DNA of 64,000 nt, taken from positions 62,001 to 126,000 of the forward strand of contig NZ_BLXY01000002.1 of NCBI RefSeq assembly GCF_014193585.1. The letters run 5' to 3'. Shown piece by piece: positions 1 through 64,000 of this stretch. The position numbers were made by a program, and so were the translations under genes. The stretch comes from Geomonas paludis (GTDB lineage: Bacteria > Desulfobacterota > Desulfuromonadia > Geobacterales > Geobacteraceae). Under the pieces are notes generated by a model that did no database searches, was not told the origin of the DNA, and was given only the letters and a program-made list of their open reading frames with translations. The stretch's first letter is position 1. Each line of letters starts with the position of its first letter.

Positions 1-2291
1 GTTCCGGCCGGCCGGTCCTTGAGCCTTGCCTTGCTGGCGGAGGTGTAGAGGACGTTGCGGTAGCGGGCCACCACGAAGTCGCTGCCGTCGTGGAGGGCCG
101 ACAGGGGGAGGTAGCGCAGGGGGCCGTCCAGGTGCCAAAGGATCGTCTGCGCGCCGGCGGCCTCCAACTCGGGTGCCAGGGGACGAAACACCAGGTCGTA
201 GAGTTCCCGGGCCGCGGGGACCGGGTCGCGCAGCACCCCGGCGGCATCGGGCTGCAAAAGCCTGCGGAAGGCGAAGATCTTGTCGGCAAGCTGAGCCGAG
301 CCCACCTTGCGGGTGAAGGCACGGCGGTATTTCGGGGCGATGAGGAGCAGCGTCAACTCCTCCTGGTCGACGATGGTGTAGACGGCGACGGCCCCCGCCC
401 CGAGTTCGGCGAGATCGGCCTGGATGCCGACTGCCTCGCGCACCTCTTCCTTCTCCCTGCGCCGCTCGGCGCCGAAGGAGGCGCAGACCCGGACCAGGGT
501 GGCGTTGAAGGCCTTGGCCGCCTGGTCGATCTCCTTGCCCAGCCTCAAGTACTCGGCCTCCTCATCGGGAGAGCGCGGGGTTTTCTCCTTCAGCGCGCTG
601 CGACGCGCCGAGAGGGCGCCCAGGGGGGCGGCCGCGCGCTCCAGTTCCTGGTGCCGGTCGTTTTCGTACCCGGTCAGGGTCACCCGGCCGGCGGCAAGCC
701 CGGCGGACTCGGCCGAGCGGCGGGCGAACTGTGAGAACTCCTGGTCCTTGAGCAGCTCCATGACGTGCTCCGCCTCCGGGAGTCGCCCCTGGGCCACCAG
801 CAGCGCCGCCAGCTGGCGGTACACTCCCTCTACCGTGGTGCGGAACACGCCTGCATGCTTCACCCCGGAGCCTGCCATATCCTGACGCATGGCCTGGATC
901 CTGTTCACCGCACTCTTGGCAAGGAGTGTCGCCGGGCCCGGTTTCCCTTGGGCCAGCAGCACCTTGGCGTAGGCACTTTGCACCGCCCAGGTCAGGGCCG
1001 GTTGCTGCACGAGGGTCGCGATGGCAAGGGCTTGTTGCAGTTCCTGTTCGGCCTCCGGCTCCTTCCCCTGCAGGTGGTAGACCCAGCCCAGATTGTAGTG
1101 ACGCAGACCGACGGTGGCGGAGACCGGCCCGTGCTGTTCCTCGATCAGCCTGATGGATTCCAGCAGCAACCGCTGCGCAGGCTCGGTTTTCCCCTTCTCC
1201 AGGTAGAGGCCGGCAAGGTTGTTGGTGACCGCGGCCAGACGCGCCGCCTGTGAGCCCCCCCCCTCCCTGAGAATGGCCAAGGCCTTGCTGTAGGTCGTCT
1301 CTGCGTCCACCATACGTCCGGTGACATCGTAGAGAAGGCCGATGTTGTTTCGCAGCACCGCAGCCTCGAAGCTCCCCTCGCCCAGCTTCTCCTTGACGAT
1401 GCGCCAGGAGGTTTCGTATTCCTTGTCCGCCTCCTCGTACCGGCCCCAGACGCGCAACAGGACCCCGAGGTTGTTGCGGACGGCGGCCTCGGCCACCTTG
1501 CATTTGGACAGGATGTCGGGATCCGGGGGGAGCTCACGCTCCTCGACCCGGCGGCTGGTCTTCAATTCCGGCGCCACCGTAACGAATTCCCTGGCCGCCT
1601 CCTCCCGGTCGAACCCCTTTTCGTCCAGCTCGAGGGGGAACTGCTGCAGCCCGGAGGGAGCATGCCCGTCCCTGATGGCGAGCTCGATAACCTGGAGGGC
1701 CAGGCGGTAGCAGTTCTCGGCCTCGGGGTAGTTCCCGGTCTGGCGCAGTGCGCCGGCCAGCCCGTTGAAGCCGAAAGCCAGTTCGGGGTTTGCCACCCCG
1801 GTCCGTTTCAACAACCCGGACACGGCGCCCCTGTGGTAGGCCAGCGCCTGGACCGGGGTCATGGAGGGGTCGAACGTGGTGGCCTGGTCGCCACCTTTTG
1901 CAGGATTGCTGCTTGTCGCGCCGGGGAGGCTTCTCACCCTATCTTCCCGGTTCGGATCCATCCCTTTCATCTTCAGTTCGATGCCGTACACCTCGGCCAG
2001 CTCGCGCTGGCACGACGCCTGGAGTCTGCGGCGCGCGAGCATTTCCTTGGCGGCCGAGGGAGCTTCGGCTGCCTCCCGCGCGCTTCTCTGTGCCGACTCG
2101 GCTTCAGCACGGGCTTTGGCCATTTGCCTTTCCCGGGCCTCCATCTCTGCCTGGGCCCTGAGGACCTCCGCCAGCGCCTTGGCCTGTTCCTCTTCGCCGG
2201 TACCGGTTGGGGGTTGCAAGCGGGCGCCACCCGCTGCACACCCGGTGAATACCAGCAGACACAGAAGTAAGATCCAACTTTTGACAGGCAT
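1..2291 (-). CDS. TPR-CHAT domain lipoprotein (C-terminus cut by window edge)
   Basis: The frame is open from an ATG at 2291 (preceded by AGGGG) to the window edge, 763 codons visible. The N-terminus MPVKSWILLLCLLVFTGC is a lipoprotein signal with lipobox FTGC. Residues about 30-95 are charged, Glu/Ala-rich and probably coiled coil. TPR-like helical pairs lie near residues 168-200 and 270-440 (for example NNLAGLYLEKGKTEPAQRLL). Residues about 620-750 match the front half of a CHAT domain, with WHLDGPLRYLPLSALHDG resembling the CHAT 'PDG-L-LPF-L' segment. The catalytic His-Gly and Cys motifs of CHAT proteases would lie beyond the edge, so activity cannot be judged. CHAT is a caspase-like fold often coupled to TPRs. 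It is the last visible gene of the sigma/anti-sigma/VWA operon, and its lipid anchor suggests an envelope location. Confidence 0.85.
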   Translation of the reverse strand, partial: MPVKSWILLLCLLVFTGCAAGGARLQPPTGTGEEEQAKALAEVLRAQAEMEARERQMAKARAEAESAQRSAREAAEAPSAAKEMLARRRLQASCQRELAEVYGIELKMKGMDPNREDRVRSLPGATSSNPAKGGDQATTFDPSMTPVQALAYHRGAVSGLLKRTGVANPELAFGFNGLAGALRQTGNYPEAENCYRLALQVIELAIRDGHAPSGLQQFPLELDEKGFDREEAAREFVTVAPELKTSRRVEERELPPDPDILSKCKVAEAAVRNNLGVLLRVWGRYEEADKEYETSWRIVKEKLGEGSFEAAVLRNNIGLLYDVTGRMVDAETTYSKALAILREGGGSQAARLAAVTNNLAGLYLEKGKTEPAQRLLLESIRLIEEQHGPVSATVGLRHYNLGWVYHLQGKEPEAEQELQQALAIATLVQQPALTWAVQSAYAKVLLAQGKPGPATLLAKSAVNRIQAMRQDMAGSGVKHAGVFRTTVEGVYRQLAALLVAQGRLPEAEHVMELLKDQEFSQFARRSAESAGLAAGRVTLTGYENDRHQELERAAAPLGALSARRSALKEKTPRSPDEEAEYLRLGKEIDQAAKAFNATLVRVCASFGAERRREKEEVREAVGIQADLAELGAGAVAVYTIVDQEELTLLLIAPKYRRAFTRKVGSAQLADKIFAFRRLLQPDAAGVLRDPVPAARELYDLVFRPLAPELEAAGAQTILWHLDGPLRYLPLSALHDGSDFVVARYRNVLYTSASKARLKDRPAG

Positions 2292-2449
2292 AGGCAACCC
2301 CTGAGTCAGAGCGGTTAATGGTATTTCAGTATCACCAACAGCCGCCAGGAGTAGCACACGCGTTCTACCGGTTACGGACTGTATTTGGCAGCCCGCAGTT
2401 TACTCAATACGAGGATAATTTCAAGATCGATTGCGTCGAAGGTGGGCAT

Positions 2450-2803
2450 TTATGGTGTAGGTTGCGGCTCCCTTTGGGCGGCCTTCAGTTCCTGCACGTA
2501 CTCCCAGAGCTTTTTGAGTCTGGCGGCAGGGAGCCCGGGATACCGGCTGGCGAATTCATCCAGGGCGTAGTGCCGGGCCCTGAGAAACAAAAGGTCCTTG
2601 TCGAGCTGGTCGTACGTCTCGGGAAGAAAGGGTTCCATGCCGGCGCAGACGAATACCGTGTCCCTGAGCGCCACGCTGGGGAGGTCCCCTTCTCTTTTAC
2701 CCTCGGAGCGCGCCAGCTCCTTCATGTCGCACCGCACCGCCGACGCGGCTCCCTGCGCCACCCAGGCCGCAACCAGCAGAACGGCTACTGTCAGAGTCTT
2801 CAT
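2450..2803 (-). CDS. Small exported protein of unknown function
   Basis: 117 residues from an ATG at 2803 with a strong GGAGGA ribosome site. The frame stays open further upstream, but that part has no good start and overlaps the VWA gene. Residues 1-21 form a signal peptide (MKTLTVAVLLVAAWVAQGAASA). The mature part is charged, has two cysteines (RCDM near residue 25 and FVCAG further on), and ends in a helical stretch, ARLKKLWEYVQELKAAQ. I recognise no family. It lies between the VWA and CHAT genes in the same direction, so it is probably co-transcribed and acts in the periplasm or envelope. Confidence 0.7.
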   Translation of the reverse strand: MKTLTVAVLLVAAWVAQGAASAVRCDMKELARSEGKREGDLPSVALRDTVFVCAGMEPFLPETYDQLDKDLLFLRARHYALDEFASRYPGLPAARLKKLWEYVQELKAAQREPQPTP

Positions 2804-2900
2804 ACATATCCTCCGGCGCCGGGCCGTCTCCCCCTCGCCCCAGCCCTCAACGTCGTGGGGGCTGGGGCGGTATGGTCTGCTGGTTGAGGGAGCTGAACTT

Positions 2901-4643
2901 CTAGTTCTTCCCGATGACTTCCGCCGCCTCGACCAGGCGGACGAACTCGGACCGGTCGCCGTGCTCATCGGCGCCACGCGCTCCGCGGGCGAGTTCGAGC
3001 ACCTGCTGGTACGAGGCGTTCCCCCGGTCTTCCGCATCCTGGAGCAGCAGTCCCCATTCCGCCACGGCGGCGGCAAACCGGGTAGCCTCGGAGGCCTGCG
3101 GCAAGGAGACGGCGCTCGCGCTCACCTTCTCCACCAGCTCAACGCTGTCGTCACCTTCGGGCTTTTTGTAACGGAAGCGGATCAGGGCCAGTTCGTCCGA
3201 CCGGTAGGCCGCCTCCTTCACCTGGGTCGTCTGGTAGGTGAGCTCCTGGCTCCCCGCCGCGCCCGGCAGGGCCAGTTCGATCTCGTAGAGCGCGGTTACC
3301 GTGTGACCGGAACCGAGTTCCCCCGCGTCCTTCTTGTCGTCGGCAAAGTCCTCGTTTCTGAGCGCCCTCTTCTCGTAACCGATCAGCCGGTAGGACTTCA
3401 CCTTGGCCGGGTTGAACTCGACCTGCAGTTTGACGTCCTTGGCGATGGCCATCATGGTGCCGCCGAACTGGCGCACCAGTACCTTCTGCGCCTCCATGAG
3501 GTTGTCGAGGTAGGCGTAGTTCCCGTTGCCACGGTCGGCCAGCTTCTGCATCCGGGAATCCTTGTAGTCCCCCATGCCGACGCCCAGGACGCTCAGGAAG
3601 ATGCCGTCGTTGCGCTTGGTCTCGATCAGGCGCACCAGTTCACCCTCACCGCTGACGCCGACGTTGAAATCGCCGTCGGTCGCCAGGATGACCCTGTTGT
3701 TGCCGTTCTTGATGAACTGCTCCTTGGCGATCCGGTAGGCGACTTGGATCCCCTCTCCTCCGTTGGTGCTCCCCTCGGCAACAAGCCCGTCCAGCGCTGC
3801 CAGGATGGTGGCCTTTTCGGAGCCGGCGACCGAGGGCAAGGCTACCCCGGCCTGCCCCGCGTAGGTGACGATGGCGACGCGGTCCTGAGGGCGCAGTTGT
3901 CTGACCAGCATCTTGAACGATTTGACCAAAAGCGGCAGCTTGTTGGCCTCGGCCATGGACCCGGAGACGTCGACCAGGAACACCAGGTTCGCGGGGGGCA
4001 GCTGTTCGGTGGGGATCTTGCGCCCCTGCAGGGCGATGCGCAGCAGCTTGTGCCCGGGCTGCCAGGGTGCGTCGGTCAGTTCGGAGCTGAAGGCAAAGGG
4101 GATATCGCCCCGGGGCTGGGGATAGTCGTAGCCGAAGTAGTTGACCAGCTCCTCGATACGCACCGCATCCGGCGGAGGAAGGGTGCCACCGCTGAGATAG
4201 CGGCGGACGTTGGCGTAGGAGGCGGTATCCACGTCGATGGAAAAGGTGGAAAGCGGGTTTTTCAGCACCTCGAGAAACCGGTTTGCCTCGATACGGGAGT
4301 ACTCCTCGGTGTTGAAGCTCGAGGGAGGGGGCGGGGCAGGAGCAGCCGTCATTCCCGCCATGCGGTACGCCCCGGCGGCCGGCGGCGCCATCACCGCGGC
4401 GGGAGCGGCCATGGCCTTCTTGGCACGCGCATGTTCCGTCTGGACCTGGTAGGCAGCAACGGACGCCTCCCCTGCGGCTGCGGCGAGCGCAGCCTCCCGG
4501 CGTCTTGCCCGGTCACCACATGCGGTCATGCTGGCGACGCACAAAAGAAGCAGTGACAGCCAAAGCAATCTAAGCCGCAGGCTGCCGCTACCCGCTGCGC
4601 GACTCTCTCTCTTTACGGCACGGTTCAGCACGGATCTGGTCAT
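2901..4643 (-). CDS. VWA-domain lipoprotein (YfbK-like)
   Basis: 580 residues. ATG at 4643 follows GGGGGA; an in-frame GTG at 4661 is a weaker alternative. The signal LLLLCVASMTAC has a lipobox-like end, so a lipoprotein is predicted. Residues about 100-200 (NTEEYSRIEANRFLEVLKNP, FSIDVDTASYANVRRYL) are typical of the segment ahead of the VWA domain in YfbK-like proteins. The VWA domain starts near residue 218, with MIDAS residues D225, S227 and S229 in VDVSGSM. A C-terminal domain with FNPAKVKSYRLIGYEKR follows, as in the family. VWA domains bind metal and mediate protein-protein contacts; the partner is unknown. It lies between the anti-sigma gene and the small exported protein, in the same direction. 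Confidence 0.9.
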   Translation of the reverse strand: MTRSVLNRAVKRESRAAGSGSLRLRLLWLSLLLLCVASMTACGDRARRREAALAAAAGEASVAAYQVQTEHARAKKAMAAPAAVMAPPAAGAYRMAGMTAAPAPPPPSSFNTEEYSRIEANRFLEVLKNPLSTFSIDVDTASYANVRRYLSGGTLPPPDAVRIEELVNYFGYDYPQPRGDIPFAFSSELTDAPWQPGHKLLRIALQGRKIPTEQLPPANLVFLVDVSGSMAEANKLPLLVKSFKMLVRQLRPQDRVAIVTYAGQAGVALPSVAGSEKATILAALDGLVAEGSTNGGEGIQVAYRIAKEQFIKNGNNRVILATDGDFNVGVSGEGELVRLIETKRNDGIFLSVLGVGMGDYKDSRMQKLADRGNGNYAYLDNLMEAQKVLVRQFGGTMMAIAKDVKLQVEFNPAKVKSYRLIGYEKRALRNEDFADDKKDAGELGSGHTVTALYEIELALPGAAGSQELTYQTTQVKEAAYRSDELALIRFRYKKPEGDDSVELVEKVSASAVSLPQASEATRFAAAVAEWGLLLQDAEDRGNASYQQVLELARGARGADEHGDRSEFVRLVEAAEVIGKN

Positions 4644-4777
4644 TTCTGTCCCCCCTGTCACTCAAAGTCGTGGTGCAAACTCTGAGAAGGGAGACGGAAA
4701 ATGCCGACATTTCCCCCGCACATTTTTTTTGCGGACCGGATGCCGCTCTTCGGCCAAGGCAGGCTTTGGCGCCGCCC

Positions 4778-5884
4778 CTAGCGGGTGACCTCCGCCAGGT
4801 TCCTGGCGAGGGCCTTCAGCCGGCTGAACTTCATCGGCGAGTCGCCCTCGGCCGCGACCGCCAGTATCTGCCGGATCAGGCCGGCGGTATCGCTGGAGAA
4901 GGGGCCTGACACGAGGGCGTTGCCGGTCGCGGTGAACCAGCCGGTGGCAAAAAGCGCAGGGTCGTTGGCCGAAGCGGCAACCAGCACCGCCTTCGACCAG
5001 GCCCCGAGGGCGACATGGGGGTCGACGGAGGGGGTTACCGGGGTAAAGAGCTGCTCGATCCGGCGCGCCAGAATGTTTTGCTCCGCGCTTTTCAGGTCGG
5101 TGACCAGCCTGGCCAGTTCGTCACCAGGCGCGCCGGCGCCCGGCTGCAGGTGCGTCGCCGCCTGCCGGAGCAGCTCTGCCGCAGGCTCGCGCTCGCCCCG
5201 GGCCAGGGACAGCCTCGCTTCCAGGAGCTCTCCGCCGGCAAGGAAACGGGCGCGGGCCCGCGACTCGGCAGCCGAACCGGCAAAGGAGCGCATCTCTGCT
5301 TGTCCCGCACGGGGTTGCGGCAGTTTTGCCAAAACGGCCAGCGCCGGGGCAAACCCTCCGGCAGGGGCGGCTTTGGCCTTGGCGCTGGCAGGCTCGCCAG
5401 GCTGTGGCGCGGCCGGCTGTCCGGGCGTCACGGCTGCAGCGGGAGCCGTCGCCTGTGCCGGGGGAGTGGCCTGCATCGGCACCGACCCGGACGGTGGCAC
5501 TTGCTGCACCACGGGAGGCGCCAATTCCTTCATGGCCAGGCGCGGAGCTGCCGACTCGCGGACCAGACGCAGGGAGAGTGCCACCAGCAGGAGCGCTGCC
5601 AGGGCCAGCGGCACGCGAATGCGCCACCTGCGACGGGCCAGCAGGCGCTCCTCGCGTGCAAGCTCGGCGGCGACCCCGAAGGAGCGCAGACAGCTGTCGC
5701 AACTTGCCAGATGCGCCATCAATCGTTTGCGCACCTCCTCCCGTGCCCGCACCTCGACCAGCAGGTCGATCTCCTCGGGAGCAAGGCACGGCCCCTCAGG
5801 CGGCGCGGAGCGCAGGACCGCAGCCAACGCCTCGCCGGCGCGGTCATGTTGCATTCCGCTATGGTGACCTTTATCTTCGCTCAT
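4778..5884 (-). CDS. Transmembrane zinc-finger anti-sigma factor
   Basis: 368 residues. The cytoplasmic N-terminus carries the ZAS motif H58-x3-C62-x2-C65 (HLASCDSC). One transmembrane helix follows at about 91-107 (VPLALAALLLVALSLRL). After it comes a long Pro/Ala-rich linker of about 80 residues and a helical periplasmic domain. The gene lies 14 bp downstream of the ECF-like sigma gene, the usual arrangement for a sigma/anti-sigma pair. The inferred role is to hold that sigma factor at the membrane until an envelope signal acts on the periplasmic part. The C-terminal domain resembles nothing I can name. Confidence 0.85.
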   Translation of the reverse strand: MSEDKGHHSGMQHDRAGEALAAVLRSAPPEGPCLAPEEIDLLVEVRAREEVRKRLMAHLASCDSCLRSFGVAAELAREERLLARRRWRIRVPLALAALLLVALSLRLVRESAAPRLAMKELAPPVVQQVPPSGSVPMQATPPAQATAPAAAVTPGQPAAPQPGEPASAKAKAAPAGGFAPALAVLAKLPQPRAGQAEMRSFAGSAAESRARARFLAGGELLEARLSLARGEREPAAELLRQAATHLQPGAGAPGDELARLVTDLKSAEQNILARRIEQLFTPVTPSVDPHVALGAWSKAVLVAASANDPALFATGWFTATGNALVSGPFSSDTAGLIRQILAVAAEGDSPMKFSRLKALARNLAEVTR

Positions 5885-5898
5885 AGTCCCTCACCTGC

Positions 5899-6732
5899 TC
5901 ACAGGATATCGTCGGGGCCGATCCCCTTCCCGGCCAGGTGGTTCCGGAATCCGTCCAGGATGCGGCGCAGCTTGTGATCCGCCGCTTTGGGGGTCTTGCC
6001 CAGGTAGTTGGCAATGTCGCTGACCGTGCACTTGCGCTCCCGCTGCTCGAGGTAATAAAGGCGCACCATCACCTTTCCCTCGTCGTCGAGCAGTTCCTCG
6101 AGGTCCTTCAGCACCTCCCTGCGCAACAGCTCCTTCCTCTTCTCGATGGTAAGCCATTCCGGGTTCCACCTGTCGTCCACAATCTCGAAGTCCGACGGCT
6201 CCGGGTCCCCCCCCTCCTCGGGTGGGGAGAGCACGACCTTGTTGCCGTCGGTGGGCGGCAGGGCGTTGGATCCCTTGATGCGCTGCTCCATGGCATAGAC
6301 GTCTTCCCAGGACAGGCTGCCCCCAAAGGAGTATGCCACCTCGGCGTGAATGGCGTCGGTCGTGTGCCCTCTTTTCATAAGCTCACGCACGCGCACGCCG
6401 ACGGCGCCGAATTCCCTGGCCCGTTCGCCGCCGCGGTCTTTGCCGTGCCGCTCGGCCAGAATGTCCTTGAAGAGGTTCTCGATGCAGCTGCGGAAAAAGG
6501 TCTTGACGTTGCGGATCTCGCTGGTGCGCAGCCGCCGGTAATCATCGGCCATGAACTGATCCAGCACGCGCCCCAGCAGGTACTCGGCGTCGTCGGCTGC
6601 GGCGTCGTCCAAAGAGCCTCCGTGCCAATGCACCACCTTCACACACACGCGCTTTATGAAGGGGTAATTGGCACTGAGCAGCTTTTTGTAGTGGTCGCTC
6701 AGATGCAGTATGTTGAGGAAAAAAAGAAACAT
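5899..6732 (-). CDS. ECF-like RNA polymerase sigma factor
   Basis: 277 residues from ATG 6732. The N-terminal part (HYKKLLSANYPFIKRVCVKV, then a helical segment ending RNVKTFFRSCIENLFKDIL) resembles sigma region 2. The C-terminal part (VMVRLYYLEQRERKCTVSDI, then ANYLGKTPKAADHKLRRIL) is a region 4 helix-turn-helix. The linker between them, about 100 residues, is longer than in a typical ECF factor of about 180-200 residues. It heads the leftward operon with the anti-sigma gene next, and is divergent from the WD40-caspase gene at 6950, which makes that gene a candidate regulon member. I could not define the promoter it recognises. Confidence 0.85.
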   Translation of the reverse strand: MFLFFLNILHLSDHYKKLLSANYPFIKRVCVKVVHWHGGSLDDAAADDAEYLLGRVLDQFMADDYRRLRTSEIRNVKTFFRSCIENLFKDILAERHGKDRGGERAREFGAVGVRVRELMKRGHTTDAIHAEVAYSFGGSLSWEDVYAMEQRIKGSNALPPTDGNKVVLSPPEEGGDPEPSDFEIVDDRWNPEWLTIEKRKELLRREVLKDLEELLDDEGKVMVRLYYLEQRERKCTVSDIANYLGKTPKAADHKLRRILDGFRNHLAGKGIGPDDIL

Positions 6733-6869
6733 TGGCGGTTACCTGAAAGAACCCGTTTGAAGCCAGGTGCCTTTTCTATCAGATTAAATAGCCTATATCC
6801 AGAGTTTTATACGCATGGCGGATGTGATACATTGCAGCTCACTCAAACTGGTACCTGATCAGCGCCAAC

Positions 6870-6906
6870 GCCCTCACCCTAGCCCTCTCCCGGAGGAAGA
6901 GGGGAT
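6870..6906. repeat. Family A palindromic repeat, partial copy
   Basis: The sequence CCCTCACCCTAGCCCTCTCC followed by GGAGGAAGAGGGG matches the family A elements listed elsewhere in this window. It lies in the 217-bp divergent gap between the sigma gene and the WD40-caspase gene, about 45 bp before the latter's start codon. Confidence 0.7.
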
Positions 6907-6949
6907 GGCGGAAGATGATCCTACCGGGAAATGAAAAGGAACTACTGGT

Positions 6950-9900
6950 ATGCATGGGCTTCTCAAACTGGTGATGAGCAGACTCGAGACGGTGATGCTC
7001 AGGTCCTGGCATGGTAGTGCCACCTGCGACAGCGCTGCCGGGCGGAAACGGGCTGGTATGGTCGTCGCCGCGGTTTCCTTCTTGTTCGCAATCGCGGTAA
7101 CCGTTCCTGCCATGGCCGAAGGGGACCGGACCAACTCCTTCGCGGGATCCGCCTCGCCGTCGGCAGCCCCCCCACCCTTGAGTCTGGAAGTGGTCAAGGT
7201 TGCGGCCGACCGCCGGCAGGCAGAAATTGCTCTCAGGTCCCAGGGAGACCAGGGGGAAAAGAGACTTTTTCTGGACGAAGAACCGCTGCCGGTGACCCGA
7301 GATGCCACCTTCCAGGTGCCACTGCACCCGGGCGAGAACCTGGTTACCGGCACCGTAAGCGCCAACGGCGCGTCGTTCCGTACAGACATCGTGCTCAAGG
7401 GACCGCCGGTCGAATTGGACAAGGCCGCGGTGCGCACCGTGGTGCAACAGCCGCAAGATGCACAGGGTGTGTTGAGCCCGGATTCGCGCTACCTGGTGCT
7501 AACCTGGAAAGAGTTCGCAGGCGTATGGGACGCGCGCAGCAACCTGCTGCAGCGCAAACTTTCGGGCCACAAAGGGTACGTATCGTCAGCGGCCTTCAGC
7601 GCGGGGAGCAAGCTACTGGTCACAGGTGCGGAGGATGCGGTCCGCATCTGGCGCTTGAGAGACGGGCAGTTGACGGCGCAGTTCCCGGCGGAGAATCCGG
7701 TCACCGCCGTGGCCATCAGTCCTGACCTGCGGCGGGTGGCGGCGCTGGAAAGGGGGCCTGCCGGCTCCAAGCTTGTGCTCTGGGAGACAGCTACAGGCGT
7801 GCGCCGCCCCTCCAGCCTCGACATTTACGACGGGAGCGTCTCCCTGGCCTTCAGCCCCGATTCGGCCCAGCTTGCCTTGGCCATGGGGGGGTACACCTTT
7901 TTGGTCGATTCCCGAACCGGCCAGGAAACAACCGGTTACCTCCCCCTCACTTCTCCCGTGGTATACGCAGCAGACGGCAGGACGCTTACGGGAAGCGCAG
8001 GGCGCACCAGGATCAACCTGAAGTCCGGCGAGGTCCAGGACCTTACCGCACCGTTCAAGGGTCTTGCTGTCCAGGGGCAGCTACTGTTTTCCAGCGACGG
8101 GTCGTGGGCTGCAGATGTCGCCGGCGACTCGCTCCGCATTTACCGCACGTCGCAGCCCGGGCAACCGGCGTACTCGTTCCCATTCGGCGGCACCGGTATG
8201 TTCAGCGACAACAGCAGGTTTCTGTACGTGATGACAGGCGGCGGTGAAGTAAAGATCGACCTGGTAAGCGGACGAGCCCTGGGCAGTTACCGCCCTGCCC
8301 AGGCAAACCTTGAGCATGTGAACGCGGTGGCCTTCGGGACCGACCAGTTGCCCCTCATCAGCACCTACCACGGCGTGCTCCGGGTTACTCCCCAGGGCCC
8401 CCTCGAGAACAGCACCCTCCAATTCTCCAGCGACCCTTTTGAATTTGCCGTTATCCTCCCCGGCCAAAACCTGGTCGCCTCCGCCCGCTGGATCGGGGGA
8501 GGTGTGGCCTGGTCGGACGCCATGTCCGGCAAGGTGGTGCGCTCCACCAGGACGGAAAACGGCGCAGGACTGCTCACCAGCATTGAGGCCAGCCCGGATG
8601 GCCGGCTGGTGTCGGTAGCACGGGCCGATTCCTGGGTCGACGTCTTCAATTCGGCAGACGGTGCGTCGGTCCTGCGTGTCAAGGGGACCGATATCCCGCA
8701 AGCTACCGCGTTCGCCCCTGATGGTGCATCCCTGGTTGTGGGGTACGGAGGGGGCAGCGCAGATGCACTGGTGCTGGATGGTTTCCCAACCCAAGACCTC
8801 GTTGTGGACCACCGTCTCCACATCAGGTCGCTCCCCATGGGTAACGTGCTGCGCTACCTGGAAGGACACACCGCGCAAGTGACAGGGGTGGCCTGGAGCC
8901 GTGACGGCGCCTACATCGCCAGTTCCGGGGCAGATGGCTCTCTCAGGCTTTGGGATGCCAATTCCGGAAAGCTGCTCACATCGACTGCATCTCCCGCTTA
9001 CCGCAGCTTGCGCTTTCTGGCCAAGTCGAACCTGCTGGTTGCAACGGGGGCCCGGGAGACCGTGCTGCACCTGTACCGGGTGCCTGACCTGACCCTGGTA
9101 AGCCAGGCGCCGCTGGCGAACACCGCTGGTTCCCTGGCCGTGAACGACCGGGAGGACCGCCTTTTAACCGCCGAGAACCAGACCGCCACCCTGTGGCAGC
9201 TCCCGGAACTGAAGGTGATAGCGACCTTCCTTCCTGTCGCCGGAAACGGTTACCTGGTCTACAGCCCTGACGGCTACTACATGAGCTCCGGCGCCTCCGG
9301 GGCCCTGGCCTTCGACGTCGGGGGGCGCATGGCGCCTTTCGACGAGTTCGACCTGCGCTTCAACCGCCCAGACCTGATCCTGAAACGGCTGGGTGCAGGT
9401 GATGCGGCCAGCATCGCAGCCTTCGAAACGATCTACCGGAAGAGGTTGTCGCGCCACGGTCTCACCGCACAGGCAGCCGAGTCTCCCGCCCCCCTTCCCG
9501 AGGTTCGTGTGGACCAGTGGTCCCAGCAGGGAGACCGGGTCACACTGGAACTTTCCGGGGCGGGACATGGTCAACCGGTGCGCGCCTTCAAGGTCTGGGA
9601 CAACGGGGTACCCGCCTTCGGCAGGGGTGGCGCCGCAGCGCTGTCCAGCGATGGGAGCGGCGCGACGGCGAAGCTGGAGGTACAGCTCTCCGCAGGGGTG
9701 AACCACCTGGAAATCGCCGCGGTCGACGCCTCCGGAGTGGAGAGCATACGCGAGTCCCTGGACCTCTTCCGCCCGGGCCTCCCGGAAAAGCCTGTGTTGC
9801 ACGTACTGGCTGCCGGGGTGTCGCAGTACGAGCAAAAGGAACACAACCTGGTCTACGCCGACAAGGACGCCACCGACATCGCCTCCCTCTTTCAGAGGCA

Positions 9901-11701
9901 GAGTGGCTTCCGCTACCGCAGCGTCACCGCCGATATCAAAACCAACGGTTCGGCCCGGCGCGCCGATCTGCTGCAATCGCTGGAGAAGCTGAGAAACGTC
10001 CCGGTAAACGACTACGTGGTAATCTTTCTGGCCGGGCACGGGCTGTTGGACAACAAACTCGATTACTACTTCGCGACCGCCGACACCGACTTTGCCAAAC
10101 CATCACAAAGCGCGATCAGCTTCAGCGAACTCGAGGATGCCCTGTATGCCATACCGGCCCGGCACAAGATACTGCTGATTGACAGCTGCCACGCCGGAGA
10201 GGTCGACACCTCCACCTACGCAGCCAGCGCGAGCAACCAGCCGCAAGATCGCCAAGAGGTGGGCATGACGGCGACCGGAGTCGCGAAGACCCCGGTGGTG
10301 GTGCGCGAGGTGCCCCGTGGCAGAGTGGCCCTGGCCAAGATCTCGGGCCGGCAAGGCGACGACCAGTTGGAGGCGCTGCTTGGAGACCTGCGTCGCGGTT
10401 CGGGGGCGAGTATCGTGTCGGCCTCAGCCGGCCAGCAGTTCTCCTACGAGTCGGACAAGTACCGAAACGGCATCTTCACGCACGAACTGGTGTACGGGGT
10501 AGAGACGGGAGAGGCGGATCTGAACGGAGACGGTAGCTTCGACGTCTCGGAGTTGCGCAGTTACGTGGAGACCAGGGTGGTGGCCGCCACCGGGGGACGT
10601 CAGCGCCCGACCTCGCGTGGCAGAGATATGGTGGAGCAGCGTATCGCCAACCTCAACATGCTGGTGGGAAGCGACCAGGTGCATCCCCTCTCCGCTCCGA
10701 GTTACCAGCGCAAGGCAGCACCGATTGCAGCCCAGGGCCGCGGAGGGCTTGCCGCAGCCGCCGTCGGTGAATTCGTGCGGCTTTACGATCTCGATAACGG
10801 CACCCTTGCCACGGTCCTTCCTGTGCTGCCCCGGCAAGAAGGGAAAACTGTCAGTGCCACCGACGCTTATGCCAATACACTGCTGGCCCTGGCTGCTGAC
10901 GGCACCGCCTTGGTGGCGCTAGGTAGCAGGTGGGGGAGCGTCGTCAAACTGGCAGACCGCAGCAACCGTTACCTTGACCTGCGGGGAGCCTACCTCCACG
11001 CTGCCGCCATGGCGCCGGACGGCACCCTGCTCCTGGTACAGGATCCCCGAACGTCCAAGGAACTGGTGCGCGAGCTCAGGATGCTCGACCCGGCCGGAAA
11101 CGACCTCAAGATCCACCAGTTGGCGAAGCAACTCCCATCCTTCGTCCATGCGCTCCACATAAGCGACGACCACTCGGTGGCCAGCGCGGCATGCAGTGAA
11201 GGTGGCGACGACTACCGCATCATCACCTGGGAGGTCAACACGGGACGGCTCCTCTGGGAAAGAAAATCCAGGTTTGTCTTGTCGGTAGCACTGTCGCCCG
11301 ACGGGAAATCCGCCCTGGTTACCCTCCCGCCTCGGGACGAAAGCGGGTCCGAAGGGGAAGGCCTCGTCCTGCTGGACGCGCGCTCGGGCACGGAGAAGGC
11401 CCGGCTGGCGCCGCCACGTGATGGCGCCCCGATCACCGCCCTGTCGATTGCGCCCGACGGGACCACAGCCGCAGTGGCCACTGTTCACGCTGGTTTGCAC
11501 GGGGCAAACCTGGGCAGGGTAGACCTTCTGGCACTGCCGGGACTGCAGCGTCTGTCATCCGGTCTGATGCACCACGGTTGGGTCAAGTCACTGGGGTTCG
11601 GCAACAACGGAAGCTCCATCATCACCTCTACGGAGGAGGGAAAAGTTTCGATGTGGAACATCTCTTCACTATTAGGGGACCTGCGTTTGCGTTCGCGCTA
11701 G
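6950..11701 (+). CDS. Exported WD40-caspase (peptidase C14) protein with EF-hand loop
   Basis: 1583 residues. ATG 6950 follows AAGGA. A long n-region (to RKRAG) precedes a hydrophobic signal core ending VPAMA at about residue 54, so export is predicted. WD40-like repeats fill about residues 150-770; the clearest is YLEGHTAQVTGVAWSRDGAY followed by GSLRLWDANSGK. A beta domain leads into a caspase domain at about 950-1220 with the catalytic dyad H1030 (FLAGHG) and C1080 (LLIDSCHAGE). Within it, D1190-E1201 (DLNGDGSFDVSE) is a textbook EF-hand calcium loop with ligands at D1190, N1192, D1194, S1196, D1198 and E1201. A second propeller-like region fills about 1240-1583. It is divergent from the ECF/anti-sigma operon. 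Substrate and trigger are unknown. Confidence 0.9.
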   Translation: MHGLLKLVMSRLETVMLRSWHGSATCDSAAGRKRAGMVVAAVSFLFAIAVTVPAMAEGDRTNSFAGSASPSAAPPPLSLEVVKVAADRRQAEIALRSQGDQGEKRLFLDEEPLPVTRDATFQVPLHPGENLVTGTVSANGASFRTDIVLKGPPVELDKAAVRTVVQQPQDAQGVLSPDSRYLVLTWKEFAGVWDARSNLLQRKLSGHKGYVSSAAFSAGSKLLVTGAEDAVRIWRLRDGQLTAQFPAENPVTAVAISPDLRRVAALERGPAGSKLVLWETATGVRRPSSLDIYDGSVSLAFSPDSAQLALAMGGYTFLVDSRTGQETTGYLPLTSPVVYAADGRTLTGSAGRTRINLKSGEVQDLTAPFKGLAVQGQLLFSSDGSWAADVAGDSLRIYRTSQPGQPAYSFPFGGTGMFSDNSRFLYVMTGGGEVKIDLVSGRALGSYRPAQANLEHVNAVAFGTDQLPLISTYHGVLRVTPQGPLENSTLQFSSDPFEFAVILPGQNLVASARWIGGGVAWSDAMSGKVVRSTRTENGAGLLTSIEASPDGRLVSVARADSWVDVFNSADGASVLRVKGTDIPQATAFAPDGASLVVGYGGGSADALVLDGFPTQDLVVDHRLHIRSLPMGNVLRYLEGHTAQVTGVAWSRDGAYIASSGADGSLRLWDANSGKLLTSTASPAYRSLRFLAKSNLLVATGARETVLHLYRVPDLTLVSQAPLANTAGSLAVNDREDRLLTAENQTATLWQLPELKVIATFLPVAGNGYLVYSPDGYYMSSGASGALAFDVGGRMAPFDEFDLRFNRPDLILKRLGAGDAASIAAFETIYRKRLSRHGLTAQAAESPAPLPEVRVDQWSQQGDRVTLELSGAGHGQPVRAFKVWDNGVPAFGRGGAAALSSDGSGATAKLEVQLSAGVNHLEIAAVDASGVESIRESLDLFRPGLPEKPVLHVLAAGVSQYEQKEHNLVYADKDATDIASLFQRQSGFRYRSVTADIKTNGSARRADLLQSLEKLRNVPVNDYVVIFLAGHGLLDNKLDYYFATADTDFAKPSQSAISFSELEDALYAIPARHKILLIDSCHAGEVDTSTYAASASNQPQDRQEVGMTATGVAKTPVVVREVPRGRVALAKISGRQGDDQLEALLGDLRRGSGASIVSASAGQQFSYESDKYRNGIFTHELVYGVETGEADLNGDGSFDVSELRSYVETRVVAATGGRQRPTSRGRDMVEQRIANLNMLVGSDQVHPLSAPSYQRKAAPIAAQGRGGLAAAAVGEFVRLYDLDNGTLATVLPVLPRQEGKTVSATDAYANTLLALAADGTALVALGSRWGSVVKLADRSNRYLDLRGAYLHAAAMAPDGTLLLVQDPRTSKELVRELRMLDPAGNDLKIHQLAKQLPSFVHALHISDDHSVASAACSEGGDDYRIITWEVNTGRLLWERKSRFVLSVALSPDGKSALVTLPPRDESGSEGEGLVLLDARSGTEKARLAPPRDGAPITALSIAPDGTTAAVATVHAGLHGANLGRVDLLALPGLQRLSSGLMHHGWVKSLGFGNNGSSIITSTEEGKVSMWNISSLLGDLRLRSR

Positions 11702-11769
11702 GGCGGTCGAAGATCGACACAAAAGAGAATAAAGTGTAGCCGGTTAGATGCCGATAAGAATCAGGGATT

Positions 11770-11797
11770 ATCCGTACCACCCTCACGCGGTGCGGAT
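11770..11797 (+). other. RNA hairpin upstream of the PhnD-like gene
   Basis: ATCCGTACC (11770-11778) and GGTGCGGAT (11789-11797) can form a 9-bp stem with one G-U pair and a 10-nt loop. No T-run follows, so it does not look like a simple terminator. It lies 71 bp before the start codon and could be a leader structure. Confidence 0.35.
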
Positions 11798-11868
11798 CAG
11801 TACCAGGCTTCTCGTACAAAGAGTACTTTTTCGTCACGTCACAAAAAACTACTTTCGAGGAGATTCTT

Positions 11869-12714
11869 ATGTCAGGTATCAAGGCAAAGCTGCACTGTCT
11901 TGCGTTTGCTTTTGTCATGATGGCAACCCTCCCCTGCCAGGCATCCGCCTCAGAAAAGGTATATTCGCTGGCGGTAGTGCCTAACCTCCCTGCGGTAACG
12001 CTGCACAAGAACTGGACTCCGGTGGTGGATTACCTCTACCGCCAGGCCGGCGTCAAAATCGAACTCAAGCTCTACGACAAGATCACCACGTTCCTCGAAG
12101 AGGCCAAGGGCGACGATGTCGACTTCGTCTACGCTGCTCCCAACATGTTCTACCTGGCCTACCAGAAGCAGAAATACATCCCTTTGGTGCGGGGCTCCAA
12201 CATGCTGCGGGGCCAGGTCTTTGTCCGCAAGGACTCGCCTTACAGCCAGGTCAAGGACCTCAAGGGCAAGACCATCGCCATCGTCGGCCCGAAAAACGTC
12301 TGCAGCGTCATCACCCGTCAGGCGCTGCTCTCCGGCCAGCAGATCGATTTCAACGTCTCCTTCAGCGGTTCCACCATCAACGTCGCCAAAAGCGTCCTGG
12401 TCGGCAAGGCCGATGCCGGAGCCACCCTGGACAGCAGCATGATCGACGACTTTCCGGAAATGCAGAAGGAGTTCCGGGTCCTAATGAAAACCCAAGAGGT
12501 AGCCCCCCACCCTCTCGCCGCCCATCCAAGAGTTCCCAAGAAGGTTCGCGACGCGGTCACCACCGCCCTGCTCAGTCTGGGCGGCACCGAACAAGGGCGC
12601 AAGATGCTGAAAGCGGTCAAACTAGACACCCCGGTGAGGGCGGATTTCCAACGCGATTACGCATTCTTTGCCCGCGTCGACTTCGACCTGCTCGACAAAC
12701 AGCAGCCCAAATAA
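11869..12714 (+). CDS. PhnD-like periplasmic substrate-binding protein
   Basis: 281 residues; ATG 11869 follows GAGGAG. Signal peptide 1-28 ends QASAS. The fold matches the phosphate/phosphonate-type binding protein family: EKVYSLAVVPNLPAVTLHKN at the start, VDFVYAAPNMFYLAYQ in the middle, and a hinge segment LKGKTIAIVGPKN. No permease or ATPase gene is nearby. A hybrid histidine kinase starts 8 bp downstream, so this protein is more likely a ligand receptor for the kinase than part of a transporter. The ligand is unknown; family membership alone does not prove phosphonate binding. Confidence 0.85.
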   Translation: MSGIKAKLHCLAFAFVMMATLPCQASASEKVYSLAVVPNLPAVTLHKNWTPVVDYLYRQAGVKIELKLYDKITTFLEEAKGDDVDFVYAAPNMFYLAYQKQKYIPLVRGSNMLRGQVFVRKDSPYSQVKDLKGKTIAIVGPKNVCSVITRQALLSGQQIDFNVSFSGSTINVAKSVLVGKADAGATLDSSMIDDFPEMQKEFRVLMKTQEVAPHPLAAHPRVPKKVRDAVTTALLSLGGTEQGRKMLKAVKLDTPVRADFQRDYAFFARVDFDLLDKQQPK

Positions 12715-12722
12715 CCGCCCCG

Positions 12723-14987
12723 ATGTTCAAGCGCCTCGAAGTCAAAATCATCGTATCGCTGGCCCTGATCCTCACCGCCATGATAGCCGTCTACGGCCGA
12801 TGGACGGGGAGCCGGCAGCAGACGATCTACGTCCAGGCGCTCACGGACAACCTGCGGGTTCTCGCCCATAGCCTCGCCGACAACGCCGCCGGATTCATCG
12901 TGATCAAGGAATACGCCGGTCTGGAGGCGCACATGATGAACGCGGCCCAGATGCCGGACGTGGTCACCATCCAGGTCATCGAGCCCACCGGCAACCTGTT
13001 GTGCAACGTGGTGCGCCCCTCACGCGACACCTCCCCCCGGCTCGTATATGACAGCAGAACCGTAACCGTCCCCACCTCGCCCAAACCCGTGCTCAAACGC
13101 AGTGGCGACCAGCTCGTTTGCTGGGCGCCGATCACCGCCGGCACCCACTTGGGCTGGGTGCGCATGGCCCTCAGCCTGGAGACGGCGGACCAGTTGCAGC
13201 AGGCCACCTGGCACAGCAGCCTGCAGATCGGCGCCCTGTGGATCGTCGTCGGCACCCTGCTGATGTTCGTGGTGGTCCGGCGCCCGCTGCGGGCGGTACG
13301 CGAATTGAGTCTGTTCGCCCAGGACCTGCAGGACCGCAAGGGAGCACAGGTGTCGGTGCGGCGCGGGGTCTACGAGATCGACCTGCTGGCTGATGCTCTG
13401 AACCACTCTTCCACCGAACTGCGTGACGCCGAGCAGCGCCTCATGGCGGAACAGGAGCGGCTCACGGTCACCCTGCAATCCATCGGTGACGGTGTCATCG
13501 CCACCGACACCGACAACAGGATTGTCCTGCTCAATCACGTTGCCGAGGTCCTCACCGGCTGGAGCGAGGCGGAAGCGCTATGGCAGCCACTGGACGAGGT
13601 GCTGAAGCTTAATGGGAACAAGGAAGTGTCCGAAGTCATGGCGGAACTGCACCACGTGATCGAGGCGAGACAGGCGCTCGAGTTGCACGGGCAGCACAGG
13701 CTTCAGGCCAGAAGCGGCGCCGAACGCACCGTCACCGTCAACAGCGCTCCCATCATCAACAGCTCCGGAGAGCTGGCGGGGATGGTGCTGGTAATCCATG
13801 ACGTCACGGAAAAAGCGAAGATGGAAGCGGAGAAGCAGGGCCTGGCGCAGCAGTTGATACAGTCCCAGAAGATGGAGGCGGTCGGCCAGTTGGCAGGCGG
13901 TGTAGCGCACGATTTCAACAATATGCTCGGCGTGATCATCGGGCACGCCGAGTTGGGTATGCTTACCGCCGAACCGACCTCTCAGATGCACGACCGGCTC
14001 AAGGAGATTCTCGATGCCGCCAAGCGGTCGGCGGAGATCACCAAGCAGTTGCTGGCCTTCTCCCGGCAGCAGCACGCCGAGCCCAAGGTCCTCGACCTCA
14101 ACGAGACCATCGCCAGGATGCTCAAGATGCTGCACCGTCTGATCGGCGAGGACATCGACCTCTCCTGGTCGCCGGGATTCGATCTCTGGAAGGTGAAGCT
14201 GGACCCGTCACAACTGGACCAGGTCATGGCCAATCTCTGCGTCAACGCCCGCGACGCCATCGCCGGGGTCGGCACGATACAGATCTTCACCGAAAACGTC
14301 ACCCTCGACCTGCATGCCCACCCCTGCATGGCCGACCTGGCGCCGGGGGACTACGTGATGCTGGTGGTGGCGGACAACGGACGGGGGATGACGCGGGAGG
14401 TGATGGATCGCATCTTCGAGCCGTTTTACACCACCAAGGAGCTTGGTCGCGGCACCGGTCTCGGCCTCGCCACCGTGTTCGGCATCGTCAAGCAGAATTG
14501 CGGCAGTATCGAGGTGGTCAGCGAACCCGACCAGGGAGCAACCTTCCGGGTCTACCTGCCGGCGGTGCATGAGGCAGCCCAGGAAGCGAAGCCGGAGGGG
14601 GTAAGGCCGGAGGGAGGAACGGAGCGAATCCTGCTGGTGGAGGACGAAGCGGCCATCTTGGCAATCGGATCTACCATCCTGACCGGGCTGGGCTACACCG
14701 TGTACCCGGCAGCCTCACCGGAGCAGGCCATCGATATCGCTGCCGACCCGGGCAAGGTGATCGACCTGCTTCTTACCGACATCATCATGCCGGGCATGAA
14801 CGGCCGGGACCTGTCCGAGCAGCTGTTGAGAAGCCGCCCCGGCTTGAAGTGCCTGTTCATGTCCGGCTACACCTCCGACGTCATTGCCCAGCGGGGCAAG
14901 GTCGAGGAGTACATGTGCTTCCTGCAGAAGCCCTTCACCATGCAGACGCTGGCGGCCAAGGTCAGGGAGGCACTGGCCAGCTCCTGA
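12723..14987 (+). CDS. Membrane hybrid sensor histidine kinase with PAS and receiver domains
   Basis: 754 residues. TM1 is at about 8-24, a periplasmic sensor region at about 25-170, TM2 at about 173-190. A HAMP-like linker and a PAS domain (VTLQSIGDGVIATDTDNRIV) follow. The HisKA domain has phospho-acceptor H396 in GGVAHDFNN. The ATPase domain shows NLCVNARDA (N-box), DNGRGM (G1), FEPFYTTKE (F-box) and GTGLGLATV (G2). The C-terminal receiver domain has acidic EDE and phospho-acceptor D686 (LLTDIIMPGMNG), with K in LQKPF. No separate response regulator is adjacent, so phosphotransfer to a distant protein is likely. It is co-directional with the PhnD-like gene 8 bp upstream. Confidence 0.92.
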   Translation: MFKRLEVKIIVSLALILTAMIAVYGRWTGSRQQTIYVQALTDNLRVLAHSLADNAAGFIVIKEYAGLEAHMMNAAQMPDVVTIQVIEPTGNLLCNVVRPSRDTSPRLVYDSRTVTVPTSPKPVLKRSGDQLVCWAPITAGTHLGWVRMALSLETADQLQQATWHSSLQIGALWIVVGTLLMFVVVRRPLRAVRELSLFAQDLQDRKGAQVSVRRGVYEIDLLADALNHSSTELRDAEQRLMAEQERLTVTLQSIGDGVIATDTDNRIVLLNHVAEVLTGWSEAEALWQPLDEVLKLNGNKEVSEVMAELHHVIEARQALELHGQHRLQARSGAERTVTVNSAPIINSSGELAGMVLVIHDVTEKAKMEAEKQGLAQQLIQSQKMEAVGQLAGGVAHDFNNMLGVIIGHAELGMLTAEPTSQMHDRLKEILDAAKRSAEITKQLLAFSRQQHAEPKVLDLNETIARMLKMLHRLIGEDIDLSWSPGFDLWKVKLDPSQLDQVMANLCVNARDAIAGVGTIQIFTENVTLDLHAHPCMADLAPGDYVMLVVADNGRGMTREVMDRIFEPFYTTKELGRGTGLGLATVFGIVKQNCGSIEVVSEPDQGATFRVYLPAVHEAAQEAKPEGVRPEGGTERILLVEDEAAILAIGSTILTGLGYTVYPAASPEQAIDIAADPGKVIDLLLTDIIMPGMNGRDLSEQLLRSRPGLKCLFMSGYTSDVIAQRGKVEEYMCFLQKPFTMQTLAAKVREALASS

Positions 14988-15008
14988 AACGACAGCGGCA
15001 CGGGCCGG

Positions 15009-15896
15009 TCAGTGTTCCTTTACCTCCAGGGGAATATCGGCGTCACCCGAGGCACTGCGCCCGAGTTTGTCGGTGATCTTCCAGTGCACCTTCAGCGGGG
15101 TGCCAGCCTGGTACTGCTGCGGGTTCCTCGCTTTGAGCACCCCTGCCATGTCGAAGACCGACTGGTAGGTATCCCCTTCTATCTTCCTGCCATCGGCGCC
15201 GGACATGGTCAACTCCTTGATGTCCACCGGGCGATCGAAAAAGGCGTCTATCTCCTCGATAGTGGTTGCTCCCTTCTCCTTCATGCCGACAACGCCCAAC
15301 AGCCGCGGCGCGGCAAGCGGGAGCACCGCACGGTCATCGGCATTTGCTACCAATTTCTCCAGCGCACTTTCGCCCCCCTCGATCTTGATGACGACCTTGG
15401 TGACTCCGGCGAACTGCCGCAAGGTCAAGGCGACCGCATTGACCAGCGCCTGCTGCAGCTGCGGATCGGGCTTTACTGCACTGACTTCCTTGCTGAAGTC
15501 TACGGTTACGGTGCCGGCCGACTGGGAAACGTCGAGAACGCGACTGCCGGCGGGAAAGGGCTGAGCCAGCTCGCCCTGGTACGCCTTCTGGTCCCCCATG
15601 CCCGCAATCAGTTTGCCCAGCGCCACCTTCTTCATGCTCGCCTCGTCGAAGGTGAAGAACGGAAACGGAAGCACCTTGCCGGGTTGCTTTGCCGACGGGA
15701 AGTAAATGACGAAACCGTAGCAGGTCCCCTTGTCCACCGGCGGGACCGGCCCGAAGTATTTGACGAAGGCAGCCGTGGCGTTCACCCTCCCCTTCGGCTC
15801 GGCAGGAGCCTGCTGTGCCGAATTGCATCCGGCCAGAGCAAGGAGCAGCAGGCTCAGAAGTAAGAATCGGACCATCGAGACCTTGACGTTGTGCAT
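15009..15896 (-). CDS. GerMN-domain lipoprotein
   Basis: 295 residues from ATG 15896, placed by an AAGGAG site 8 bp upstream; an open extension to 15926 lacks a site. The signal FLLLSLLLLALAGC is a clear lipobox. A GerMN-like region follows, with PFPAGSRVLDVSQSAGTVTV, DFSKEV and ALTLRQFAGVTKVVIKIEGG, the usual layout of that family. A later region (KVHWKITDKLGRSASGDADI) looks like a beta-sandwich. GerMN was named in spore germination protein GerM but is common in non-sporulating bacteria; the role here is unknown. It is convergent with the kinase gene, 21 bp apart. Confidence 0.75.
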   Translation of the reverse strand: MHNVKVSMVRFLLLSLLLLALAGCNSAQQAPAEPKGRVNATAAFVKYFGPVPPVDKGTCYGFVIYFPSAKQPGKVLPFPFFTFDEASMKKVALGKLIAGMGDQKAYQGELAQPFPAGSRVLDVSQSAGTVTVDFSKEVSAVKPDPQLQQALVNAVALTLRQFAGVTKVVIKIEGGESALEKLVANADDRAVLPLAAPRLLGVVGMKEKGATTIEEIDAFFDRPVDIKELTMSGADGRKIEGDTYQSVFDMAGVLKARNPQQYQAGTPLKVHWKITDKLGRSASGDADIPLEVKEH

Positions 15897-16005
15897 GGCA
15901 GACTCCTTTGGACACCAGCGGGCCATTGACTGTAAATCAGGAAGTTGTGCAACCGGACCTCGAGCCTTGGCTCAAGAAGCAGAAGGTAACCAGGGGGGAA
16001 TAAGA

Positions 16006-16033
16006 GAGGCGGCTTCGTTGCTGAAGCCGCCTC
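16006..16033 (-). terminator. Hairpin terminator after the His/Met-rich protein gene
   Basis: GAGGCGGCTTC (16006-16016) and GAAGCCGCCTC (16023-16033) form a perfect 11-bp stem with a 6-nt loop. On the minus strand TTATTCC follows, a weak T-run. It lies 9 bp past the stop of the gene at 16043-16501. Confidence 0.6.
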
Positions 16034-16042
16034 GGGGTGAAC

Positions 16043-16501
16043 CTACTTCACGGTGTACCAGAACTTGGAGCTGCGCACCTGGCCGTCTTTGACCTTGAAC
16101 TTGCACATGACGCCGTACTTGCCCTTCTTGGAGAGGTCGAAGTCCGCGCCGAAGTGGCCCTGCATCCCCATGAGATCCTTGGTCTGCTCGGCATTGTCCG
16201 GTCCCTGGACCTTCACTTTCACTTCACCCTCGGTGATCGGCTTGCCGGTCTTGGCGTCCTTGAATTCGACCGCCAGGTGGTGGGTTTCTTTCATCCCCTT
16301 GGGGAGTTCCATCTTCATGGCAGCCATGTGCTCTTTCATGCTCATGACCTTGAAGGTAGCCTTGACGCCGTTGACAACCTCTTCGTGAGCGGCGCTACCC
16401 ATGTCATGGTCCATCTTCATGGAACCATGGTCCATGGCATAAGAAGCGATCGGGGCAGTCAGAGCGAGTGCGGCGGCAACCAGGACGACGAGTTTTTTCA
16501 T
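16043..16501 (-). CDS. Periplasmic His/Met-rich protein of the cus operon
   Basis: 152 residues; ATG 16501 follows AAAGGAG, which excludes the longer open frame to 16585. Signal peptide 1-20 (MKKLVVLVAAALALTAPIAS). The mature N-terminus MDHGSMKMDHDMGS is rich in Met, His and Asp, a pattern typical of periplasmic copper-binding tails. The remainder (HHLAVEFKDAKTGKPITEGE onward, ending KFWYTVK) looks like a single beta-sandwich domain of the YtkA/FixH kind. It lies downstream of cusA in the same direction with a terminator after it. The inferred role is metal handling for the Cus pump, an analogue of CusF rather than a homologue. Confidence 0.7.
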   Translation of the reverse strand: MKKLVVLVAAALALTAPIASYAMDHGSMKMDHDMGSAAHEEVVNGVKATFKVMSMKEHMAAMKMELPKGMKETHHLAVEFKDAKTGKPITEGEVKVKVQGPDNAEQTKDLMGMQGHFGADFDLSKKGKYGVMCKFKVKDGQVRSSKFWYTVK

Positions 16502-16646
16502 GTTGTTTCTCCTTTGCGTGAAAAATAATCTGTTACTGGATAAGCACGCGTTATGCCAAGAATTAAAGTACCGTTTCAGCGGCACGTCGATGCGCCGGAC
16601 TACAGCGACATCGGAGAATATTCTACTACGACCGTAGCATATTCGT

Positions 16647-19600
16647 CTAATGCTTCATCCCCGAGTACTTCAGCTTCCCTTTCTTCAGGTCGTGTTTCTT
16701 CATCAGTACGAAGATCACCGGGGTCATGATCAGTACGTGCACCGCGGAGGATATCATGCCGCCGATCATGGGCGCCGCGATCGGTTTCATGACGTCCGCG
16801 CCGGTGCCGGAGGACCACATGATGGGGACCAGGCCGATCAGGGCCACCGCCACGGTCATCAGCTTGGGCCGCAGCCTCAAGACCGCCCCCTCGAAGGTCG
16901 CGTCGTCGATGTCCTGCTCGGTGACCGGCCCCTTAAGGAGTTTCTTGTCCAGAGCCTCGTGCAGGTAGATGACCATGACCACCCCTGTTTCCACCGCGAT
17001 GCCGTAGAGGGCGATGAAGCCGACCCAGACGGCAACCGACATGTTGTAGCCGAGCAGTTTCACCAGGTACACCCCGCCCACCAGCGCAAAGGGGACCGAG
17101 AGCATGACCATGCTCGCCTCCAGCGCGGAGTGGAAGGTGAAGTAGAGCAGGATGAAGATGATCAGGATCCCGGCCGGGACCAGCATCTGCAGCCTCGCCT
17201 TGGCGCGCACCTGGTTCTCCCACTGTCCCGACCAGGCGATGTAGTAGCCCGGGGGAAGCTTCATCTGCTTCTCGAGCACCGTCCTCGCCTCGTTGACGAA
17301 GCCGCCCATGTCGCGTCCGCGCACGTTGAGGAACACGATGGAGCGCAGAAGCCCACCCTCGCTGTTGATCTCGGGGGCGCCGGTGGAGACCTTCAACTTG
17401 GTCACCAGCGACAGCGGGACCTGCGAACCTTCCATGCCGGAAACAAGGATGCGCTGGATGGAGGGGATGTCGCTGCGCATCTCGCGCATGTAGCGCAGGC
17501 GGATCGGAAAGCGGTTGCGCCCTTCCACCGAGGTAGTGAGCATCTCGCCGCCCAGCGCGGTGGAGATGACTTCCTGGATGTCGCCGACCGAGACACCGTA
17601 GCGTGCCGCCGCCTCGCGGTCGATGTCGATGTCGATATAGTTGCCGCCGGTGACCCTCTCGGCGACCACGTCCGCGGCGCCCGGCACGGTCTTCAGGATC
17701 CCCTCGGCCTGCACGGCCAGGTCCTTGAGCACGTTGAGGTCGGCGCCGAAGATCTTGACCCCGAGGTCGGTACGCACGCCGGTGGAGAGCATGTTGATAC
17801 GGTTGATGATGGGCTGGGTCCAGCCGTTTCTGACCCCGATCTGCTGCAGCCTGCCGTCCAACTCGGCAACGATGTCGGCCTTGGTGAGGCCCGGGCGCCA
17901 CTTCTCCTTGGGTTTCAGGATGATGATGCTCTCGAACATGGAGACCGGCGCCGGGTCGGTCGAGGTCTCGGCGCGGCCGACTTTGCCCAGCACGTGCTCG
18001 ACCTCGGGCACGCTCTTGATCACGGTGTCCTGCACCTGGATCAGGCGCTTGGCCTCGTTGATCGAGATGTTGGGCAGTGTCACCGGCATGTAGAGCAGCG
18101 ACCCTTCGTCCAGGGGCGGCATGAATTCGCTGCCGATGCTCATGAACATGGGGATCGCGACGGCGAGCGCCACCACGTTCAGCGCGATGGTGGTCTTCTT
18201 CCATTTCAGCACCCACCGGATCACCGGCGAGTAGAGCCTGATGAAGAAGGTGGAGACCGGGTTGGAGCTCTCCGGCGGCATCTTGCCGCGCATCAGGAAG
18301 TACATGAGGACCGGCACCAGCGTGATGGCGATGAAGGCCGAGCCCATCATGGAGAAGGTCTTGGTGAAGGCGAGCGGGTGGAACATCTTCCCTTCCTGCC
18401 CTTCGAGCAGGAACACCGGCACGAAGGAGAGGATGATGATGGCCAGCGAGAAGAAGATGGCGCGTCCCACCTGCTTCGCCGAGGTGATGATCACGTCCAG
18501 GCGCTTTTCCTTGCGCTCCTCGGGGGGCATCTCGGAGAGGTGGCGGTAGCAGTTCTCCACCATGATGACGCCGGCGTCGACCAGGACGCCGATGGCGATC
18601 GCGATGCCGCCCAGCGACATGATGTTCGAGCTGACCCCCATGAGCTTCATGGTGATGAAGGAGATCAGCACCGCGATGGGGAGCGTCAGCACGATGACCA
18701 GCGCGCTCTGGAAGTGGAGCAGGAATACCAGGATGACCAGCGACACCACGATGGATTCCTCGATGAGCGAGGCTTTCAGCGTGTGGATGGCGCGCTCGAT
18801 CAGGTCGCTGCGGTCATAGGAGACCATGATCTTGACGCCCGGAGGAAGCCCCTTCTCCAGCGAGACGATCTTCTCCTTGACCCGGTCGATGACGTCCTTC
18901 GCGTTCTCGCCGTAGCGCATGACCACGATGCCGCCCACGGCCTCGCCCTGCCCGTTCATGTCCAGCATGCCGCGGCGTATCGCGCCGCCGAGCTGCACCG
19001 TGCCCAGGTTCTTCACGTAGATGGGCGTGCCGCGCATGTCGGCGCCGACGACGATGTTCTCCAGGTCCGCGGTCGACTTCACGTAGCCGCGGCCGCGGAT
19101 CAGGTACTCGGCGTCGGCCTGCTCCAGGAGCCTGCCGCCCACGTCGTTGTTGGACTTCTTGATCGCCTCCATGACCTGGCCGACCTTGATGTTGTAGGCA
19201 AAGAGGCGGTTGGGGTCGAGATCGACCTGGTACTCGCGCACGAAGCCGCCGATGGAAGCCACCTCGGCCACGCCGGGCACGGTGTTCAACTGGTAGCGCA
19301 CGAACCAGTCCTGCAGGGTGCGCAGCTGTTCGAGGTCGTACCCCTTCCCTTCCAGGGTGTACCAGAAGACGTGACCGACACCGGTGCCGTCCGGCCCGAG
19401 CGTCGGCACGACGCCCTGCGGCAGCAGGCTGGCGGCGTAGTTCAGGCGCTCAAGGACGCGGGTCCTCGCCCAGTAGATGTCCGCCTTGTCCTCGAAGATC
19501 ACATAGATCATCGAGAAGCCGAAGGCGGAGGAGGCGCGCACGGCGCGCACCTGCGGCAGCCCCTGCAGGTTGACCGCCAGCGGATAGGTGACCTGGTCCT

Positions 19601-19784
19601 CGACCACCTGCGGCGAGCGGCCCGGGTAGTCGGTGAAGACGATGACCTGGTTGTCGGAGAGATCCGGTATCGCATCGACCGGGGTCTTGTAGACCGCCCA
19701 GACGCCCCAGGCGATCAGCAGGGCGAACAGCATCAGCACTATCACCCGGTTGCGGGCGGAATATTCGATGATCTTTTCAATCAT
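16647..19784 (-). CDS. cusA: Heavy-metal RND efflux pump CusA
   Basis: 1045 residues, the usual CusA/CzcA length. The start MIEKIIEYSARNRVIVLMLF is the conserved first transmembrane segment. The TM4 motif of heavy-metal RND pumps, GVLVDAGVIMVENCYRHL, is present, as are the early DAIPDLSDNQVIVFTDYPGR segment and LNVRGRDMGGFV. Periplasmic methionines such as those in LLYMPVTLP and RINMLSTGVRTD suggest the Cu/Ag branch. The protein uses the proton gradient to expel metal through CusB and a TolC-type channel encoded upstream. The extreme C-terminus is His/Met containing (KYSGMKH). Downstream of cusB by 33 bp, same operon. Confidence 0.95.
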   Translation of the reverse strand: MIEKIIEYSARNRVIVLMLFALLIAWGVWAVYKTPVDAIPDLSDNQVIVFTDYPGRSPQVVEDQVTYPLAVNLQGLPQVRAVRASSAFGFSMIYVIFEDKADIYWARTRVLERLNYAASLLPQGVVPTLGPDGTGVGHVFWYTLEGKGYDLEQLRTLQDWFVRYQLNTVPGVAEVASIGGFVREYQVDLDPNRLFAYNIKVGQVMEAIKKSNNDVGGRLLEQADAEYLIRGRGYVKSTADLENIVVGADMRGTPIYVKNLGTVQLGGAIRRGMLDMNGQGEAVGGIVVMRYGENAKDVIDRVKEKIVSLEKGLPPGVKIMVSYDRSDLIERAIHTLKASLIEESIVVSLVILVFLLHFQSALVIVLTLPIAVLISFITMKLMGVSSNIMSLGGIAIAIGVLVDAGVIMVENCYRHLSEMPPEERKEKRLDVIITSAKQVGRAIFFSLAIIILSFVPVFLLEGQEGKMFHPLAFTKTFSMMGSAFIAITLVPVLMYFLMRGKMPPESSNPVSTFFIRLYSPVIRWVLKWKKTTIALNVVALAVAIPMFMSIGSEFMPPLDEGSLLYMPVTLPNISINEAKRLIQVQDTVIKSVPEVEHVLGKVGRAETSTDPAPVSMFESIIILKPKEKWRPGLTKADIVAELDGRLQQIGVRNGWTQPIINRINMLSTGVRTDLGVKIFGADLNVLKDLAVQAEGILKTVPGAADVVAERVTGGNYIDIDIDREAAARYGVSVGDIQEVISTALGGEMLTTSVEGRNRFPIRLRYMREMRSDIPSIQRILVSGMEGSQVPLSLVTKLKVSTGAPEINSEGGLLRSIVFLNVRGRDMGGFVNEARTVLEKQMKLPPGYYIAWSGQWENQVRAKARLQMLVPAGILIIFILLYFTFHSALEASMVMLSVPFALVGGVYLVKLLGYNMSVAVWVGFIALYGIAVETGVVMVIYLHEALDKKLLKGPVTEQDIDDATFEGAVLRLRPKLMTVAVALIGLVPIMWSSGTGADVMKPIAAPMIGGMISSAVHVLIMTPVIFVLMKKHDLKKGKLKYSGMKH

Positions 19785-19817
19785 GTAAAACCTCAGTGCT
19801 CATAGTAATTCCAACAA

Positions 19818-21227
19818 CTACATCTTCATGTCGCCCATATCCATGCCGCCGCCTTTTTTCGGCGCGGCGGGTGCAGCCGGGGCGCCGTGCCCCTGGTGCT
19901 GGCCTGCCGCACCGGGAGCTGCAGGGGCCGCGGCGCCGGGAGCTGCAGCTCCGGCGTGCCCTTCGTGGCCGCCTCCGCCACTGCCGCCGGCAAGCTGCGA
20001 CTCGGAATCGATCAGGTAGCCGCCGGACGCCGCCACCTTGTCCCCCTGCTTCAGGCCGGACAGGATCTGCACCTTGTCCCCGACGCGGGCACCCACCTGG
20101 ACGTCATGCGGCTCGAACATGCCGGGCTGGGATTCCACCCAGACCACCTGACGCTTGCCGGTGTCCATGAGCGCCGTGGCCGGCACCACCAGCGCGCTCC
20201 CCAGCGGCGCCTTGATCTGCGCGTTGACGAACATGTCCGGCTTCAGCTTGAGCCCCGGGTTCGCCAGTTCCACCCTCACCTTCACGGTACGGGTCTTGGG
20301 ATCGAGGAAGGGATAGATGAAGGAGACGCGGCCGGCGAAGGTCTTGCCAGGGTACGACTGGGAAAGGATCTCCACGCGCTGCCCCATCTTCACAAAGCTG
20401 AACTCGTTCTCGTACACCTCCACCTCGACCCATACGGTGGAGAGGTCGGCGATGTTGAAGAGCGGGTCGCCCATGTTCACGTACTGCCCTTCCTGGACCA
20501 CCTTCTCGATCACCACGCCGGAGAGCGGCGTGTAGATGGGGAGCTTGATGTTGGGGTGCCCGGCCTTCTCCAGCCCGGCGATCTGCTCATCCTTGACCCC
20601 GAGAAGCTTCAACCTCTGCCGTGCCGACGCGACCAGGCCTTCGCCCCCCTGGGAGATGGCGTCGATGGTGGATTTCTTGAACTGATCGCGGCTTCTCAGC
20701 GCCAGGAGGTATTCCTGCTGCGCGGCGACCAGGTCGGGCGAGTAGATTTCCGCCACCGGCCTTCCCTTGGAGACGAAGGCGCCTACCGTGTTCACGTTCA
20801 GCTTGTCGATGCGCCCCGCCACCCATGCGGTCACCTTGGCCTGCCTGGACTGGTCGTACTGCACGATGCCGACCGCGTTGATCTCCTTGGAAAGCGGCGC
20901 GTACTCGGCCGGCACCGTGGCGACGTTGGCCATCACGGACTGGGTCGGCGACAGCGAGACGTGCCCGAGCATCTTCTGCTCCTCGGCGCTGGCCTGGGTC
21001 CCTTCCACCTTCTTGATCAGCTGCATGCCGCAGATGGGGCAGGTCCCGGGCTTGTCCTTGATGATGAAGGGGTGCATGGCGCAGGTGTAGAGCACCTGAC
21101 CCTGGGCCGCCTTTTCCTTGCCGGCCGGCGCCTGGCGCTTCTGGTGGTACAGGTAGTATCCTCCACCGGCTGCCGCGGCGACCAGGATCAGGACGATGGG
21201 AATTGCGACCTTGACGCTTTTGTTCAT
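19818..21227 (-). CDS. cusB: Periplasmic adaptor CusB with heavy-metal-binding domain
   Basis: 469 residues. An N-terminal membrane anchor (about 6-26) is followed by a heavy-metal-binding domain, YTCAMHPFIIKDKPG then TCPICGMQL (about 47-71). Adaptor hairpin, lipoyl and barrel regions follow (GRPVAEIYSPDLVAAQQEYL; PIYTPLSGVVIEKVVQEGQY). The last 60 residues are low-complexity Ala/Gly/Pro with His and Met clusters (HEGHAG, GQHQGHG, MDMGDMKM), a likely metal-collecting tail. Such an N-terminal metal domain occurs in some CusB relatives and absent in E. coli CusB. It bridges CusA and the outer-membrane channel. Confidence 0.93.
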   Translation of the reverse strand: MNKSVKVAIPIVLILVAAAAGGGYYLYHQKRQAPAGKEKAAQGQVLYTCAMHPFIIKDKPGTCPICGMQLIKKVEGTQASAEEQKMLGHVSLSPTQSVMANVATVPAEYAPLSKEINAVGIVQYDQSRQAKVTAWVAGRIDKLNVNTVGAFVSKGRPVAEIYSPDLVAAQQEYLLALRSRDQFKKSTIDAISQGGEGLVASARQRLKLLGVKDEQIAGLEKAGHPNIKLPIYTPLSGVVIEKVVQEGQYVNMGDPLFNIADLSTVWVEVEVYENEFSFVKMGQRVEILSQSYPGKTFAGRVSFIYPFLDPKTRTVKVRVELANPGLKLKPDMFVNAQIKAPLGSALVVPATALMDTGKRQVVWVESQPGMFEPHDVQVGARVGDKVQILSGLKQGDKVAASGGYLIDSESQLAGGSGGGGHEGHAGAAAPGAAAPAAPGAAGQHQGHGAPAAPAAPKKGGGMDMGDMKM

Positions 21228-21268
21228 GGGTAAATACCTCGCGGGGTAATAAATTCAGTGTTCAGAAG

Positions 21269-22546
21269 TTACTGCAGGTCCTTGCCGACCAGCGCTTCGA
21301 GCTGGGCCAGCTTCATCTGGTAATCCGCCATGGAGTCGTAGTACTCGCGCTCGTAGTTGAACAGGGTGACCCGGTTGTCCAAAAGGGTCAGGAAGTCCAC
21401 CTTGTTGACCCGGTAGCCGATCACCGCCGACTCGAGCGACTGCTCGGCCTGGGGGATGATGCCGGTGGTGTAGAGGTCGATCAGCTTCCTGCGCCGTTCC
21501 ATCTGCGCCAGGAGATCGTTGACACCGGAAGAGATGGTGTTGCGCGCGCCGTTCAGTTCCTCACTGGCCATGTTGATCTCGGAGGAAGACTCGGCCCGCA
21601 TCGCAGCACGACGCTCCTTCTGGATGGGGAGGTTGAAGGTCACGCCCAGCGAATACATGTCGGAACCGTCACTCCCCATCGCCTTCTGGCGCTGCATGTA
21701 CTCGAAGGAGACGTTGAAGTCGGGATAGGATTCCTTCTGCGCCAGCAGGTGCCCCGCCCTTCCCTTCTCGATCTGCGCCTTGACCGACTTGAGCTGCGGC
21801 CGGTTCTCCTCGGCCATGTCGACCAGCTGTTCCGCGGTGTAGCCGAAGGGGGCCAGTTTGAAATCGGCGACAGCGCCGACCTTGGTGCTCTGGGGGCGAT
21901 TGAGCAGCGAATTGAGACTCACCTCGAGGCTCCTGCGCTGCTGCTCCAGCGAGATCTTCATGTCCAGCATCTTGGAACGCTCGAGAAGCGCTTTGTAGAT
22001 GTCCTGCTGCGCGCCCTGCCCGACCGAGTACTTGGTCTGCGCCAGGGTGATGAAGTCGTCGAGGATCTTGATGTTCTTCTCGATGATGGCGAGGGATTTG
22101 TCGGTGAAGTAGACCTGGTAGTAGGCTTCGCGCACCATCCGGGTCAGTTCGAGCTTGCGCTCCTCGACGCTCCAGCGGTAGGTCTCGGCCTCGGCCGCGG
22201 CGATGTCTTCCTTGAGTTTCCTCTTGCCGGCGAAGGGGATCTGCTGGCTGATGCCGACCACCTTCTGGGTCATCGAGTCCTTGGTGAAGCTGAAGGGATC
22301 GGTGACGATCATGTTCTGCAGCTTGAACATGATCATGGGATCTTCCAGGGCGCCAGCCTGCTTGATGCGGCTCTTGTACATCTCCCAGCGTGCCGACGTG
22401 GACCTGAGCTCCGGGTTGTTGGCCAGAGCAGTCTGCACGAGCTGGTCGATGTTTTCCGTGGCGGGCTTTGCATCATCGGCGAGAACCGCAGGGGCGGTCA
22501 TCAGGATGGTCAACAGCAGGTACAGCGGGAAAAGCCGGTATTTCAT
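21269..22546 (-). CDS. TolC-family outer-membrane factor (CusC role)
   Basis: 425 residues with signal peptide 1-23 (APAVLA). It has the two helical repeats of the outer-membrane efflux family, for example ENIDQLVQTALANNPELRST near the start and SLESAVIGYRVNKVDFLTLL in the second repeat. It is the first gene of the operon, followed by cusB and cusA, so it is the exit duct of the tripartite pump. Sequence alone does not separate CusC from CzcC; the name follows from the neighbours. Confidence 0.88.
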   Translation of the reverse strand: MKYRLFPLYLLLTILMTAPAVLADDAKPATENIDQLVQTALANNPELRSTSARWEMYKSRIKQAGALEDPMIMFKLQNMIVTDPFSFTKDSMTQKVVGISQQIPFAGKRKLKEDIAAAEAETYRWSVEERKLELTRMVREAYYQVYFTDKSLAIIEKNIKILDDFITLAQTKYSVGQGAQQDIYKALLERSKMLDMKISLEQQRRSLEVSLNSLLNRPQSTKVGAVADFKLAPFGYTAEQLVDMAEENRPQLKSVKAQIEKGRAGHLLAQKESYPDFNVSFEYMQRQKAMGSDGSDMYSLGVTFNLPIQKERRAAMRAESSSEINMASEELNGARNTISSGVNDLLAQMERRRKLIDLYTTGIIPQAEQSLESAVIGYRVNKVDFLTLLDNRVTLFNYEREYYDSMADYQMKLAQLEALVGKDLQ

Positions 22547-22684
22547 GGTGACTCCAGAAACTTGGCAGTAGCTTTCACAAAGTATTTACACAATCCGTGC
22601 CCGTTTTCTAAGCGCCTGTTTTACAGTTGTTTGTCTGAAACGCAGTCAATTTCTCAGAAGGATATTCGGCAGTTACCGTGGAAT

Positions 22685-22713
22685 ATTATACACAGTAGCA
22701 GGGGCTTTTACAT
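22685..22713 (-). promoter_or_regulatory. Possible promoter of the cus operon
   Basis: A perfect minus-strand -10 box TATAAT lies at 22690-22685. At 17-bp spacing the -35 position reads ATGTAA, a poor match, so an activator may be needed. It is about 140 bp upstream of the TolC-type gene, in an otherwise AT-rich, gene-free stretch (22547-22819). Confidence 0.35.
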
Positions 22714-22780
22714 ATTCACTCAGAAAAAATCGGCATAAAAAGAAAAATCTGAAGAGCACGAAGTAAAAGAAGAGTGTGCT

Positions 22781-22797
22781 CCCCAGATCTTTTGGGG
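22781..22797 (-). terminator. Weak terminator after the ABC ATPase gene
   Basis: CCCCA (22781-22785) pairs with TGGGG (22793-22797). On the minus strand a pyrimidine-rich TCTTCTTTTAC follows. It lies just downstream of the stop of the ATPase gene at 22820. Confidence 0.35.
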
Positions 22798-22819
22798 TGT
22801 TCAGCAAGTCAAACCGAAT

Positions 22820-23488
22820 CTATGCGCTGATCAAGCCGTCCTTGAGATGGATGGTGCGGTCCGAGTAAGCACCGTTCTCGGGGTTATGAGTAACCATGAC
22901 TACGGTCTGGCCCGCTTCATTCAGCTGCCTGAACAGCGCCATGACTTCCTCACTGGTTTTCGAGTCCAGATTTCCTGTAGGCTCGTCCGCCAGCAGGATG
23001 TGAGGATTGTTGACGATGGCGCGCGCGATGGCGACGCGCTCCTGCTCGCCGCCGGAAAGCTGGTTGGGAAGCCGGTCCGTCTTGGCGCCCAGGCCGACAC
23101 GCTCCAGTGCCTGGCGGGCAGCTTCCTTCTTGGCGGCCGTACTCATCTTCACGATCGCTAGCGGCAGCATCACGTTCTCCAGTGCCGTCAGGTACTGGAT
23201 CAAATGGAAGGACTGGAATACGAAGCCGAGGTTCTGAGCGCGGAAGTCAGCCAACTCCTCGCTCTTCAGCTGGTACAGCTTCACACCGGCCATCTCCACT
23301 TCACCGCTGGTAGGATGGTTCATGCCGCCCAGCACTGACAGCAGCGTGCTCTTGCCCGAACCGGACTGCCCCATGATGGTGATGAACTCGCCCGCCTCGA
23401 TGGTTATGTCCACGCCGCGCAGCGCCTCGACCAGGTCCGAGCCCGTCTGGTACTGCTTCTTCACGTTCTTGATTTCTATGATAGCCAT
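22820..23488 (-). CDS. ABC exporter ATP-binding protein (MacB/LolD type)
   Basis: 222 residues, the size of a stand-alone LolD/MacB-like ATPase. Walker A is GQSGSGKSTLL, the signature is LSGGEQERVAIARA, and Walker B is ILLADEPTGNLD followed by the switch His in MVTHNPE. The gene lies 11 bp after the permease gene in the same direction, and together they form a MacB split into two polypeptides. It is set between the cus operon and the copA-csoR operon, so an export role in metal or envelope stress is plausible. Confidence 0.93.
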   Translation of the reverse strand: MAIIEIKNVKKQYQTGSDLVEALRGVDITIEAGEFITIMGQSGSGKSTLLSVLGGMNHPTSGEVEMAGVKLYQLKSEELADFRAQNLGFVFQSFHLIQYLTALENVMLPLAIVKMSTAAKKEAARQALERVGLGAKTDRLPNQLSGGEQERVAIARAIVNNPHILLADEPTGNLDSKTSEEVMALFRQLNEAGQTVVMVTHNPENGAYSDRTIHLKDGLISA

Positions 23489-23499
23489 GTCGTCCTCTC

Positions 23500-24660
23500 T
23501 TAAAGCGCCCGCAGGGCTTCGGTCGGGTCCATCTTGCTCGCGTGCAGCGCCGGGTAGAGACTGGCCAGGATGCCAAGCAGCAGCGCCAGCGCTATGGAAC
23601 CGAAGGCTATCGTGGTGTCCCAGACCAGGTGCGCATTCTTGGTTTCGGCCATGAACGGGAGCGCGAGTTTGGCGCCCCCCATACCCGCCGCGTAACCGAG
23701 GACCCCGGCCAGCAGGCTCACCAGCGCGGCCTCGAGCAGGATGATGCGCATGATGTGGCTCTTTCTGAAGCCGATGGCGCGGAACACGCCGATCTCGGTG
23801 GTGCGCTCGTTGACGCTCCCCATCATGGTCACGAAGACGATGAGGGAACCGATGAAGACGACCACGCTGGCCATGGCGTAAGAGAAGCGCTTGAACTGGT
23901 CCAGCGCCTTCAGGCGCCCCGCCACGACCTGCTGGATCGCGGACACCTTGCTCTCCGGCAGCAGTTCAGCGATCTGGTTCACCATGTCCGAGATGGGGCA
24001 GCCGGAGCAGAGGGCTGCGACCTCGGCCATGGTGATCTTCCCTTCCTTGCCCAGGAGCTTCTGGGCTTTCGGGAGCGCAACGAAGACCAGGGAATCGTCC
24101 TGCGACCCGGTCTGGTTCAGCACCCCGGCCACCTTGAACTGCTCACCCTTGATCTCGATGCTGTCGCCGGAGCTGGCGTTGAGGGTATTGGAGGCGTCGC
24201 TGCCCAGCAGCACCTCGTTGTCCCCCTTGGGCTCGCTGCCGAAGATCTGCCACCACTGCTTCATCTTCAACTCGGCGGCGAAGTCGACACCGACCAGCAG
24301 CACGTCGTGGGTGCCGATCTTGACGCCTCCCAGCACTTTCGGGGAGATGGCGGAGATGTTCTGGCTGTTCTTGATCTTGCGGACCCTGTCCAGGTCCTCC
24401 TGCTTGATCTCGCGCTGGTCGAAGGTGACGCCGCCCAGGTTGATGCCTCCGTAGTTCATGGAGAGGCCGTTACTTTGCGGGGTGATCAGGATGTTGGCGC
24501 CGAACTCGTCCATCTTGCGCTCGATGTCGGTGGACATGGAGCGGGTCAGGGTGACCAGGGTGACGATGGTGGCGATGCCGACCATGAGGCCGATGGTCAG
24601 GAAGGCCATCTTGGCCTTGCGGCGCTTCAGGTTGTTGATCGAGATGGTGTGCAGTTTCAT
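23500..24660 (-). CDS. MacB/FtsX-type ABC permease with periplasmic CxxC
   Basis: 386 residues. TM1 at about 18-40 (MAFLTIGLMVGIATIVTLVT) is followed by a large periplasmic domain (about 45-255) and three C-terminal helices (VVVFIGSLIVFVTMMGSV; LLEAALVSLLAGVLGYAAGM; LALLLGILASLYPALHASKM). NERTTEIGVFRAIGFRKSHI is the conserved FtsX-family cytoplasmic loop. C218 and C221 form a CSGCP motif in the periplasmic domain, unusual for MacB and absent from the other MacB-type permease in this window. With the copper genes on both sides this may bind metal or be redox active; that is inference. Confidence 0.88.
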   Translation of the reverse strand: MKLHTISINNLKRRKAKMAFLTIGLMVGIATIVTLVTLTRSMSTDIERKMDEFGANILITPQSNGLSMNYGGINLGGVTFDQREIKQEDLDRVRKIKNSQNISAISPKVLGGVKIGTHDVLLVGVDFAAELKMKQWWQIFGSEPKGDNEVLLGSDASNTLNASSGDSIEIKGEQFKVAGVLNQTGSQDDSLVFVALPKAQKLLGKEGKITMAEVAALCSGCPISDMVNQIAELLPESKVSAIQQVVAGRLKALDQFKRFSYAMASVVVFIGSLIVFVTMMGSVNERTTEIGVFRAIGFRKSHIMRIILLEAALVSLLAGVLGYAAGMGGAKLALPFMAETKNAHLVWDTTIAFGSIALALLLGILASLYPALHASKMDPTEALRAL

Positions 24661-24704
24661 TGTGTCTCCGTGCTGCGGTGTCGATCGGTGTCATGTAGCG
24701 AAAC

Positions 24705-24811
24705 GCCCTCACCCCACCCCTCTCCCGGAGGGCGAGGGGGGAAACAAGCATGTTGGGCGGCGCCGTCCATTCCCTCTCCCTCCGGGAGAGGGTGGCCGGA
24801 GGCCGGGTGAG
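24705..24811. repeat. Family A palindromic repeat, double copy
   Basis: Two inverted half-elements: CCCTCACCCCACCCCTCTCC at the left end, and CCCTCTCCCTCCGGGAGAGG then GGTGAGGGAG at the right. It lies in the 384-bp gap between the permease gene and the small metal-binding protein gene, a gap that otherwise holds only two hairpins. Confidence 0.85.
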
Positions 24812-24830
24812 GGAGGAAGCTGCTGTCAAA

Positions 24831-24870
24831 AGATGCCGCGGGACCGAGGAGGCGGAACCCCGCGGCATCT
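24831..24870 (-). terminator. Rho-independent terminator of the csoR-copA operon
   Basis: AGATGCCGCGGG (24831-24842) and CCCGCGGCATCT (24859-24870) form a perfect 12-bp stem with a 16-nt loop. On the minus strand TTTTGACAG follows. It should end transcription coming from copA before the ABC permease gene. Confidence 0.7.
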
Positions 24871-24979
24871 CCTTTCAACAACTACCGGCTAGCTCTTTAT
24901 CAAGTGTCATGCCAAACCGGCGGCACATGCCTAACTACCCGAAAAACCACGACCGGCGCCTGCCTGCGGCCAGGACATG

Positions 24980-25039
24980 GCAACGGCCGCGGGAGAATAT
25001 TCAACGTGATGCGCAGAATATTCCACACACGGCCGTTGC
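24980..25039 (-). other. Long hairpin just after the small metal-binding protein gene
   Basis: GCAACGGCCG (24980-24989) pairs with CGGCCGTTGC (25030-25039). Inside, two GAATATTC blocks can also pair. It starts 5 bp past the stop codon but no T-run follows, so it may protect the 3' end rather than terminate transcription. Confidence 0.5.
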
Positions 25040-25044
25040 AACCG

Positions 25045-25263
25045 CTACTTGCCCACCTCGTCGCTGCTGACCAGCTTCATGCCGCAGATGGAGCAGTCGG
25101 CGGTCGGGTCGTCGCTGGTGATCCACGGGTGCATCGGGCAGGCGTACAGGGCTCCCTTGGCGGCAACAGGCTTGATGGTAGCCTTTTTGCCGAAAAAGAA
25201 CCAGAGGTTGAATGAAATCAGGGCAACTCCGCCCAGGGTGACGAAGATCTGAGACGTGTCCAT
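25045..25263 (-). CDS. Small membrane-anchored heavy-metal-binding-domain protein
   Basis: 72 residues. One N-terminal hydrophobic helix (IFVTLGGVALISFNLWFFFG) is followed by a basic stretch and a heavy-metal-binding domain, YACPMHPWITSDDP then DCSICGMKL. The same domain is at the N-terminus of CusB in this window. It starts 2 bp after copA ends and ends 5 bp before a hairpin, so it belongs to the csoR-copA operon. A likely role is to bind copper at the membrane and pass it to or from CopA; no catalytic residues are visible. Confidence 0.8.
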   Translation of the reverse strand: MDTSQIFVTLGGVALISFNLWFFFGKKATIKPVAAKGALYACPMHPWITSDDPTADCSICGMKLVSSDEVGK

Positions 25264-25265
25264 GG

Positions 25266-27797
25266 TTACCCCCTCTCTACGGTGAAGCCGCGCAGCCGCA
25301 GGGCGTTGGTCACCACGCTCACCGACGAAAGCGCCATGGTGAGCGAGGCGATGATCGGGCTCAACAGCCAGCCGGTGAACGGGTACAGGATGCCGGCGGC
25401 TATCGGGATGCCCAGGATGTTGTAGATGAAGGCGAAGAACAGGTTCTGTTTGATGTTGGCGATGGTGGCCCGCGACAGCGCGATGCTGGAGATGACGCCG
25501 TTCAGGTCGCCGCGTACCAGCGTGATATCGGCCGCCTCGATGGCGACGTCGGTGCCGCTACCCATGGCGATCCCCACGTCAGCCTGCGCCAGCGCCGGGG
25601 CGTCGTTGATGCCGTCGCCGACCATGGCGACGACTTTCCCCTGTGCCTGGAGCTTCTTGATCTCCTCCCCCTTGCCGTCCGGCAGCACCTCGGCGACCAC
25701 GCGGTCGACGCCGACTTGGCGGGCGATGGAGTCGGCGGTGCGGCGGTTGTCGCCGGTCAGCATGATCACCTCGAGCCCGAGGTCGTGCAACCGCTTTACT
25801 GCGCCGGCAGAGCCTTCCTTGATCGGGTCGGCAACGGCGATGACACCGGCGAACCTGCCGTCGATAGCCACCAGCACCGGGGTCTTGCCGGCATCGGCCA
25901 GCCGGTGGGCTTTGGAAGGATCGACTGCGATTCCGTGGTTGGTAAGCAGCAACTCGGTCCCGACGAGGATCTTCTTGCCGTCCACCTCAGCCTCGATGCC
26001 GTGCCCGGGGATCGCGTTGAAGCCCGTCACCGGCAGACGCTCGAGCCCCTCCTCCTCTGCGGAACGCACGATGGCCTCCCCTAACGGGTGTTCACTGCCC
26101 GCCTCAGCCGAGGCACAGAGTTGCAGCAGGGTGCGGCGATCGACCACGAAGGTCTCGACGTCGGTCACCGAGGGAACGCCGCGGGTGATGGTGCCGGTCT
26201 TGTCCAGGACGATGGTCGTCAGTTTGTGAGCGGTCTCCAGCGCCTCGCCCCCTTTGATCAGGATGCCGCTTTGGGCGCCACGCCCGGTCCCAACCATGAT
26301 GGCAGTCGGGGTGGCCAGACCGAGGGCGCAGGGGCAGGCGATGATCAGCACCGAGACGAAGGTGAGCACCGCCATGTTGAGACGCGTTTCCGGCGGCGTG
26401 ACATCAAACCAGATCACGAAGGTGGCGATGGCGAGACTGATGACCACTGGCACGAAGTAGCTGGCGATCAGGTCGGCGAGGCGCTGGATCGGGGCCTTGC
26501 TCCCCTGGGCCTGCTGCACCAGGCGCACGATCTGCTGCAGCACGGTGTCCTTGCCGATCCTGGTGGCGAGCATACGAAAGGAGCCGGTCTTGTTCAGGGT
26601 GGCGCCGATGACGGTGTCGCCCAGTTTCTTTAGCACCGGTAGCGGTTCACCGGTCAGCATGCTCTCGTCGATCGAAGAGCCCCCCTCGATGACTTCACCG
26701 TCCACCGGCACCTTTTCCCCGGGGCGCACCACGATGACATCGCCAAGTACCACCTCTGCGATGGGGATGTCCTCCTCCCGGTCACCTCTCACCACGCGGG
26801 CCAATTTCGGCTGCAGGCCGATCAGGGCGTGGATGGCGCCGCTGGTCTTGCTTCGGGCCCGCGCTTCCAACAGGCGCCCCATCAGGATCAGGGTGACGAT
26901 GATGGCGGCCACCTCGTAGTAGACGCCCACCGGCGAGGCCATGGCATGTCCGTGCCCGGCAGCGCCCGTCTCGCCGGCGGCGCCGGCCATGAGCCATTCA
27001 GGCGCGATGGTGGCGACCAGGCTGAAGAGGTAGGCGGACAAGGTGCCCAGGGCGACCAGGGTATTCATGTCGGCGACGCGGTGCTTGGCGGCAGCCCAGG
27101 CGCCGGTGAAGAACTCGCGACCGGCCCAGAACAGGACCGGGGTGGTCAGTGCAAGTTCGACCCAGGAGCGCCCCGGGAAATTGAAAACGTCGGCCAGGGC
27201 AGGCACCACGTGTCCGGCCATGGCCAGCACGGCCACCGGCAGGGTCAGGGCCAGCGCCAGCAAGAACTTCGTCCTGTTCTTCCGGTACTGTGCCTCGTGC
27301 ACCTGGGTCTGCGCTTCCAGCATGCCGGCCTCGTCGCTCTCCGCTGCGCCGCCAGCCTCCAGCACGTCATACCCCATGTCGCGCACCACCTGCTTCAGGG
27401 CGTCCGGGCTGGTTCCATTGGGGTCGTACTTGATGGTGGCGCGCGTGGTGGCGAAGTTGACCGCAGCGGTCACGACGCCTTGCGTCGCATTCAGGGTCTT
27501 CTCGATCCGGCCGGCGCACCCGGCGCAATTCATGCCCAAAAGTGGCAGTTCGCACTGTTCTGCCTGCTCCGTTGCAGGCGCATCGGGCGCGGCGGGCGAC
27601 TCTGCCGATACCGGCGACTCCTCGGTTCCAGACGCGGTGGGTTGGCTCAGGTACCGCTCCGGAGACGCCAGGAACTTCTCCAGGCAGTTCGCCGAGCAGA
27701 ATTTGTAGCTGGTTCCCTGGTGCGTGGCGGAAAGGGGTGCAGCTGCGCCGACTTCCATCCCGCAGACAGGGTCACGAAACGTTGTGTTCTCAGTCAT
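25266..27797 (-). CDS. copA: Copper-exporting P1B-type ATPase CopA
   Basis: 843 residues; ATG 27797 follows GAGGAAAAGG. Residues 1-50 are a YHS/TRASH-type metal domain ([20 protein letters not shown]). An HMA domain with [12 protein letters not shown] follows at about 90-155. The transport motif CPC is at 488-490 ([11 protein letters not shown]), the phosphorylated Asp is D532 (DKTGTITRG), and the hinge is [23 protein letters not shown] with eight predicted membrane helices indicates Cu(I) export. It lies 21 bp downstream of csoR, so it is co-transcribed and CsoR-controlled. The YHS-HMA double N-terminus suggests two metal entry points. Confidence 0.95.
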
Positions 27798-27818
27798 TAC
27801 CTTTTCCTCCGTAAAGCA

Positions 27819-28109
27819 CTACTTCAGGAAACGCGACAGTGCCGTTTTCACCTCGTCCAGCAACTGCTGCTGGCTCATAGGCTTGGCCTGGTCGTGCTGC
27901 TTGTCGCCCCCCTGCCCCAGGACGCAATTCTCCAGGTGGCGGGTGAGCAGTTCCACGCCCAGGGCATCCAGGGCGGAGCGCACTGCGGATATCTGGTTCA
28001 GGATGTCGACGCAGTAGCGCTTCTCCTCCAGCATCCGCTCGATACCGGCCACCTGCCCGGCGATCCTTTTCACGCGCGTGTTCAGCTTGTTTTTCGACGA
28101 GTCGCTCAT
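27819..28109 (-). CDS. csoR: Copper-sensing repressor CsoR
   Basis: 96 residues. ATG 28109 follows GGAGGGAG; the open frame to 28139 runs into the operator. The family core NTRVKRIAGQVAGIERMLEE is present. Ligand residues C33, H58 and C62 have the spacing (25 and 4) of the Cu(I)-binding Cys-His-Cys set of CsoR, which points to copper rather than formaldehyde (FrmR) or nickel (RcnR). It is the first gene of the csoR-copA-metal-binding-protein operon and has two operators directly upstream, so autorepression relieved by copper is expected. Confidence 0.92.
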   Translation of the reverse strand: MSDSSKNKLNTRVKRIAGQVAGIERMLEEKRYCVDILNQISAVRSALDALGVELLTRHLENCVLGQGGDKQHDQAKPMSQQQLLDEVKTALSRFLK

Positions 28110-28129
28110 AGCTCCCTCCGGCTCTCCAA

Positions 28130-28146
28130 TACCCCCCACGGGGTAT
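28130..28146 (-). promoter_or_regulatory. CsoR-type operator 1
   Basis: TACCCCCCACGGGGGTA is a near-perfect inverted repeat matching the TACCC...GGGTA pattern of known CsoR sites. It lies 20 bp before the csoR start codon, just downstream of the expected transcription start. Confidence 0.75.
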
Positions 28147-28159
28147 ATCGTTACAACAA

Positions 28160-28189
28160 CAATACCCCCAGGGGGTATCAGTGGTCAAG
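28160..28189 (-). promoter_or_regulatory. csoR-copA promoter with CsoR-type operator 2 in its spacer
   Basis: On the minus strand, -35 TTGACC (28189-28184) and -10 TATTGT (28165-28160) are 18 bp apart. The inverted repeat TACCCCCAGGGGGTA (28164-28178) fills the spacer, so bound CsoR would block RNA polymerase. Operator 1 lies 14 bp further downstream. Confidence 0.65.
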
Positions 28190-28266
28190 AGGGTTTTTTA
28201 TAAGCGATAGCCAATAATGTGATGAAATAACGGGGTGCAAAGGTTAAAGAAAGGTGGGTCGGACAC

Positions 28267-28350
28267 TCCTCCCCCCGGAGGGGGGAGGCAGGGAGGGGGG
28301 ATGCAAACTTTCCCCCTCCCTAGCCCTCCCCCTCCTGGGGAGGGGATTTT
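28267..28350. repeat. GC-rich inverted repeat cluster downstream of acnA
   Basis: CTCCCCCCGGAGGGGGGAG is a palindrome, followed by GGGAGGGGGG...CCCCCTCCC and CCCTCCCCCTCCTGGGGAGG. It ends 16 bp before the acnA stop on the minus-strand side and may serve as its terminator. The rest of the gap to the csoR promoter shows nothing else. Confidence 0.65.
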
Positions 28351-28365
28351 TGGAAAAGCGGCAGG

Positions 28366-31179
<2,814 letters not shown>

Positions 31180-31188
31180 GTGTTCTCC

Positions 31189-32523
31189 TCAGACTTTTTT
31201 TAATGCCACGTTGGCCGCAACGAGGACCGGGTCCCAGACAGGCGCGTAAGGCGGTGAATAACTCAGGTCCAGTTCGGCGATCTCGAACACGGTCATATTC
31301 TTGTAGATGGCGGTCGCCAGGATATCCAGCCGCTTGGCCACCACGTCCTCGCCCACCATCTGGCAACCCAGCAACAGGCCGCTTCCCTTCTCGCACAAAA
31401 GCACGATGCGGATGGTGCCGCCGCCGGGGAACTCGCCCCGGGTGGGCCCGTCCACCACCACCTTGACCACGTCCTTGGACAGCGTCTGCAGCTGCCGCTC
31501 GTTGAGCCCCGTGGTGGCGACGGTGTAGTCGAAAAACTTGAAGACGGCGGTTTGGTCGATGCCCCAGAACTCCGTCATCCGGTCGGGATTGCAGATGTTG
31601 TGGCCGATCACCCGTCCCTGCTTGTTGGCGGCGGGCCCCAGCGGGAAGTACGAGTTCAGCCCCAATTGCCGGACGTAATGCTCCGCGCAGTCACCGCCGG
31701 AAAAGACGCCCTCCAGGTTGGTGCGCAGGTAGCGGTCCACCTTGACGGCGCCGGCAACCCCCAACTCCCCGCCTGCCGCGGCAAAAAGGGCGGTGTTGGG
31801 CCTCGCCCCCGCGGCGACCACGACCATGTCGGCCTCGAAGGTCCCGGCAGAGGTCTTCACCCGGCGCCCCGCCTTCTCCTCGATATCGACGCCGGTCAAA
31901 AGCTCGATCCCCTTTTCCCGCGCCTTTTCCATGACCTTGCTGCGCACCTCCTCGCAAAAAGCGGGGAGGATGACGGGAGCCTTTTCGACGATCACCGGTT
32001 TGAGCTTCAGGTTGGTGAGCACATCGGCAACTTCGAGGTTGGTGTAGCCTGCTCCGACCAGGAGCACCTTGGCAGGTGGGGTCCCGTAGAGGAATTCCTT
32101 GGCGCGGCGGGTATCTTCCAGGGTCCGGAAATAGAAGACGTCGCTGCTGTCGAAACCGGGGGTGTCCAGGCGGATCGCTTTATTTCCCGTGGCGTAGACC
32201 AGAAAGTCGTAACCTTCGCTGTAAGTCCGGCCGGTTTGCAGATCGGTGACCTCGACCTTTTTCCCGTCGGCATCGATGCGGGTCACCTCCTGGTGCAGCC
32301 GGTAGTCGACCCCGCGCTCGCCGCGGATGGCCTCCAGGGGGATGGCGTACAGTTTCTCCACCGGACGGTCCCTGAAGAAGAGGTTGTACGGCATCCCGCA
32401 CGCGGCGTAGGAGACATCGCCGCTTTTCTCGAGGACGATGACCTCGGCCTCCGGAGACTGTCGCTTGATCTGGCTTGCCGCCGAGAGGCCGGCGGCGATG
32501 CCGCCGATGATCACGCACTTCAT
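31189..32523 (-). CDS. CoA-disulfide-reductase-like FAD/NAD(P)H oxidoreductase
   Basis: 444 residues from ATG 32523 (AGGGGAGAT upstream). FAD-binding N-terminus MKCVIIGGIAAGLSAASQIK, single redox cysteine C42 in YAACGMPY (position 43 in characterised CoA-disulfide reductases), and NAD(P)H-binding VLLVGAGYTNLEVADVL near residue 150. A C-terminal dimerisation domain (GLLLGCQMVGEDVVAKRLDI) is present. Family members reduce CoA disulfide, oxygen, or rubredoxin. A rubredoxin gene ends 18 bp upstream in the same direction, so rubredoxin is a possible electron partner. Confidence 0.85.
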   Translation of the reverse strand: MKCVIIGGIAAGLSAASQIKRQSPEAEVIVLEKSGDVSYAACGMPYNLFFRDRPVEKLYAIPLEAIRGERGVDYRLHQEVTRIDADGKKVEVTDLQTGRTYSEGYDFLVYATGNKAIRLDTPGFDSSDVFYFRTLEDTRRAKEFLYGTPPAKVLLVGAGYTNLEVADVLTNLKLKPVIVEKAPVILPAFCEEVRSKVMEKAREKGIELLTGVDIEEKAGRRVKTSAGTFEADMVVVAAGARPNTALFAAAGGELGVAGAVKVDRYLRTNLEGVFSGGDCAEHYVRQLGLNSYFPLGPAANKQGRVIGHNICNPDRMTEFWGIDQTAVFKFFDYTVATTGLNERQLQTLSKDVVKVVVDGPTRGEFPGGGTIRIVLLCEKGSGLLLGCQMVGEDVVAKRLDILATAIYKNMTVFEIAELDLSYSPPYAPVWDPVLVAANVALKKV

Positions 32524-32540
32524 GAGATCTCCCCTGCTGC

Positions 32541-32699
32541 CTATTCCGGCTCGAACATGCTCTTGTCCACACCGCACACGGGGCAGACCCAGTCATCAGG
32601 GATATCCTCGAAAGCAGTCCCCGGGGCCACGCCACTATCGATGTCACCTACCTCAGGATCATAGACATAACCACAAACTGTACAGCGGTATTTCTGCAT
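32541..32699 (-). CDS. Rubredoxin
   Basis: 52 residues, the standard rubredoxin length. ATG 32699 follows AAGGAGG; the longer open frame to 32819 is not coding. The iron-binding cysteines are in [12 protein letters not shown] and [16 protein letters not shown]. It is a small cytoplasmic electron carrier, often used in oxygen or peroxide detoxification in anaerobes. It comes first in a small operon with the FAD oxidoreductase and probably acnA. Confidence 0.95.
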
Positions 32700-32895
32700 G
32701 ACTTCCTCCTTTGCCATCCAAGGTTTATTCAGTCCACTCCCTGCCATTACCATTGCAGGCGGGCGTACACTGTGCTGAAAAACATTCATAAAAAGTAGCT
32801 GGCGCCCCATTAATGTCAAGCCGCCCCGCGATCATTAGAGAGAGCAGTATGTACAGCTGAGGCCATCGGTGCTAAAGATAGCGCTCTGAACAAAT

Positions 32896-32969
32896 GGGGA
32901 CAGGCTACTTTTTTAGATGGACAGACGGAGGTTGGAAAAGCAGCCTGTCCCCTTTTGCTGTCCCCTTTT
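32896..32969. repeat. Family B inverted repeat
   Basis: GGGGACAGGCTACTTTT at the left and AAAAGCAGCCTGTCCCC at the right pair with one mismatch; a further TGTCCCCTTTT follows. It sits directly upstream of the MFS gene and translates into a false N-terminus (GTGYF...WKSSLSPF) in the plus frame. The remaining gap (32700-32895) shows no gene. Confidence 0.85.
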
Positions 32970-32995
32970 GCCTCATTTTTACGACCGGAGTTTGC

Positions 32996-34198
32996 ATGAA
33001 AGGTGTACTGGGAAAATTCGACACGGGGCTTTTGGCCTCGGAGCAGCGCCCGATACTGCGCTTTCTGGTGGTGCTCACGGCAGCCTCCACCATCGGCCTG
33101 CAGGGCTATACCATCCTCTTCAACAACTTCGCCGCCGAGATGGTGCATCTGAACGGAAGCCAGGTCGGCGTGACCCAGTCGGTGCGCGAGATCCCAGGGC
33201 TGTTGTCGCTGCTGGTGGTGTTCGTGCTGCTGCTGGTCCGGGAGCACAAACTGGCGGCACTTTCCATTGTCCTCCTCGGCCTCGGCACCGGCATCACCGC
33301 CCTGATCCCCTCCTACGGCTGGGTCATCTTCACCACCGTGGTCATGAGCTTCGGCTTCCATTACTACGAGAGCACCAACCAGTCGCTCACGCTGCAATAT
33401 TTCTCGACGGCCGTGTCGCCACTTATTTTCGGTCGTCTGCGTGCTCTGGCGGCGGTGTCAAGCGTCGTCGCCGGCATCATCGTGTATTGCCTGAGCGGCA
33501 TCGCGCAGTACCGCGAGATGTACCTGACCATCGGCGGTCTCGTGCTGGCCGCAGGGATCTGGGGACTGTTCCAGAACCCCACCCACGCCGGCATCGTGCC
33601 GCAGCGCAAGAAGATGATCCTGCGCCGCCGCTACTCGCTCTTTTACCTGCTGACGCTCCTGTCCGGCGCGAGGCGCCAGATCTTCGTGGTGTTCTCGATC
33701 CTGCTCCTGGTCCAGGTGTTCCATTTCACGGTGCGCGAGATGACCATCCTCTTCATCGTCAACAACGTGGTGGCCTACATCCTCAACTCGCTGATCGGCA
33801 AGGCGATCAACCACTTCGGCGAGCGCACCATCTCTTCCATCGAATATTCCGGCGTCATCGTCATCTTCCTGGTCTACGCCTTCACCACCTCGAAAAATCT
33901 GGTCATGCTGATGTACATACTGGACAACATCCTCTACAATTTCGAAGTTGCCATCAGGACCTATTTCCAGAAGGTGGCCGATCCGGCAGATATCGCGTCC
34001 TCCATGTCTGTGGGGTTTACCATCAACCACATAGCCGCCGTCTTCCTGCCTGCTCTGGGCGGGTACTTCTGGATGATGGATTACCGCATACCGTTTATCG
34101 CCGGCACCGTGCTTGGCGTGGTCTCGCTTGTTGCGGCACAGTGGATGAGGGTTCCTGATAAAGCGCCGGAAGCGGCACTCATAGCGGAGGCGCAGTAA
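32996..34198 (+). CDS. MFS-type membrane transporter
   Basis: 400 residues from ATG 32996 (CGGAG upstream). An open extension back to 32894 is encoded by a family B repeat and was discarded. About twelve hydrophobic segments are visible, such as LLSLLVVFVLLLV, LAALSIVLLGLGTGITALIP and IPFIAGTVLGVVSLVAAQWM, with a basic central loop (PQRKKMILRRRYS). It fits the major facilitator superfamily, but no substrate motif stands out. The neighbours (VOC and PNPOx-like genes downstream) do not indicate a substrate. Confidence 0.8.
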   Translation: MKGVLGKFDTGLLASEQRPILRFLVVLTAASTIGLQGYTILFNNFAAEMVHLNGSQVGVTQSVREIPGLLSLLVVFVLLLVREHKLAALSIVLLGLGTGITALIPSYGWVIFTTVVMSFGFHYYESTNQSLTLQYFSTAVSPLIFGRLRALAAVSSVVAGIIVYCLSGIAQYREMYLTIGGLVLAAGIWGLFQNPTHAGIVPQRKKMILRRRYSLFYLLTLLSGARRQIFVVFSILLLVQVFHFTVREMTILFIVNNVVAYILNSLIGKAINHFGERTISSIEYSGVIVIFLVYAFTTSKNLVMLMYILDNILYNFEVAIRTYFQKVADPADIASSMSVGFTINHIAAVFLPALGGYFWMMDYRIPFIAGTVLGVVSLVAAQWMRVPDKAPEAALIAEAQ

Positions 34199-34248
34199 AT
34201 ATCGCAGCAGGTAATACGGTAAGTAGATACAGCGATAAGGAGACAAAC

Positions 34249-34629
34249 GTGTTCAAAAGGATTGATCACATAGAGATTATTCCCACCGACTTCGAACGTT
34301 CCATCCGGTTTTATACCGATGTCCTCGGCTTCACGGTGCGGCAGCAAATGACAGTGGCCGCAGCGCCGCTCGAGGAAATCGCCTACCTCGCCCTGGGAGA
34401 CACGGTGCTGGAACTGATGCGGGTGAAGGATCCCACGCTTACCGCACTGGAACCGTGGGGCACCGGCTACCGGATGATGGCGCTGGAGGTGGATGACATG
34501 GACGCCGCCCTCGCCTACCTGGCCGGCAAAGGCGTTACCCCCAGTTGGGGTCCGGTAGCGCTGGGACCTTCCAAACGCGCCGAAATACGGGATTGCGACG
34601 GCTTTCCGATTGAACTGAGACAGTGGTAG
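34249..34629 (+). CDS. VOC (glyoxalase/bleomycin-resistance fold) protein
   Basis: 126 residues starting at GTG 34249, chosen because AAGGAG lies 7 bp upstream. Two beta-alpha-beta-beta-beta modules are seen: IDHIEIIPTDFERSIRFYTD and YRMMALEVDDMDAALAYL. Probable metal ligands are H7, the Glu in TVLELM, and the Glu in FPIELRQW, as in metal-dependent VOC enzymes. The reaction cannot be named from the sequence. It lies 50 bp after the MFS gene and 19 bp before the PNPOx-like gene, probably one transcript. Confidence 0.85.
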   Translation: MFKRIDHIEIIPTDFERSIRFYTDVLGFTVRQQMTVAAAPLEEIAYLALGDTVLELMRVKDPTLTALEPWGTGYRMMALEVDDMDAALAYLAGKGVTPSWGPVALGPSKRAEIRDCDGFPIELRQW

Positions 34630-34648
34630 CCACCAAAGGAGGAGCTAT

Positions 34649-35029
34649 ATGATGATTCCCATTCCTGACAAGATGAAAGAAGTAATGGCGCATGAGGGCG
34701 TGGTGGCCATAGTGACGCAGGGGATCGAGGGCCCGCACATGGTCAACACCTGGAACAGCTACCTGCGGATCAGCCCCGACGGGAAACTGCTGGTGCCGGT
34801 CGGTTACATGCACGTGACCGAGAACAACCTGGCCCAGAACCCGAGGGTATTGATCACGCTGGGGACCCGCGAGGTGGAAGGTAGTCACGGCCCGGGCACC
34901 GGGTTTTTCGTGGAAGGGACCGGGACCGTCCTCGATTCCGGCCCGACCTTCGACTCGACCAAGGCCACCTTCCCCTGGGCACGGGCCGTGCTCGAGATCA
35001 AGGTCACTGCCGCCAAGCAGACGCTGTAA
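34649..35029 (+). CDS. Pyridoxamine 5'-phosphate oxidase-like FMN-binding protein
   Basis: 126 residues; AAAGGAGG precedes the ATG. The split-barrel pattern is visible: VVAIVTQGIEGPHMVNTWNS, LLVPVGYMHVTENNLAQNP, VLITLGTREVEG, ending in VLEIKVTAAKQTL. This fold binds flavin or haem cofactors and is common in small redox proteins. The short length rules out a true PdxH. The last gene in the group, followed by a family A repeat and a bidirectional terminator. Confidence 0.8.
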   Translation: MMIPIPDKMKEVMAHEGVVAIVTQGIEGPHMVNTWNSYLRISPDGKLLVPVGYMHVTENNLAQNPRVLITLGTREVEGSHGPGTGFFVEGTGTVLDSGPTFDSTKATFPWARAVLEIKVTAAKQTL

Positions 35030-35056
35030 AGGGAAAGATGAAACTGCCGGCCAATT

Positions 35057-35170
35057 CCCCCTCGCCCTCCGGGAGAGGGGCAGGGGTGAGGGCGCCGCAA
35101 TAGGCAAGATCGTGCATCTGGGTACCTCCCTCACCCGCCCTTCCGGCACCCTCTCCCGGAGGGAGAGGGG
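35057..35170. repeat. Family A palindromic repeat, double copy
   Basis: CCCCCTCGCCCTCCGGGAGA...GGGGTGAGGG at the left and CCTCACCCGCCCTTCCGGCA...CTCCCGGAGGGAGAGG at the right lie in inverted orientation. It is placed between the PNPOx-like gene and a terminator. Confidence 0.85.
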
Positions 35171-35194
35171 ATAGAAGCCTGCTCGGGAAACAAG

Positions 35195-35228
35195 AAGAGC
35201 GCCGCTGGAATTTCCTGCGGCGCTCTTT
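35195..35228. terminator. Bidirectional rho-independent terminator
   Basis: AAGAGCGCCGC (35195-35205) and GCGGCGCTCTT (35217-35227) form an 11-bp stem with an 11-nt loop. T's follow on the plus side and A's precede, so it can serve both the PNPOx-like gene and the convergent formate dehydrogenase operon. Confidence 0.75.
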
Positions 35229-35259
35229 GCTTATGCCGTCCCTCTACCGCAACCAACCC

Positions 35260-36285
35260 TTACCCCTTCATCCTCCTGCGCTGCACATTGATCGTCGTCT
35301 GCGGCTCACGCGCCGCCGCCTTCCCCGATTCCAAAAGCGCGAAGCGCAGGCAGATGGCGCCGATGGTGGTAAGGGCGCCACTGACCTTCCTCTTCAAGGG
35401 AGAGCGCACCGGCAGCAACTCGACCAGAATGCCGGACACCAGCGCGGCCTTGGCCGCCGTCCACAGCACTCCCCCCTTCCCTTCCCTGGCGGCCGCCGCC
35501 ACCTCCGGCACCGTGGCGTCATTCCTCTGCATAGCCACCATGCAGGCGGCTTCGCCCGCCTTGCCGACCATGCCGAAGCGCTGCACCACCTTTTCCTCGC
35601 GCTCGTCGAGCGGCATCATCTGCAACACGCCGGCAGTGCTGGCTGCGGCCGAAGACATGAACAGCGCCGGCAGGAGCAGCCGCCGTTCGCGCCAGAGCGG
35701 ATTGGCGGTGTTGCCCAAAAGCACCCCCGTGTAGCCGGCCACCAGGAGCCCACCGACCGCCGTGCCGTAACGGGTAACAGCCCCGGAACGATCCCCCTGC
35801 AACAGCGAGAGGGCCGCCATCATCCCGGTACCGGCAAGGGACCAGGAGCCGATACTCATCGGAGAACTGGGGCGCAACACGCGCAGCATGTTCAGGAAAC
35901 GGCTCATCTTCCCCAGGTCGTAGGTGAGCAGTACCGGGCCTATCGTGGTACCGAGAAAGGCAAGGAAGCGGCACCAGTTTGCCAACCGGCGCAATCGTTT
36001 CTTGCCGTGCAGGGCGGCGGCCAGCATGGCGCTTCCTCCCGCCACGCCACCCATGTAGAAGTACGCCGGGACGGACCAGATCCAGACCGGCTCCTTGAGT
36101 AGCGCCAGGTCATAGTAGTTGTGGTCGGTCCGGTGTTGCGACGGCACTTGCCGCCACAGCGGCACGATCCCGCCGGCATCCGGCTCGGCATGCTTCACCT
36201 GCTGCGCGGCCCCCTCGCCGATCTGCAGCGCCAGTCCCGGGCTCATCTCCCTTCCTACGTGCAACCTGCTCTGTGCCAGGCTCAT
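35260..36285 (-). CDS. NrfD-family membrane subunit of formate dehydrogenase
   Basis: 341 residues with about eight hydrophobic segments. WSVPAYFYMGGVAGGSAMLA is the NrfD/PsrC signature near the first helix, and LANWCRFLAFLGTTIGPVLL and AVGGLLVAGYTGVLLGNTAN are further membrane spans. NrfD subunits anchor the electron-transfer subunit and pass electrons to the quinone pool without haem. The start overlaps the end of the FeS gene by 4 bp (ATGA), so the two are translationally coupled. It is the last of the three-gene fdh operon and takes the place of the haem b gamma subunit of FDH-N. Confidence 0.88.
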   Translation of the reverse strand: MSLAQSRLHVGREMSPGLALQIGEGAAQQVKHAEPDAGGIVPLWRQVPSQHRTDHNYYDLALLKEPVWIWSVPAYFYMGGVAGGSAMLAAALHGKKRLRRLANWCRFLAFLGTTIGPVLLTYDLGKMSRFLNMLRVLRPSSPMSIGSWSLAGTGMMAALSLLQGDRSGAVTRYGTAVGGLLVAGYTGVLLGNTANPLWRERRLLLPALFMSSAAASTAGVLQMMPLDEREEKVVQRFGMVGKAGEAACMVAMQRNDATVPEVAAAAREGKGGVLWTAAKAALVSGILVELLPVRSPLKRKVSGALTTIGAICLRFALLESGKAAAREPQTTINVQRRRMKG

Positions 36286-37082
36286 TTCCGGTCACCTCCC
36301 CTGCTGTGGGTGGCGGCTAGTGCCGCTGCCGCCATCCCGGCCGCGGCCAGCGCCATAACGCCCCACGACCCTGCCACTCCCTTGGTCGGCACGATAGGGT
36401 CGGGAGGGAGGTTGTAGGCCTCGGGTCGGTCCAGCAGCAGGAAGAAGGCATGCAGCCCTTCCGTGCCGGGCTGGTCCCGTTCGCTCATCCCGTAGAGCCA
36501 TGCCTCGGTCACACCGCGCCGGTGCAGCTCCTGCAGCCTGGCCTGGGCCATCTCCCTCAGGTCATCGAGCTTGCCGAAGGCGATGGAATCGGTCGGGCAG
36601 GCCTTGGCGCAGGCAGGCTCCACCCCGTCTTTCTGGCGGTCGTAGCAGAGCGTGCACTTCCAGGCGCGGCCGTCGTCCTCGCGCCGGTTGATGACGCCGA
36701 AGGGGCAGCAGACAACACAGTAGCCGCAGCCGTTGCAGACGTCGGGCTGGACGTAGACGGTGTCGAACTCGGTGCGCACGATGGCGCCGGTGGGGCAGGC
36801 CTCCAGGCAGCCGGCGCGCTGGCAGTGCTTGCAGACGTCGGACATGAGGAGCCAGGAGAATGGCCGTGACGTGGTCTGCCCGGAGAGCCGGGCCTGGCGC
36901 TCCACGAACGCGACATGGCGCCACGTGGTCGCCTCCAGGTGAATGGTGTTGTCGTAGGAACGGCCGCTGAAAAAGTCACCATCGGCGGGGAGTTGGTTCC
37001 ACTGCTTGCAGGCGACCTCGCAGGCCTTGCAGCCGATGCAGACGCTGGTGTCGGTAAAGAAACCGGTAGCTGGAGTGGTCAT
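36282..37082 (-). CDS. fdnH: Formate dehydrogenase iron-sulfur subunit
   Basis: 266 residues. Four ferredoxin-like cysteine clusters are visible: CIGCKACEVACKQWN, CKHCQRAGCLEACPTGAI, CNGCGYCVVCCPFG, and CTLCYDRQ...CAKACPTDSI. The pattern matches the beta subunit of respiratory formate dehydrogenases and related DMSO-reductase-type complexes. A hydrophobic segment near the C-terminus (WGVMALAAAGMAAAALAAT) resembles the membrane anchor of FdnH. The gene overlaps the catalytic subunit gene by 4 bp and the NrfD gene by 4 bp. The symbol follows E. coli usage and is tentative. Confidence 0.9.
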   Translation of the reverse strand: MTTPATGFFTDTSVCIGCKACEVACKQWNQLPADGDFFSGRSYDNTIHLEATTWRHVAFVERQARLSGQTTSRPFSWLLMSDVCKHCQRAGCLEACPTGAIVRTEFDTVYVQPDVCNGCGYCVVCCPFGVINRREDDGRAWKCTLCYDRQKDGVEPACAKACPTDSIAFGKLDDLREMAQARLQELHRRGVTEAWLYGMSERDQPGTEGLHAFFLLLDRPEAYNLPPDPIVPTKGVAGSWGVMALAAAGMAAAALAATHSRGGDRK

Positions 37083-40000
37083 GATTCCTCCGTCATTTCG
37101 GTCTTGCCTGCGTGTAGGCCGTGTTTGCCGCCGGGCTTTTCATGTACCGGCGCGAGATCCCGCTCGGGTCCGGACACCTCGCGCTCCACCAGCGGCCCCT
37201 GGGCCGCCGCCCGCCGTTTTTTCGCCCTTCTCCCCGCCACCACCTGGACCGAGAACGCCTTCGACTCCTCGATGCTGACGTTGGGGTCGGCCACGAAGGC
37301 GGTGAGCTCGTTGGCGGCGTCACCGGTGGAACGGCCGATCCAGCTCCAGTGATACGGGATGCCGACCGTGTGCAGGGTCCGCCCCTGCTGCACGAAAGGC
37401 TGCATCCGCCCGGTCACCAGGACCCGCGCCTCGATCTCTCCGCGGATGGTGCTCACGGTGGCCCAGCCTCCGTTTTCCAACCCGCGCAGTTCGGCAAGCT
37501 CCGGCGAGACCTCGATGAACATCTCGGGCTGCAGTTCGCACAGCCACGGCAGCCATCGGCTCATCCCCCCGGCGGTGTGATGCTCGGTGAGGCGGTAGGT
37601 CGTGGCGATGAAGGGGTAATCGGGATCGCCCCATGCCTTGTGGTAAGGGTTGTCGTTGCGAATCCACTCCATGCGCGCCGGGTTGCACTGCTGTCCGTAG
37701 AGCGGGTTTTTCAGCACCGACTCCTCGGGTTCGTAGTGGGTGGGGAGCGGGCCGTCCAGAAGGCCGTTGGGGTCATACATCCAGGCCTTCCCTTCCGCCT
37801 GCATGATGAAAGGATCGATGCCGGAAAGGGTGTCGATCCCCTTGGCGCCGGGCCCCGGACGGTAGTCGGGAGGACGGTCGACAATGAAGTCGGGGTTGTC
37901 GTAGCCGGTCCACTTGCGCTCACCGGGATCCCACCAGACGTACTTCTTGCGTTCCGACCAGGGCTTGCCATCGGGGTCGGCAGAGGCGCGGTTGTAGAGC
38001 AGGCGCCGGTTGGCAGGCCACGCCCAGCCCCATTCCGGCGCCACCCAGGTCTGCTCCGATGCCGGCTTCCTGCGGGCTGGCTGGTTGACCCCATCCTTGT
38101 AGCAACCGCAATAGATCCAGCAGCCGCAGACCGTGCTGCCGTCATCCTTCAGTTCCTTGTACCCGGGCAGGTACTTGTGATCCCCCAGGGTGTAGCCGCT
38201 GATTTCGGCAAGCACTTCCTCGGCATCCGGTTCCTCGATCTCGCCGATGCTGCGGTAGTCCCAGGTCAGGTCGCGCAGGGGAAAATCCTTTTGCTCGGAG
38301 GAGCTCCGGTACAGCTCCTTCAGTCGCCTGCCCAAATGCCAGATGAAATGCAACTCGGAGCGGCAGTCGCCGGGCGGTTCCACCGCCTTATGGTGCCACT
38401 GCAAAAGGCGCTGCGTGTTGGTGAAGGTGCCGTCCTTCTCGGTATGGGCGGCGCAGGGGAAGAAGAAGACTTCGGTGCCGATCTGCTCCGGTTTGACGTC
38501 GCCGGCAACGATCTCGGGTGCGTTGCGCCAGAACTCCGCCGTCTCGGTGGGGGCGAAATCGCGCACCACGAGCCACTTCAGGTTATGCAGCCCCTTGCGC
38601 TGCAGGGCGCAGTTCATCGACCCCACCGCCGGGTTTTCCCCCATGACGAAGTAGCCCTGCACCTGGGCGTCGGCCATGGCCGCCACCGTGACCATGTGGG
38701 AGTGATCGCCCGAGATGTGGGGCAGGTAGTGGTAGCACCAGTCGTTTTGGGAAGTTGCGGCGGGGCCATACCAGGCCTTCAGCAAAGACACGGTGTACTT
38801 GGGAAATTCGCTCCACCAACCCGAGGCCGATTCGTTGTACTCCAGGTATTTCTTGAGGTCGGTGTCGTAGGAGGCCTTGGGCATGGGGAGGTAGCCCGGC
38901 AGCATGTTGTAGAGGGTGGGGATGTCGGTCGATCCCTGGATGGAGGAGTGCCCGCGCAGGGCCATGATGCCGCCCCCGGGACGCCCGATGTTGCCCAGGA
39001 GCATCTGCACGATGGCGGCGGTGCGGATGTACTGGACCCCAACCGAGTGCTGCGTCCACCCGACGGCGTAGCAGAACGCGCTGGTCCGGTCCCGACCCGA
39101 GTTGTCGCACAAGGCGCGCGCCACCTTCTCGAACAGTTCGGGAGGAACGCCGCATGCCTCCTGCACCACCTCCGGCGTGTAGCGGGAGAAGTGCCTTTTC
39201 ACGATCTGGAATACGCACAGGGGATCGGTAAGGGTGAAATCGTGCTGCTCCGCCGATACGATGGCGCCGCGCTCGGCACGGGGTTCACCGGAGAACATCT
39301 CGCGGTGCCCGGCGGCAGGTGTCACTTCCACGCCGCGATACTGCCAGGAAGAAGGATCGTACTGCCCCTTCTCCGCATCCCAGCCGCTGAAGAGACCGTC
39401 CAGGTCCTCGGTGTCCCGGTAATCCTCCGAAACCAGGGCGGCGGCGTTGGTGTAGTTGACCACGTAGTCGCGGAACCAGCGCTCGTTACTGATGATGTAG
39501 TTGACCAGTCCCCCAAGGAAGGCGATATCGCTGCCGGGGCGGATGGGGACGTGGATGTCGGCGACGGCGCTGGTGCGGGTGAAACGGGGATCGACATGAA
39601 TGATGGTGGCGCCGCGGCGCTTGGCCTCCATAACCCAGCGGAAGCCGACCGGGTGGCATTCCGCCATGTTGGAGCCCTGGATTACGATGCAATCGGAGTG
39701 TTGCAGGTCCTGCTGGAAGGTGGTCGCCCCTCCCCTGCCGAACGAGATCCCCAGACCGGGGACGGTTGAGGAATGTCAGATGCGTGCCTGGTTCTCCACC
39801 TGGACCATGCCCAAGGCGGTGAAGAGCTTCTTGATCAGGTAGTTCTCCTCATTGTCCAGCGTGGCGCCGCCCAGGTGTGCGATGCCCAGCGTGCGTCGCA
39901 GCGGATGGCCTTTTTCGTGCTGCTCCTCCCACGTTTCGTCGCGGGTCTGCTTGACCCGGTCCGCCACCATGTCCATGGCCTGTTTGAGCGGGATCTTCTC

Positions 40001-40345
40001 CCATTTCTTGCCGTAGGGGCGCCGGTACAGGACGTTCATGGTCCGGTGCGTCCCGGTGACCAGTTGCATGGTAGCCGAGCCCTTCGGGCACAGGCACCCC
40101 TCCGAGATGGGCGAGTCGTAGTCCCCCTCGATGTCCAGGATCTTGCCGTCCTTGACATAGACCTTCTGGCCGCACCCGACGCCGCAGTAAGGGCAGACCG
40201 ACCCCACCACCTTGTCCGCTTCGGCGGTCCTTGGTTTAAGGGAGCGCGTTCTCTCTGTCATAGCGGATTCACCCAATCCGGCCGGATCGCCGCTGGCAAC
40301 CTGGCGCAGGGCCGGCCACTTCAAGAACCAGTTATTCTTTGCCAT
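37079..40345 (-). CDS. fdnG: Formate dehydrogenase catalytic subunit, selenocysteine at residue 190 (UGA read-through)
   Basis: 1088 residues when the in-frame TGA at 39778-39776 is read as selenocysteine. The frame continues without shift: NQARI-U-HSSTVPGLGIS, equal in place to the U of FDH-N (about 196). N-terminal [4Fe-4S] cysteines are in VCPYCGVGCG and GCLCPKG. After U come SNMAECHPVGFRWVMEAKRR and the molybdopterin-binding domains, ending before the fdnH overlap. A GGUCU-loop SECIS follows the UGA directly. ATG 40345 is preceded by AAGGAG. The N-terminus MAKNNWFLKWPALRQVASGD lacks a twin-arginine signal, so cytoplasmic placement is possible. Automated calls would split this gene in two (39776-40345 and 37079-39667). 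Confidence 0.93.
39749..39778 (-). promoter_or_regulatory. Selenocysteine codon UGA with bacterial SECIS hairpin
   Basis: The UGA is 39778-39776. Fourteen bases on, CCCC (39761-39758), loop GGTCT (39757-39753) and GGGG (39752-39749) form a hairpin, extendable by one A-U and one G-U pair. GGUCU is the apical loop of the E. coli fdhF SECIS, which SelB recognises, and the spacing is similar. Confidence 0.85.
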
Positions 40346-40470
40346 CGCCTGCTCCTTGGTAAACCGGGTTAAAAAACATTAGTTGTGTTTAACATTGGAG
40401 GCAGCAAAGTCAAACGCCAATGTGAAGACATGGCACCATATTCCGCCGTACAGGGAAGGTTCTTCGGCTC

Positions 40471-40506
40471 CCCCCTCGCCCTCCGGGAGAGGGGCAGGGG
40501 TGAGGG
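40471..40506. repeat. Family A palindromic repeat, single copy
   Basis: CCCCCTCGCCCTCCGGGAGA followed by GGGGCAGGGGTGAGGG. It lies in the 372-bp gap between the formate dehydrogenase operon and the cytochrome gene, together with a terminator and a family B repeat; nothing else is visible there. Confidence 0.85.
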
Positions 40507-40536
40507 ATTTGAAGGTAGAGGGATTGATTGGAATAA

Positions 40537-40575
40537 AAAAAGCACCTGCCGGCGCTAGGGCGGCAGGTGCTTTTT
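40537..40575 (-). terminator. Strong rho-independent terminator after the cytochrome c gene
   Basis: AAAAAGCACCTGCCG (40537-40551) and CGGCAGGTGCTTTTT (40561-40575) form a perfect 15-bp stem with a 9-nt loop. On the minus strand a run of T's ends the stem, so it terminates transcription from the cytochrome gene before fdnG. Confidence 0.85.
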
Positions 40576-40582
40576 ACTTTTA

Positions 40583-40704
40583 GGGACTGGCTCCGCCAGG
40601 TGCCTGTCCCCTTAGTGCTTTGTCCCCTTAGTGTTTGGGGAAGGCGGCTGAGCTGAAAGGAGCGTTCCACTAGGGGGACAGGCACCTAACGGAGCCTGTC
40701 CCCT
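40583..40704. repeat. Family B repeat, two inverted units
   Basis: GGGACTGGCTCCGCCAGGTG then CCTGTCCCC at the left; GGGGGACAGGCACC then GGAGCCTGTCCCC at the right. It lies between the cytochrome gene and its terminator, so it would be transcribed as part of the cytochrome 3' region. Confidence 0.8.
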
Positions 40705-40717
40705 CTGGCAAGCGGAA

Positions 40718-41050
40718 TTACTTGTAGGTGGCCAGGATGTACTTGGCGATGGCGTTGGCTTCGGCATCGGGCACGGCCTTGGCGTCGAACTTGGTCATAC
40801 CGGGACCGGGATTGCGCATCTTGGCGACGATGTCCTTCTCGGTCTTGATGCCGTTGGCGGCAAGGTCCTTCTTGCCGAGACCCTTTTTCGGATTGATGAT
40901 GTTGCCGCCTTTCGGGTGGCAGGCGACACAGTGCTGGTCGAACTTGGCCTTGGCGTCGATCTTCTCGCCTTTCTTGGCTTCGGCGAATGCCGGAACGGCG
41001 ATCACCGACATAGACAGCACGGCAGCAGTAGCAATAAGAACTTTTTTCAT
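40718..41050 (-). CDS. Small periplasmic monohaem cytochrome c
   Basis: 110 residues with signal peptide 1-23 (VIAVPAFA). One haem site C41-V-A-C44-H45 (CVACH) and the probable axial M85 in GPGMTKF make it a class I cytochrome c of about 9 kDa. The Lys-rich mature sequence predicts a basic protein. Its own strong terminator follows, so it is a single-gene unit and not part of the formate dehydrogenase operon, though it could carry electrons in the same periplasm. AGGAGG lies upstream of the ATG. Confidence 0.93.
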   Translation of the reverse strand: MKKVLIATAAVLSMSVIAVPAFAEAKKGEKIDAKAKFDQHCVACHPKGGNIINPKKGLGKKDLAANGIKTEKDIVAKMRNPGPGMTKFDAKAVPDAEANAIAKYILATYK

Positions 41051-41155
41051 CCTGATTCCTCCTTGGTAGTATCGGGGGGGCGTACCCCAGTTGAATATGC
41101 TTGCAGCCTTGTCAATGACACCCGGCTTGAAAGCAAAAGCGGAATCAATGCTAGT

Positions 41156-42457
41156 CTAGATTTTCCTGTTGTCAATGACGCGGCATGCTTTGCCTTCGGC
41201 TCTAGGAATGCTGTTGGGCTCAACCAGCTTCACCACGGCGCCGACGCCGAGCACGGAGTCGATCTTCTTCTCCACCTTGTCCAGAAAGGCCTTCTGCTTC
41301 TTCATCTCGTCGAAGAAGATGTTTTCGGTCACCTCGATGCGGATCTCCAGGGTGTCGAGGGCGCCCTTCCTGTCCACGACCAGCTGGTAGTGCGGCTGGC
41401 ACCCTTCGATGGCGAACAGCACGTCCTCGATCTGCGACGGGTAGACGTTGACCCCCTTGATGATGAGCATGTCGTCGGAACGCCCCATGGTCTTCTTCAT
41501 GCGCACCATGGTCCTGCCGCAGTCGCACTTTTCATAATCGAGCGAGGTGATGTCGCGGGTCCGGTAGCGCACCATGGGGAACGCTTCCTTGGTGAGCGAG
41601 GTGAGCACCAGCTCGCCCACGCTCCCCGGAGGGAGCACCGCGCCGGTATCGGGATCGATGATCTCGGCGATGAAGTGATCCTCCGAGATGTGCATGCCGC
41701 GCTTGCACAGGCACTCGCCGGCGACGCCCGGGCCGATCACCTCGGAGAGGCCGTAGTTGTCGGTGGCGGTGATGCCGAGCCGCTCCTCGATCTCGCGGCG
41801 CATCGCCTCGGACCAGGGCTCGCCGCCGAAGAGACCGACCTTGAGGGTGAGCCCCTTGGGATCGATCCCCATCTTCTCCATCCGCTCCGCGATGGTGACC
41901 GCGTAGCTCGGTGTGGAGACCAGCGCGGTGGTGCGGTAGTCCTGCATGATCATGATCTGCTTCTCGGTGTTGCCCGCGCCCATCGGGATGACGGAGGCGC
42001 CGATCATCTCGGAGCCGTAGTGCAGGCCGAAGGCGCCGGTGAAGAGACCGTAGCCGAAGGCGATCTGCACCACGTCGTCGCTGTTGACGCCGGCCGCGGT
42101 CATGAAGCGGGCCACGAGGCTGGACCAGACCTTGAGATCGTGCTTGGTGTAGCCCACGACGGTGGGCTTGCCGGTGGTGCCGGAGGAGGAGTGGATGCGG
42201 ACCACCTCGCGCAGTGGCACCGCGAACATGCCGTACGGGTAGTTGAGGCGCAGATCCTCCTTGGTGGTGAACGGGAGCTTGGCCAGGTCGGCGAGGGACC
42301 GGACGTCCTCGGGGACGATCCCCATCTCCTTGAACCTGGTGCGGTAGCAGGTGACGTTCTTGTAAACGCGGTTCAGAGTAGCCTGGAGCCGCTCCAATTG
42401 GAGCTGCTCGATCTCCTCCCGCGGCATGCACTCGTATTCGGGCTCCCAAATCTGCAT
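41156..42457 (-). CDS. paaK: Phenylacetate-CoA ligase (second copy, operon end)
   Basis: 433 residues from ATG 42457 (GGGAGAGG upstream). AMP-binding motif [18 protein letters not shown], further adenylate-forming motifs [39 protein letters not shown], and the C-terminal [20 protein letters not shown] hinge identify PaaK. It forms phenylacetyl-CoA from phenylacetate, ATP and CoA. The gene begins 2 bp after livF ends, so it is the last gene of the long ior-paaK-liv operon. A second PaaK is encoded at 49260-50564; they share motifs but are clearly diverged, so different aryl acids may be the substrates. Confidence 0.92.
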
Positions 42458-42459
42458 AG

Positions 42460-43203
42460 CTACCTCTCCCAAATTTCTTTCTTGTCGCGCCCGAGATAGG
42501 CGCGCTGCACATCCTTGTTTTCCAGCAGTTCGGATGCCTTTCCTTCAAGTATCACTTTACCGGTCTCGAGGACGTAGCCGCGGTCGGCGACCTTCAGCGC
42601 GGCGCGCGCGTTCTGCTCGACCAGGAGGATGGTGGTCCCCTCCTCGCTGCGCAGGCGCTCGATCACCCTGAAGATGTCCTGCACCACCAGGGGGGCGAGC
42701 CCCATGGAGGGTTCATCGAGCAGCAGAAGCTTCGGGCGCGCCATGAGCGCACGGCCGATGGCCAGCATCTGCTGCTCTCCCCCCGACAGGGTCCCCGCGG
42801 CCTGGCGACGGCGCTCCTTGAGTCTCGGGAACATCTGGTACATCCGCTCCAGGTCCGCGGCGATCTCGCTTCGCTGTCCGCCGGCGCGATAGCGCAGGTA
42901 GGCGCCCAGTTCCAGGTTTTCCTCGACCATGAGCGGGTTGAAGACCTGGCGTCCTTCAGGCACCTGGGACAGCCCCAGCGAGACCACGCGGTCGGCCGCC
43001 TGCCCCACGATATTCTTCCCCTCAAGCAGGATCTCGCCGCTTGCGGTGGGGATGATGCCCGAAAGGGTGTTGAGCAGCGTGGTCTTACCCGCGCCGTTGG
43101 CGCCGATGAGGGTGACTATTTCGCCGGCTTTGAGGTGCAGCGAGACGTTCTTGAGCGCGTGCACCTTGCCGTAATAGGCGTTGATGTTCTTGATCTTTAG
43201 CAT
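42460..43203 (-). CDS. livF: Liv-type ABC transporter ATPase LivF
   Basis: 247 residues from ATG 43203 (AAGGAAT upstream). Walker [17 protein letters not shown], signature [14 protein letters not shown], Walker [16 protein letters not shown] are all present, with the LivF-type C-terminus [20 protein letters not shown]. It is one of the two ATPases of a hydrophobic amino acid transporter. A family A repeat cluster separates it from livG, an odd insertion in an otherwise tight operon. Confidence 0.93.
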
Positions 43204-43223
43204 TAGCAAATTCCTTGGTTATG

Positions 43224-43424
43224 CCCCCTCGCCCTCCGACAGAGGACGTGAGGCATTCTCCCCTCGCCCTTTGGGAGAGGGGCGGGGGTGAGGGCGCTGC
43301 AACAGGCGCCTCTCACACTACGTGGCGACTCCCTCACCCGCCCTTCGGGCACCCTCTCCCACAGGGAGAGGGAACTGGAGGTCTTCCCCCCTCGCCCTCC
43401 GGGAGAGGGGCGGGGGTGAGGGAG
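43224..43424. repeat. Family A repeat cluster between livG and livF
   Basis: At least four half-elements in alternating orientation fill the whole gap, for example CCCTCGCCCTTTGGGAGAGG, CCCTCACCCGCCCTTCGGGC and CCCTCGCCCTCCGGGAGAGG. About 80 bp (43290-43370) are nearly identical to 45219-45300. Confidence 0.9.
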
Positions 43425-43429
43425 TGGAG

Positions 43430-44174
<745 letters not shown>

Positions 44175-44182
<8 letters not shown>

Positions 44183-45164
44183 CGCTCCCCTCCGTTACCT
44201 TCTTCGCCGGCACCAGGCGCCGGAACAGCGCCGGAATCCCTTCAACCAGGCCGCCGGGGAGGTAGATGGTCATGGTGATCAGCAAAAGGCCGTACACGAT
44301 GATGTCATAGTCCTGGAAGGTGCGCAGCATCTCGGGGAGCATGGTCAAGAGCAACGCCCCCAGGATGGAGCCGTACACGCTACCCAGGCCGCCGATGACG
44401 ATCATGGTGAGGAGCTCGACGGAGAAGTGGAAGCCGAACGAGTTGGGCGAGATGAAGGTCATCACGTGGCAGTACAGGCTCCCCATGATGGCCGACATGA
44501 ATGCCGAGAGGGTGAATACCTGCACCTTCATGAGCCTCGCGTTGACCCCCATGACGCGGGCGGCCACCTCGGAATCGTGGATGGCGCGCAGACCGCGGCC
44601 GAAACGGGAGTTGACCAGGTTCAGCGACAACAGGATCATGCCCAGCGCGAACACCCAGACCAGGTAGTAGTTCTTCAGGTCCGAGTCGAAGGTGAGGCTG
44701 CCGATGCTGAGGTTGGGGATGCCGGAGAGCCCGGAGGGTCCGCCGGTAAGGTCCACGGTCTCGTTGAAGGCGATGTTGACGATGACGCCGACGCCGAGGG
44801 TCGCCATGGCCAGGTAGTGCCCCTTGAGGCGCAGCACCGGGAAGCCGATGGCAAAGGCGAACAGGGCGACGCAGACCGCGACCGCGATCATGGCCAGCCA
44901 GGGGTTGAGGCCGTAGGCGGTGGTCAAGACGCCGGAGCCGTAGGCGCCCAGGCCGAAGAAGGCGGCCTGCCCGAGCGAGATCTGCCCCGCGTAGCCCAAA
45001 AGGAGGTTGAGCCCCAGGGCGAGCACACTGTTAATCCCGACGAAGATGAGGACGTTGGTGAGATACCCACCGGAGAGCGGCAGCGGCATGAGCAGCACCA
45101 CGAGGGCAAAAACGAGAAATTTTATTCTGTCCGATTTCAAAGCAAATTCATCCTTCCACGTCAT
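44175..45164 (-). CDS. livM: Liv-type ABC transporter permease LivM
   Basis: 329 residues when started at ATG 45164; no strong ribosome site is visible there. The frame is open to 45248, but that part is a translated family A repeat (PSPLPLSRKARG) and was excluded. Membrane spans include LVFALVVLLMPLPLSGGYLT and VLALGLNLLLGYAGQISLGQ, the latter the LivM signature, and MTFISPNSFGFHFSVELLTM. It forms the translocation path with LivH. Confidence 0.9.
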
Positions 45165-45188
45165 TGGTACAACGGCTACCGGTAAACA

Positions 45189-45302
45189 CCCCCTCGCCTT
45201 CCGGGAGAGGGGCAAGGGTGAGGGCGCTGCAACAGGCGCCTCGCTCACTACGTGGCGTCTCCCTCACCCGCCCTTCGGGCACCCTCTCCCGAGGGGAGAG
45301 GA
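45189..45302. repeat. Family A repeat cluster between livH and livM
   Basis: CCCCTCGCCTTCCGGGAGAG...GGGTGAGGG at the left and CCCTCACCCGCCCTTCGGGC...GAGGGGAGAGG at the right, inverted around a 35-bp centre that is shared with the cluster at 43224-43424. Confidence 0.9.
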
Positions 45303-45303
45303 A

Positions 45304-46188
45304 CTAGACGCGCTCTGTTTCGCCCTTCTTGAAAAGCCCCTGCGGCCTGATGAAAAGAATCAGGAGCAGGATGAAAAACGCGATGGCGTCCTTGTAGCCG
45401 GACGAGATAAGGCCGGCGCCCAGCGACTCGAGGGTGCCGAGAATCAGGCCACCCAGGACGGTGCCCAGACCGCTCCCCATGCCCCCCATGATGGCGGCGC
45501 AGAACCCCTTGAGCCCCAGCATGACGCCGACGTCGTAGGCGGTCATGGTGAGCGGCGCAATGATCACGCCGGCCAGCGCGCCGACGGCCGCGGAAATCAC
45601 GAAGGAGAAGAGCACCATGCGCCCGACGCTGATGCCGACCAGGTTGGCGGCCCGGCGGTTGAAGGAGCAGGCGCGCATGGCCTTGCCGCTGATGGTGTGG
45701 TTGAAGAAGAGCCGGCAGCCGATGATGACCAGGACGGTGACCCCGAAGATCCAGAGGTGCTGCGGCAACAACGTGGCGCCGGCGACGCTGATGGGATCGG
45801 TCCCGGAGAAGGCCGGCAGCGCCTGGGTGTCCTTGCCCCACAGGAGCATCACCAGACCGCGGATCAGGATGCTGGCGCCGATGGTGATGATGATGAGCAT
45901 GAGCGGGGTGGCATTTTTGAGCGGCCGGATGGCCAGCCGCTCGAAAACAAGGCCGATGACGGTCGTTACCGCTACCGCGACCAGGATGGCCGCCAGAAGC
46001 GGCAGGTGCAGCACGTTCAGCGAAAAGATGGTCAACACCCCGCCAAGCATGACGAACTCACCCTGGGCGAAGTTGATGATCCCTGTCGAATTGAAGATGA
46101 TGGCGAAGCTGAGGCCGATCAGGGCGTAGATGGAACCTGTGGCGAGCCCCGATATGACGAACTGCGTTACCTGGTTTAAAAGCTCCAT
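45304..46188 (-). CDS. livH: Liv-type ABC transporter permease LivH
   Basis: 294 residues with AAGAGGAT before the ATG. The family start FVISGLATGSIYALIGLSFA, then IIFNSTGIINFAQGEFVMLG, is unmistakable for LivH. Further spans include LPLLAAILVAVAVTTVIGLV and GVTVLVIIGCRLFFNHTISG, and the EAA-like loop is near KGFCAAIMGGMGSGLGTVLG. It lies 13 bp after the binding-protein gene, and pairs with LivM. Confidence 0.93.
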   Translation of the reverse strand: MELLNQVTQFVISGLATGSIYALIGLSFAIIFNSTGIINFAQGEFVMLGGVLTIFSLNVLHLPLLAAILVAVAVTTVIGLVFERLAIRPLKNATPLMLIIITIGASILIRGLVMLLWGKDTQALPAFSGTDPISVAGATLLPQHLWIFGVTVLVIIGCRLFFNHTISGKAMRACSFNRRAANLVGISVGRMVLFSFVISAAVGALAGVIIAPLTMTAYDVGVMLGLKGFCAAIMGGMGSGLGTVLGGLILGTLESLGAGLISSGYKDAIAFFILLLILFIRPQGLFKKGETERV

Positions 46189-46201
46189 GAATCCTCTTTA
46201 C

Positions 46202-47341
46202 CTACTTGACCAGCACCCAGTCTTTTTTGCGCACTTCGACCAGGGTGAAGGCATCCTTGGTCAGACCGGCGTGGTCTTTGGCGGAGTAGCTGAACACGCC
46301 TCCGATGCCCGGGAAGTTGCGGGTCGCTTCCAGTGCATTGCGGATGCCGGCCGGGGTGTCACCTCCCCTCTCGATGGCGCCTTTCAGCAGCATGACCGCA
46401 TCCCAGGCGTGACCGCCGAAGTGGTCGCCCTCGGCCTTGAAGTGGTTCTGGTAGTCCTTGATGAAGGCGAGCAGCGACGCCCTCTGCTTGTCGTTCTTCG
46501 GCAGCAGGTCGGCGACCAGCACCTTGCCGGACGGGAGACGAATCCCCTCGGCGGCATCGCCGGCCAGTTCGATGAACTTCTTGGAGGAGACGCCGTGGCT
46601 CATGTAGACCGGGATGGAGAGCCCGAGCTGCTTGGCGTTCCTGGCGATGACGGCCGGACCGGGGTTGGTGCCCCAGCAGATGAGGGCCTGGGCCTGGGAG
46701 CCGCGGATCTTGGCCAGCTGCGCGGTCATGTCCGTGTCTTTCGGGCCGTAGGTGTCGTCGGAAAGGATCTGGATGCCGTAGTGGGCCGCCTGCGCCTTCA
46801 ACTGCTCGCGCCCGGAGGAGCCGAAGCCGTCGGAGACGGTCAGGATGGCCACCCTGGTCTTCTTCTCTTTCTTCAGCTGCTCGTAAATCTTGGCCACAGC
46901 CAGCCCGTCGTTCTGGGCAGTCTTGAACACCCACTTTTTCACCGGCTCGGTGATCTTGCTGCCGGCCGCGCAGGAGATGAGCGGGATCTGCGCCTTCTCA
47001 ACGACCGGGATGATGGCCATGCTGTCCCCGGTGGTGCTGGGGCCGATGATGGCGACGACCTGGTCGTTCTTGACCAGCTTGTTGGCGAGCTGGACGGCCT
47101 TGGTGGCGTCCCCGCCGGTGTCGTAGGTGATCAGCTCCAGCTTGCGCCCCTTGACGCCGCCGGCCTTGTTGATCTCGTCGACCACCATCTGCGCCGTGTT
47201 GCGCTCGGGCTCACCAAGGAACGAAGCCGGGCCGGTCACGGCGAAAAGCGCGCCGATCTTGATGGGCTGGGCTGCCAGTGCAGCAGTGGACAGGCAGAGC
47301 AATGCAAACGAAGCAAAAGCAGTCGAGACAAGTTTTTTCAC
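46202..47341 (-). CDS. livK: Liv-type periplasmic binding protein, copy 2
   Basis: 379 residues starting at GTG 47341, supported by GGAGGGAAAT upstream. Signal peptide 1-23 ends ALAAQ. Type I periplasmic-binding-protein features: IKIGALFAVTGPASFLGEPE, DTGGDATKAVQLANKLVKND, and AIIGPSTTGDSMAIIP. It is closely similar along its whole length to the upstream copy at 47382-48524, so the pair arose by tandem duplication. Two binding proteins for one permease suggests two ligands; given the operon, aromatic amino acids or arylacetates are as likely as branched-chain amino acids. Confidence 0.9.
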   Translation of the reverse strand: MKKLVSTAFASFALLCLSTAALAAQPIKIGALFAVTGPASFLGEPERNTAQMVVDEINKAGGVKGRKLELITYDTGGDATKAVQLANKLVKNDQVVAIIGPSTTGDSMAIIPVVEKAQIPLISCAAGSKITEPVKKWVFKTAQNDGLAVAKIYEQLKKEKKTRVAILTVSDGFGSSGREQLKAQAAHYGIQILSDDTYGPKDTDMTAQLAKIRGSQAQALICWGTNPGPAVIARNAKQLGLSIPVYMSHGVSSKKFIELAGDAAEGIRLPSGKVLVADLLPKNDKQRASLLAFIKDYQNHFKAEGDHFGGHAWDAVMLLKGAIERGGDTPAGIRNALEATRNFPGIGGVFSYSAKDHAGLTKDAFTLVEVRKKDWVLVK

Positions 47342-47381
47342 GATTTCCCTCCCCTTTTGAGCGGCATCCCGCCGCCGGTCG

Positions 47382-48524
47382 TTATTTTACGATGACCCAG
47401 TCGCCCTTGACGATGCGGACCATCTCGAAGGCGCCCAGGTCGAGGCCGTTGTGGTCGGTGGGCGTCATCTTGAAGATGCCGGACACGCCGACCATGCGGC
47501 CGTTTTTCTCGATGCCGTCGCGGATCTGGGCCGCGGTGGCGGCCCCTTTCCTGATGGCCGCGGCGACCAGCTGGAAGCCGTCATAGGCGTAGCCGCCGAA
47601 GGTGGAAGCCTCGACGCCGTAGCTCTTCTTGTAGTCGGTGTTGTAGTCCTTCAGGAGTTTCGCCTGCGGGTCGCTGGGCTTCAGCAGGTCGAACACGGCC
47701 AGCTTGCCGGCCGGGAGCATGATCCCCTCGGCGGCCTGGGCGGTGGCGAGCTCGATGTACTTCTTGGAGGCGACGCCGTGGCTCTGGTAGACCTGGGTCT
47801 TGATGCCGAGCTGCTGGATGTTGCGGGTGATGATGGCCGGGCCGGGATTGGTGCCCCAGCAGATGATGGCGTCCGGCTTGGCAGCCTTGATCTTGGTGAG
47901 CTGCGGGGTCATGTCGGTGTCTTTGGGCGAGTAGACCTCGTCAGCGACGATCTTGAAGCCGCGCTTGGCCGCCATCTGCTTCAGCTGTTCGCGCCCGGAG
48001 GAGCCGAAAGAGTCGGAAACGGTGATCAGGGCGATGTTCTTCTGCTTCAGTTTCTCGGCCTGAATCAGGATCTTCTCGGCGGCGACGTGATCGTTGGCCG
48101 GGGTCTTGAAGACCCATTTTTTCACCGGGTCGGTGATCTTGATGCCGGCAGCGCAGGAGACCAGCGGGATCTGCTCCTTCTCGGCGACCGGGATCACGGC
48201 CATCGACTCGCCGGTGGTGCTCGGTCCGATGATGGCCACCACCTTGTCGTTCTTGATCAGCTTGTTGGCGAGCTGCACCGCCTTGGTGGCGTCGCCGCCG
48301 GTGTCGTAGATGAAGAGCTCGATCTTGGAGCCGTTGATGCCCCCCTTGGCGTTGGCCTCTTTGACCAGCAGTTCGAGGGTGTTCTTTTCAGGTTCGCCAA
48401 GGAAGGAAGCAGGACCGGTAACGGCGAAGAGTCCCCCGATCTTGATCGGAGCCGCGGCGAAGGCCGCGCTGGCACTGCACAGAAGCAGCATGGTGATACC
48501 GATTACAGCGAACATCTTTCTCAT
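47382..48524 (-). CDS. livK: Liv-type periplasmic binding protein, copy 1
   Basis: 380 residues with GGGGG before the ATG. Signal peptide 1-23 (SASAAFA). The same landmarks as the neighbouring copy are seen (IKIGGLFAVTGPASFLGEPE, AIIGPSTTGESMAVIP, SDSFGSSGREQLKQMAAKRG). Differences are spread through the protein, including the segments lining the cleft, so ligand specificity may differ. The gene is 40 bp upstream of the other copy. A family A repeat block separates it from the ACT gene. Confidence 0.9.
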   Translation of the reverse strand: MRKMFAVIGITMLLLCSASAAFAAAPIKIGGLFAVTGPASFLGEPEKNTLELLVKEANAKGGINGSKIELFIYDTGGDATKAVQLANKLIKNDKVVAIIGPSTTGESMAVIPVAEKEQIPLVSCAAGIKITDPVKKWVFKTPANDHVAAEKILIQAEKLKQKNIALITVSDSFGSSGREQLKQMAAKRGFKIVADEVYSPKDTDMTPQLTKIKAAKPDAIICWGTNPGPAIITRNIQQLGIKTQVYQSHGVASKKYIELATAQAAEGIMLPAGKLAVFDLLKPSDPQAKLLKDYNTDYKKSYGVEASTFGGYAYDGFQLVAAAIRKGAATAAQIRDGIEKNGRMVGVSGIFKMTPTDHNGLDLGAFEMVRIVKGDWVIVK

Positions 48525-48645
48525 CTGTTGCCCCCTCTTTGGTTAAACACATTGAATATGAACAGGTTGTACGACAGCCGTTAAAGAAACGGTTCAGGTG
48601 CGGGCACGGGTGCCGGGCGGATGATTATTTGCGCCTACGACCTTT

Positions 48646-48802
48646 TCCCCCTCTCCCTATGGGAGAGGGCCGGGGTGAGGGATCTTGCCTGCGCCACCGC
48701 CCTTTCTCCCTCTCCCTCTGGGAGAGGGTCGGGGTGAGGGGATCTTGCCTACGCCCCCCCTCACCCGGCCTTCGGCCACCCTCTCCCGGGGGGCGAGGGG
48801 AC
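48646..48802. repeat. Family A repeat cluster between the ACT and livK genes
   Basis: Three or more half-elements: CCCCCTCTCCCTATGGGAGA, CTCCCTCTCCCTCTGGGAGA, and CCCTCACCCGGCCTTCGGCC then CTCTCCCGGGGGGCGAGGGG. The first two are direct repeats, each followed by GGGGTGAGGG and GATCTTGCCT. Confidence 0.9.
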
Positions 48803-48815
48803 CAAGGGCTAAAAC

Positions 48816-49247
48816 CTACATGCTATACAGCCTCTCCCCCGGCAGCACGTTGAAGCTCTTGCCGGTCAGGGTGGCGATGGCCTTGTCGGTCTCGTCGAAG
48901 CGGAAGATCATCACCGCGTTCTCGCCGCAGCGCTCCACGAAGGCGTACATGTACTCGACGTTGATGCCGTCCGCATCCAGGACCTGCAGGATGTCGGCGA
49001 GCCCGCCGGGGCGGTCCGGGATCTCGACCGCGACCACCTCGGTCTTGCTCACGGTGAAGCCGCGCTCCTTGAGCACGGTGCGCGCCTTTTCCGTGTCGTT
49101 CACGATCAGGCGCAGGATGCCGAAGTCGGAGGTGTCCGCCAGGGACAGGGTGCGGATGTTCACTCCGGCGTCGCCCAGGATGCGGGTCACCTCGGCCAGA
49201 CGCCCGAACTTGTTTTCGATGAAAATGGAGATCTGTTCTACGTGCAT
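48816..49247 (-). CDS. Tandem ACT-domain protein
   Basis: 143 residues made of two ACT domains: [20 protein letters not shown] then [20 protein letters not shown] in the first, and [20 protein letters not shown] then [14 protein letters not shown] in the second. ACT domains bind amino acids and regulate enzymes or transport. It starts 12 bp after paaK and shares its operon; proteins of this kind often accompany the IOR-PaaK genes, so aromatic amino acid sensing is a fair inference. No DNA-binding or catalytic part is present. Confidence 0.9.
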
Positions 49248-49259
49248 GACGTTCCCTCC

Positions 49260-50564
49260 TTAGGCCTTGTTCCTGTTGTCGATGACGCGCTTCGCCTTCC
49301 CTTCGCTGCGGGTGATGCTCTTGGGTTCCACCAGTCTCACGCGGCAGGTGACGCCCAGCATCTCCTTGATCTGCTTCTCGATCTTGGCCGACAGCGCCTG
49401 CAGGTGCTTGATCTCGTCCGAGAAGATGTTCTCGCCCACCTCGACCTGGACCTCGAGCGTGTCGAGGTTGTCCTTTCTTTCCACGATGAGCACGTAGTGC
49501 GGCTCGACCCCCTCGACCCCCATGAGGATCGCCTCGATCTGGGACGGGAAGACGTTGACGCCGCGGATGATGAGCATGTCGTCGCTTCTGCCGCTCATGC
49601 GGGCGATGCGGGCGTGGGTCCTGCCGCAGGCGCACGGCTCGTAGGTGATGGAGGTGATGTCGCGGGTCCGGTAGCGGATGAGCGGGATCCCTTCCTTGGT
49701 GATGGTGGTGATGACCAGCTCTCCCATCTGCCCTTCGGGAAGCACCTCGCAGGTCTCCGGGTTGATGATCTCCGGGATGAAGTGGTCCTCCCAGACGTGG
49801 AGCCCCTTCTTCGCCTCGCAGCACTCGATGGCGACGCCCGGTCCCATGATTTCGGAGAGGCCGTAGATGTCGACGGCGGAGAGGTTCAGCTTGGTCTCGA
49901 TGTCGCGGCGCATCTCCTCGGACCAGGGCTCGGCGCCGAAGATGCCGACGCGCAGCTTGAGGTCGCGGAAGTCGATCCCCTCTTCCTTGGCTGCCTCGGC
50001 CATGAACAGCGAGTAGGACGGGGTGCAGGTGAGCACGGTGGAGCCGAAGTCCTGCATGATCATGATCTGCTTCTTGGTGTTGCCGCCGGACATCGGGATC
50101 ACCGAGGCCCCCAGCCGCTCGGCGCCGTAATGCGCGCCCAGGCCGCCGGTGAAGAGGCCGTAGCCGTAGGAGTTGTGGATGATGTCGCCCTTGTGTACCC
50201 CGGCCGCCACGAAGGAGCGCGCCATCAGCTCGCTCCAGGTGTCGATGTCCTTCCTGGTGTAGCCGACCACGGTCGGCTTGCCGGTGGTGCCGGAGGAAGC
50301 GTGGATGCGGACGATGTCCTCCATGGGCACCGCGAACAGGTTGTACGGGTAGGAGTCCCGCATGTCCTGCTTGTAGGTGAAGGGGAGTCGCTGCAGGTCG
50401 GCGAGCGTTTTGATGGAATCGGAAGTGACACCGGCCTTGGCGAGCGCCTCCTTGTAGAAGGGAACGCTCTTCTCGACCCGGGCCACCATCGCCTTCAGTC
50501 TCTTGAGCTGCAGCGCCTGGAGCGCCTCCCTCGGCAGTGTCTCGAATTCCTCGTTGAAAAACAT
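49260..50564 (-). CDS. paaK: Phenylacetate-CoA ligase (first copy, after iorB)
   Basis: 434 residues with AAGGAG before the [23 protein letters not shown] (AMP/ATP binding), [40 protein letters not shown] and [20 protein letters not shown] identify the PaaK family. Being next to the iorAB genes, it either activates free arylacetate or, in some archaea-like schemes, works in reverse to make ATP from the aryl-CoA that IOR produces. It differs in many positions from the copy at 41156-42457. Confidence 0.92.
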
Positions 50565-50611
50565 GACTGACTCCTTAACTCAAATGCGACAGCAGAGGCC
50601 TAAAGGCGTAT

Positions 50612-50700
50612 TTAACGCAAAGCCGCAAAGGCGCAAAGAAACCCGGGAAAACTGGTTTAAACCCAAGATCTTTTGCCTTTGTTTTGCGTCTTTGCGTTAC
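50612..50700. repeat. Family C imperfect palindrome (CGCAAAG repeat)
   Basis: TAACGCAAAGCCGCAAAGGC at the left and TTTGCGTCTTTGCGTTA at the right form a long imperfect hairpin built of CGCAAAG units. It occupies most of the gap between iorB and paaK in the middle of the operon. Similar elements are widespread in bacteria and are usually non-coding. Confidence 0.7.
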
Positions 50701-50726
50701 AAATGTGCTTTTGACTTTAGGTTTGT

Positions 50727-51308
50727 TTACTTAAGCCCGCGCCCCATCTGGAAGGCCTTGAGGTTAACCTCGAGCGCCTTCTTGGGCACCATCTTTTCGA
50801 TGGCCTCGATCCAGTACTTCTCCTCGATGTCCAGACGTTTGGAAACCGCACCCAAGAGCACCGTATTGGCGGCGCGGGCGTTGCCGGCCTGGATGGCGAG
50901 GTTCTGGCCGTCCACCAGCAGGCAGTCCGGGCAGAGCTCCTGGATCTTGAGCGCCATGTCCGCCGGGTACGTCTCCTGCCCGACCAGCACGGACGGGGGA
51001 GCGATGCAGAGGTCGTTGACAACCACGGTCCCCCCCGGTTTCAGCAGGGACAGGTAGCGATAGCTCTCCATCAGCTCGAAGCCGAACAGGATGTCCCCCT
51101 CCCCTTCCGGGACCATCGGGGAAAAGACTTCCTTGCCGTAACGGACGTGGGACACGACGGAGCCGCCGCGCTGGGACATGCCGTGGATCTCGCTCTTCTT
51201 GACGTCGAAGCCCGCCAGCATGAAGGTCTCGGAAAGGATCTCGGCGGCGAGCAGAATGCCCTGGCCACCCACGCCTACCAGGACGATGTTGGTTACCTTG
51301 TCGCTCAT
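50727..51308 (-). CDS. iorB: Indolepyruvate:ferredoxin oxidoreductase beta subunit
   Basis: 193 residues from ATG 51308 (GGAGGCAAA upstream). The pyruvate-ferredoxin-oxidoreductase gamma-type fold is shown by VTNIVLVGVGGQGILLAAEI and MSQRGGSVVSHVRYGKEVFS, followed by PEGEGDILFGFELMESYRYL. The start overlaps the end of iorA by 4 bp. With IorA it oxidatively decarboxylates aryl pyruvates to aryl-acetyl-CoA and reduces ferredoxin, in the cytoplasm. Longer open frames upstream are shadows of iorA. Confidence 0.93.
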   Translation of the reverse strand: MSDKVTNIVLVGVGGQGILLAAEILSETFMLAGFDVKKSEIHGMSQRGGSVVSHVRYGKEVFSPMVPEGEGDILFGFELMESYRYLSLLKPGGTVVVNDLCIAPPSVLVGQETYPADMALKIQELCPDCLLVDGQNLAIQAGNARAANTVLLGAVSKRLDIEEKYWIEAIEKMVPKKALEVNLKAFQMGRGLK

Positions 51309-53059
51309 TTTGCCTCCTGGATCGCAGAGAACTTGCACAGCTGGCTGCAGACGTCGCAACCGTTGCATAACAACGGATCTATGTGTGCCTTGCCCTTCTT
51401 GCCGCTGGACGGCACCCACTCGATGGCGGGGCAGCCGATCTTCAAGCAGGCGCGGCAGCCGGTGCAGGAGTCCTCGACCACCTGCAGCGGGGCACCCGCC
51501 TTGAAGATCCCCTCCCTCTTGATAAGGACGCAGGGCTTGTCGGTGATGATGACCGACGTCTCGGGGCGCTCCATCTCCTCGGAGATCACCGTGCGGCACT
51601 CGTCCAGGTCGAGCGGGTTGATGGTGCGCACATTCTTGACGCCGATCGCCTTGCACAGAAGCTCGAAGTCGACGGCATTGGTGGGATCGTCCATCAGGGT
51701 GTGCCCCGAGCCGGGGTTTTCCTGGCGGCCGGTCATGGCGGTGATCCTGTTGTCCAGGATGATGACGGTCGCCGCACCCTTGTTGTAGACCATGTCCATC
51801 AGGCCGTTGATGCCGGTGTGCAGGAAGGTGGAGTCGCCGATAACCGCGACCACTTTCTTCCTCTCCTCCGGGGAGAGCACCTTGACCGCGCCGGTGGCCA
51901 TGCCGATGGAGGCGCCCATGCAGACGCAGGTGTCCATGGCGGACAGCGGCGGCATGAATCCAAGCGTATAGCAGCCGATATCGCCGGAAACGTAGGCCTT
52001 CAGTTGGTTCAGGGTGTAGAAGACGCCGCGGTGCGGGCAACCCGGGCACATGTTGGGGGGACGCGCCGGGAGTTTCTCGACGGTAGCCTGGGCGTTCTCG
52101 GGAAGCCCGAACGCCTTCCTGACCCGGCCCGGAGTGAGCTCACCGCAAATCGAGATGATCTCCTTGCCGATGACGGGAATGCCGATCGCTTTCACCTGCT
52201 CCTCGATGAACGGGTCCAGTTCCTCGACCACGTAAAGCTTTTCCACCTTGGCCGCGAACTCGCGGATCAGGTCGAAGGGAAGCGGGTGCACCATGCCGAG
52301 TTTGAGCACCGAAGCCTCCGGCAGTGCCTCGCGCACGTGCTGGTAAGCGATACCGGCAGTGATGACGCCGACCTTCGCGTCACGCATCTCGACACGGTTG
52401 ATGGGCATGCTGCAGCCGTCTTTGGAGAGTTGCACGGTGCGGTCCTCGACCACAACGTGGCGCACGCGTGCGTTGCCCGGCAGCATGACGAACTTCGCGG
52501 CGTTCTTCTCGATCTTCGCCTCGCGGACCAGGTCGGTGCGCTCGCCCAGGTTTACCACCGACTTGCTGTGCGAGATGCGGGTCGTCGTGCGCAGCAGGAC
52601 CGGGGTGTCGTACTTCTCGGAAATCTCGTAGGCCAGCTTGGTGAACTCCAGGCACTCCTGCGAATCGCCGGGCTCAAGCATCGGCACCTTGGCGAACTTG
52701 GCATAGTTGCGGCTGTCCTGCTCGTTCTGGGAAGAGTGCAGTTCGGGGTCGTCGGCGCAGACCAGCACCAGGCCGCCGTTCACGCCGGTGTAGGAGAGTG
52801 TGAACAGGGGATCGGCGGCCACGTTGACGCCGACATGCTTCATGGTGACCAGGGCCCTGGCGCCGACGAAGGAGGCGCCGATGCCGACTTCGAGGGCCAC
52901 CTTCTCGTTGGTGGCCCAGGAGGAGTCGATCTCCCTGTAGCGGACGGTGTTTTCCAGGATCTCCGTGGAAGGGGTGCCGGGATAGGCACAGGCAACTTTC
53001 ACCCCTGCCTCGTATGCGCCTCTGGCAATGGCTTCGTTGCCGGAAAGAATTTCCTTCAT
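51305..53059 (-). CDS. iorA: Indolepyruvate:ferredoxin oxidoreductase alpha subunit
   Basis: 584 residues. N-terminal domain: GNEAIARGAYEAGVKVACAY then PGTPSTEI. TPP-binding region: CVCMGASIGMATGAVKVL, GDSTFLHTGINGLMDMVYNK and ILDNRITAMTGRQENPGSG. The C-terminus carries two [4Fe-4S] clusters, CTGCRACLKIGCPAIEW and CNGCDVCSQLCKFSAI. The enzyme turns indolepyruvate, phenylpyruvate and related 2-oxo acids into the CoA thioester. It is the first gene of the long operon, with a good promoter upstream. Confidence 0.95.
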   Translation of the reverse strand: MKEILSGNEAIARGAYEAGVKVACAYPGTPSTEILENTVRYREIDSSWATNEKVALEVGIGASFVGARALVTMKHVGVNVAADPLFTLSYTGVNGGLVLVCADDPELHSSQNEQDSRNYAKFAKVPMLEPGDSQECLEFTKLAYEISEKYDTPVLLRTTTRISHSKSVVNLGERTDLVREAKIEKNAAKFVMLPGNARVRHVVVEDRTVQLSKDGCSMPINRVEMRDAKVGVITAGIAYQHVREALPEASVLKLGMVHPLPFDLIREFAAKVEKLYVVEELDPFIEEQVKAIGIPVIGKEIISICGELTPGRVRKAFGLPENAQATVEKLPARPPNMCPGCPHRGVFYTLNQLKAYVSGDIGCYTLGFMPPLSAMDTCVCMGASIGMATGAVKVLSPEERKKVVAVIGDSTFLHTGINGLMDMVYNKGAATVIILDNRITAMTGRQENPGSGHTLMDDPTNAVDFELLCKAIGVKNVRTINPLDLDECRTVISEEMERPETSVIITDKPCVLIKREGIFKAGAPLQVVEDSCTGCRACLKIGCPAIEWVPSSGKKGKAHIDPLLCNGCDVCSQLCKFSAIQEAK

Positions 53060-53083
53060 GGGTTACGTATCCTCTTTTGTTCA

Positions 53084-53115
53084 GGGGACTGGCTCCGCCA
53101 GGTGCCTGTCCCCCT
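53084..53115. repeat. Family B repeat, single unit
   Basis: GGGGACTGGCTCCGCCAGGT followed by GCCTGTCCCCC. It lies in the iorA leader between the promoter and the start codon, so it would be transcribed as a hairpin. The remaining gap to 53446 holds two candidate promoters and nothing else. Confidence 0.85.
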
Positions 53116-53140
53116 TGTTGTTTAATGTGAGAGTCGGCGA

Positions 53141-53170
53141 AATATACCCGAGTATTGGCAGCGCTGTCAA
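53141..53170 (-). promoter_or_regulatory. Promoter of the ior-paaK-liv operon
   Basis: Minus-strand TTGACA (53170-53165) and TATATT (53146-53141) are 18 bp apart, a good sigma-70 match. It is 82 bp upstream of the iorA start, and the family B repeat lies between. Confidence 0.6.
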
Positions 53171-53378
53171 CTGCTTTATAGGAGCAAGTTAATCGCTATA
53201 ATCAATATTTATGCGGAGTTACAATACTGCCACCACCAACCATAAACCACCTTTAATGCTTTTGAGAGGGGGTGTCGAGCAGGCGTTTACTGTCTGATTG
53301 AACATCGTTTTGAGGAGCCGAAACAACCGCTCAAAACGAAGCCCTGCCCCCCCGCTGCCGGAGGCATTTAACAGAGCT

Positions 53379-53405
53379 TTGTCACGGAAGAGAATCAGGT
53401 ATAAT
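53379..53405 (+). promoter_or_regulatory. Possible promoter of the holin-like membrane protein gene
   Basis: TTGTCA (53379-53384) and a perfect TATAAT (53400-53405) are 15 bp apart, shorter than optimal. It is 40 bp before the GTG start at 53446. Confidence 0.4.
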
Positions 53406-53445
53406 GGGCGGGTTGTTTTTTTGCTGGAAACCAAGGAGGTTAAAC

Positions 53446-53778
53446 GTGGGATTTATTGTGAAGTGGTTGATTCACGCCGTGGCGATCGTCATCACCGCGT
53501 ATCTCTTGCCGGGGGTGCGCCTGTCGGGTTTCGGTGCGGCGCTGATCGCGGCACTGGTGCTCGGCCTCATCAACACCTTTATCCGGCCGGTGCTGATGCT
53601 GCTTACCCTGCCGCTCAACATCCTGACCCTGGGGCTGCTCACCTTCGTGATCAACGCCCTACTCATCATGCTGACCAGCGCCCTGGTGAGCGGCTTCTCC
53701 GTGGGCGGGTTCCTTTGGGCGCTCTTGTTCAGCCTGGTGCTCTCGGTGGTCAACTTAATTCTGAACGCGATTTTCTAG
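53446..53778 (+). CDS. Four-helix membrane protein of the phage-holin-like family
   Basis: 110 residues from GTG 53446, which follows a perfect AAGGAGG; the ATG at 53404 has none and overlaps a promoter. Four hydrophobic segments are seen: WLIHAVAIVITAYLLPGV, FGAALIAALVLGLINTFI, LPLNILTLGLLTFVINALLI and FLWALLFSLVLSVVNLIL. The pattern RPVLMLLTLPLNILTLGLLT is typical of the 'phage holin family / DUF360' proteins widespread in bacteria. No phage genes are nearby and a lytic role is not implied. The stop overlaps the convergent methyltransferase gene by 4 bp. Confidence 0.85.
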   Translation: MGFIVKWLIHAVAIVITAYLLPGVRLSGFGAALIAALVLGLINTFIRPVLMLLTLPLNILTLGLLTFVINALLIMLTSALVSGFSVGGFLWALLFSLVLSVVNLILNAIF

Positions 53779-54431
53779 AGCGGCTCGCCCATCAAAAGGC
53801 GGTTCTTCGGCGTGATGTCGGACGGGATGGTCTGGGTGTAGACCCGGTACCCCTGGCAGCGCAGCCAGGCGGCCCGGGTGGCGTCGACGGCGAGGGGGCC
53901 GTCCAGCCAGCCGGAAAGACCACCATCGTCGCAACTGCGCAGGTCGTGGCAGCAGGGAAGCACCGCCACCCGGCACCGGGCTGCAGCGGCCTTTGCCAGG
54001 ACAAGATCGGTAAGCGAGCCGCAGGCATGGGCGGAAACGACGATGTCGTCCCGGTGCAGTTGGACCAGGTTCAGGTCCTGTTCCAGGAGGGTGAAGCGGT
54101 CCGAGGCAGCGGGCCAGTCGGCGCGGATCTCGGAGGCCAGGAGGGCCGCACTGGGCGGAACACGCAGGTCGACGCCGATCCCCTCGCGCAAATCGCGATC
54201 CAGGACGAGCAGCACCTGGGCCAGCAAGCCATGACCGGCGGCGAGGTCGATCACCCGCCCACCGCGAAACCGGCGGTGCACCCGCCGCGCCACCTCCCAC
54301 GCCTCGTACAGTTCCTTGCGCGGCAGGCAGCCGGCCCGGCACACGGCGCGGGCGATCCGGTCAAAGAGGGTGTCACTGGCAAAGTGCGGCAGCATGTGCT
54401 CGGTCAGTCGGTTCTTGGAAGATCGGTCCAT
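53775..54431 (-). CDS. SAM-dependent methyltransferase (Methyltransf_32 type)
   Basis: 218 residues. The SAM-binding loop is VIDLAAGHGLLAQVLLVL (motif I), with IGVDLRVPPSAALL after it. VVSAHACGSLTDLVLAKAAA and VAVLPCCHDL give the H-x-C-G ... P-C-C-H pattern seen in the Methyltransf_32 group, which has RNA and protein methylating members. The substrate here is unknown. It stands alone, converging on the holin-like gene, with a family A repeat block at its 5' side and no clear promoter in that block. Confidence 0.75.
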   Translation of the reverse strand: MDRSSKNRLTEHMLPHFASDTLFDRIARAVCRAGCLPRKELYEAWEVARRVHRRFRGGRVIDLAAGHGLLAQVLLVLDRDLREGIGVDLRVPPSAALLASEIRADWPAASDRFTLLEQDLNLVQLHRDDIVVSAHACGSLTDLVLAKAAAARCRVAVLPCCHDLRSCDDGGLSGWLDGPLAVDATRAAWLRCQGYRVYTQTIPSDITPKNRLLMGEPL

Positions 54432-54449
54432 ATGACTTGAATCCTTTGT

Positions 54450-54657
54450 CCCCCCTCGCCCGCCGGGAGAGGGGTTGGGGGTGAGGGCGCTGCAACCATT
54501 TCACGCAACAGGCATCTCCCTCACCTGCCCTTCGGGCACCCTCTCCCGAGGGAGAGGGAATGTGAAGGGGCTGGGGGTGAGGGCGCTGCAACCATTTGGC
54601 GCAACAGGCATCTCCCTCACCCGCCCTTCGGGCACCCTCTCCCGAGGGAGAGGGGAT
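54450..54657. repeat. Family A repeat cluster, duplicated unit
   Basis: A unit of about 100 bp (GGGTGAGGGCGCTGCAACCA ... CCCTCTCCCGAGGGAGAGGG) occurs twice in tandem at 54478-54558 and 54573-54653. The core GGGCGCTGCAAC...AACAGGC is shared with the clusters at 43 and 45 kb. Confidence 0.9.
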
Positions 54658-54675
54658 GTGGAGCAGGGAGGTCTC

Positions 54676-55578
54676 ATGGCACCGGGCAAGATCCGCATCG
54701 GCACCTGCTCCTGGACCGAAAGCAGCCTCATCGAAAGCGGCGCCTTTTATCCGCACGGTGCTTCAACCCCAAAAGCCCGCCTGAAGTTCTATGCCCGGCA
54801 GTTCGACACCGTGGAAATAGAAAGTTCCTACTACCAGATTCCTTCTGTCGAAATGGCGCAGGCCTGGGCCGAGCGCACGCCGCCGGGATTTCTTTTCCAC
54901 GTAAAGGCCTTCGGCGCCCTTACCGGCCATAACATCGACCCGCGCCGACTGCCGGAAGAGCTGCGCGTCATGCTGGCGCCGGGGGACCTGGAACGGGAGG
55001 AACTGCACGTGGCCGAGCCCGAGTTGCTCAAGGCCATGGCCCGGACGCTGGTGGCAGCCTTAGAGCCTCTAAGACAGGCGCACAAGATGGGCTTCGTCAT
55101 CTTCCAGTTCCCGCCCTGGTTCGGCTACAAGAAGGCCAACCTGGACTATCTTCACTACTGCAGGGAACTGATGGCAGGAATCCCCATCGCCGCAGAGTTC
55201 CGTCACGGCAGCTGGTTCACGTCACAGCACCGGGACGACATGCTGGCCTTTCTCAAGGAGCACAAAATCACCTATGTTACCTGCGACGAGCCCCAGTTCG
55301 GCAACCTCTCCACAGCCCCCTTCCATCCCGCCGCCACCACCGGCATCGCCTACTTCAGGTTGCACGGCAGAAACGGCGACAGCTGGCACAGCGAAGCCCC
55401 CACCGACGAGTACCTCTACCCGCACCACGAGTTGCAGGAGATCGCACGGCATGCCGAACGCCTGAGCCAGTCAGCACGAACGACCTTCGTCATGTTCAAT
55501 AACAGCCGGTACGGCTATTCGATGCGCAACGCCCTCGAATTGTGCACCGCCATCAGAAAAAGAGAAGAATTCCAGTAA
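54676..55578 (+). CDS. DUF72-family protein
   Basis: 300 residues from ATG 54676 after GGGAGGT; an open frame back to 54475 is translated repeat and was excluded. The family start IRIGTCSWTESSLIESGAFY and the following FYARQFDTVEIESSYYQIPS are characteristic, as is IAAEFRHGSWF and GIAYFRLHGRN. DUF72 proteins have a TIM-barrel-like fold and are found in nearly all bacteria; the reaction is not established. No operon partner is evident. Confidence 0.88.
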   Translation: MAPGKIRIGTCSWTESSLIESGAFYPHGASTPKARLKFYARQFDTVEIESSYYQIPSVEMAQAWAERTPPGFLFHVKAFGALTGHNIDPRRLPEELRVMLAPGDLEREELHVAEPELLKAMARTLVAALEPLRQAHKMGFVIFQFPPWFGYKKANLDYLHYCRELMAGIPIAAEFRHGSWFTSQHRDDMLAFLKEHKITYVTCDEPQFGNLSTAPFHPAATTGIAYFRLHGRNGDSWHSEAPTDEYLYPHHELQEIARHAERLSQSARTTFVMFNNSRYGYSMRNALELCTAIRKREEFQ

Positions 55579-55687
55579 TGATTGCGCGAAAAGCCTTAAT
55601 AGTATAGGATGGCGGCTCCCGCGGCTTTTATCGTAAAAGTAGTCCCCACCCGCTCGCCACGTGCGCGCAAAGCGAAGGAATAACTCA

Positions 55688-56182
55688 GTGACCGTTTTCA
55701 GACAGCATCATTGCCCGAACCGGCCCTCTCAAGAGCACAACCTGCAGCGCCAGCGCGGCTTCACCCTGGTGGAGTTGTTGGTGGTAGTGGCTATCCTTTC
55801 CGCGTTGACCCTCATGGCGCTGGCAGCCTTTGGCGACGTCAAGCGCAAGGTTTACAGCGCCCGTGCCATGGAAGAGTTGCGGGGTATCGAAAAGGCGATC
55901 GCCGCATACAGCCTGGAAACGGGGGCACTGCCGGCCAACCTGGCCCAGCTGAACCAGGGCCAGTTCCTCGATCCCTGGAAAAACCCCTACGTCTACGTGA
56001 GGCTCTCCGACGGCGGCCCTCCCCGCAAGGACACGGCGGTGGTCAGCATCAACACGGACTACGACCTGTACAGCATCGGGAATGACGGGCTCACGGACCA
56101 GCTCCTCTCCGACCCCAAGAGTTTCGACGACATCCTCCGCGGCGCCGACGGCGCCTTCGTGGGAGTGGGAGAGGCCTACTAA
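55688..56182 (+). CDS. Type II secretion-type pseudopilin (GspG-like)
   Basis: 164 residues from GTG 55688, chosen because AAGGA lies 9 bp upstream; an in-frame ATG at 55661 has no site. The prepilin peptidase motif is RQRGFTLVELLVVVAILSAL, so cleavage after Gly and N-methylation of Phe are expected. The C-terminal part (DPWKNPYVYVRLSDG; NTDYDLYSIGNDGLTD) matches the calcium-binding region of GspG major pseudopilins. No other secretion or pilus genes are nearby. The leader is unusually long (about 30 residues before the Gly). Confidence 0.85.
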   Translation: MTVFRQHHCPNRPSQEHNLQRQRGFTLVELLVVVAILSALTLMALAAFGDVKRKVYSARAMEELRGIEKAIAAYSLETGALPANLAQLNQGQFLDPWKNPYVYVRLSDGGPPRKDTAVVSINTDYDLYSIGNDGLTDQLLSDPKSFDDILRGADGAFVGVGEAY

Positions 56183-56228
56183 CACATACGGTCGGTGCAC
56201 CGGCACCGTTTCAAAGAGGATCACCTAC

Positions 56229-57143
56229 ATGAAGTCCACTTGCCCCAAATGCCAAGCCCAGATCGAACTCGACCTCGAAGCCGTGTCTGAAAAAGGGACT
56301 GCTACAACCTGTCCGTCCTGCAAGGCCAAGCTCTACGTCCACAGGGAGTCGTTCGGAGCGCGCGCCTTCCGCAAGATCGGCCAGGTTTCCTGCGCCGCCT
56401 GCGGGGAGCAGCTCGGCCAGGAGATCTTCTGCCTGGGGTGCGGCGTCCCCTACCCGGAGTACCTGGTCACCTCGCAAGGGAGCAAGCCCACGCCACTGCC
56501 CAAGACGGAGGGAGGATCGGGGGGCTTCTCACTCCCGGTGCCCTCGGCGAACCTTTATCTGCCGCAGGTCTCCCGTTCTGTCGACACCGGTACGACGGTG
56601 AAAAGACCGCAGAACCTGACCGCGATAATAGCCCTGGTGCTGGTGGTGGCGCTTGGCGCCGGCGGGTTCACCTACTATAGCAAGATGAAAGCGGAAAAGG
56701 CCTACGTGGAGAGCTTCGTCAAGCTGACCTACTGCATCCACTCCGGCCAGCAGCGCAGCAAGGACGCGGCGACCAAGATAGCGACGGAATGGAAAACGGC
56801 GAACGTCCAGAGGACGGCGCCGCACATGCCGGCCGACGAGGAGAAGGATTTCTCCATCCTGGCCACACAGATAGAACAGCTGCAAGCCAAGACCGCCACC
56901 CCCCCGGAGAAATACAAGCAGAGCAGCGAAGCGGTGGCGGCCCTCAATGTCGCTTCCAAGAAGATGCAGGCGCTGGCGCTGTCCCCCTCCCCCACGGTCA
57001 ACGAGCTGGTGGATGCAACCGCCAAGTTCGACACCGAGTACCAGGGGGCGGTCCGCAACTTCAAATCCACCCTGCCCGACGACATGAAGCAGGAGTTGAA
57101 GAAAGCCAGCAAACGCTACAAGGCGCTGCAGACACTGCTCTAA
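56229..57143 (+). CDS. Zinc-ribbon membrane protein of unknown function
   Basis: 304 residues; AGAGGAT precedes ATG 56229, and open frame upstream of that is inside the pseudopilin gene. Two zinc-binding pairs open the protein: STCPKCQAQIELDL and TTCPSCKAKLYV, an MJ0042-like ribbon. A second ribbon follows (SCAACGEQLGQEIFCLGCGV). A transmembrane helix lies at about 133-150 (AIIALVLVVALGAGGFTYYS), after which a helical periplasmic domain of about 150 residues has no cysteine cluster. It is 46 bp after the pseudopilin gene and may be part of the same unit. Function unknown. Confidence 0.75.
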   Translation: MKSTCPKCQAQIELDLEAVSEKGTATTCPSCKAKLYVHRESFGARAFRKIGQVSCAACGEQLGQEIFCLGCGVPYPEYLVTSQGSKPTPLPKTEGGSGGFSLPVPSANLYLPQVSRSVDTGTTVKRPQNLTAIIALVLVVALGAGGFTYYSKMKAEKAYVESFVKLTYCIHSGQQRSKDAATKIATEWKTANVQRTAPHMPADEEKDFSILATQIEQLQAKTATPPEKYKQSSEAVAALNVASKKMQALALSPSPTVNELVDATAKFDTEYQGAVRNFKSTLPDDMKQELKKASKRYKALQTLL

Positions 57144-57919
57144 CGGATCGCTTTACCCGCCAACAGGTCGTTTACCACCACCCCCGCCATGGTCAGTCCG
57201 AAGATGGAGGGGATGAAGGAAACGCTACCCAGGATCACGCGGCGGTGCTCGCAGGAGAACTTCTGATCGTCCTTGTTGGGACAGATGCAGTTTCCCTTGC
57301 AGCCGCCGTCCTTCATCTCCTGCTCGCGGTACTCCTCGGTCGAGAAGACCACCTTCACTCCGCTTTCAATCCCCTGTTTTTTCAGAAGCTTGCGCACTGA
57401 ACGCGCCATGCGGCACTTGTGCGTCTGCGAGATGTCGGCCACGCCGATCTTGGTCGGGTCGAGCTTGGCTGCGGCGCCCATGCTGGAGATGATGGGAATG
57501 TCCTTCTCGCGGCAGGTGCGGATCAGGTGCAGTTTGCTGGTGATGTGGTCGATGGCGTCGACCACGTAGTCATAGTGATCGTGCAGCAGGAAGTCGCTGT
57601 TCTCGGCCGAGTAGAAGTCGTGGTAGGGGACGATTTCCGCCTGCGGGTTGATCAGGCGCATGCGCTCGGCCATGACCAGGGCCTTGGCCTTGCCCACCGT
57701 GCCGTCCATGGCGTGCAGTTGACGGTTGACGTTGGTGAGGCAGATCTCGTCGAAGTCGACGATGACCAGGCGCCCTACCCCGGCACGAGCCAGGGCTTCG
57801 GCGGCGTAGCTCCCTACCCCGCCCAGGCCGAAGATGGCGACGGTCGAGTTTTTCAGTTTATCGAGTCCAGCAGGTCCAATGAGAAGTTCGGTACGGGAAA
57901 AACGGTGCAGATGTGACAT
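57140..57919 (-). CDS. tcdA: tRNA threonylcarbamoyladenosine dehydratase TcdA
   Basis: 259 residues from ATG 57919 (AAAGGAAT upstream). The E1-like ATP-binding site GLGGVGSYAAEALARAGVGR and the D in VIVDFDEICLTNVNRQLHA mark the ThiF/MoeB/TcdA group. SCEHRRVILGSVSFIPSIFG near the end, and the early start FSRTELLIGPAGLDKLKNST, are typical of TcdA, which makes cyclic t6A at position 37 of tRNAs. A cysteine-rich patch (GGCKGNCICPNKDDQK) is present. It converges with the zinc-ribbon gene, overlapping by 4 bp. Confidence 0.92.
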   Translation of the reverse strand: MSHLHRFSRTELLIGPAGLDKLKNSTVAIFGLGGVGSYAAEALARAGVGRLVIVDFDEICLTNVNRQLHAMDGTVGKAKALVMAERMRLINPQAEIVPYHDFYSAENSDFLLHDHYDYVVDAIDHITSKLHLIRTCREKDIPIISSMGAAAKLDPTKIGVADISQTHKCRMARSVRKLLKKQGIESGVKVVFSTEEYREQEMKDGGCKGNCICPNKDDQKFSCEHRRVILGSVSFIPSIFGLTMAGVVVNDLLAGKAIR

Positions 57920-58000
57920 TGATTCCTTTGCCTTTGACGCTTTTGCGGAGATGGTGACGGCAAAGTATCGCACAGGTGGGGCGTTTGTTGGAAGCAAAAA

Positions 58001-58080
58001 GGGGACTGGCTCCGCAAGTGCCTGTCCCCTTCATCATGCTGGCAACAAAAAGGGGACTGGCTCCGCAGGTGCCTGTCCCC
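58001..58080. repeat. Family B repeat, two direct units
   Basis: GGGGACTGGCTCCGCAAGTG...CCTGTCCCC (58001-58029) and GGGGACTGGCTCCGCAGGTG...CCTGTCCCC (58052-58080) lie in direct orientation, 22 bp apart and each preceded by AAAAA. They sit upstream of tcdA and downstream of the small unknown gene. Confidence 0.85.
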
Positions 58081-58109
58081 TTTCTCAACTTTGTCCCCCT
58101 TATCGACCA

Positions 58110-58367
58110 TCAGCGGCGCGGCAGCGGGTTTCCCGACTCGGTCCGTATCCGTTCGAACCCCTCCTGCTCGGCGACCTCCTCATCGTAGGTGTAAAAAATG
58201 GCGTAGTTGCTCCCTACGCCATGCGGGTCCAGCTGTATTCCTTTTTCTTCCCAGTGCTTGAAGAGCTGCAGGCTCTCGTCGAAATTGCGGATCAGGTCGG
58301 CAATGGTCCTGGCCCCGATGGGGGTGCACTTGATCTGATGAACATGCTCGTAGCGCACCTTTTGCAT
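58110..58367 (-). CDS. Small conserved-looking protein of unknown function
   Basis: 85 residues from ATG 58367, preceded by GGCGGAGG; the frame back to 58394 lacks a site. It has no signal peptide or membrane helix. The sequence MQKVRYEHVHQIKCTPIGAR is followed by IADLIRNFDESLQLFKHWEE and a mixed tail (YAIFYTYDEEVAEQEGFERI). It ends in the basic LPRR. I recognise no family. It is followed downstream by the family B direct repeat, and by tcdA in the same direction. Confidence 0.6.
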   Translation of the reverse strand: MQKVRYEHVHQIKCTPIGARTIADLIRNFDESLQLFKHWEEKGIQLDPHGVGSNYAIFYTYDEEVAEQEGFERIRTESGNPLPRR

Positions 58368-58445
58368 AGCCACCTCCGCCCGCTGTATTAACACCCGCCA
58401 ATTGTAGCGTGGATCGTGCGGCTGGCAATCGAGCGGCTCTGGTGA

Positions 58446-59927
58446 CTACTTCATCTTCTGATACAGGTGGTCGGCATCCGTGTCGGTCACGCTGATCCCT
58501 TCCTGGTCCAGGATCTCCCCGGTCGCCCGCCACAGTTGCGTGATGGAGTTGTTGTAATCCACCAGGGCCTGAATCTGGTTCCCCTTGGCAGCCACCAGGT
58601 CGTTCTCCACGTCGAAGACGTCCTTGGTGGTGGCCAGGCCGACATCGTGACGTTTCTGGAAGGCGCGCAGCCGGTCCTCGGCGTACGCCCTGCCGCGCGC
58701 GGTCACGTCCAGCTGGGTGTAGCTTGCCGCCACCAGGCGTAGCGCTGCCTTCACGTCCCGCAGCACGCCCGATTCCAGGTTTTGCAGCTGGGTCTGGGCC
58801 TGCTCGAGGGCAAGCTTCTTCCTGATGTAGTCGTTCTCCGCGGCGCGGTTGCCCAACGGGTAGCTGAACTGCAGCCCTATCCCCCAGCTCGGCTCATCGA
58901 TGGTCGCGGTTTTCTCCATGCCGCGCAGGAAGCGGCGGTCGAAACCGCCGGTGCCGACGCTGGCATTGAGGGTGACATCGGGCAGGGTCTGGTTCTTGGC
59001 CACCCGCTGCTGCAGGTCGTTGATCCTGATCACGTCGCGCTGCGTGGCCAGTTCGGGACGGTTGCCCAGTGCATCTTCCACCGCTTCCTGTTCCGAGACA
59101 TTGTAGCTGCCGCGGAAGGGCTGGTCGGCAAGAACGATCTCCGCCGTAGGCGGAAACTGCAGCTCGACGCGCAGCACGTCCATCTGGTCCCGGACCGCCC
59201 GCTCCGCGTCGATGACCTGCTTTTCACGGGTGGCGACCTGGAACTCGGAGTTCAAAAGCTCGTACGCCGGGAGCACGCCTGCCTTCACCCGCCCCTGGTC
59301 ATCCTGCAGGATCCGTTTGGCCAGCGCCAGCGAAGTGCGACGCACCTCGAGCACCTCGAGCAGGTTGTAGAGCTGGAAGTAGTCGTTGCGCACCTTGGCG
59401 ACGGTGTCGCTCAGCCGGGTCCTGAACACGTTCATGGTCTCCCCCTTGGTGAAACGGGAGACGTTGATGGCCAGTTCCGTGTTCTCCTGTCCGAACCCCT
59501 TGAGCAGCGGCTGCTGCAGCGTCAGGTCCACGGCGTTGGAGTAGTACTTGGCGGAGTTGCTGATCCAGCCGCTCTGCGCGGTGACGCCGACCACGGCGCC
59601 GGTGGGGAGCAGCTGGCTCACCCCGGCGTTGGCCGTCACCTGGTCCATCGGTTGCGAGCGGAAGTTCAGGATGTTGCTGCTGTTGCTGCGTTCGTAGTTG
59701 ATCCCCAGGGTAAGCAGCGGATCGTAGATCCCAAGGTTGCGCTGGATATCGGCCTCGGCCATTGCGGGATTGTACAGTTCCACCTTCAGGTCGAGGTTCT
59801 TCTCGAAGGCCATCCTGATGGCATCCTTCAGCGTCAGGTTGACGGTGGGCTGCGCGAAAGCCGAGGTGGCGGCGCCGAGCACCAGGCCAAGGGAAAGGGC
59901 CAGCGCGGTATTCCTGTTTCTCTTCAT
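58446..59927 (-). CDS. TolC-family outer-membrane factor of a MacAB-type exporter
   Basis: 493 residues with signal peptide 1-25 (ATSAFAQ). The protein carries the outer-membrane efflux repeats, for example NLTLKDAIRMAFEKNLDLKV and AVEDALGNRPELATQRDVIR near the start of the second repeat, ending in QIQALVDYNNSITQLWRATG. It is the last gene of the macA - ATPase - permease - tolC operon, 31 bp after the permease gene. It is the exit duct of that pump, distinct from the TolC protein of the cus operon. Confidence 0.9.
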   Translation of the reverse strand: MKRNRNTALALSLGLVLGAATSAFAQPTVNLTLKDAIRMAFEKNLDLKVELYNPAMAEADIQRNLGIYDPLLTLGINYERSNSSNILNFRSQPMDQVTANAGVSQLLPTGAVVGVTAQSGWISNSAKYYSNAVDLTLQQPLLKGFGQENTELAINVSRFTKGETMNVFRTRLSDTVAKVRNDYFQLYNLLEVLEVRRTSLALAKRILQDDQGRVKAGVLPAYELLNSEFQVATREKQVIDAERAVRDQMDVLRVELQFPPTAEIVLADQPFRGSYNVSEQEAVEDALGNRPELATQRDVIRINDLQQRVAKNQTLPDVTLNASVGTGGFDRRFLRGMEKTATIDEPSWGIGLQFSYPLGNRAAENDYIRKKLALEQAQTQLQNLESGVLRDVKAALRLVAASYTQLDVTARGRAYAEDRLRAFQKRHDVGLATTKDVFDVENDLVAAKGNQIQALVDYNNSITQLWRATGEILDQEGISVTDTDADHLYQKMK

Positions 59928-59958
59928 GTGCGATCCTTTCGACCAGCTAGTTAAACGG

Positions 59959-61184
59959 TTACTCGTATCTGAGTGCGTCGATCGGGTTGAGCGACGCCGC
60001 CTTGCGCGCCGGGTAGAAGCCGAAGAAGACCCCGACCCCTGCCGAGAAGGCGAAGGCGATGATGATGGTGTTGACCGAGATCAGGGTGGGCCAGCCGATG
60101 AAGCTCGCCACGAGCTTCGCCCCCGCCACCCCGAGCAGCATGCCGATCACGCCGCCGCAGGTGGTGAGGAGCACGGCCTCGGTCAGAAACTGCAAAAGGA
60201 TGTCCCGCTTCTTGGCGCCGATGGCGATGCGGATACCGATCTCCCGGGTCCTCTCCGTCACCGAGACCAGCATGATGTTCATGATGCCGATGCCGCCCAC
60301 CACGAGGGAGATCGAGGCCACGGCACCGAGCAGGATGGACATCACCTTGGAGGACTGCTCGGTGACCGCCAGCAGTTCAGAGAGGTTCCTGATGGTGTAA
60401 TCGACCTCGCGGTTGGGGCCGATGCGGTGGCGCTGGTTCAAAAGCTCGGTGACCTCGTCCTCGGCCTTGTCCAGCACCTCGGCGTTCTTGGCCTGCACCA
60501 TGATCGAGCCGACCACGTTGGGGAACTGGCTCCCCAAGAGCTTTCTCTGCGCGGTGCGCAGCGGCACGTAGATCACGTCGTCCTGGTCTTGCCCCTGGGG
60601 CGACTGCCCTTTCCGCCCCAGCACTCCCACCACCGTGAACGGGATCTTCTTGATCCTGATGATCTTGGTCACAGGGTCGGTGCCGCCGAAGAGGTTGTCA
60701 GCGACGGTCTGGCCGATCAGGCAGTTCTTGGTCGCGCCATCCACGTCGGACTGGGTCAGGTTGCGCCCGGCCACGATGGTCCAGTCGCGCACGTCGACCA
60801 TCTCCGGGGTCACGCCGTAGACCACGGTGGACCAGTTCTGGTTGCCGTACACCACTTGGCCGGAGCCGCGCACGTTGGGGGCGACGGCAGCGACCGACGG
60901 GCACTCGGCCTTGATGGCGCGGGCGTCGTCATAGGTGAGCGTCTGGGTGCCGCCGGAGCCGGAGCGCATGCCGCCGGAGGTGACCGAACCGGGTAGCACC
61001 AGGAGCAGGTTCGAGCCGATGCTGGAGATCTGGTCCGAGATCATCTTGCTGGCGCCCGAGCCGATGGCGACCATGGCGATGACGGCGGCGATGCCGATGA
61101 TGATGCCCAGCATGGTGAGCAGGGCGCGCATCTTGTTGACGCGCAGGGCGCGCAGGGCTATGAGCAGGCTTTGATACAGGGTGG

Positions 61185-61188
<4 letters not shown>
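59959..61188 (-). CDS. MacB-type ABC permease (separate polypeptide)
   Basis: 409 residues from ATG 61188, overlapping the ATPase stop by 4 bp (ATGA). The start IALRALRVNKMRALLTMLGI and the following IIIGIAAVIAMVAIGSGASK match the permease half of MacB. The periplasmic region is about 200 residues, and the C-terminus has three helices (VGGIGIMNIMLVSVTERTRE; GIRIAIGAKKRDILLQFLTE; GVGVFFGFYPARKAASLNPI). No CxxC is present, unlike the other permease in this window. The longer open frame to 61746 is a shadow of the ATPase gene. Confidence 0.92.
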
Positions 61189-61909
<721 letters not shown>

Positions 61910-61910
<1 letters not shown>

Positions 61911-63157
61911 TAGAACCTCGGCCCCATGGGCGACCCCATGCCGCCTTTCTTCTTGTCCTGGCTCACCTGCTCCACGATGACGTCGTCGCCTTCCTTCAGG
62001 TTGCCGGTCAAGACCTCGACGAAACTGCCGTCGGTGATACCGGTGGTGATGGAAACCGGCACAGGCTTTCCTTCGGCGTTTAGGGTGTAGACCTTCTGCC
62101 CGCCGTCCTTGCCCCCCGGCCTTCCCTTGGCACCGGGGCCTGAGCCCTGTCCACCGCCGGTGCCGGTCATGCCGCCACTCCCTGGCTTGCCGGAGGCCTT
62201 CGTGTCCTTGTCGGAGCGCGGCTTGAAACGGAGCGCGGCTGCGGGGACCTTGAGCAGGTTGTCCTTCCTCAGGGTCTCCACGGTGACGTTGGCGGTCATG
62301 CCCGGTTTAAGCTTCAACTCCTTGTTGTCCACCGCGATGACGGTGACATAGGTGACCACGTTCTGGGTCACCACCGGCGCGTTCCTGATCTGCACTACGG
62401 ACCCCTCGAACTGCCGGTCCGAATAGGCATCCACGGTGAAGGTCGCCTTCTGCCCCACCTTGAGCTTGCTGATGTCAGACTCGTCGACGCTGGTGTCGAT
62501 CTGCATCTTGGTGAGGTCCTGGGCGATGGTGAACAGGGTCGGCGTCTGGAAGGAGGCCGCCACGGTCTGCCCAACGTCCACGTTGCGGGAGACGACGGTG
62601 CCGTCCACAGGCGACCTGATGGTGGAGTAATTGAGGTTGGTTTCCGCCTGCTTCAGGGCGCCCCTGGTCTGCATCACGGAGGCCTCGGCCGCCTTCACCC
62701 CGGCGAGCGCCGAGTCGTAGGCGGTCTGGGCCGCATCGAGGTCGCTCTGGGCGATGATCCCTTCTTTGAGCAGTTCCCTGTTGCGCCCCAGCGTCCTCTT
62801 GGCGTCGGCGAGCGTCACCTTGGCCTTGGCGAGACTCGCCTCGGCGTTCAGTGCGTTGCCGCGCGACTGCTGCACCGCGGAATTGAACAGGGCCGGGTCG
62901 ATCTGCGCTATAGGCTGCCCTTTCTTTACCGGCGAGTTGAAGTCCACGTAGAGCTTGGCGATGGTCCCGGAGACCTGGGTACCCACCTGGACCGTGACCA
63001 CCGCGTTCAAGGTGCCGGTGGCAGAAACCGTGGAGGTGATGGCGCCGCGCTCGACCTTCTGAGTCTTGTACTGCGCTTTCGGGGGTTGTTTGAAGTAGAA
63101 ATAGCCGGCCACTCCCAGAACGGTCAACAGTATGACGGCACCTACGATTCTTTTCAC
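61910..63157 (-). CDS. macA: Periplasmic adaptor MacA
   Basis: 415 residues starting at GTG 63157 (AGAGGTGG upstream). The open frame to 63289 is a translated family B repeat and was excluded. The N-terminal membrane anchor is at about 5-22 (VGAVILLTVLGVAGYFYF). The adaptor core follows: VSATGTLNAVVTVQVGTQVS, SPVKKGQPIAQIDPALFNSA, and DGTVVSRNVDVGQTVAASFQ. A Gly-rich insert near residues 325-350 (GSGGMTGTGGGQGSG) is not usual for MacA. It heads the operon and links the MacB halves to the TolC channel. Confidence 0.92.
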
Positions 63158-63199
63158 GAGACCACCTCTTGGTTGATTCTTATGACTGTCCTTGCACTG

Positions 63200-63267
63200 A
63201 AAAGGGGACAGGCTACTTTTCCAAGTGCCTATCTGCCACCGCATGCAAAAGTAGCCTGTCCCCTTTT
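63200..63267. repeat. Family B inverted repeat with perfect 21-bp arms
   Basis: The arm at 63200-63220 (AAAAGGGGACAGGCTACTTT plus one T) is exactly the reverse complement of that at 63247-63267. The 26-nt centre is not paired. It lies in the 374-bp divergent gap between macA and sod, which otherwise holds only the sod promoter. Confidence 0.9.
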
Positions 63268-63443
63268 CCTGTCCCAACGGCATCGGCAAGCGACACAGTA
63301 ACTACTAAATGTGCAAGAAAGATGAAATGGAGAGTGTTTGTCCAATTCACAGTCAAACCGTCACTTTAACCATCGAAGCACCAGCGGTCAATGAAAATAA
63401 TCTATGGCAACCAGCCGGCAAGGCCTCCCTGCTTACTCAACAT

Positions 63444-63471
63444 TTGACAGCACTAATCATCCTTGTACAAT
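63444..63471 (+). promoter_or_regulatory. Promoter of the superoxide dismutase gene
   Basis: TTGACA (63444-63449) and TACAAT (63466-63471) are 16 bp apart, a good sigma-70 match, 60 bp before the start codon. No Fur-type operator was recognised. Confidence 0.6.
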
Positions 63472-63531
63472 TGGTCAGTATTTTTGCGGAGCCGCTGCAA
63501 AGGTCCAATACTACATAAAAAGGAGAGAGAC

Positions 63532-64000
63532 ATGACGGCGTTCACGGCGAAAGACTACTCCCAGCTGATCGGGATGCCCGGCTTCAGCGAGGCGCTTCTC
63601 AACAATCATTTCACCCTGTACCAAGGGTACGTGAAAAACAGCAATGCCCTCGACGAGCAGCTCACGCAGTTGCGCAAGGACGGCAAGGGCTCCGACCCCA
63701 CGTTTGCCGAGTTGAAGAGGCGTTTCGGATGGGAGTTCAACGGCATGAAGTTGCACGAACTCTACTTCGAGAACCTCGGCGGGAACCAGCCTATCAACCA
63801 GGACGGCAGGTTGGCGGCCCGGCTGCACCAGGACTTCGGGAGCTACGACGAGTGGGTCCAGGACTTCAAGTCCGTCGGCGCCATGCGCGGCATCGGCTGG
63901 GCCATCCTGTACCAGGACGCGCACAGCGGCAGGCTGATGAACTGCTGGATCAACGAGCACGACGTCGGTCACCCCACCTGCTGCGTTCCCATCCTGGTGA
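63532..64000 (+). CDS. Fe/Mn-type superoxide dismutase (C-terminus cut by window edge)
   Basis: 156 codons are visible from ATG 63532, which follows AAAAGGAGAG. The N-terminal helical domain is FTAKDYSQLIGMPGFSEALL then NNHFTLYQGYVKN, whose His would be the first metal ligand; KLHELYFENLGG gives the second. The sequence then reads AMRGIGWAILYQDAHSGRLM and CWINEHDVGHPTCCVPILV. The metal-binding DVWEHA-type segment would follow right after the window end. No signal peptide is present, so it acts in the cytoplasm. It converts superoxide to peroxide and oxygen; the metal cannot be decided from this fragment. Confidence 0.85.
   Translation, partial: MTAFTAKDYSQLIGMPGFSEALLNNHFTLYQGYVKNSNALDEQLTQLRKDGKGSDPTFAELKRRFGWEFNGMKLHELYFENLGGNQPINQDGRLAARLHQDFGSYDEWVQDFKSVGAMRGIGWAILYQDAHSGRLMNCWINEHDVGHPTCCVPILV

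Follow-up and report, generated by a model that had tools for sequence, protein, structure and literature searches.

The locus at positions 1-11701 of the window is real, recurrent and functionally suggestive. It brings together a sigma-70 family factor, a zinc anti-sigma factor with a single membrane span and exported proteases of the caspase clan, and we suggest, with a probability of about 0.4, that it works as an accessory envelope switch, in which a protease clips the anti-sigma factor and the sigma factor transcribes the module. Sigma-caspase operons and Craspase are known; what is new is the combination of exported caspase-clan proteases with a membrane-spanning zinc anti-sigma factor. 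The window is the whole stretch of 64,000 nucleotides analysed, G000:C2:62001-126000 of a 5.1-Mb genome (G000) in 30 contigs. The six genes named in a preliminary description of this DNA all lie where it had placed them:

1..2291 and 742 bases further left (G000:C2:61259-64291), minus strand: TPR-CHAT lipoprotein, 1010 aa, with CHAT, TPRs and a lipobox
2450..2803, minus strand: small exported protein, about 117 aa, without an assigned family
2901..4643, minus strand: VWA/YfbK-type lipoprotein, 580 aa, with vWF_A, VWA and YfbK_C matches and the lipobox pattern
4778..5884, minus strand: zinc (ZAS-type) anti-sigma factor, 368 aa, with C33/H58/C62/C65 and a single membrane span at 89-107
5899..6732, minus strand: sigma-70 family factor, 277 aa, with sigma2 and sigma4 domains and a conserved insert between them
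6733..6949, no strand: intergenic region of 217 bp between the divergent sigma and WD40-caspase genes
6950..11701, plus strand: exported WD40-C14 caspase protein, 1583 aa, with an intact His-Cys dyad and an export-like N-terminus

The sigma and anti-sigma genes are 14 nt apart. An alternative GTG start of the VWA/YfbK lipoprotein is possible at 4661, and the small exported protein matched no family in Pfam (E 0.01) or NCBIfam (E 0.1). The left edge of the window cuts the cluster, which continues for about 11.8 kb leftward with genes for a CHASE2 protein, proteins of 295 and 152 aa (both exported), a TPR protein, a PDZ-bearing HtrA-like protease, a TPR-bearing M48 metalloprotease, a 180-aa protein and a C14-DUF4384 protein, in this order. 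The last is a second exported C14 caspase, and its DUF4384 match is below the cut-off. The two proteases of the preliminary description, TPR-CHAT and WD40-caspase, are thus an undercount, as the cluster adds the second C14 caspase, HtrA and M48. Left of the cluster, G000:C2:34001-50000 (L018) encodes further mostly exported proteins, with ankyrin-DUF900, RHS-repeat, OmpA, TolB-like, DsbC-like, C92, amidase_3 and Hsp90-like ATPase matches. Directly right of the WD40-caspase, at window positions 11869-14987 (plus strand), come a phosphonate-type binding protein and, after it, a PAS histidine kinase that has a receiver domain. Elsewhere in the window (37079-40300, minus strand) lies a gene whose product we take, from its sequence, to be a formate-dehydrogenase-like molybdoprotein; its one in-frame TGA (at residue 175 of the translated stretch, within RIUHSS) looks like a candidate selenocysteine codon.

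The proteases have intact active sites. The TPR-CHAT lipoprotein matches CHAT at E=2.7e-56 (191.6 bits, cut-off 24) and TPR_12 at 84.6 bits (cut-off 30.1). Its catalytic His and Cys, to be sought left of the window according to the preliminary description, are both intact (ASHFHF and SACETA), and the lipobox pattern is present. The WD40-caspase matches C14 at E=2.6e-13 (50.6 bits, cut-off 21.4) and carries the dyad motifs LAGHG and DSCHAG. The former protein shows the domain, the TPRs and the dyad of a TPR-CHAT protease, and the latter the domain and the dyad of a C14 caspase (orthocaspase). The C14-DUF4384 protein, which of the two caspases is the one scanned in NCBIfam, stays at 40.7 bits for caspase_w_EACC1, below the cut-off of 140. 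The catalytic His and Cys are kept in every aligned row, 14 for C14 and 5 for CHAT, and HExxH in nine of nine M48 proteins. All three trypsin motifs are present in the HtrA of the locus; in that of G147 the Asp and Ser motifs were found and the His motif pattern was not.

Export was called by a simple hydrophobicity rule on the N-termini. It calls all 22 C14, CHAT and C10 proteins export-like, but only 7 of 217 stretches from inside the same proteins and none of 11 sigma factors; the 22 include two proteins (that of G044 and one of G061) on contigs other than that of the sigma gene, and for G015 the test covers the WD40 part only, the caspase domain continuing in another frame. Eight of nine M48 proteins pass the rule, that of G126 failing, and the strict lipobox pattern is absent in the CHAT proteins of G427, G147 and G015.

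The sigma factor had been described as ECF-like. NCBIfam sigma70-ECF matches it at E=3.3e-7 with 30.1 bits, below the cut-off of 42.9, and Pfam gives a helix-turn-helix match only. A profile built from 14 relatives picks out sigma factors among PDB entries, at best with E=6e-4. The predicted model, with a mean pLDDT of 72 and a pTM of 0.37, matches solved sigma2 and sigma4 domains; the score of a match to RpoS comes mostly from sigma4. ECF (group 4) sigma factors have a short linker without a sigma3-like domain. The window protein is a member of the sigma-70 family but probably no textbook ECF factor, because about 90 residues separate sigma2 from sigma4, the first 60 of them conserved across 14 sequences and, in the model, largely helical. 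It has the sigma2 and sigma4 domains of an ECF factor, and its score lies below the ECF cut-off.

Zinc (class I, ZAS) anti-sigma factors are marked by H-x3-C-x2-C with an upstream ligand. The window anti-sigma factor has this motif at residue 58, one membrane span at 89-107 and no second span. The ligands C33, H58, C62 and C65 are invariant in 16 of 16 anti-sigma factors of the family, all of which have one span, where the highest 19-residue hydrophobicity mean is 1.91-2.79 and the runner-up no more than 1.45; the tail beyond the span measures 107-271 residues. The zinc domain of such proteins binds sigma on the cytoplasmic side, so that the tail is placed outside. In the predicted model a helical zinc domain and a long helix crossing the membrane are followed by a linker (116-174, mostly below pLDDT 50) and an all-helical outer domain (178-366), which gave no clear match to solved structures. 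An RseP homologue is present and is a candidate for the membrane proteolysis step. The motifs, the export-like N-termini and the one-span layout bear out the proposal that exported proteases with intact active sites adjoin a transmembrane zinc anti-sigma factor.

The sigma system is rare, patchy and accessory. Matches to the sigma factor were found in 14 of 141 genomes of the order, its own included, the others being 28-33% identical. Across the phylum its family profile reached E 1e-10 in 5 of 395 genomes (own included), and it was found in 2 of 9 genomes of the family of G427 and 1 of 17 of that of G147, the centre genome included in each. C14 occurs in 15 and CHAT in 14 of the 18 sigma-bearing genomes (44 and 24 matches). 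G000 holds nine C14 matches, more than any other of these 18 genomes (the next has 5), and two CHAT matches. A C14 or CHAT gene lies within 20 kb of the sigma gene in 12 of 14 judgeable loci, where 0.5 is expected, and in 11 of 13, where 0.4 is expected, when the own genome is left out; G044, G106, G112 and G126, with contig ends too near the sigma gene, were excluded from this count. The corresponding probabilities (3e-17 for 14 loci and 4e-16 for 13) assume independent genomes, and G039, G042, G043 and G053 are close relatives. Caspase-clan genes are therefore a recurrent companion of this sigma family, in line with the earlier proposal. The sigma genes of G125 and G415 have no C14 or CHAT nearby.

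The gene arrangement around the sigma gene varies widely between the linked loci. In G042 and its kin the sigma and anti-sigma genes stand with M48, an SLH protein, a transglutaminase, a WD40-caspase, FecR and a CHASE2-cyclase, among others; in G133 with a WD40-caspase that has a lipobox match; in G015 with CHASE2, a homologue of the 295-aa protein, PLD, TPR-CHAT, WD40-caspases and M48; and in G147 with M48, TPR-CHAT and HtrA. In G427 and G209, both outside the order, the pair is divergent to a TPR-CHAT gene, whose product is 36% identical over 889 residues in G427 and 34% over 868 in G209. In G061 the sigma and anti-sigma genes flank the gene of a C14 caspase whose export-like start ends in LSGC, and the anti-sigma factor carries a domain resembling, by eye, the small exported protein found at other loci. 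Two of 18 loci, ours and that of G415, have a VWA relative next to the sigma gene; flanks are short in four of these 18 loci. The exact six-gene order, which had been expected to be conserved, was seen in none of the 17 other sigma loci (four with short flanks). Of the envelope-stress switch with exported proteases proposed in the preliminary description, the parts, the active sites and the recurrent linkage stand and the conserved order is not borne out. That 6950-11701 belongs to the sigma regulon stays a conjecture: the 10 cluster upstream regions compared yielded no common two-part promoter motif, and none was found that the 217-bp intergenic region shares with other upstream regions.

The protease may differ where the regulatory pair is similar. 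G133 and G125 share 83% identity in the sigma and 78% in the anti-sigma factor; G133 has the WD40-caspase and G125 a C10 cysteine peptidase (Pfam). G125 has a second protein about 70% identical to the C10 peptidase; both C10-type proteins lie behind the sigma/anti-sigma pair (L028, 918-12117, minus strand) and have export-like starts and the motif GCVATA. The genome of G415 has the sigma, anti-sigma and VWA genes, and a search of it gave neither C14 nor CHAT. The sigma chassis is hence not caspase-only, because G125 has C10 peptidases and G415 lacks C14 and CHAT.

The observation most worth following up is that the compartment of the protease follows that of the anti-sigma factor. Nine CHAT or caspase stretches were chosen by hand in genomes without this sigma factor or away from it, and the sigma and anti-sigma profiles of the window family matched nothing in any of the nine. 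Four of them (L118, L119, L120 and L121, in G127, G108, G013 and G102) hold a soluble module, made of a divergent sigma-like protein, a zinc-motif protein and TPR-CHAT; in three others CHAT stands with CHASE2, and the remaining two (L117 and L125) begin within the CHAT or caspase gene itself, at a contig edge. The sigma-like protein of the soluble modules has 366-438 aa and weak sigma70-ECF matches (E 1e-4 to 0.016), with sigma region 4 in two of four and GerE in the other two in Pfam. The zinc-motif protein has 373-381 aa, H-x3-C-x2-C and no clear membrane span, and three of the four modules also hold a small protein of about 140-152 aa. CHAT lacks an export-like start in three of the four, that of G102 being called export-like, weakly, and the soluble modules are apparently cytoplasmic. 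Taken together, the side of the protease and the topology of the anti-sigma factor match at 15 of the 16 loci, with a Fisher P of 0.007 that takes no account of relatedness. In the three stretches with CHASE2 (L122, L123 and L124, in G004, G065 and G081), CHAT adjoins CHASE2 relatives, and this sigma factor is absent from the stretches read.

The pairing of sigma factors and caspases in the related loci suggests a protein-cutting signalling system outside the cytoplasm, and we propose the following course of events. At rest, the membrane-spanning zinc anti-sigma factor would hold its dedicated sigma factor inside the cell, with a flexible linker leading to the folded domain outside. The TPR-CHAT lipoprotein and the WD40-caspase would be exported to the same compartment as this outer part, where their TPR and WD40 repeats may recognise partners. 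With an envelope signal a protease would become active and clip the anti-sigma factor, directly or via HtrA. Membrane proteolysis, possibly by the RseP homologue, would then free the sigma factor, and the freed sigma factor would transcribe the module. That the proteases act on the anti-sigma factor we infer from the shared side, the linkage and the architecture of the linker; the envelope signal and the regulon of the module are likewise presumptive.

The main rival to this switch takes the proteases as output only. The sigma factor would answer envelope damage and make exported quality-control proteases (HtrA, M48 and caspases) that clear damaged proteins, and cutting of the anti-sigma factor would fall to other, housekeeping proteases. 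Such a response would fit the HtrA and M48 genes of the cluster, the RseP homologue and the recurrence of M48 relatives in eight loci (G015, G147, G039, G042, G043, G053, G126 and G111), as well as G415 and G125, which have the switch without caspases. However, proteases that never meet the anti-sigma factor would not be expected to follow its compartment in 15 of 16 loci, and caspase-clan proteins with TPR or WD40 repeats are usually thought of as selective and not bulk proteases. We regard the output-only arrangement as somewhat less likely than the switch.

It is unlikely that the locus is a conflict or cell-death module, in which attack by a phage, predator or rival frees the sigma factor and the exported caspases damage the envelope of the cell itself or of the attacker. 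The patchy distribution is consistent with it, caspases are placed in conflict systems in the relevant part of PMC8195603, and the second caspase (E 6e-19) and HtrA (E 1.7e-18) are recognised by PADLOC models. However, sigma, anti-sigma, VWA, M48 and CHASE2 are all without a PADLOC match at E 0.001, CHAT and the WD40-caspase match there only weakly and through their repeats, and tblastn with the sigma factor gave no match on the plasmids searched. That a sigma/anti-sigma/VWA operon merely lies beside an unrelated island of exported proteins is very unlikely: gaps of about 100-200 bp between many cluster genes, no two-part promoter motif found in common among 10 cluster upstream regions, VWA beside the sigma gene in caspase-free G415 and the CHAT-CHASE2 adjacency without this sigma factor would agree with it, but C14 or CHAT is linked in 12 of 14 judgeable loci against 0.5 expected, in several unlike gene orders.

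The envelope switch has known relatives. Craspase (type III-E: Cas7-11, TPR-CHAT/Csx29, Csx30 and CASP-sigma) also has TPR-CHAT beside an ECF-like sigma factor and a sigma inhibitor, and its TPR-CHAT cuts the inhibitor, Csx30, according to the passage of PMC10028731 concerned. In contrast, our locus has exported proteases, and a zinc anti-sigma factor that spans the membrane takes the place of the inhibitor; the scans of the neighbours (Pfam, PADLOC) gave no Cas family, Cas7-11 included. Craspase would be a further soluble-side case of the match between protease and anti-sigma factor. Four metacaspase operons of M. xanthus with sigma-70 genes were reported in 2012 (PMC3501461), and in its account this operon structure occurs also in Anaeromyxobacter, Haliangium, Sorangium, Ralstonia and Fibrobacter. 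It also notes that metacaspases may carry signal peptides. Unlike at our locus, no anti-sigma factor, CHAT, HtrA or M48 is named in section 13 of PMC3501461. EACC2-caspase systems with an ECF sigma factor and a TPR protein likewise couple caspase and ECF sigma genes, and activation by an autopeptidase is proposed for them in the part of PMC8195603 on these systems. They differ in that EACC2 is fused to the caspase; outward-facing domains such as CHASE2 are mentioned in that part of PMC8195603, an exported caspase is not. The word sigma is absent from the main text of PMC7159879. In E. coli RseA/DegS/RseP/RpoE a transmembrane anti-sigma factor is cut by an outside protease, and our locus has an HtrA-like protein and an RseP homologue; here, however, it is chiefly cysteine proteases of the caspase clan that are linked and lie outside, and the anti-sigma factor is of the zinc type. 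Regulated intramembrane proteolysis in the E. coli system is also cited in PMC10028731. The preliminary description had called the locus unlike the systems usually described; this no longer holds for sigma-70 genes in caspase operons, given the 2012 report (PMC3501461, as far as its operon section goes), and it probably holds for the variant with exported proteases and a transmembrane anti-sigma factor. Among the titles and abstract openings of the literature matches listed, an exported caspase or CHAT with a transmembrane anti-sigma factor is not described, which is no proof of absence.

As a doubtful generalisation, the systems that pair a caspase-clan protease with a sigma/anti-sigma switch may belong to one general class of signalling, with Craspase as its CRISPR-guided cytoplasmic case. 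Exported proteases would act as site-1 proteases on membrane anti-sigma factors, a soluble anti-sigma factor would go with TPR-CHAT inside, and CHAT, WD40-C14, lipoprotein C14 and C10 would be exchangeable modules on one chassis.

The side of the protease matches the topology of the anti-sigma factor, and we therefore predict that the anti-sigma factor is a substrate. Bacterial caspase relatives are mostly discussed as conflict or cell-death effectors; if the envelope switch is true, they would gain a job in envelope signalling. Proteolysis upstream of such sigma factors would then become testable, probably in cultivable members of Geomonas, a harmless genus of soil bacteria.
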